The notes under the pieces: generated by a model | Seen by the model: the letters and a program-made list of their open reading frames with translations, nothing else | Databases searched by the model: none | Told to the model about the DNA's origin: nothing | Shown: in pieces, positions 1 through 30,515 of the stretch | Layout: each line of letters opens with the position of its first letter | Numbering within the stretch: position 1 is the stretch's first letter | Translations under genes and position numbers: made by a program | Source of the DNA: a virus | Strand: one strand, 5' to 3' | Length of the DNA: 30,515 bases | IMG/VR virus record: IMGVR_UViG_3300032086_003564 | Coordinates: 1 to 30,515 of that record

Positions 1-1893
1 ATCTCTATACTCCGCTATTTCTTGTGGTACAGATGAGATCTCTTGCTCCAGAGCATCAAGCTTTTTCGAAAGTGCGGTAGAGTCTTCCTCGAAAGAGGCT
101 ATTTCGCGCTCCTTAACAGAAAGTAACGTCTGTTCACGGGCCAGCTCAGTTCGAGACTCCTTGATTTCTGAATCGTAGTCAGTGCCTCTTAGCCGTTTAA
201 GCGCACCCTTGAGGTCAACAGAGTCTTCATTACACATTTTGAACTTCTTGTCAAAAAGCTCAAGATCCAAAAACTTGCCTAGGATTTCTTTTCGTCGAGT
301 CGACCCCTCGTTTAGATAAGAAAGCGAATCAAGCTGGCTAGCCATAGAAGTTAAGAGGAAATCTTCAACAGTCCCAAACATTTTCTTGATGTTGTAATCT
401 GTTTCCATCCTAGTAGTGCCGTTTAGTGAATGCTCTTCTTGAGTAACGTTATCGTAAACATCGAAGTCTACGTCAGTTTTGGCTTCTACGGTCTTCTTCC
501 CCTTGAGAGTTCGGTTATACTTCTTGCTTTTTCTTTCAATCTTGTATGTTTTTGTGCCAATAGCGATCTCAACGTACCCACGGCACTCTTCCTCATTTTG
601 ATTGATTAAATTAAGGTTCTTTCGATTGTTTTTTGAGGTAGTGTTGTAGACGGTATAAAGCAGACTATCGATGATACTAGATTTGCCCGAGAAGTTTTTA
701 CCAAGAATGCCCACAACTCCGTTGAGATTTTCAAAATTAATTGAATTGCCTTCGCCATAATTGAAGAGGTTGTCCCACTCTACTTTCTTTAGGCGCCAGT
801 TAACATTGCGAATGACGTCTTCTTGTTTTTCTGCAGAATTATTATACTTTTTGTTCATCTCATACACTTTCTTTAGTGTATCGTTCTCCGCGCAGTAGTC
901 CTTGAGGTACTCGTCAATCAGTTCTTCTTGTACAGCAATATCGCGCAGGTCCTCCTGGAAGACAGAACCGGCAATATTTTCAACGCTTCCGCGTTCGCCT
1001 GCTGCGCGGCTTAAATAAGTTACTGCTTCAGGCTTAAACCTAGCCTTTGCGACATCTATCGCCTTTCTCACCACATCTAGGGGCAGATTGTTTTCTGAAA
1101 CCAGCCGCAAACGAGCGCCTGTTACGACTTCCAACTTGTTTGGCAGTCTGCCCTTTGGTGTTAGATTAATTGTTATAAAAGGTTTCGGATTTTTTAGCTC
1201 GACATGTTCGCATGTGTAGGTATCTTTATCTGTGATATCCCAAACTAGAAAACCTTTGTCGTTACTTTCCCCGTGGTTTTGTTGTACCGTCGAACCCGGA
1301 TAGCGTATTTTTCCCGCTTTGTCAAGGGTTTGATTGGTCTTGTGTATATCGCCAAGAAAACCATAATCGAAATTATTAAAAATATTAACATCATCTTCCC
1401 CACTTTCCATTTTCCATCCGGTATCTGTCGTTACACCGCTAACAGCGCCGTGGTACAGAGCAATATTAACTCTATTTGTGTCGGACGGAGTACACCAGTT
1501 GTCTCTGTCAAACACCGACAAAACATTAATCGTAAATTTTTCATCTAAATGCGTTTCTCCGGAGTCTTTTAATAAATATAAATTTTTGTGCCCTAATGCC
1601 TTGGCAATTGGTGTTAAGGCATCCTGGCGGCTAGAGTTTCTTAAGTTGCCGTCGTGATTACCCAAAATAATATAAGTCGGGGCAATGTCGGCGAGGTTCT
1701 TAAAGAAGTCACTACACATCTCAACAAACTCTGGGCTAATTTGTGTCTTTGTATGTGCGATGTCTCCACAGTGGATAATATAATCCACCTTGTGGCTTTT
1801 CAATTTTTTATAGAGGTGCTTGAATACCTCTCTATATTCTTTGTGATATTTTAAGTTTCTAATATGCGTGTCTGCAATATGAGCAAATTTCAT
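1..1893 (-). CDS. Fused Mre11/SbcD (gp47-like) nuclease and Rad50/SbcC (gp46-like) ATPase, truncated at left edge
   Basis: The frame is open without a stop from an ATG at 1893 to position 1, giving 631 codons with the C-terminus outside the window. I checked every in-phase triplet. Residues 1-185 carry the calcineurin-like phosphoesterase motifs of Mre11/SbcD: D8-T-H10, G43-D44, G78-N-H80-D, H148-G and G181-D-I-H184-K, followed by a YPGS...QQNHGE segment. Residues 265-375 look like the Mre11 C-terminal region that binds Rad50. A Rad50-type ATPase N-lobe follows, with Walker A GKNFSGKS at 398-405 and a charged helical stretch from about residue 530 that begins the coiled coil. Walker B, the signature motif and the zinc hook would lie off the window. 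In T4 these are two genes, 47 and 46, which process DNA ends for recombination-dependent replication. A ribosome site GAAAGG lies 6-7 nt before the ATG. The family assignment is firm; the full length is unknown. Confidence 0.93.
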   Translation of the reverse strand, partial: MKFAHIADTHIRNLKYHKEYREVFKHLYKKLKSHKVDYIIHCGDIAHTKTQISPEFVEMCSDFFKNLADIAPTYIILGNHDGNLRNSSRQDALTPIAKALGHKNLYLLKDSGETHLDEKFTINVLSVFDRDNWCTPSDTNRVNIALYHGAVSGVTTDTGWKMESGEDDVNIFNNFDYGFLGDIHKTNQTLDKAGKIRYPGSTVQQNHGESNDKGFLVWDITDKDTYTCEHVELKNPKPFITINLTPKGRLPNKLEVVTGARLRLVSENNLPLDVVRKAIDVAKARFKPEAVTYLSRAAGERGSVENIAGSVFQEDLRDIAVQEELIDEYLKDYCAENDTLKKVYEMNKKYNNSAEKQEDVIRNVNWRLKKVEWDNLFNYGEGNSINFENLNGVVGILGKNFSGKSSIIDSLLYTVYNTTSKNNRKNLNLINQNEEECRGYVEIAIGTKTYKIERKSKKYNRTLKGKKTVEAKTDVDFDVYDNVTQEEHSLNGTTRMETDYNIKKMFGTVEDFLLTSMASQLDSLSYLNEGSTRRKEILGKFLDLELFDKKFKMCNEDSVDLKGALKRLRGTDYDSEIKESRTELAREQTLLSVKEREIASFEEDSTALSKKLDALEQEISSVPQEIAEYRD

Positions 1894-1914
1894 GTTACAC
1901 CTTTCGTAATATAA

Positions 1915-1942
1915 AATATACGAACGTATTTTACTATGTAAA
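1915..1942 (-). promoter_or_regulatory. Candidate sigma70-like promoter before the SbcD-SbcC fusion gene
   Basis: On the minus strand the gap after the primase stop reads TTTACA (1942-1937), a 16-bp spacer and TATATT (1920-1915). Each hexamer matches five of six consensus positions. Transcription would start near 1908, just ahead of the GAAAGG ribosome site. A short inverted repeat, ATACG-TT-CGTAT (1929-1918), overlaps the spacer and -10 and could be an operator. The region is AT-rich, so a chance match is possible. Confidence 0.4.
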
Positions 1943-2881
1943 CTACATTCCTGATATTCTTTTCATTAAGTATCCATCCAGATTGATGAACTTGGCAGAG
2001 CTTTTTCTTTCTTCAAATTGTTTTTTTGTCATCTCGCCAACATCGTTGAATGGCTTTACATCTACTAAATATAACTCTATGTCATAGTTTAGAAAAAGTC
2101 TTATCAGCTTGTTTGTTTTTTTGTCTGCGTCTGGGTCTAAAGCAAGGTAAACAGGCGTGTCATTTTTGATAATCTGGTCGAACAAGCTTGACGTCTCCGT
2201 TAGCGTCGAGCCCAGAAGAGGTACTGAATTGTCGCCTGCCTTAATAGCATCAAACACGCCCTCTACAATTGTAATGGGCTCGTCAAAGTCTATGTAGGGG
2301 TGGTTAAATATAATGTCTTTTGAAGCCTCTGGATTTAGATACTTTCTCCAATCGCGGTCATATGAGCGAGAGATAAAGAAATTGACATCGCCATCTTCGT
2401 CAAAAGAGGGTATCACAATGCGGCCTCCGTATTTACCTTTAGGACAGTAACCTATTTTCCATTTTATGATGTCTTTTTTGCCAATTCTGCGGCTTTTTAA
2501 GTAGTTGATTGGATACATTGATGTGGTGGGTAGTTCTTTGTTGGCCAGTGAAATAAAGTCTTTTGGTAGGGAAATTTTATCCCTTGTATCCTCTTCTACC
2601 TGACCAAACAACTTGTCAGCAAATTTTTCAACTTCGATCTGCTGGGTCAGGCTTTTCCATTCATACTTTTGATCTGTTGTACCAAACTGCCTTACAATCC
2701 TATAAATGTTCCTGCCAGACCAATCGCAGACCCAGCACTTAAACGCGCCCTTTGTAAGATTAACGGAGAGCTTGCGCTTGTGGTGATCGCATTTTGGACA
2801 GTGAAAGAGATACTCTGCGCCTTTATTATAGAAGCCGCCTAGTACGTTTTTTAATAGCTTTACTTTTCTCTCTTCTGACAA
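1943..2881 (-). CDS. DNA primase, DnaG/gp61 type (CHC2-like zinc finger plus TOPRIM)
   Basis: The product would make RNA primers for lagging-strand synthesis at the phage fork. From the TTG at 2881 it is 312 aa, close to T4 gp61 (about 340 aa). A zinc-binding module is visible as C28-P-K-C31 and C49-W-V-C52. A TOPRIM core follows, with the glutamate of IVEG at E207 and the acidic DPD pair at D249/D251. No helicase domain is attached. The frame has no ATG or GTG before the zinc finger. Candidate starts are TTG at 2932 (73-nt overlap with the resolvase gene) and TTG at 2881 (22-nt overlap). I prefer 2881 because the extra 17 residues only mirror the resolvase coding sequence in another frame. 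Neither start has a good ribosome site, so the gene probably relies on translational coupling, or on frameshifting from the gene ahead (see findings). Function is well supported; the start is uncertain. Confidence 0.88.
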   Translation of the reverse strand: MSEERKVKLLKNVLGGFYNKGAEYLFHCPKCDHHKRKLSVNLTKGAFKCWVCDWSGRNIYRIVRQFGTTDQKYEWKSLTQQIEVEKFADKLFGQVEEDTRDKISLPKDFISLANKELPTTSMYPINYLKSRRIGKKDIIKWKIGYCPKGKYGGRIVIPSFDEDGDVNFFISRSYDRDWRKYLNPEASKDIIFNHPYIDFDEPITIVEGVFDAIKAGDNSVPLLGSTLTETSSLFDQIIKNDTPVYLALDPDADKKTNKLIRLFLNYDIELYLVDVKPFNDVGEMTKKQFEERKSSAKFINLDGYLMKRISGM

Positions 2882-3378
2882 TCTAACCAGCCCGCACGTG
2901 CGATCACCCAACTGTCTGCCTTGTCGAAACAATGTGGCTTTGGATTTCCGTGCCTAGTATATTCTATAAGAACATCTGGTACGTTGTCAAGTACGTATTT
3001 TATAACGACCTCTTTGGCCTTGGTTCCTCTTGGCACAACAATACCGCACGATTTCCTAGCGGACACCGCTGCTAAATACGTCGGCTCAACGCCATACTGT
3101 CGAAAACAGATCCAAGAAACAATACCATTGAATCTAGAAAGTGTAGAAAGAGTTTTAGCTGACGAGAACCCGCTCCTAAATGATTGCAAAGACTGCTCAA
3201 TATAAATTCTATCAGGCTTGATAGGAAGATTACAAATTCTTTCATTTACAAATTCCGCTTTTTCAAAAATGCTTTTAAATTTTCTGGTATCCCATGCATC
3301 ATTATAGATAACCTTGCCGTTATCATCAATAATTGTGGCACCGGTAATGCTGGTGCTAACATCTAACCCTAAAATCAT
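2860..3378 (-). CDS. RuvC-like Holliday junction resolvase (RNase H fold)
   Basis: This 172-aa protein has the length and catalytic layout of RuvC. It starts MILGLDVSTSITG with D6 in the first strand, has E61 in IYIEQ, and ends with D152 and D155 in DKADSW. The D-x2-D spacing matches the 138/141 pair of E. coli RuvC. It would cleave four-way junctions formed during recombination-dependent replication and before packaging, the role that endonuclease VII (gp49) plays in T4. It lies between the structural genes and the primase, and its last 22 nt overlap the primase frame. The ATG at 3378 has no clear Shine-Dalgarno sequence; instead TATAAT lies 7 nt before it. The family call is confident; the exact substrate is inferred. 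Confidence 0.85.
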   Translation of the reverse strand: MILGLDVSTSITGATIIDDNGKVIYNDAWDTRKFKSIFEKAEFVNERICNLPIKPDRIYIEQSLQSFRSGFSSAKTLSTLSRFNGIVSWICFRQYGVEPTYLAAVSARKSCGIVVPRGTKAKEVVIKYVLDNVPDVLIEYTRHGNPKPHCFDKADSWVIARAGWLDCQKREK

Positions 3379-3390
3379 AACAACATTATA

Positions 3391-4557
3391 CTATATGTCT
3401 AGCTTGAGTTTAAACGTATAACTTCTGCCTTCGATTTTTCTTACGGGATTTGCGAGAGAGGCGACTGCAATTAAATTTTTATTTTCGTCGTATATGCCAA
3501 CCTTCGAGATATAGGTCACAGGCTGGAAAGACGCAGTATAATTGTCATAACTACTGGTAACTATGTTTTTAATTTCTGTTTGGGCGTCTTCATAATATAT
3601 ATTCGAGCTTGAAACAGCGGAGACAGCACCAGACAAAAAAGTTGGATTATTAGAAAAATTGAGGCTATTCTCATCCGCATGTGCAAACATCGTGAGCGTT
3701 TGTACATAATTAACGCTATTGAAATCTATAGAAAAGCTTGATGAGGGCGCGCCCGATTGTGCATCGGTAGTAGCAAAATAGTGCCAAGATGCGCTGTAGC
3801 TGGTACCTCCGGATGTGTATTCTTCTGTGTGTGTGTCTAAGTTGGTGCTTGAAGTTAAGAGCACGAAACCTTCGTTGTATAGGACTACGCCCACCGAATC
3901 TCCTGTAGTAGAGCCAGTTGTTTGGTATAAAACGCCGTTCCTTTTTGTGTCGGAGGCCTCGGCGATCAAAGTGCCCGTAACATAATATTTTAATACAACT
4001 GAACCTTTTTCTATGCTGGAGCCATAAAAAATAGATGGTACCTGGATAATGTTTATTTTTTGTGATTCTTTTTGACCAAATGACGACGAATATGCATAAT
4101 GTGGGCTTAAAGTTGTATAAAAGTCTAGCGTATTTCGAAGAGCATACAAAACGTCTTTTTTCCTGCCAGTAAAAGAGGTATCAAACCTTTCAACTTTTAT
4201 GCTGGCTGTTAAAGGATAAGAGCCGGTGATCTGGTCTCCATAATTAAAATCTAAATTAAAATTACTGTCGGATATTGTTGAGAAGCTAGAAAAAGATCCG
4301 TTCTTGGTAACAAAAGGGTATATTAGCTGACTGTCACCGCTAGATGATACATTCTGCCTATTAACATTAAGTTCATAGAGATTAATGTGGCCGTCCGGTG
4401 TGTGAAAATTTGTTGAGTCCCTGTTTTCGTTATTATAGTACACAGAATTGTTGTACACATACAAACTAACTTGAGGGTGCGCTTCTAGCGTGTTGTGGAA
4501 TACGTCTTCTTTCTTAAAGCGAAAGAGAGTCCCATACTTTGTGACGTGTGAGGCCAT
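3391..4557 (-). CDS. Putative virion structural protein (388 aa), paralogue of the next gene upstream
   Basis: No named family is recognised. The protein is rich in Ser, Thr, Tyr and Asn and looks all-beta, with no signal peptide, membrane segment or catalytic motif. Its C-terminal two thirds resemble the 347-aa neighbour: both have SVG-(x)3-Y-(x)2-G-(x)2-L-TSS, then NPT-(x)2-(T/S)G, then PV(S/T)YI-(x)-VG(L/I)Y, a LIAVA/LLAVA stretch, a P(I/V)RK motif and a final LD(Y/I). The 12-nt gap from the neighbour holds a TGAGGT ribosome site 7 nt before the ATG. Position at the end of the baseplate/tail operon suggests a small virion or adsorption protein. It is the last structural gene before the DNA-metabolism genes. 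Confidence 0.75.
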   Translation of the reverse strand: MASHVTKYGTLFRFKKEDVFHNTLEAHPQVSLYVYNNSVYYNNENRDSTNFHTPDGHINLYELNVNRQNVSSSGDSQLIYPFVTKNGSFSSFSTISDSNFNLDFNYGDQITGSYPLTASIKVERFDTSFTGRKKDVLYALRNTLDFYTTLSPHYAYSSSFGQKESQKINIIQVPSIFYGSSIEKGSVVLKYYVTGTLIAEASDTKRNGVLYQTTGSTTGDSVGVVLYNEGFVLLTSSTNLDTHTEEYTSGGTSYSASWHYFATTDAQSGAPSSSFSIDFNSVNYVQTLTMFAHADENSLNFSNNPTFLSGAVSAVSSSNIYYEDAQTEIKNIVTSSYDNYTASFQPVTYISKVGIYDENKNLIAVASLANPVRKIEGRSYTFKLKLDI

Positions 4558-4569
4558 ACATTTACCTCA

Positions 4570-5613
4570 CTAGTAGTCTAGTCTAACTCGCAACGTCAGC
4601 TCAGTATTTGGATCCTTTCTAATTGGCTCTGACAGCTTAGCAACTGCCAACAGCTCATTGTCTGGCGAGTACAAACCAACACTGGTTATATAGCTTACTG
4701 GAAGGTCGTTCACATTGTTTTTAACAACTAATTTACTGCCCGTTATATACGTTGGGTTTGCGCTGTAATTAAACTCGTTATGATTAATTCTACAGAAATA
4801 AACAGCAGAATTAAGCTCGATAGTGTTATTGAAGTCGACATCATCTATCATGTGTCTGAAGCTATCAGCTAGTGTGTCAATTGTCGAGCCAGTTTGAGCC
4901 GCGTTAATTGCTGCGCCAGAAGACAAAGCGTGTGTGTTGTCTGCCGGAGTGCCGAACTGTTCTGTAAATATTGAAGAAGTTAAAACTAGTACACCGGCTT
5001 GGTAAAATATCAACCCTACTGAACTTTCGTTGTCAGCTGTCGAAGACGTAACTACAAGACCATAATCGCCAGCTGGCGATGTCCTAAATTCGTTAGCGGA
5101 AAGAAAATCACCAAACGTTTTTCTAGTCTCTCGGCCGGCACCAGTATTCGATATGACGCCTGAAGTGTGGAGTGATAGTCTAAAAGAATTCTTTTTAATT
5201 TCGTCCTTAGTCAACAGCCTCGTAAAATTCATGAAGAAGCAATGATTCATTATGTTGGTGCTGTCGTCTAGTGTGCCGTCAGAATCAAACTTTCTGATAT
5301 TTCCACTAACATCATAACCCATAAGAACCTGGGCCATTTGATTATAAATATTTAACTTTTTAGCGTTTTGTGTGTTAGCGGCGCCGCTAACATTTGAGCT
5401 GCATCCGTAGGTAATATCAAAAATATGATTTGCAGACGAGCTTAAATATGGATAGTCGTAGACTGACTCAAACATGCCATGAGAGAACTTCTTAATATTG
5501 TTGTCCGAATAGGTGCCAGAGACGATCGTCCCAGTAATTGGAATCGCCTCGTGCAATAAAGTCCTTGTATTTGTAACGTCGTCTCCGAGTAGTGATTTAA
5601 ATGTCTTTGCCAT
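4570..5613 (-). CDS. Putative virion structural protein (347 aa), paralogue of the 388-aa protein
   Basis: I do not recognise a characterised family. It shares its central and C-terminal parts with the 388-aa protein encoded next downstream, including NPTYITG, PVSYITSVGLY, LLAVAKL and a terminal RVRLDY. The N-terminal region (about residues 1-120) is its own and contains a few cysteines but no clear metal site. Start context is good: AAAGGT lies 7 nt before the ATG at 5613. Only 12 nt separate it from the preceding stop. Length, composition and neighbours fit a virion component expressed late with the tail genes. A tandem duplication within the operon is the simplest origin for the pair. Confidence 0.75.
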   Translation of the reverse strand: MAKTFKSLLGDDVTNTRTLLHEAIPITGTIVSGTYSDNNIKKFSHGMFESVYDYPYLSSSANHIFDITYGCSSNVSGAANTQNAKKLNIYNQMAQVLMGYDVSGNIRKFDSDGTLDDSTNIMNHCFFMNFTRLLTKDEIKKNSFRLSLHTSGVISNTGAGRETRKTFGDFLSANEFRTSPAGDYGLVVTSSTADNESSVGLIFYQAGVLVLTSSIFTEQFGTPADNTHALSSGAAINAAQTGSTIDTLADSFRHMIDDVDFNNTIELNSAVYFCRINHNEFNYSANPTYITGSKLVVKNNVNDLPVSYITSVGLYSPDNELLAVAKLSEPIRKDPNTELTLRVRLDY

Positions 5614-5625
5614 GTTTTTTACCTT

Positions 5626-6753
5626 TTATGCAATCTTTACATAACGCACTGGAATATCTAGCCTGTAACCTGTGTTTGCCCCAACTACTCTAACGATACT
5701 ATCAATATAGTGTATTGTTAAGCTGCTAGCACTTTGGCCATTGTAAAGCTGGTTGGCGTCAGCATCAAGCCCCAAAATATTGCCATCTGTGTTGGCAGCT
5801 TGTGAGCTTCCTAGCTGAGTGAACAAATATGTAGAGTTTTGCAAGTCTTGCGAAGCATGCAGCCTAAAATGCAGTGACTTACCTCTTGGGCCCTCGAACA
5901 CCTGCGGGTTCAAACTGGTAAGATCGTTCTTTATCTTACTGCCGTTTCCATCCACAGCATCGGCTGGGGATGAATTTCCCTTGGGATTGATGTAGGTGTC
6001 GCTTGTTAAGTAATACTGCGCAACGTTATCATCGTCAATAAAGTTAACGGCTTCTGCTACGTGATTTTCAGGGCCTTTTACCCTGCCTAGGCGGTAGTCC
6101 ATCTCAACGATAAACGCGCTTTCTAAAAGGTCGGAGTCTAGACCAACAGAAGCAGCGATTTCGTTCGTGTCAAGGCCTTGGTCAACTCTTACAAGTTGTT
6201 TTTGATCATCTTGGTTATCGGCAACTGTGTAACCCTGTAGCATGCCTGTCAAAGTTTTAGCTGCCTCGTCAGTAGTGCCAGAGCCTCTATAGTGGCTAAC
6301 TATATCCCAAGTGTCTTTATCGACTGCAACATAGAATTTAGTATCTGCTACAGTGCTAGTTGTTGATGAACCACTAAGCGCTCTAGAAAAAAGCCCAGAT
6401 GTGCCGGCCTGAATGTTGCCTCCAATACCGCTGATGTTTTGGTCGACAATGTTGTTTAGCTTAAGAACAGGCATATATAAGATGTTAGTTCTAGAAATAG
6501 ATATTAGCTTTGTTTTTTGGTTTGAAGTGTTGTTTGTAAAAGCCTCTAGCACCGGAGTTTGTAAAACCTCCAAATCATAGTAAGCACTGCCTGAAGAGTG
6601 GTTTTTGTTGTAGAGTGAATAGTTAATCTCGTCGTCTCCAAGAGCAAACTTGGAGATCTTGAAACTACCATCTCCCTGCGCCAACCTTAATCTTCCGGTG
6701 TCGGTTAATACTGCATCCAGTATGATGTCGCCTGAATTATCTAGGAATCCCAT
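5626..6753 (-). CDS. Putative virion structural protein (375 aa) with an LTxxGR N-terminal motif
   Basis: The N-terminus (residues 1-50) reads as a compact module: an acidic start, then AVLTDTGRLRLAQGDGSFKI and FALGDDEINY. The same pattern opens the 332-aa protein at 13364-14362. From memory, proteins starting this way recur in uncultured marine myovirus genomes without a proven function. The remainder is beta-rich and ends RLDIPVRYVKIA. A strong GAGGA ribosome site stands 6 nt before the ATG at 6753, which fixes the start. It follows a 46-nt gap, the second-longest in the structural block, and two in-frame stops end the gene before it. A neck, baseplate or tail protein is plausible by context only. 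Confidence 0.75.
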   Translation of the reverse strand: MGFLDNSGDIILDAVLTDTGRLRLAQGDGSFKISKFALGDDEINYSLYNKNHSSGSAYYDLEVLQTPVLEAFTNNTSNQKTKLISISRTNILYMPVLKLNNIVDQNISGIGGNIQAGTSGLFSRALSGSSTTSTVADTKFYVAVDKDTWDIVSHYRGSGTTDEAAKTLTGMLQGYTVADNQDDQKQLVRVDQGLDTNEIAASVGLDSDLLESAFIVEMDYRLGRVKGPENHVAEAVNFIDDDNVAQYYLTSDTYINPKGNSSPADAVDGNGSKIKNDLTSLNPQVFEGPRGKSLHFRLHASQDLQNSTYLFTQLGSSQAANTDGNILGLDADANQLYNGQSASSLTIHYIDSIVRVVGANTGYRLDIPVRYVKIA

Positions 6754-6799
6754 TTTTAGTCCTCGCCTTATAAATAGTCTTTAATTAATTAATGTTTCA

Positions 6800-9625
6800 T
6801 CAGTTTTTAATTTCTTTTTTGAATGAAAAATTGATGTCAATCTTTTTTCCGCTTCCCTTTGAAGTTAGTCGTAACTTGTATTTCTTCTTTGTTGTAGCAT
6901 CTGAAAAAATGCTGTCTACGTTTTCGTCATCAGCAAAATATAGCTGCTGGATCGACGGTTTTAAATAAATATACTTTTGACAAGCTTTTGTATTTATTTT
7001 ATTTTTTGGTGGAGTCATGTCAAAAAGACGTATAATTGGCTTAACAGCACCTTTTTCGTCTATTAGCTCAACCTCGTACACTGGACTGGGATTTGATATG
7101 TGGCCATGGCTGTCAATCGCCCTGAACGTGTAATAATATTTAGTATTTGGCAATATAGCTTCTTCAAACACCTCGCCATTAACTTCTTCATATAAAGAAA
7201 AATCTCTGTATGTGCTTGGCTTTTCTGCAATTCTAAATATCTGGAATCTCTTGACCGGGTCGTCTGAACCAAACTCGACTTTGCCATCTTCTAGTGGATT
7301 GCCAAAATCGTCAACGACCAATTGGGCTCTCTTGATTCTATCAAATGCTTCCACATCGCTGTCTAAAATTATTGTAGGAACCTGTCTGTACCTATCGGAT
7401 GCGCCAGTCATTAATATTTTTAATCTATTGTTAACAGCACGGTAGGGCAAAATGTTGATGTCTGGTACGACAGGGGGCTTGTCTAATATAAGAATTTCCG
7501 GTGTGGAGAATATCTTGTCCTCCAATAATACTATCGAAGGCTCAACAATTGTGTTGAACAAAGCAGTGTACTGTATTAGGTTTTCTTCTAAATTTTCGTG
7601 TATACCGTTTTGATTTCCGATTGGGCCGTCCAGATCGACATATTCTACGGTTTGGACGCCCTCACTTGAAAGGGGTGGCACTACAACAGAACTTAAAGTT
7701 CTAGCTGCAGGCGTGTCTTCCGGTTGGCCCTGAGAGTCTAGCCACTGGTAGCGATATTTACTTCCAAACACAGCACGGTGAGCGTAAACGTGATACCGAT
7801 ATGTTGAATACGTTGCGTATTTTAGCTGTGTATCGACATATTTTACAATATCTAGCTCGGAAGTATTTGGAATTAATATGTTTTGTACAATGTCTTCTTG
7901 TCCGTTTGGCAGAATTCGTATTTTTTCAATTCTATAAAACAAATCTTCTGTATAGGCAGGGACGCCCTCTAAAATGTCGCTGTATGACCTTGCATTGTCT
8001 ATATAAGTTTGCAAAATTTTTGCTTTGAAAGCAGAGCCGAAAAGCTTTTTAAATATAACGTTTTCATCGCTGTCTAGATTTATGGGTTCTGTTGATCCGT
8101 CTCTAAACATTGACATGTAGTTTCTTAAGTCACCATCAGAAAAATCTGCCGTTGCAAATGGCTGCTGCTCACCGTTGTAGACGCCGTTTTCTTCTGTTTG
8201 CCATCTGTCTAGCGTCTGTGCAATGCCAACAAACTTAAGCTCCTTTGTGGATAGATTAGAGTTAGCAATTGAATCGTCTTCCGAAGTTGACAAGTCTCCT
8301 AAATCAGTATCTTGAGAAAAAATAACGAAATCTTGTGCATCTAAAATTTTCCAAGCGTCCGAGTAACTTCCAATTGAACTTGGCGGTGTCACTGTATTTA
8401 GAATAACCTCGGACATAAATTTTGTCAAGAACATCTTCTTCATTGTGTCCCCGAGTTCAGTATCTAGCTTTGCAGTGAATTCTAGTTCTGCATAGAAAGG
8501 AAAGTGCTTTTTGTACTGATCTACTTTGTTCAAAAGTTTTAATACTCTTGGCGAAAAGACCAGATTAGTCATAGACTTTTCCAACACAACTTGGTCGATA
8601 GAGGGCCCGCTTGGGGGCATCTGCGCCACATATTCATTGAAATAATCAGCGAATAAAGAGTCCGCATCAAACTTGTCAAAGCTTAAAGAAATAATTTTCT
8701 CCAAAATCTTACTATGCTGTTGCGGCTTGTTCGGTGGCCAGTTGCCCATATAGCCAAACAGCGTAACTAGGGCTTCAAGCGGGTACTTTTTTAACAAATT
8801 TGTATAAACACTTTGTTGCTCCGCTGAACCGGGGGTTGCATTAAACCCAGAGTATTTTTGCATTTCTTCTACAATAGGAAATAACGAAAATAGACCTTCT
8901 TGATTTAGTTTGTTGTTTGTAAACAGCTTTAAAAATCCATACATGCTAGGTAAAGAGTTTTGGACTGGGTTGGGCCCACCAGATAGAACTCCAGTTGCTT
9001 TTTCAAAATTGCTACTGTCTAGTCTTTCGTTGTAGTATGTTTTATAGTTTGCAAAAAAAGCTTTTCCAGTAGGCTGCTTGCTGTTTAGCTGTGCCGGGGT
9101 AAACGGGTTGATCGACTCGTGGTAATGGTCTGTAAAATCTTGATTTACTTTGACAATAGGGCTGTAAGTTGCGTCAGTTTGCTGGTCGACAACTCCGGTT
9201 TTTGTATAGTAAATCCACCTTTTTAGTCTTTCTGCCGGGTAGTTATCGTCGATATTGTCGGTGGTAGCAGAAAATACAATTTTATATTTTTCTCGAACAC
9301 TCTGGTCTTCCAGAGACATCTCGTCATTAGGCTGCGTGTCCGGAGGGCAGATCTCATAGTTTAGTGAGCGATCTCTGAAAACTTTTGGTGCAGTCCAATT
9401 ATTAGAAAAAGCCAACTTTCCATTCTCGGATTCTCTAAAATCCCAATTTTTTCCTAAAACAACGCGCACTTTATCGCCAACGTGGTTAAAATAAACTGCA
9501 TCATTTATTGTCTCTTGTGTGATTATAGACAACTTATCATTTTCGTCTCTAGGCGCAGCAAAATAAGCGTCAGAGTCGACGACAAATTTTTTCTTTCCTA
9601 CTAATTCTGGTTGTTTTTCTGCCAT
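6800..9625 (-). CDS. Large virion protein (941 aa) with a C-terminal fibronectin-III-like domain
   Basis: The first 700 residues are unrecognised, mixed alpha/beta and free of membrane segments. Around residues 717-858 there is a region with the look of a fibronectin type III domain: a proline-rich lead (KPPVVPDI) and, near its end, PNTKYYYTFRAIDSHGHIS followed by PSPVYEVEL. Such domains are common in tail and baseplate-decorating proteins, where they bind cell-surface carbohydrate weakly. The C-terminal 80 residues are lysine-rich and beta-forming. The ATG at 9625 has a modest AAGAGA ribosome site 6 nt ahead. The gene follows the 1235-aa gene by 31 nt and ends in TGATGA. A peripheral baseplate or fibre protein is my inference. 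Confidence 0.78.
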   Translation of the reverse strand: MAEKQPELVGKKKFVVDSDAYFAAPRDENDKLSIITQETINDAVYFNHVGDKVRVVLGKNWDFRESENGKLAFSNNWTAPKVFRDRSLNYEICPPDTQPNDEMSLEDQSVREKYKIVFSATTDNIDDNYPAERLKRWIYYTKTGVVDQQTDATYSPIVKVNQDFTDHYHESINPFTPAQLNSKQPTGKAFFANYKTYYNERLDSSNFEKATGVLSGGPNPVQNSLPSMYGFLKLFTNNKLNQEGLFSLFPIVEEMQKYSGFNATPGSAEQQSVYTNLLKKYPLEALVTLFGYMGNWPPNKPQQHSKILEKIISLSFDKFDADSLFADYFNEYVAQMPPSGPSIDQVVLEKSMTNLVFSPRVLKLLNKVDQYKKHFPFYAELEFTAKLDTELGDTMKKMFLTKFMSEVILNTVTPPSSIGSYSDAWKILDAQDFVIFSQDTDLGDLSTSEDDSIANSNLSTKELKFVGIAQTLDRWQTEENGVYNGEQQPFATADFSDGDLRNYMSMFRDGSTEPINLDSDENVIFKKLFGSAFKAKILQTYIDNARSYSDILEGVPAYTEDLFYRIEKIRILPNGQEDIVQNILIPNTSELDIVKYVDTQLKYATYSTYRYHVYAHRAVFGSKYRYQWLDSQGQPEDTPAARTLSSVVVPPLSSEGVQTVEYVDLDGPIGNQNGIHENLEENLIQYTALFNTIVEPSIVLLEDKIFSTPEILILDKPPVVPDINILPYRAVNNRLKILMTGASDRYRQVPTIILDSDVEAFDRIKRAQLVVDDFGNPLEDGKVEFGSDDPVKRFQIFRIAEKPSTYRDFSLYEEVNGEVFEEAILPNTKYYYTFRAIDSHGHISNPSPVYEVELIDEKGAVKPIIRLFDMTPPKNKINTKACQKYIYLKPSIQQLYFADDENVDSIFSDATTKKKYKLRLTSKGSGKKIDINFSFKKEIKN

Positions 9626-9656
9626 TTTAATCTCTTCTATAACTAGTATTTAGCTG

Positions 9657-12600
9657 TTAATAGCCTCCACCACTGGATCCTCCACCACTGGACCCTCCTC
9701 CGGCGCCGCCTGTTGGCGTAGAAACTGGAAAGGTTGGGCCTGCGGGCTCTGATTCTGATTCTGACGTTTGCGTATTCGTGCTTTGCATGTTTTCTGCGCC
9801 AGCCCCCTGGAAGCCGCCACCAAAGTCAAAAGTCTGCCCAGTTGATTTTGCATACTCGTCCATTTTTTGTTCATTCTTTTCAGCCCAGAACGTGTTCTGT
9901 GCCACGTCATCTTGACTTGCAAATAAAGTCATCTGGTTTATCTGTTCAACTGCTGCAACGCCTGATATGGCTGCGCCGGGGGCCATCAAAAAATAGCTAT
10001 CTAATATTGGAAGCCTTAAGTCTTTTGTAAGTCTTTCATCAAAATATGACATACGACAAAGCAACATTCCGTTTATATTATCTATGTCTTCTTTTGTTAG
10101 CAGCGACCAAGACTCTTGATCATACTTGGCGTTGCCAGAGCTTCCTCTAAACACCTCTATTTTCATAGTTAAGTTTAGATTAAAGAAAAGATAGGTGTTA
10201 TATGGCTCTGGATTATTAGAGATGGCACGCCATGGTAGTGTCGCTATTTCTTCATCGACAAAATTTTTATGATTATTTCTGATAAACGGAAGCTTAAAAT
10301 TATTCGGTAGATTTGGAATAAATTTTATACCGGCGGCATCAAAAACGTCACCCTGCGTTATTAGATTTATGTTATAAGCTTTTAATTTTTTAGTTGCTAG
10401 CTTGTCGTTGTTACTAAAATTTTTGAAAAAAGTATTTGGCGCCACGTCGCCGTCGCTAAAATCTTGTATTTTATATTGGAACTGATAAAGACTTCCGATA
10501 GCTCCGAAAGGCGTGCTTACGATCGTTGCGCCAGCTTCTGGTATGTCAACAGAGACTGCTCCTGCCTCGCGTTCATTGCCCTCAGAGTCTTGAAAAAAAC
10601 TGTCGTGTAAATCCACATCATGTGTCGTGATACCCAGTTTTTCGAAAAGTTCTTTGTATGTTTCTCTCAAGGTGTAGTCGCGACCGAGTTGCTCATAAGA
10701 GAACGGTGCGTCAAGTAAATCAGCGTTTTTTTCGTCCTCTTTGTTAAAGCTATAATTTAACAAAGCAACCAAAAGATTTTCAGCGCTCTCTGTATTAAAA
10801 TCGTCTTGCATTGGCCGGTAAGAAAAATTATTACCTTGGACTCCGCTAGACAGTTCTATGACGGAAGGAGCAAGATAAGAATATCCAGTATCTGAAAGAT
10901 ATCTACTATCACTTTGTGCAGGTGGCTGGGCATTGTCTCCTTGGCCGGCTGATCCGATTTGAGAGTATGCGTCTATATTGTACTCTGACCCCTCTCCTTC
11001 TTGTGGCACAAGTGGCTTCAAAGAATACTTTGCTACTTCTGCTCTGCATCTTTCCACAAAATCTCCGGCGTTGACAACTTTTAAGGCCTGCCCTGCTGCG
11101 GCAGAGGAAGGGCTGCCGTCTAAAGAAAGATAATCTGAATATATTCTTTTGTTGCTTATCGCCTCATAAAGCTCTGCAGGGTGATCAAAAGTGTGCTCCT
11201 CGTATATTGTATGGTTTGCTTGAGAGATGAAGTTTTGAAGAAGCGACGTGCTATTGTGTCCTCCAGAATATGCAGAACTTGTAAACCCACCAGAAGTTTT
11301 TTTAAGCTTGTTGATCTCCAATATAGCCTCTAGTTTTTTTACAAACAAAGAAATCAAGCCTAAAACGTTTTGTATGCCTTTTGGTGAGCCAGTTATGGGA
11401 TCTAAAGAATTAGTTAAAGACAGTGAGTTTTCAAGCGCTATCATAAAATCAAGCTGTCCCTGAAAGATCTTCTGCACTTGTGAAACTAGCACAGGAACCG
11501 AAGTCCACGGTGTGGTTTCAGAAAACAGTTCGTAAGCTTTCAAAGCAAACTGTTGATCGTAGCTGTTATTTTTGTAGTATCTTTTAAATCTGGCTTTTGT
11601 AAATTCTTTTGCTTGATTGCTAGAAGTATGGGTAAAGCCGGCACTTGCAGGGTCTGTATACGAAGAAACCGCTAAATCATAGTATTTTTCCAACAATATT
11701 TTTGAATTTGACAGCTCTTTATACACTTCATATAAGAATTGATACGAGCCATCTTTAAAATTAACTTCTAGTCGGTATTGGTACATGCCCGCAGCTTTGC
11801 TGGCTACTTCATAATCAGCGAACATAAAATATCTAATTTTGTTGTCATCGTCCGCAGATATGTTAATCGCTGTAAAAATAGAATCTTCTGTAATTTTTGC
11901 TGCAGCTGTTGAGCCATGCGGGCTAAGTGTTGCAACTAATTTAGACGGCTCTTCATAGGCCTCATCGTTTGCATAAACTTCTCTTGATTTACCAATGACG
12001 TATTCTTTGACCCTGTCTCTGTAGATCTTTAGTTCTAGAAAACTAGATCTAGACAAAATTTCTATCAGGTATTCAGAAAGCCCGGGCGTATCTGGATACA
12101 GTTGCGAATTATTTTTTAGGAGTTCTTCCATGTTGATAAAAAATATGCCACGAGCGATGCCGTCGATGTCACGAGTTAGATAAAGTTTTGAATACTCCGA
12201 ATCATTGTCTATTATAAACTCTCTTCTTTTTTCTTTTTGAAAAACAGCGCCCACCTGATCGAGCATTTTATCGAACGCGGTTTGCTCTGCTATGTTGGCT
12301 TGCTGCTGTGCGCTGGTGCCAATTAGTGAAACTTCTTCTAAATTTTTTCCTTTCGTAGTGCTGCGTAGGTCTAGCAATTTATTATTTGGAACTCTTGCTA
12401 GCTTTAGCTTTGGCTGGTCTTCGGCCGAATTGTGCTGTTCTCCTACCATCCAGCCCCTGTAATCAGAGGGGTTGTCTAGGTTGCTTAAGCCGCCATCCCC
12501 AACATAACCATCAGGTGCTGGGTTGTTTAGCCACTCTCTATCGCTGTGTACGTGTGCGGCGCCCTCCCAAACTTGACCATTTGGTAAAAAGAAGGCTTCG

Positions 12601-13364
12601 CGTTCTTGCTGAAGCTGGCCGGCCATATAGACTACCTCGCTATTAACAGGGCCTTCTACAACAAATTCTTCAAAAAAAGAATCGCTCGGTAGAATTTCTA
12701 CGCCAATGTCTAAAGAATTAGCCCAGTAGGGTACGTCTAAGAAGGTATAAAAAGCAAAACCTAAATTTTCATTTTGCTCGGGATCGTATATTGTTTTGTG
12801 CTGGAAAGGTATAACATAATATGGGCGTCCATTGACTATTTCTTCCCTTACTTTACCTTCCGCCTCGAAATTTAATAGTGCGTCTTTTGTGCCTATGTTG
12901 CCTATTATGCTTGAATTTGACACTTGCACAGGAGTTTTTATGGAACCCTCCTCCATATTAAACATGTTCTCCACATTTGGTCTTGGCCCTGTTAAGCCGC
13001 CTGTTCCGCCGCGCGGCAAATAGTTGTCTCCATAAACTATCTTTCCCCCATATAAAGAGCCGCGGCCGGGTCCGGAAAAGTTAAAAACGCCATGGCGAAC
13101 AGCAGACGGCAATATACGTCGAACATTGGCAAACGTTTTGTATTCGAGCACCTGAATAAACATAGCATCCAAAAAATTAGAGTTATTATCATCCAAAGAA
13201 TTAAGCCAAGCAGAATCAAGAAGTCTTTTTTTATCTTGGTAAAGCTCTAGGTGTAGGGTGATGTCTAGCTTACCCTCGATAGAAGAGTCCTCTATCGTGG
13301 TTTTCTTACAATAGATGTAAGGTAGTAAGCCGCCGCCTGTAATGTTGTCTAATATAGCAGACAT
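9657..13364 (-). CDS. Large virion protein of unknown function (1235 aa) with a Gly/Ser-rich tail
   Basis: No domain is recognised. The chain is mixed helical and beta, lacks a signal peptide and has no evident enzyme motif. The last 18 residues are almost entirely glycine and serine, ending GGGSSGGGY, preceded by a Ser/Glu/Pro/Thr-rich stretch; this is a flexible tail or tether. I take the ATG at 13364, not the TTG two codons upstream. That ATG overlaps the stop of the 332-aa gene as TAATG, and AGGGGA lies about 10 nt ahead, typical of translational coupling. The overlap with the 332-aa gene and the short gap to the 941-aa gene suggest the three are made together in fixed ratio as virion parts. 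Confidence 0.8.
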   Translation of the reverse strand: MSAILDNITGGGLLPYIYCKKTTIEDSSIEGKLDITLHLELYQDKKRLLDSAWLNSLDDNNSNFLDAMFIQVLEYKTFANVRRILPSAVRHGVFNFSGPGRGSLYGGKIVYGDNYLPRGGTGGLTGPRPNVENMFNMEEGSIKTPVQVSNSSIIGNIGTKDALLNFEAEGKVREEIVNGRPYYVIPFQHKTIYDPEQNENLGFAFYTFLDVPYWANSLDIGVEILPSDSFFEEFVVEGPVNSEVVYMAGQLQQEREAFFLPNGQVWEGAAHVHSDREWLNNPAPDGYVGDGGLSNLDNPSDYRGWMVGEQHNSAEDQPKLKLARVPNNKLLDLRSTTKGKNLEEVSLIGTSAQQQANIAEQTAFDKMLDQVGAVFQKEKRREFIIDNDSEYSKLYLTRDIDGIARGIFFINMEELLKNNSQLYPDTPGLSEYLIEILSRSSFLELKIYRDRVKEYVIGKSREVYANDEAYEEPSKLVATLSPHGSTAAAKITEDSIFTAINISADDDNKIRYFMFADYEVASKAAGMYQYRLEVNFKDGSYQFLYEVYKELSNSKILLEKYYDLAVSSYTDPASAGFTHTSSNQAKEFTKARFKRYYKNNSYDQQFALKAYELFSETTPWTSVPVLVSQVQKIFQGQLDFMIALENSLSLTNSLDPITGSPKGIQNVLGLISLFVKKLEAILEINKLKKTSGGFTSSAYSGGHNSTSLLQNFISQANHTIYEEHTFDHPAELYEAISNKRIYSDYLSLDGSPSSAAAGQALKVVNAGDFVERCRAEVAKYSLKPLVPQEGEGSEYNIDAYSQIGSAGQGDNAQPPAQSDSRYLSDTGYSYLAPSVIELSSGVQGNNFSYRPMQDDFNTESAENLLVALLNYSFNKEDEKNADLLDAPFSYEQLGRDYTLRETYKELFEKLGITTHDVDLHDSFFQDSEGNEREAGAVSVDIPEAGATIVSTPFGAIGSLYQFQYKIQDFSDGDVAPNTFFKNFSNNDKLATKKLKAYNINLITQGDVFDAAGIKFIPNLPNNFKLPFIRNNHKNFVDEEIATLPWRAISNNPEPYNTYLFFNLNLTMKIEVFRGSSGNAKYDQESWSLLTKEDIDNINGMLLCRMSYFDERLTKDLRLPILDSYFLMAPGAAISGVAAVEQINQMTLFASQDDVAQNTFWAEKNEQKMDEYAKSTGQTFDFGGGFQGAGAENMQSTNTQTSESESEPAGPTFPVSTPTGGAGGGSSGGGSSGGGY
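9664..9693. repeat. 15-bp tandem repeat, two copies, coding for Gly/Ser
   Basis: Two adjacent 15-bp units (9664-9678 and 9679-9693) differ only at the last base. They encode the GSSGG-type repeats at the C-terminus of the 1235-aa protein. A third, diverged unit may follow. Such a repeat can change copy number by slippage, which would alter tail length without shifting frame. Confidence 0.8.
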
Positions 13365-14362
13365 TAACAAATATCCCCTGGGTTGTCTGATTCGTCAGTA
13401 TAAATATCAAATACTTTTCTTTTCTGTTCGTTTATGACATCTTGACAAAGTTTAGTTCTAGCATCAGCGTATACACCTTTTTTCTCGTTAATTGGGTCAA
13501 ATTCACAAAGTATGTCATTACTTATTTCATCGTCGGTTAGCAAATCAAAATAATATTCAACATGTGACACATCTTCTTCAGGAGTCGTATCTTCTATGAA
13601 ATCTATTTCGGTGTCCAAGACTAAATTTTTTGAAAACTCTAACTGCCTCAGTGTTTCGATTGTAGTAGTGCCTTGTAGTTCTTCTTCTATTTCAAATACC
13701 TCTATGTCGAAGTTTTCTTTTTGAAAAAGTCCATTGTTTTCAGAAATTTTTAAAACAACGTAAAGCTCGTTATCCGCGGACAGAATATTCACGTTAGAAA
13801 CCAATCCATCATCTTCTAGTTCTTCTAGATCATTCAAAGCAGACGCGTCATTAGTGTTATACTGTACGTCTATGCTAACTATACTTTCGAGTTGAGGCAC
13901 TAGCTGTAAATTGTTGCCGCCCGTTTTTTCTAAAATGTCCAAAGATTTTGAAGAGCCAGATAGTTCACCATTTAAAAATTGCACAGACCAAGAGGGCGCG
14001 TATTCAGAGTTCAAGTCACTTGTGCCTAAATAGTTTGGCAAAGCATAGCTCTTTTCTGCTGTTCGCTGGACGTCTTGCGAGAATGCGTTAGCTTCGCCTG
14101 AAACGATCTTATTATAATTGTTGTTAAACTCTTTTTCGAGTGACGATATTGATATTTGGTGGTGCATGGTTGGGGTGCTTTCTATCCTGGCCTCACTTTC
14201 TTTTTGAACCTCTGTTAGGCCAGTTTTTTGCACGTCATAAATTATATTATCATCGTGAAAAGAATAAAAAGCTGGCTTAAGCTTGCCTTTTGATAAAAGG
14301 TGACGCCCGAACTGTGTTAGTTTTATATCAATTACTTCTTCTTTTTTATTAAAAAATTCCAT
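13364..14362 (-). CDS. Putative virion structural protein (332 aa) with an LTxxGR N-terminal motif and acidic body
   Basis: Residues 1-50 contain EEVIDIKLTQFGRHLLSKG, then YSFHDDNIIYD, which matches the N-terminal pattern of the 375-aa protein at 5626-6753. The rest differs: it is strongly acidic, with EELEDDG and IEEELQG stretches and a cysteine-containing C-terminus. I recognise no characterised function; the N-terminal motif is, from memory, recurrent in marine myoviruses. The ATG at 14362 overlaps the TAA of the 1791-aa gene as TAATG, and its own TAA overlaps the next ATG in the same way. The gene is thus coupled on both sides. It is probably a small partner or adaptor for the giant proteins around it. 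Confidence 0.78.
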   Translation of the reverse strand: MEFFNKKEEVIDIKLTQFGRHLLSKGKLKPAFYSFHDDNIIYDVQKTGLTEVQKESEARIESTPTMHHQISISSLEKEFNNNYNKIVSGEANAFSQDVQRTAEKSYALPNYLGTSDLNSEYAPSWSVQFLNGELSGSSKSLDILEKTGGNNLQLVPQLESIVSIDVQYNTNDASALNDLEELEDDGLVSNVNILSADNELYVVLKISENNGLFQKENFDIEVFEIEEELQGTTTIETLRQLEFSKNLVLDTEIDFIEDTTPEEDVSHVEYYFDLLTDDEISNDILCEFDPINEKKGVYADARTKLCQDVINEQKRKVFDIYTDESDNPGDIC

Positions 14363-17300
14363 TAGTCTTCAATTTCAACCCTGATGTCGAGTTTAAAAGC
14401 CTCCATTAAAGAAAAGTCGTCATATGGCCAATTATACCCAAGCCTGTCTTTTAATGTAAGGTTGGTGTTAAAGCCTAGGCCTAGCTCTTCCCTCTCAATA
14501 TCTGGGATTCGCAGCCTTGTTCTTTCTAGAACAGCTCTCTCTATTTGTCTATTTTTATAATTTTGATAATCTTTTATGCCTCTTTGTTTAATTTTAAATG
14601 TCATAAATTTCAAGTTTTTGTAAAAATCTCTAGAAGTTTTTATCCATTGCGAATTTAGATCAGCTTCTAAGACGTATTTTTTTAATTCTGTGCTGTATAG
14701 ATAACTAGGGTCTAAAAAGTTAGCCGGGTTAATTGAATTTAAACTCACGCCAGGCTCTGTTCCAGCGTACTGGGCGCCCTTTGTCTTTGGCATCCAGCTA
14801 TGCCTGTTGTTTGGTGAGAGGTTTAATTCAATCGACGAAACCGCTTTTTCAAATGCCAAGCTAGAATCTGGCATGACACCCTGATAAATGTCCATCAATT
14901 CTTGTTTACTTAGCTCGTGCTCAAATGGCACCACAATCATCTGGAATGGGCCAGCTTCTTCTACTTTTTCTCCAAGATAGGCCTGTCGATAATTTATGAA
15001 ATCTAGTTCTACAGGCAATTCATATCCAGGAATTCCTTTCTGCTCATCGCCTAGTAGCGTTTCAATCATTTTGAACACGTCTGTACTGGCTGCCTCGTTA
15101 TAAGAAGTTTGTGATTCAAAACCTAAATGTTCTTTTCTCGTTATCGAACTGGCATCTAGATTAGCGATTAAACGATCGAGACCATATTTTCTTTTTGCTA
15201 GCGCCATCGACAACATGTTATCAAAAAGCATATTGTGAATTGGCAAGAAATGTTTGCCAGGAATTATCTCCCTAGTAACAAATATTTCACCGGAAGGTAC
15301 CTTATCATTACCCCTAAGACGAACTGGCTTGTCAAAATAAGGAACTATTACAAGCGCTTCAGAAATTGTCTTGGAGTCTGCAAATTGTCCAATTTCTTTT
15401 GTTGAGGCCTGTAGTCCTAGCTGTGAAATTAGAGAGCCTGTGGTCTCATTTGTGTTTTGTGATGGCTTGTCTACATAAACGCCCTCGCTTGGTGTGGATA
15501 TATCAGTTTTATAAGACAATACTTTTGTATTGTTTGTCTTGCTGGATAAAAGATCGCTAATTCTTAAATATATACCCTTTGACAAACCTGATTCATTTCG
15601 TAGTTTTTGTATTTCTTTTTGTATTTGTGTGTCGTACGGATCAGAGCCATATCCCCCCCACATTCCACGACCAGTTTTCATGTCATGATATGAGTTTGTG
15701 ATAAACGTAACAGTTTCTTTCTTTTCGGCTAGCAGGCCTTGTTCTTCTCTGTTTGAAACAGCAGAGAAAGAAGATGAGAAGTCTAACACGGGACAAACCC
15801 ACTTTGGATTAACATACCAAGAGAAAGCTTTTATCTCTGTGTCTGGGCGGACGTAGTTAATGTCAGCTTTATTAAATATATCGACACTGCTATCAATCTT
15901 CATTCGCGTTGAAGAGAGGCCAGAAACAGAGCCAGTGCCAGGTGTTTTGGCACATAAGCTATCTCTAACAAGTTCATCAAAATCTTGTTGTGTTTTCGAG
16001 CCTGTCTGGTAAGTATCTAAATAATACGAATTTTGATCGGTTTGCTTGAAAAGGCCGTTCCAAGTGTTAATATTACTACCGCTAACGGCCGTGACTACTA
16101 AGCTACTCTTGCCATAGAAATAAGGCGGCGTGTAGGTTTGATAGGCCGGATCTGTTAAATTAGCGGCAAAATATGACTCATAGTCGCCTAATCCAGTCCA
16201 CGTGCCGTCTGTGTTAAAGTCGGACCTGACTAAAGGTTCTTGCCTGCTTATTTTGCCTGTGGATTCATTGTAAGACTCGCGTGGAAATACATTAGCAGAG
16301 CCGGACATTTTAACGATTTCTACCGGCGGGCCATAAATGTAGCCTCTCATTCCTCGATTTGTGGGGCGCGCACCGTACCACTCGAAGCCTGAAGGGTTTG
16401 ACCCGGTGGACAGGCCGCCAATACCAGAATCACGAGGACCTTCGGCCATGACTTGGTGGCGGCCCATCTCTAAAGAGACTTCCATAGCGAATTCACTATT
16501 TGCATCTATGCTAACATCGGAGTCTTGTCGATAATCTGACACGAATACCGGCAATTTTTGGCCTGGTAGTTCATCTTGATCTTTTAGGAAGAAGTTCATT
16601 GTCTCAGACAAAAAGTTGCTTACGGAGGCCTCATACAGAAATTGCTCGGTATTGTCGTCAGCCATGTACATTAGTTGGGAACGAGGGCCTGTATAGGTAA
16701 ATGCGGCGCCTGGATGCTCGCGGACATCTTGAGATGAAGCTGCAGCTGAAGCAGTAGCAGCTGCTCCTTCTGGATAATTAATGTCTAGGTCTAGAAAATC
16801 AGTTGTTAGATAAATCCTATCTCCGTCATGGCCCGGGCCGATGCCATACTTCTGCTTCAATATACTTGTATCATACAACGCCTCAAATGGCATTCTAAAG
16901 TCTGGAGTGTTGTTTAAAATCGCCGGAATACATCGCGAGGCACCCATCATATAGAAGCCCCCATAATTGAAAGATGACGTGATTTGAATTAAAAATCTTT
17001 GATTAGAGTTGGCGCGGCCATACTTTTCAGGATTTTTTTCAACGTCGGCCGGGGCATAGTCAGCTCCCGAACCACTAAAAAACACCCACGGAGCAAAATA
17101 AGTTGGTTTTTTACTATAAACAGGATAATCTACGGCGATGCCTGATTTTATTGAGTTATACAAAATGCCAGGTGCGAAAAACGGCTCTAGAAAAGACTGC
17201 AGCTGGCCGTTGTCTTGGCCTGCCTGCTCAATTCGATCGTTTGTCTGGCTATCGCCATGCTCCGGGCCGAGACTAGGCTGAATATTGTTGTATATAAACT

Positions 17301-19737
17301 GCTTAAATTTATTGCCTATGTCGACAGTTTTCAAAACCGGGTAGAAATTTTTCTCTGGACGCAGCTTTTTTAAGCCATGAGCAGTAAATCTTATTTTAGC
17401 CGGCACTGTATCAAAACCATTGTTCATCGGCGTCGCAATTAAATTAGAAACCTGCCCTGTGTCAGCATGAGAGAACGCCTCATTAAAAATAACACCGGTA
17501 ACATCTTGCAGATAACTAACTGCTTTTATGCTGTTTTTAAACCCTAGCTCCTCTTGTAAAGTTGAGGTAGCAACATCTTTTGACAGCGCAACATATTTGT
17601 ACGCGAGAGTGTTTTCGGAAGACCCAGAAAGGCTTTCTAGATCGGAGCTAGCAGTAACGAAGGCACCATCTAATGACAGGAAATTTAGCTTGAAATCTTT
17701 TGGTTTTCTAGAAATTGGAAAAGTGACGTTTCTCTTAATCACCGAGGGGTTTAAAGTTGCAAAACCATCCCCAAGCTGTTCGGTTGCGGCTTGTGAATCA
17801 TAAAAAGAGTTTGCAACATTCTCAAGATTAAAATTTGAACTAAGTTTAAATTCAGTATAAATCTCTTTTTGCATTTGATTTTTGAAATATCTTTCATAGT
17901 AATATTGTATGTTATTGGAAGTTTTGTGCTCGGGCACATAACTGTAGTCACGGCCGTGCAGCTTCATGTCCTGTGCAAAATCAGCATATGAATTATAGAA
18001 GGGGCTTCTTCCTCTGATCAGATTTGTAGCGTAAAACGGAGTATTGTACGGGAATGTATGTCTATTGTACTGAAGCGATGCTGTCTGCGCACGATAGCCT
18101 TTTAGGTCTTCGGTAACTGATCCAGTGCGATGAAAAAACATTGTTGGCTTTGTACTATATACTAGCTCACCAGCGGTGCCAGTCAGTATGTTCTCTATTT
18201 GTGCAAAGGCGCCGGTGGCGTTAGTCACAGTAGAATATAAATTTCCTCCTGGCATGCCCGATGGTAATTTTCCTCCTGAAGCTGAGACGACCGCAGAACC
18301 GGGTTCGCGGGGGCCACCAATATGATTCGTAACAAAGACAGAGTTGTCGGTTACAAATGTTTGGTTGCTCGGGTGTCCAATATCCTCCCTCATTCTATGT
18401 GGCGTAAGCCCAATTTGTTTTCCAAAACCACCGTGACTAGAGGTTAGATATGGCGCGGAGCTATATATGTCAGGACGGGCGTCGAGAGGCCACATACTAA
18501 AAAGAGATATGGGGTGAGGCTGATAGCTTTCAAAAGTAGCAAAGGCGCGGCCGGGGACGCTAGCAGTTGGAACGCCTCCGTTGACTAATGTTGGCATGCC
18601 ATCGCCTGCCGAGTTGGTAGTCGTGGCGATGCCAGAGTGAACAATAATGCCAGGCTCAATAAAACGGTACGTAAAGTTCCATCCTAGCGACGCGCTGGAC
18701 ACGCTTCCAGAATGGATTAAGTCGTAGAACCCCTCACGGCTGGTTTGTGTTGGCGTTGTTGTGACCTGTATAACATCTTGTGAGTTGAGGGCAGCTGCTT
18801 CTGTTCTAAATCTAGTCATGCCCGAAGAAGTTATCTTTTGTTGTAAGGTTGGCTGCGCGTCTCGCCAAAAACTTCTGTTAACGGCGCGATCGTAACCATT
18901 TGGTCCAGTGCCGGCCGACTCTTCGTATGAAAGCTTTTCTAGCTTGTACGGCCTAAATACATTAACAGGTTTTGGAAAAATAGTTTCCGAATATATAAAT
19001 CCGCTAGCGCCATTTTCTTTAGCCACTTCGATAAAATTATAATACTCTTGTTTAGGTTTTCTTGTTGGCCGGCCATCAAATGATCCAGTATAGCGGTCTG
19101 GCCCAGCAATACTAAGCGCTTGATTTACTTCTTTGTTTTCGAAAAAAATCATTTGATTCATAAAAGTTGAGCGTATTCTGTACGCCCCTTGAATATCATA
19201 TATAAACGGTTTGTGCGCCTTTACAACTGCAGGCTCATAGAATCGATTTAATGTTGGCTGCTGGTAGAACCTTGGATTTTTTTCTGAAGTTGCCAAAGTG
19301 TTGTTGAGTGCTTCTAGATATTCGTTGACTTCTTGGTGTGTGTCGTTTTCCAAACGATATCTTAAAAACTTCTTCTCTTGCTCGCGAGCGAGGGGATCAG
19401 CATACGTAGTATCAATTGACATCGTATTGTGCAGGCGTAAATTTCTAGCTATGGGGTGATCCCCTCCGCGGTATTGTTTCCAGGAAGAGTGTTGGTAAGG
19501 TCCGTTTCTGTTGAGCAATAAGAAGTTTAGATAATTTGGCTGAGGGTTAATATTTTGACCAACCACTTCAGAATTATAGTATATTGCCGGACTTTGCTCT
19601 CCGGGTTGTCCTAAAATATTTGTAGATGCAGTAATAGGATCAACGATAAGAGTATTTAATCCAACAAAATCTGCGTTGATATCGCTTGCGCCCGTTATGC
19701 TAGCACTTATAAAACTTAAAGATCCACTTAAAGCCAT
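14362..19737 (-). CDS. Giant virion protein of unknown function (1791 aa)
   Basis: The protein is rich in Tyr, Asn, Ser and Pro, has no signal peptide or transmembrane segment, and shows no enzyme motif. Landmarks are DFVGLNTLIVDPI near residue 25, LLLNRNGPYQHSSWKQYRGG near residue 75, a FYNSYADFAQDMKLHGRDYS segment in the first half, and a C-terminal NWPYDDFSLMEAFKLDI. From memory, these phrases recur in giant structural proteins of uncultured marine tailed phages. The gene has a clear GAGGTT ribosome site about 9 nt before the ATG at 19737, and follows the 1933-aa gene by 36 nt. Placement downstream of gp6-like and the possible gp7-like protein argues for a baseplate or tail-fibre role. It may be the second half of what other phages make as one chain (see findings). 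Confidence 0.82.
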   Translation of the reverse strand: MALSGSLSFISASITGASDINADFVGLNTLIVDPITASTNILGQPGEQSPAIYYNSEVVGQNINPQPNYLNFLLLNRNGPYQHSSWKQYRGGDHPIARNLRLHNTMSIDTTYADPLAREQEKKFLRYRLENDTHQEVNEYLEALNNTLATSEKNPRFYQQPTLNRFYEPAVVKAHKPFIYDIQGAYRIRSTFMNQMIFFENKEVNQALSIAGPDRYTGSFDGRPTRKPKQEYYNFIEVAKENGASGFIYSETIFPKPVNVFRPYKLEKLSYEESAGTGPNGYDRAVNRSFWRDAQPTLQQKITSSGMTRFRTEAAALNSQDVIQVTTTPTQTSREGFYDLIHSGSVSSASLGWNFTYRFIEPGIIVHSGIATTTNSAGDGMPTLVNGGVPTASVPGRAFATFESYQPHPISLFSMWPLDARPDIYSSAPYLTSSHGGFGKQIGLTPHRMREDIGHPSNQTFVTDNSVFVTNHIGGPREPGSAVVSASGGKLPSGMPGGNLYSTVTNATGAFAQIENILTGTAGELVYSTKPTMFFHRTGSVTEDLKGYRAQTASLQYNRHTFPYNTPFYATNLIRGRSPFYNSYADFAQDMKLHGRDYSYVPEHKTSNNIQYYYERYFKNQMQKEIYTEFKLSSNFNLENVANSFYDSQAATEQLGDGFATLNPSVIKRNVTFPISRKPKDFKLNFLSLDGAFVTASSDLESLSGSSENTLAYKYVALSKDVATSTLQEELGFKNSIKAVSYLQDVTGVIFNEAFSHADTGQVSNLIATPMNNGFDTVPAKIRFTAHGLKKLRPEKNFYPVLKTVDIGNKFKQFIYNNIQPSLGPEHGDSQTNDRIEQAGQDNGQLQSFLEPFFAPGILYNSIKSGIAVDYPVYSKKPTYFAPWVFFSGSGADYAPADVEKNPEKYGRANSNQRFLIQITSSFNYGGFYMMGASRCIPAILNNTPDFRMPFEALYDTSILKQKYGIGPGHDGDRIYLTTDFLDLDINYPEGAAATASAAASSQDVREHPGAAFTYTGPRSQLMYMADDNTEQFLYEASVSNFLSETMNFFLKDQDELPGQKLPVFVSDYRQDSDVSIDANSEFAMEVSLEMGRHQVMAEGPRDSGIGGLSTGSNPSGFEWYGARPTNRGMRGYIYGPPVEIVKMSGSANVFPRESYNESTGKISRQEPLVRSDFNTDGTWTGLGDYESYFAANLTDPAYQTYTPPYFYGKSSLVVTAVSGSNINTWNGLFKQTDQNSYYLDTYQTGSKTQQDFDELVRDSLCAKTPGTGSVSGLSSTRMKIDSSVDIFNKADINYVRPDTEIKAFSWYVNPKWVCPVLDFSSSFSAVSNREEQGLLAEKKETVTFITNSYHDMKTGRGMWGGYGSDPYDTQIQKEIQKLRNESGLSKGIYLRISDLLSSKTNNTKVLSYKTDISTPSEGVYVDKPSQNTNETTGSLISQLGLQASTKEIGQFADSKTISEALVIVPYFDKPVRLRGNDKVPSGEIFVTREIIPGKHFLPIHNMLFDNMLSMALAKRKYGLDRLIANLDASSITRKEHLGFESQTSYNEAASTDVFKMIETLLGDEQKGIPGYELPVELDFINYRQAYLGEKVEEAGPFQMIVVPFEHELSKQELMDIYQGVMPDSSLAFEKAVSSIELNLSPNNRHSWMPKTKGAQYAGTEPGVSLNSINPANFLDPSYLYSTELKKYVLEADLNSQWIKTSRDFYKNLKFMTFKIKQRGIKDYQNYKNRQIERAVLERTRLRIPDIEREELGLGFNTNLTLKDRLGYNWPYDDFSLMEAFKLDIRVEIED

Positions 19738-19773
19738 TTGTATTCTAACCTCACCATATAATTAGATTATATA

Positions 19774-22700
19774 TTAAATTATTGATCCTGTTATCCATCT
19801 TGTCTGCTGGTCTGTTCTAGGAACCATGTGGGAAATGAATCGGTTGTCGTACACTGATGCTGTGATTACAGTCATTCCAACAAAGTCTGTCGGACTAGTT
19901 ACCGAGCCAGACAGCTCTAGCCTTTCAATGTTATTCCTGTGTGTCTTGTGAGCCGCGGCCTGGCCAACAAGATCAAAATCTTCGCTTCTAATTCTACCAA
20001 CGACTTCGTTTCCATATACGCGCGCCGTAGTTGCGTCGTGGGCACTTACACCAAAACGACCACAGTGAGCCTGTAACTGCGAATTGTGCACTTTTCTTGG
20101 CCACGGGTTTCTATACGTTAGCGCGTTTCCGACAGCATAAGTTTCATGCGCAGGGTCTAAATAACCTCTAGAAAGGGTTTCAAATCCGCCAGGAGAGCTG
20201 AATCTGGTCATTATTCTAGTTCTGTTGCGAACGGAACCAGTTAAATATGAGCGATCTGGCAGCGTGTAAATGGGCTCTGACACGCTGAACGGATCCACAA
20301 CCGGCCCGGGCGGGCGCGATAAAGCTAGCTGTATACTGCCATCCTGTCTTTTAAAAGTGGTTTTAGTAATTTGAGAATTGTTTTTAACAAAATATGGATC
20401 ATTTACCTCTGGACTAACTGTGCTGACATATTCATACCTATCAAAATAGTTGCCAGCTTGGGTTGGAGAGCTGCCTGTAGTTTCAATATTGCGTATATTT
20501 ACCGGTCGCTTCGCTAGTAAGCCTCTGGTCAAAGTTGCATATGGCCTGTTGTGATCATCAAAAGTTGGATGAAAAACTTTAAAGGAGTTTCTGGAGATGT
20601 CTCCTGACGTGGCTATTTTAAGGGTGAAACTATCAATTGCGCAATCACCTAGTTGTGTTATGCCAGCAGTATAAAGAAGCCTTATGTAAAACCTCTTTCC
20701 AATATATTCTTGGAGAGCTGCGGTTTCTGCGCTTGTAATTCTAGCTAAGCGCCAAGCAGCGCCTGCGGAGGCTTGCTGTTGTCCCGAAATGATTGTTGAT
20801 TCAAACGGGGTGCCGCCGGCGTCCCACCTAACAAGCAAATCAGTCACGTCTGTTGTAAAGTTTTTGTCGGTCGAGGCTTGGACCTTTAAGTTACCCATAT
20901 TGATGCCAAACATGTGGTAGTAAAACTCTAAAGTTACGTCTGTCGAACTTTCATAAAGGTCTAACAAATCAATTAGTGGAGTTGCCAGACCAAATGTTTG
21001 ACCAACACGAGATGGCAACACTTCGCAGTATGCATAGCCGCCAGTTCCAGCGTCGCGCTGATCTTTTGTTGGGCCCGTGCCGACTGTCGGAGAAGAACCA
21101 GACAAAAAAGTCCAAGAATTGTCAGTTCCAACCCCATTGCGCCAATATTCGGCTGGGGAGGGGTCCCCTTCGGCTGAACCAATGGGAAGGCTAAGAATTC
21201 TAATATTATCAGTGCCTGTAGAAGTAGCATTGTTAAAGCCTTCGTTGAGAATAGTTGATTGAGTGCCGTCAAACAAAAATTCTTTTAAGTGCCAGCCCTC
21301 TGCTCTGGTTAGCGCATCATCTGAGCCCTGGTTGAGTTTAATATGTCTGTGCTGTTGTCCACCAACGTGCTTTTCTGTAAACGGACCTTGTAGAGGAGTA
21401 GCAGAATTAAAACCATATTTGTCCTCATGAATATTGGTAAAGTCTATTTTAAACTGATCAGAATACAATTTTTGATAGCCCGTGTCAAGTGAGGAGGTAA
21501 AAATTTGAAATGGTAAAATTAAACTAGACTTTGCATCCGTGTATTTCAGGTCGTTTTTCTTTGTTCCATCTGCTGTTGATTCTAGAGTTTCTGCCTCCGT
21601 CATTGTCAAGGCCCTAATTCTAAGCTTTTTCTTATCTAATTCCGGAGGGGTTGGTGCATCGTCGCAGTCTGTCTCTTTTGTCTCATTATCAATGTCCAGA
21701 TAAATAAAATCGTCATCGCTGCCCCACCGAATAACACCTTTATAAAAATCATGTAAATTATTATCTGCTTGAGTTGAGCCGCCACGTAAATCTTGAGCTT
21801 TTTCTATTGTAAGGTCCGCAACACGAGAAAGGCTTCTGTCTGCATAATAGCTCTTTAGATATCTTGTGGATGTTGTAGTTGTTAATCTAGGCTCGGAGCC
21901 GCTTTGCTCCGTAATGGCAATTTTTAAAATTTCATTTTTGTTGCTATCAATACTGCTAACGCCGGAAGTAAGAGGGCCATCTCTTTCTGCCCTCTCTTTC
22001 CACCACAAACAATTAGTGTTTTGGTTAGAGTTTTCTGACGGAGACACCGGAGCATGACCAAATTTCCAATTATATCTTAATTCTTCAATACCTCTTAGCG
22101 ATCCAAGAGGGTCTTTTGTTTTGGTTTCTAAAGTAGGAAACTTAGTCCAGTATTTGTTTCTTTCAAGCACGTGGCTTTCAACCATGTTTCTCAAAAACTC
22201 TGTATTGTTAGACGACAAAGGAATGAGCTGGGCTATCATAATTGTCACAGCATCATCGATCCATTTAAAATATTCTATGAATTTTTCTAACTCCAATCTT
22301 TCGTTTTCTACACTCTCGAAGAAAAGTTCACGGAGTTTTTGCATTTTTTTATAATAAGGGCGATACCTATTTACGGGTTCGCCGATCAGGTTGTTAAAAT
22401 TATTAACCGTAGCAAAAAAACGAAGCATCTCTTCAGAAATTGTCTGGTACATGCTTTTTTCTACAGACAAAAAGTGCTCGATGTAGTTTGTATCCCTTGT
22501 AAAAACCATCTCATCTTGCTGATTTAGCGTCTTTATCATGTCATCGCTGTTTACAACTTCTGGTAATTTTAGCTTTGCTGATTGTACAAATTCAATATCT
22601 ATAGCTTGATTTAGCAAATTTGCGTCAGTAGAAAATTTGTCGCCGCGGCCAGAATAGTTATATTTTGATATCGGAGAAGCCCAATAATCACCAAACTTTA

Positions 22701-25575
22701 ATTTCTGGTCTGTTGAGCCGGATGCAAAGTCCTCTATTAAGAACTGGCCGGAAGCGTTAGAGCCTGTCAAATTATCCATAGTCCAGTTTAGAATTAAAGT
22801 TGAGATCTGCGGGACAAAATTACTGTTTAACGAATCATTGCTGTTTCTGTACGGCTGAAATGCACCATAGGAAGAGGCGTCGCGGGCGTGAGCTTGTATT
22901 GTTTCATTTGTTAGATAATCTAACCAAACACGGGTCGAGGACACCTTGACATCTGAATATTTGCGCACAGAACCTGTAAAGTTAGTTCTTTCTGCGCCCA
23001 GAAATACTCTTTTTGGTTCTTTGAAAAAAGTCAATGCATTTGCTAAACTCATTGTGCCAGAAATAGTAAATTCGTTTTGCAATATATTAGAAACGTAATT
23101 TACACCATATAGCTCATAAGTGTACGCTGATGCTGTAGGCAATAAAAATCCGGTGCTGGTGTTTAAAGCTGGCGCTGTATTTGTTGGTGCTTTTGTTGGA
23201 CGCAAACGGAAAGCTAAATTCCACTTTTCATTGTCGTATACTCCTGCGTAACTACCTGTTGTTTCTATTGGGGTAAAAACATTTGAGCCAGACAATATGA
23301 ATTTTACGTTCCTTAAATCATCATCAGTTTTTGCTACATGAACATTAAAATCTATGGTGTTCGAAGACGCAAATGTCAAATCAGTGTTGGAAGCTGTTAC
23401 TGCGTGAAGACCAAATATAGATGACGTAACAGACGGAAAGTTTTTGTAGTTTTTGTCCTCTGGCATGTGCCTTCTAGGAAAAATTACTTCAGTTTCGACT
23501 GTCATCATAGCGCCAGTTAGCAAAGACTCCGTAGCACCGGGGATATAAGACAAAGAATTAGAGTCTGTGGAATCGTAATATTGGTAAGCTGTTGCGCTAT
23601 AAGAACCAGCAATACCACCGCTGGAAGAAAGTCTAGTCTCGATATCATCAAAATCAATATATGATTTTTTTACACTAGTGTTAGTCGTATTGTCTTTTAG
23701 TTTGTATGTGTCGTTGTTAGAATAAACGTTTAATTTTATTAGCTCTTCGTCAACTCCAAAACATCTCAAAAAGTTTCTTAAAGACTTAAACGTACCTTTC
23801 GATTTTTGTATATAAGAAAGATTATTATAAATGTTTTGATAAATAATGTTCTTTACTTCATATAATTTTTTCTCAAATAATTTCTTTTCATCTCTATCTA
23901 AATATTTTCCTAACTCTGCCACATCAGCAAAAAGCTCCGGGGCGTCATATCCTCTAGAACTTAAAAGCCTTTCTGCAAAAGGTAGTGGTTTTTCATAATT
24001 GTTATCATCAGGGTAATTGATATCTTTTAGTCTGGGTAACTTTTCTATTTGAAGATACAGGTCATCAAAAAAACTGGCCATAATTTGAGTTAAATATTTT
24101 AAATTTTTTGACTGCTCTTCGTCTTGTTCTGCTATCCACGCAGGCATTGATTTATACAAAGAAGAAGCATTCTCATGATCGTGCATTGATCCGGAAGTTT
24201 TCTTGTCTGATATGAGCGCCTCGACGCTTGGGTGGTGGCTGTAAATGATTGGATCTAAAAACTCTTTTGTTGCGGCGGAGGAAGACACTATGGCGGAGCC
24301 GGTATTTCTAGAGGAGGCACTATAATTTACAAATGTACCGTTACTAATTCTACCAGAGTAATCTAAAATAGTGGCGTCTGTTGATGTTCTGCCAGTTATC
24401 CCTTCATTAAACTTATAGTAAACACCTAAAGAGACTTTGTTATCAATGTCATCATGCTTATCGTTATCAGTGTTGGTGCCGCCGCCGACATGATCAATAT
24501 AAAATCGTCCTATTTGTTCCGAATCGCGCTCTGTTTTCCAATATCTAAATTCGTCAAAGGACGACGAAACGATATTACCCCAGCCTTTTCCTATTGTAGA
24601 GGATCCGGAGAGGGGGCCAACAAGGCCTCCGATAGCGGCGATCATCGTGCCTGTCACAGCATTTAACGTAGAACTAGCTATTAGCTTCCCAGACTTGTGC
24701 ACACCATCAACATATAAATTAGAAAGAGTGTCCGCTCCTTTTGTTTTTGCTGTGAGCGCATAGTGATGCCACTTGCTATCAGCGATGTCGCTAATTCCAG
24801 TATCATGGTCAAAACTTAACTCTGTCGACCCAGATACGATAGCAAGGTGCATGATTCCTTTTGAATCGGCAGTTTCACCGTATACGTATGCTCTCAACGA
24901 ACCGGAACTTGGTGAAGATCCAGAATTCCATGAATGAAAAACATATTCATGATGTGCCTCGCTGGTAGAGGCCCAGCCGTCTTTTTTTAACCAGAACTCG
25001 ACAGTGACGCCCTTGGCCAGATCTAGCTCTAGATTATTAGTTCTTTGATATGAAGTGTCGTATATGTTGGCTTTTGACACGCCTTTGCCAGAAGGGCCGG
25101 CCACGTGATCACTCTTGTAATCACCATCTGGATCTGCATTTGGGCCGCCTTTTAGAAATATATACTCTGGGCTGGTCGAAATATAAACATTGTTATTTGC
25201 GTCTTTTGAACCGTCAAACGACGACACAGTGCCCATGACAACGTACCCATTTGTTCTTGGGTATTCATTTTCAAAAACAAAAAGATCTAAGTAGGTGCTT
25301 TGATTCTCCCATTCTATTTTTTCTGTTTGCGAACCATCATAAGGATATGTTTCATAGATCCTTTTTATTGCGGCATCGTAGTATTCTTCTGCTAGGCCAA
25401 ATCGCGCAAAGTTCGACGCAGTAGCAAAATCCACATCTGGACGGAAAGAGTCCTTTCTTTGATTGTAAACATCAACGTAACGATAGGATTCTACTGATTT
25501 AGCCAGGTCATTCTTGCTCTTATTCTTAAGAAATTTTAAAGACTGTCCTTTGTCAAATAGATCTTTAATGCTCAT
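19774..25575 (-). CDS. Giant baseplate-linked adsorption protein (1933 aa) with LamG-like and MAM-like domains
   Basis: Domains seen in order: a helical start (1-100); a LamG/concanavalin-like jelly roll at about 175-420 (GVTVEFWLKK, KWHHYALTAK, FDEFRYWKTERD, then VYYKFNEG and LDYSGR); a helical block at 476-620 ending KSKGTFKSLRNFLRCFGVD; a second, weaker LamG-like region at about 690-900 (DNEKWNLAFR, VFLGAERTNFTGS, TRVWLDYLTNE); a long helical stretch at 1010-1150; and a MAM-like domain at about 1444-1656 (GPTKDQRDAGTGGY, LEFYYHMFGINMGNLKV, AWRLARI, FYIRLLYT, GDCAIDSFTL). The C-terminus holds SSPGGFETLSRGYLDP. LamG and MAM folds bind glycans or proteins, so a host-contact role is likely. 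The helical block resembles the part of tail proteins that anchors to the baseplate, and gene order after gp6 fits T4 gp7; both are inferences. The start at 25575 has only a weak GGA ribosome site 9 nt ahead. Confidence 0.85.
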   Translation of the reverse strand: MSIKDLFDKGQSLKFLKNKSKNDLAKSVESYRYVDVYNQRKDSFRPDVDFATASNFARFGLAEEYYDAAIKRIYETYPYDGSQTEKIEWENQSTYLDLFVFENEYPRTNGYVVMGTVSSFDGSKDANNNVYISTSPEYIFLKGGPNADPDGDYKSDHVAGPSGKGVSKANIYDTSYQRTNNLELDLAKGVTVEFWLKKDGWASTSEAHHEYVFHSWNSGSSPSSGSLRAYVYGETADSKGIMHLAIVSGSTELSFDHDTGISDIADSKWHHYALTAKTKGADTLSNLYVDGVHKSGKLIASSTLNAVTGTMIAAIGGLVGPLSGSSTIGKGWGNIVSSSFDEFRYWKTERDSEQIGRFYIDHVGGGTNTDNDKHDDIDNKVSLGVYYKFNEGITGRTSTDATILDYSGRISNGTFVNYSASSRNTGSAIVSSSAATKEFLDPIIYSHHPSVEALISDKKTSGSMHDHENASSLYKSMPAWIAEQDEEQSKNLKYLTQIMASFFDDLYLQIEKLPRLKDINYPDDNNYEKPLPFAERLLSSRGYDAPELFADVAELGKYLDRDEKKLFEKKLYEVKNIIYQNIYNNLSYIQKSKGTFKSLRNFLRCFGVDEELIKLNVYSNNDTYKLKDNTTNTSVKKSYIDFDDIETRLSSSGGIAGSYSATAYQYYDSTDSNSLSYIPGATESLLTGAMMTVETEVIFPRRHMPEDKNYKNFPSVTSSIFGLHAVTASNTDLTFASSNTIDFNVHVAKTDDDLRNVKFILSGSNVFTPIETTGSYAGVYDNEKWNLAFRLRPTKAPTNTAPALNTSTGFLLPTASAYTYELYGVNYVSNILQNEFTISGTMSLANALTFFKEPKRVFLGAERTNFTGSVRKYSDVKVSSTRVWLDYLTNETIQAHARDASSYGAFQPYRNSNDSLNSNFVPQISTLILNWTMDNLTGSNASGQFLIEDFASGSTDQKLKFGDYWASPISKYNYSGRGDKFSTDANLLNQAIDIEFVQSAKLKLPEVVNSDDMIKTLNQQDEMVFTRDTNYIEHFLSVEKSMYQTISEEMLRFFATVNNFNNLIGEPVNRYRPYYKKMQKLRELFFESVENERLELEKFIEYFKWIDDAVTIMIAQLIPLSSNNTEFLRNMVESHVLERNKYWTKFPTLETKTKDPLGSLRGIEELRYNWKFGHAPVSPSENSNQNTNCLWWKERAERDGPLTSGVSSIDSNKNEILKIAITEQSGSEPRLTTTTSTRYLKSYYADRSLSRVADLTIEKAQDLRGGSTQADNNLHDFYKGVIRWGSDDDFIYLDIDNETKETDCDDAPTPPELDKKKLRIRALTMTEAETLESTADGTKKNDLKYTDAKSSLILPFQIFTSSLDTGYQKLYSDQFKIDFTNIHEDKYGFNSATPLQGPFTEKHVGGQQHRHIKLNQGSDDALTRAEGWHLKEFLFDGTQSTILNEGFNNATSTGTDNIRILSLPIGSAEGDPSPAEYWRNGVGTDNSWTFLSGSSPTVGTGPTKDQRDAGTGGYAYCEVLPSRVGQTFGLATPLIDLLDLYESSTDVTLEFYYHMFGINMGNLKVQASTDKNFTTDVTDLLVRWDAGGTPFESTIISGQQQASAGAAWRLARITSAETAALQEYIGKRFYIRLLYTAGITQLGDCAIDSFTLKIATSGDISRNSFKVFHPTFDDHNRPYATLTRGLLAKRPVNIRNIETTGSSPTQAGNYFDRYEYVSTVSPEVNDPYFVKNNSQITKTTFKRQDGSIQLALSRPPGPVVDPFSVSEPIYTLPDRSYLTGSVRNRTRIMTRFSSPGGFETLSRGYLDPAHETYAVGNALTYRNPWPRKVHNSQLQAHCGRFGVSAHDATTARVYGNEVVGRIRSEDFDLVGQAAAHKTHRNNIERLELSGSVTSPTDFVGMTVITASVYDNRFISHMVPRTDQQTRWITGSII

Positions 25576-25600
25576 GTGCTAGTCCAACTTTATCCCATAA

Positions 25601-27151
25601 TTAATTATCTTCAACTCTAAATTTAAACACTTCTTCTTGGTCTCTCCACTGGCCAGCGACATAGTAGCTTAATTTAATACCGTACATGTAGCCAGGTTCT
25701 AGTAAAGACATATCTAAATCAAAATAACTTCCAGAATTATCGTAAGACAAATAAGTGTGGTTAGTCGTGCTTCCCGTAGAATTATTTATAACGGTCCTTT
25801 CGTCTACCATTCTTAAAATTTCAAATGACGCACTTGGAATAATTTCTTTCTCTATGTCTTGCGAAGCCACCGTATAGATTGTTGGTGTGAAGTTTTTAGG
25901 TCTTGTGAAGACCCTAAATCTAGCCTGCTCGTTTTTAACATACTTTGGTTTTAAATTAGTTACTTTGCTAACATATTGATCATAAGCATTCCAGTTTGAA
26001 GAATCAAAAGTTTTTGGTCTTATAGAGCCTGTATCATACTCCACAGTGCCATTGTGCCATACGTCGTAAATAGTTTTTAAGGTCGAGGAGCCAGTAAAGG
26101 CAAAAGAGCATGAATAAATACCCGTCGATACATACCCACCAGTAATATTAGTATCGCCAGCTGCAACAACGCCACCGCCTTTTGAAAGCTTAAGCTTTGA
26201 TCCACTTGGGGCCGTGTCGTTTGAAGAGCCTGAATAAATGCTGACCAAAAGTGTCCCAGTTCCAACTCCGGGTATGTTTTTTAGCTCGCCCCTAATGTAG
26301 TTATAAAGATAGATCGTGTTTAAATTATCAGCAGCAGGAGCAATCGAACTGCTAAAGAAGAAATAACCTCTATCATCTTTTGTGGTAGAGTCCCACCTCG
26401 CTTCAATCGCAGGTACTTTAAAGAAGAACTCGCTACTTCTTGAAAAAAATCTTTTTGTGTAATAGCTTCTCTCTTGCCCATCTGGATTGTGAAGAACTGA
26501 TCCTGAATCCAGCCCAGAAGAATTTGAAAAATATGCCTCCTGACTAGCTGTAAGAAATACGCCCAGACCATAATTCGGTTGGGTGCCAGATATCCATTCT
26601 TCTACCATCGCAGTAACATCTAGTTCTATATCCTCATATCCCTCGTCAAAGGTGAAGGTGTAGTTTGGCATTGTCTGGTCTTTGACGTACGACGACGAAT
26701 GGAATTCTCCACCTGGTTTTGACCAGGCAGTTGTTTTTAAGCGATTGGTCCAGTTTGAGCCTTCAATAGAATCTTTGTTTTCATCCTTATAAGACTCCAT
26801 ATCTAGGCCAGTTCCTTCTTGCCATGATTGTGAAATGGCCATTACATTGACCGTAAAATTGGAAGGTAATTGTTCAGAATGCCTAGCGTTATAGACTTTT
26901 AAATAAAAATTTACGTTACCAGAGGCTGGAATAGTGCCAGCTGTTCTGTCGGAGGATATCGTAGAAATAGGAAACTCTAACAAAACTCTCGATAATTCTG
27001 TAGAGCTGGTGGTCTGCTGTCCATATATTGAAAATACCTCCAATATATCAGAAGCACCCATGTTTGAGCCTGTGGCGCGTGTATTCAGATCTAACTTGAA
27101 CGCGTTGGTTATAGTGTTATCTTTTGTAGCTTTATACTTTTTAATCGCCAT
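25601..27151 (-). CDS. Virion protein (516 aa) with a DNRLRE-like motif
   Basis: A motif typical of DNRLRE-type beta-sandwich domains lies at residues 178-195: DVTAMVEEWISGTQPNYG. It is preceded by beta strands and SQSWQEGTG at 107-115, which also fits that fold. Such domains are found on cell-surface and phage-tail proteins and are thought to bind carbohydrate. The C-terminal half is beta-rich and unrecognised. The ATG at 27151 overlaps the stop of the gp6-like gene as TAATG, with AAGGGAA further upstream, so translation is probably coupled to gp6. The product is likely an adsorption or baseplate-decorating protein. No signal peptide or membrane helix is present. Confidence 0.8.
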   Translation of the reverse strand: MAIKKYKATKDNTITNAFKLDLNTRATGSNMGASDILEVFSIYGQQTTSSTELSRVLLEFPISTISSDRTAGTIPASGNVNFYLKVYNARHSEQLPSNFTVNVMAISQSWQEGTGLDMESYKDENKDSIEGSNWTNRLKTTAWSKPGGEFHSSSYVKDQTMPNYTFTFDEGYEDIELDVTAMVEEWISGTQPNYGLGVFLTASQEAYFSNSSGLDSGSVLHNPDGQERSYYTKRFFSRSSEFFFKVPAIEARWDSTTKDDRGYFFFSSSIAPAADNLNTIYLYNYIRGELKNIPGVGTGTLLVSIYSGSSNDTAPSGSKLKLSKGGGVVAAGDTNITGGYVSTGIYSCSFAFTGSSTLKTIYDVWHNGTVEYDTGSIRPKTFDSSNWNAYDQYVSKVTNLKPKYVKNEQARFRVFTRPKNFTPTIYTVASQDIEKEIIPSASFEILRMVDERTVINNSTGSTTNHTYLSYDNSGSYFDLDMSLLEPGYMYGIKLSYYVAGQWRDQEEVFKFRVEDN

Positions 27152-28947
27152 TATCTGATAGTTCCCTTAATATCTAGATTCGGATATTTTATTTCATATA
27201 CTGTGTTTTGTGGAGCATACAATATCCTACCATCGGCAGAGATATACTGATCTAGATTTAGCGCCTGATCAGAATAGAGACCTCCTGATTCATTTGTAAT
27301 CTTTACATCGGTTACGTCTACTATTTCATCCAAATTGTTTAAAACATCATAAATCTTTGATATATAAACCGGCTGGCCTATATCAAGCTTTTGTTCAAAC
27401 ATACTTTCAATTTCTGTTATTGCTGCGGAAAGTGCTTCGACCTTATCTTGATCATAATTAACAACTGCGGTGAAATTAATTTTTATGTTTATTATTCGAG
27501 CATCTAAAATGTCTATTGTATCGTTAATCATCCTGTAGTGGTTAAGCCAGGTTTTAATATTGTTTTTAAGCACCTGGTTGCTGGTCATGAAATTGCCGTC
27601 AGCATCCTCAGACAAAACATAGAGGTTTAAATTTCTCTTAAATGAATCTTGGTCTCTATATATTTTTGCTCTTTTGGCACTGCCAAATTTTGAAGGCATC
27701 CTGTAGACCAGTGCTTCATAATCGCCTGCTGTAACGGCTCTATTTTGCGAAGAAAACACGTCGTTGACTCTTTGTTTAAGCTCTGAGACCGTTGGGATTG
27801 ACACGTCGCCGACAATTGGTTCTTCATTTATTACTTCTATGCTATCTCTGACAGTGTTTATCTTTGATGAATTTGTAGCATTTGAGCCAAAAATAAAAAT
27901 AGGTTGCACTATCTCACTTAAAGCTCTAGTTGCAACATTAACATTGTCTATAGAATTAGTCCTATATGTTATGGTAAGATTTGTATTTGCTGGCGCAATG
28001 CCAAACTTGCTAGTCTCTACTAGCTTCGATGGATCAAAAGTAGCGTCTGTCTCATAATCTCGACCGTGCATTTTTAACACAACTTCAGATGGATGGATTG
28101 TATTGTCAGTTTTTAAATTTTCTTCTGAGCCGTAGCCAAATTTTATGTTTGTTGTTCCAAAACTATTAAAAACTGTGAATCTTCTTGGTACCGAAGTGGC
28201 AACCATAACATCTGGCACGTACCTTCTTGTTTCTGGATCTTTATTTACCACCGAACGAAAAATTGTATCTTGCGAAAGATACTCAACTTCAAAATACTCG
28301 TGGCCCTCTGAGTCCACAATAGAAACAATCTCGCTAATATTTGGATCAGAAAGCGGAATTGTTAGAAATCTTGCAAAATCTCCGACACTTACTGTCTCAG
28401 TCTTAACTTCCCCAGAAATAATTTGCCCAGTTGTTTTAACAGCAAACGAAGTCGGTTTGCCGTCAGCAGCGTTTGTTGTAGCTACGACAACTTCATTGTC
28501 TGGGTTGGCAAAATCGACATCTTCCGTCAAGCTGAAAACGCGGCCGGCTGGAGTGGCGAACTTGCTGCCTTTTGCTAACACAGGCATGTAATTTGTATCT
28601 GGCGCAGACCCTCCGTCTGTGGCGGGTGCGATAATGTACATTGACAAAAGCCCAAAAGAATTAGAACGCAATTGTTGTTTATAACCGACTTGTTCTCCTA
28701 ATCTTAAAATATTATTGTATTCTATTGCTGTGTCGAGAAAAGACTCGTTTGCTTGATAATCTAAATAAAATGAAAGCATATCGCCGACATACGCTACAGT
28801 GTCGAGCATTAAAGAGCCAAAGGATGCCTCTGAAAAATCTTTGTAAATATCCGGATAATACCGGCGTGCATAGTTTACTAGGCTTTCTTTAATATCGTTG
28901 AATTCTCTGTCCGTATATTTAATGAGTTTTTTATTTTTCTTTGGCAT
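27151..28947 (-). CDS. Baseplate wedge protein, T4 gp6-like (baseplate J family)
   Basis: At 598 aa it is close to T4 gp6 (660 aa). The N-terminal part (FNDIKESLVNYARRYYPDI, then SFGSLMLDTVAYVGDMLSFY and a helix with LRLGEQVGY) is the hallmark of gp6-like wedge proteins. The C-terminal part has RAVTAGDYEALVYRMP at about residues 403-418 and the following KRAKIYRD, which mark the baseplate J domain. In T4, gp6 dimers join neighbouring wedges into the ring of the inner baseplate, next to gp25 and gp7. Here the ATG directly follows the TAA of the gp25-like gene, and a GAGGAT ribosome site lies inside that gene's end. It is one of the safest assignments in the window. Confidence 0.93.
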   Translation of the reverse strand: MPKKNKKLIKYTDREFNDIKESLVNYARRYYPDIYKDFSEASFGSLMLDTVAYVGDMLSFYLDYQANESFLDTAIEYNNILRLGEQVGYKQQLRSNSFGLLSMYIIAPATDGGSAPDTNYMPVLAKGSKFATPAGRVFSLTEDVDFANPDNEVVVATTNAADGKPTSFAVKTTGQIISGEVKTETVSVGDFARFLTIPLSDPNISEIVSIVDSEGHEYFEVEYLSQDTIFRSVVNKDPETRRYVPDVMVATSVPRRFTVFNSFGTTNIKFGYGSEENLKTDNTIHPSEVVLKMHGRDYETDATFDPSKLVETSKFGIAPANTNLTITYRTNSIDNVNVATRALSEIVQPIFIFGSNATNSSKINTVRDSIEVINEEPIVGDVSIPTVSELKQRVNDVFSSQNRAVTAGDYEALVYRMPSKFGSAKRAKIYRDQDSFKRNLNLYVLSEDADGNFMTSNQVLKNNIKTWLNHYRMINDTIDILDARIINIKINFTAVVNYDQDKVEALSAAITEIESMFEQKLDIGQPVYISKIYDVLNNLDEIVDVTDVKITNESGGLYSDQALNLDQYISADGRILYAPQNTVYEIKYPNLDIKGTIR

Positions 28948-29343
28948 TTAGTTAACATCCTCGGCTTGTATTTGTATTTCAGTTTGCAAGTTCATGCTGG
29001 GAACGTCAAACTCGATAATTATTGAAAGAACATTAGAGTCTACTGAATCTTTTGGATCAATCCCATGATTAAAGAGTATTTTGTTGATTCTAATAAACGG
29101 CATATACTTGCTTGCCTGATTTGTTATTCTTTGCCGTATCATACCAGAGACTCTTTGCTCTGGCTCAAAAAGAAAATTTCTTAAGCCAACACCAAAGTCC
29201 GGGTTCATCATTCTTTCGCCAGGGGCAGTCAAGAGTAGATTTTTAAAATTTTGCTTTATTTCTTCAGCATAGCTAGAAATTAGGGTATAGTTTCCGTATA
29301 CATCGTCTCTTTGCAGCGGTAATTTTGGTCCAATACCGTTCAT
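28948..29343 (-). CDS. Baseplate wedge protein, gp25-like (GPW/gp25 family)
   Basis: The 131-aa length equals that of T4 gp25 (132 aa). The core TAPGERMMNPDFGVGLRNFL followed by FEPE at residues 39-62 is the signature of the family, where the conserved EPR-type loop here reads EPE. gp25 sits at the inner baseplate and helps nucleate the sheath. It is immediately followed by gp6, as expected for wedge partners. Start at 29343 is supported by AAGGGG about 9 nt upstream. The gene begins 12 nt after the stop of the gene at the right edge. Confidence 0.92.
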   Translation of the reverse strand: MNGIGPKLPLQRDDVYGNYTLISSYAEEIKQNFKNLLLTAPGERMMNPDFGVGLRNFLFEPEQRVSGMIRQRITNQASKYMPFIRINKILFNHGIDPKDSVDSNVLSIIIEFDVPSMNLQTEIQIQAEDVN

Positions 29344-29355
29344 CCAGTCAGCCCC

Positions 29356-30515
29356 TTACAATTGATCCTCACAATTTGGATCTTTAGTCTTTTGTATATC
29401 GTCGTGTATTTTTTCTTCTATCGCATCTATAAATAGTATAGCGAGATAAATCATCCCCGGGAAGGTGCTTACGAATGGAAGAGGCATTGGGAATGGATTT
29501 ATTCCTCCTCCGTATGGTATGACAGATGGCATCATTGCAGACCAAATCCCTGGTAATAGATAAGGTGATTGGTAGAGTGACTTAAGCCGCTCTTCTGCTT
29601 CCTTGATTTTTATCTCGCCCTCTTGAATAATTTCTTGCTTCTTGCTTTCGAGATCATCTAGCTTTTTCTTGTTCTCTTTGTATTCTTCTAATAAATCTTG
29701 TAGTTTTTTAAATTCAATGCCAAACTCTTCCCACTGATCGTTTTGTTCGTCGGACATGCCAGGCGGAAGTGGGCTGACTAACTCTAGTTTCCAGTTTTCT
29801 ATTTCTCCTGTATTTTCTATTATAACATAATCAGAGAGCTTTTCAGTGCCGCCGTCTGGAGTTTTTACAGTCGGCAGGGCAGCGGCGGCAGATTTAGCAA
29901 AACCAATCCCCACATTTAATTGTATCTCTAGCTGCTGTAGTATTTGCCTAGCGGCATCGATTCCAGACTGCACTATTCTCTTTGCTGTTGCCACGCCTTG
30001 TTTAACCGCTGCTAAAGTAGCAGATGCAACTGCGTTAGAAATATCAATAATTCTCTTTGCTGTAATAATCGCTGGATCTGTTATCTCAACAAATCCCTTA
30101 AGCACCAAAAGAGGCGTGCGGAGAACAATTTTCAAGATTTCTTTTGTCATATCCGGCTCTTTTGCTCCGGTGCCGGCCTCTGCTCGGAGAGCGCGTTCAG
30201 CTAGCAAATTAGCAATTGGATCTGGTAAGTGCTTGTAGTCAGTAGAATTAGAAATATTATCAATTATGTTTGCTAATGACTGCTTTGTTCTATCCAGAAC
30301 ATCAGTTGGATTAGGTATAAAAGTTGACAAGCCATCAGACGCCATTATTGTAGCCAGAGCCATGTACCTTCTCATTGGGAAAAGGTAATCATACATAAGT
30401 TTAAACTCGGCTGAATTTTTTATCTCTTGCAGAAGTGCATTAGCTAGTTTACCATAGTAGAACTGATGTGCATTTTTTGTGTAGTGTAGTTCTTGGTTGC
30501 CGCCAGGACCAACCC
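29356..30515 (-). CDS. C-terminal part of a large structural-type protein, cut by the right edge
   Basis: The frame stays open to the edge of the window, so the ATG at 30396 is internal and at least 385 residues are present. The visible N-terminal part reads HYTKNAHQFYYGKLANALLQ, then a segment ending LFPMRRYMALATIMASDG. The middle is alanine-rich and strongly helical, with repeated AKRI...A segments. A charged coiled coil follows (FKKLQDLLEEYKENKKKL onward). Near the C-terminus is a Pro/Gly/Met-rich hydrophobic stretch with FPGMIYLAILFIDAIEEKI. I recognise no characterised family. It precedes gp25 and gp6, so a baseplate-assembly or internal tail role is possible, but the hydrophobic segment also leaves open a membrane-contact function. 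Confidence 0.75.
   Translation of the reverse strand, partial: VGPGGNQELHYTKNAHQFYYGKLANALLQEIKNSAEFKLMYDYLFPMRRYMALATIMASDGLSTFIPNPTDVLDRTKQSLANIIDNISNSTDYKHLPDPIANLLAERALRAEAGTGAKEPDMTKEILKIVLRTPLLVLKGFVEITDPAIITAKRIIDISNAVASATLAAVKQGVATAKRIVQSGIDAARQILQQLEIQLNVGIGFAKSAAAALPTVKTPDGGTEKLSDYVIIENTGEIENWKLELVSPLPPGMSDEQNDQWEEFGIEFKKLQDLLEEYKENKKKLDDLESKKQEIIQEGEIKIKEAEERLKSLYQSPYLLPGIWSAMMPSVIPYGGGINPFPMPLPFVSTFPGMIYLAILFIDAIEEKIHDDIQKTKDPNCEDQL

Follow-up and report, generated by a model that had tools for sequence, protein, structure and literature searches.

The window, a 30,515-nt (30.5-kb) virus fragment (IMGVR_UViG_3300032086_003564), begins with a minus-strand frame that runs from 1893 to 1, is open across 631 codons and leaves the window at its edge (Table 1). 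Two domains were matched on this single polypeptide with Pfam: Metallophos at residues 1–184 (E 5.5e-13) and AAA_23 at residues 374–624 (E 2e-9). PHROGs likewise matched it to SbcD-like (2.4e-39) and SbcC-like (9.9e-17) families. Together, the two databases divide the frame into an SbcD-like nuclease (residues 1 to ~344) and a Rad50/SbcC-like N-lobe (residues ~370–624). The original prediction was of one uninterrupted frame carrying a phosphoesterase, a Rad50-binding region and a Walker A N-lobe; frame, Pfam, PHROGs and a structure model all confirm this, and the domain matches bear out the proposed order of nuclease before ATPase.

Table 1. Features of the fused gene and its neighbours in the window.
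Feature	Position	Strand	Basis or conservation
Fused Mre11–Rad50 gene, 5' 60% (631/1051 codons)	1..1893	-	remainder at L005:6894-8156
Shine-Dalgarno-like AAAGG (within GAAAGG), upstream of ATG at 1893	1900..1904	-	read from sequence
Small DnaG-type primase (CHC2 zinc finger, DNAG_N), upstream neighbour	1943..2932	-	conserved at 68/70 loci with enough flank
RuvC-like Holliday-junction resolvase	2860..3378	-	conserved neighbour at 54/60 loci
Mre11/SbcD-type calcineurin-like phosphoesterase, residues 1–222	1228..1893	-	Pfam PF00149/PF12850, phrog_100
Metal motif D8-x-H10	1864..1872	-	invariant 86/86
GDIAH motif (D44)	1753..1767	-	D44 invariant 86/86
GNHD motif (N79, H80)	1651..1662	-	N79, H80 invariant 86/86
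H148, counterpart of Pyrococcus Mre11 His173	1450..1452	-	invariant 86/86
GDIH motif (D182, H184), Asp replacing Pyrococcus His206	1342..1353	-	invariant 86/86
Capping domain, residues 223–297	1003..1227	-	AlphaFold2 model
Helix-loop-helix (residues 319–333, 337–356), counterpart of the Mre11 Rad50-binding domain	826..939	-	AlphaFold2 model
8-residue linker	802..825	-	model; length 8 in 81/85 members
Rad50 ATPase N-lobe, residues 365–541	271..801	-	PF13476, model
Walker A GKNFSGKS, residues 398–405	679..702	-	G403, K404 invariant 86/86
Start of ascending coiled coil, residue 545 onward	1..261	-	model

The rest of the gene was found on a second contig (L005), which differs from the window by 2 mismatches in 6,893 bp and contains the entire fused gene as one frame of 1051 aa. 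This contig supplies the C-terminal part: coiled coil, an apical two-cysteine loop, the signature GSGAEK, Walker B (VFILDEP) and the D-loop region. Both ATPase lobes are hence present in the fusion (G403/K404 and D993/E994, with SGAE in the signature). Extending the gene had been expected to reveal Walker B, the signature and a zinc hook; the first two were indeed found, but the apical cysteine loop is CX7C in place of CXXC. The claim that all phosphoesterase motifs are present also holds in part. The Mre11/SbcD metal motifs (DxH, GDxx, GNH(D/E), H, GxH) can all be recognised and all eight metal-site residues are kept, but the last motif reads GDIH and not GHxH, with Asp for His206. Although conserved in the family, this substitution could alter activity.

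An alignment of 86 members shows no substitution at the eight metal-site residues, the Walker A G/K, the signature S-G-x-E or the Walker B D-E, whereas the identity of synonymous codons exceeds expectation by only 0.02. This contrast indicates strong purifying selection on the protein. In the AlphaFold2 model, the phosphoesterase is followed by the capping domain, the helix-loop-helix, the 8-residue link and the first Rad50 strand, with coiled-coil arms of ~175 residues each and an apex loop at residues 719–730. This is a monomer model built from 62 sequences (mean pLDDT 82.7, pTM 0.51), and at such a pTM the placement of nuclease versus ATPase is unreliable. Searching each half with Foldseek matched solved Mre11-Rad50/SbcCD chains, and the best full-chain structural matches were proteins of giant viruses and a jumbo phage (Tupanvirus, Harvfovirus, Terrestrivirus and a Tenacibaculum phage). 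In separate Mre11 proteins, the helix-loop-helix attaches to the Rad50 coiled coil at its foot. From the Thermotoga complex, Yoshida et al. predicted that 9–12 linker residues are necessary for a fusion (PMC3175470).

The order of the primase and RuvC-like genes, both upstream of the fusion, is also kept in a 484-kb phage (L003), and a large terminase lies downstream of the fusion in 37 of 68 loci. The nearest relatives of this terminase are from Flavobacterium phage immuto, in which a gp46/gp47 match was undetectable, and Microcystis phage Mel-JY01. Eight contigs of 147–204 kb were also examined. In every one, the SbcD-like and SbcC-like families gave a single strong match apiece, in both cases within the fusion, with no second strong gp46 or gp47 match; one contig (G007) has an additional weak match to each of the two families. 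All eight encode a RecA-family protein (RecA/UvsX). Between the replication genes and the baseplate wedge genes, the window contains very large ORFs of 941, 1237, 1791 and 1933 aa (6800-25575), which are probably tail or fibre proteins, the first three without a Pfam or PHROGs match. The baseplate wedge subunits themselves (phrog_219 and phrog_261, at 27151-28947 and 28948-29343) suggest a contractile-tailed (myovirus-type) phage.

From its sequence and predicted structure, the gene very probably encodes a Mimivirus R555-type enzyme, with a complete phage Mre11–Rad50 (SbcD–SbcC, gp47–gp46) machine contained in a single chain. Two identical chains would form the usual 2:2 head; ATP would close the ATPase heads, with the nuclease domains pairing above them. 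The enzyme would resect DNA ends and pass them to RecA/UvsX of the phage, supporting repair and recombination-dependent replication. By analogy with T4 gp46/gp47, such a role would fit the single SbcD/SbcC matches and the presence of RecA. The fusion would fix a 1:1 ratio of the two activities and their pairing in cis, leaving the basic machine unchanged. The fixed ratio had been foreseen in the original prediction, as had placement of the nuclease at the ATPase head, but the latter does not result from fusion, as it is found in the unfused complex too. A single chain of ~1,050 aa that assembles the whole machine would suit structural and enzymological work.

SMC-like nuclease complexes function in defence as well, and the fusion might be a nuclease for host-DNA degradation or anti-defence instead of a replication and recombination enzyme. 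We consider this improbable, however, as the long contigs show no separate gp46/gp47 pair to take the replication role, and the surroundings (the conserved primase and RuvC-like resolvase, and RecA in every long contig) point to replication and recombination.

Even less probable is that the fused frame additionally yields a separate Rad50-like product from an internal start. Three candidate starts lie near the junction in L005 (GTG343, ATG346 and GTG394), but all are without a Shine-Dalgarno-like site. Only 12 of 82 members have a junction start with such a site, inside the range of other stretches of the gene, and synonymous codons at the junction are unconstrained. The junction thus gives no sign of a strong start for a separate gp46 product, either in L005 or among the 82 members. 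The frame continues without interruption across the junction on ~110 contigs. Where the two genes are separate, as in E. coli and a T4-like Klebsiella phage, they share 4 bases, and a 1-base error would be enough to join gp47 to gp46. An assembly or base-calling artefact is nevertheless ruled out by these independent contigs with the same open junction, by a linker length that is fixed in the 85 measured (8 residues in 81) and by the deposited Mel-JY01 genome, which annotates one 1066-aa protein.

In the viral collection, relatives are encoded by at least 577 matching stretches. The search for the same fusion in related phages, as proposed in the original prediction, was positive: uninterrupted fusions with frames of ~1,010–1,260 aa occur on ~110 separate contigs (including a few from the same virus and a few cut by the contig end), as well as in Mel-JY01 and a 735-kb phage. 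The suggestion that this is not a common arrangement is contradicted by this abundance and by earlier work. Yoshida, Claverie and Ogata (2011; PMC3175470) described Mimivirus R555 as a fusion of an N-terminal Mre11 and a C-terminal Rad50, and listed twelve further fusions in phage, plasmids, bacteria and eukaryotes. Fusions in the same order were reported from a Bacillus phage and from marine metagenomes, aquatic phages were argued to carry many fusion genes (with primases on the same scaffolds), and the His206→Asp substitution was noted in R555 as Asp242 (PMC3175470). According to a review, SbcC/SbcD are practically universal in jumbo phages (PMC7824862). The window protein is a further case of the Mre11–Rad50 fusion that has been in print since 2011 and that occurs widely among giant viruses and aquatic phages. 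Far from being an oddity, the fusion is the usual arrangement across a large group of aquatic phages of T4-like type.

Compared by published description, R555-type fusions share the domain order, the retained helix-loop-helix, a short linker and Asp for His206 with the window protein; the fused form is the only one in the virus, and primases are on the same metagenomic scaffolds, as here. R555, at 1351 aa, is the larger protein and has the more extended coiled coil, and PMC3175470 discusses no hook motif. The Mel-JY01 protein (WWT39521.1, 'AAA domain containing protein') is likewise a full-length fusion, of 1066 aa and near a primase, but is ~30% identical and has a canonical CXXC hook (CKHC). 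The T4 gp47/gp46 and T5 D12/D13 pairs have the same two activities, gene order and setting in phage replication and recombination, but consist of two genes, often overlapping, and gp46-type proteins are shorter. The split T4-like phages sampled also have GHxH and a CPTC hook, in contrast to GDIH and CX7C in the window's clade. Each half of the fusion has the same fold as its counterpart in E. coli SbcD/SbcC. These are, however, two proteins, with a much longer SbcC (1048 aa), GHIH, a CPLC hook and an LSGGE signature.

Trees built for each half place the fused forms on one side and the split forms on the other (support 68/54 for the nuclease and 87/96 for the ATPase), although these trees are small, with seven split rows, several long branches and modest support. 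This is compatible with one fusion event among the sampled phages, but does not prove it. Given the 4-base overlap of split genes, such a fusion needs little.

The cysteines at the apex of the coiled coil are C722 and C730 in the L005 protein, judging from model and sequence, so the window's clade has CX7C where Rad50 and SbcC have the CXXC zinc hook. Among 85 members, we counted 57 with CX6C, 13 with CX7C (including the window's clade), 12 with CXXC and three with no pair; the longer loop, with the consensus P-C-G-x5-C-[KR]-F-I-x-D-A, hence replaces CXXC in 70. Fusion does not account for the variant hook, since CX7C is also present, together with an SGAE signature, in a split SbcC from a Moorella phage. 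CX6C and CX7C hooks are little described, and a non-exhaustive literature search found no account of them. Perhaps the fusion clade swapped the zinc hook for a loop that dimerises differently, for instance through another metal geometry or a disulfide, which would give distinct tethering of DNA ends, but we regard this as rather doubtful. The variant is in any case a natural test of the cysteine spacing that a Rad50 hook needs.

Several relatives depart from the simple pattern. Besides the fusion (278537-282121), the 735-kb phage (LR756501.1) encodes a short SbcD-like phosphoesterase (451881-452144) and has a separate SbcC-like gene (670999-672753, E 3.7e-74). Among the plasmid matches listed, none covered 80% of the query, and these were Rad50-like halves only. 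A contig assigned by binning to Candidatus Nitrosopelagicus (CALBOT010000005.1) encodes a fusion of 1053 aa that is close to that of Mel-JY01; the contig is either a mis-binned virus contig or a thaumarchaeal virus. In a divergent relative (L130:2983-6223), the protein is split within the nuclease domain into 224 aa and 860 aa, in frames that overlap by ~10 bases without an inserted ORF; this may be a natural split, a frameshift or an error. The fused gene of the 484-kb phage (LR756508.1, L003:3944-8169) is interrupted at nearly the same place, between GDIHK and SGSLIQQN (YPGS-type). A group I intron was rejected here, as there was no Rfam match. The interrupting sequence is a separate ORF of 305 aa that has a TnsA-like endonuclease domain as well as zinc-knuckle cysteines; it is probably a homing endonuclease by which the fusion is split again.
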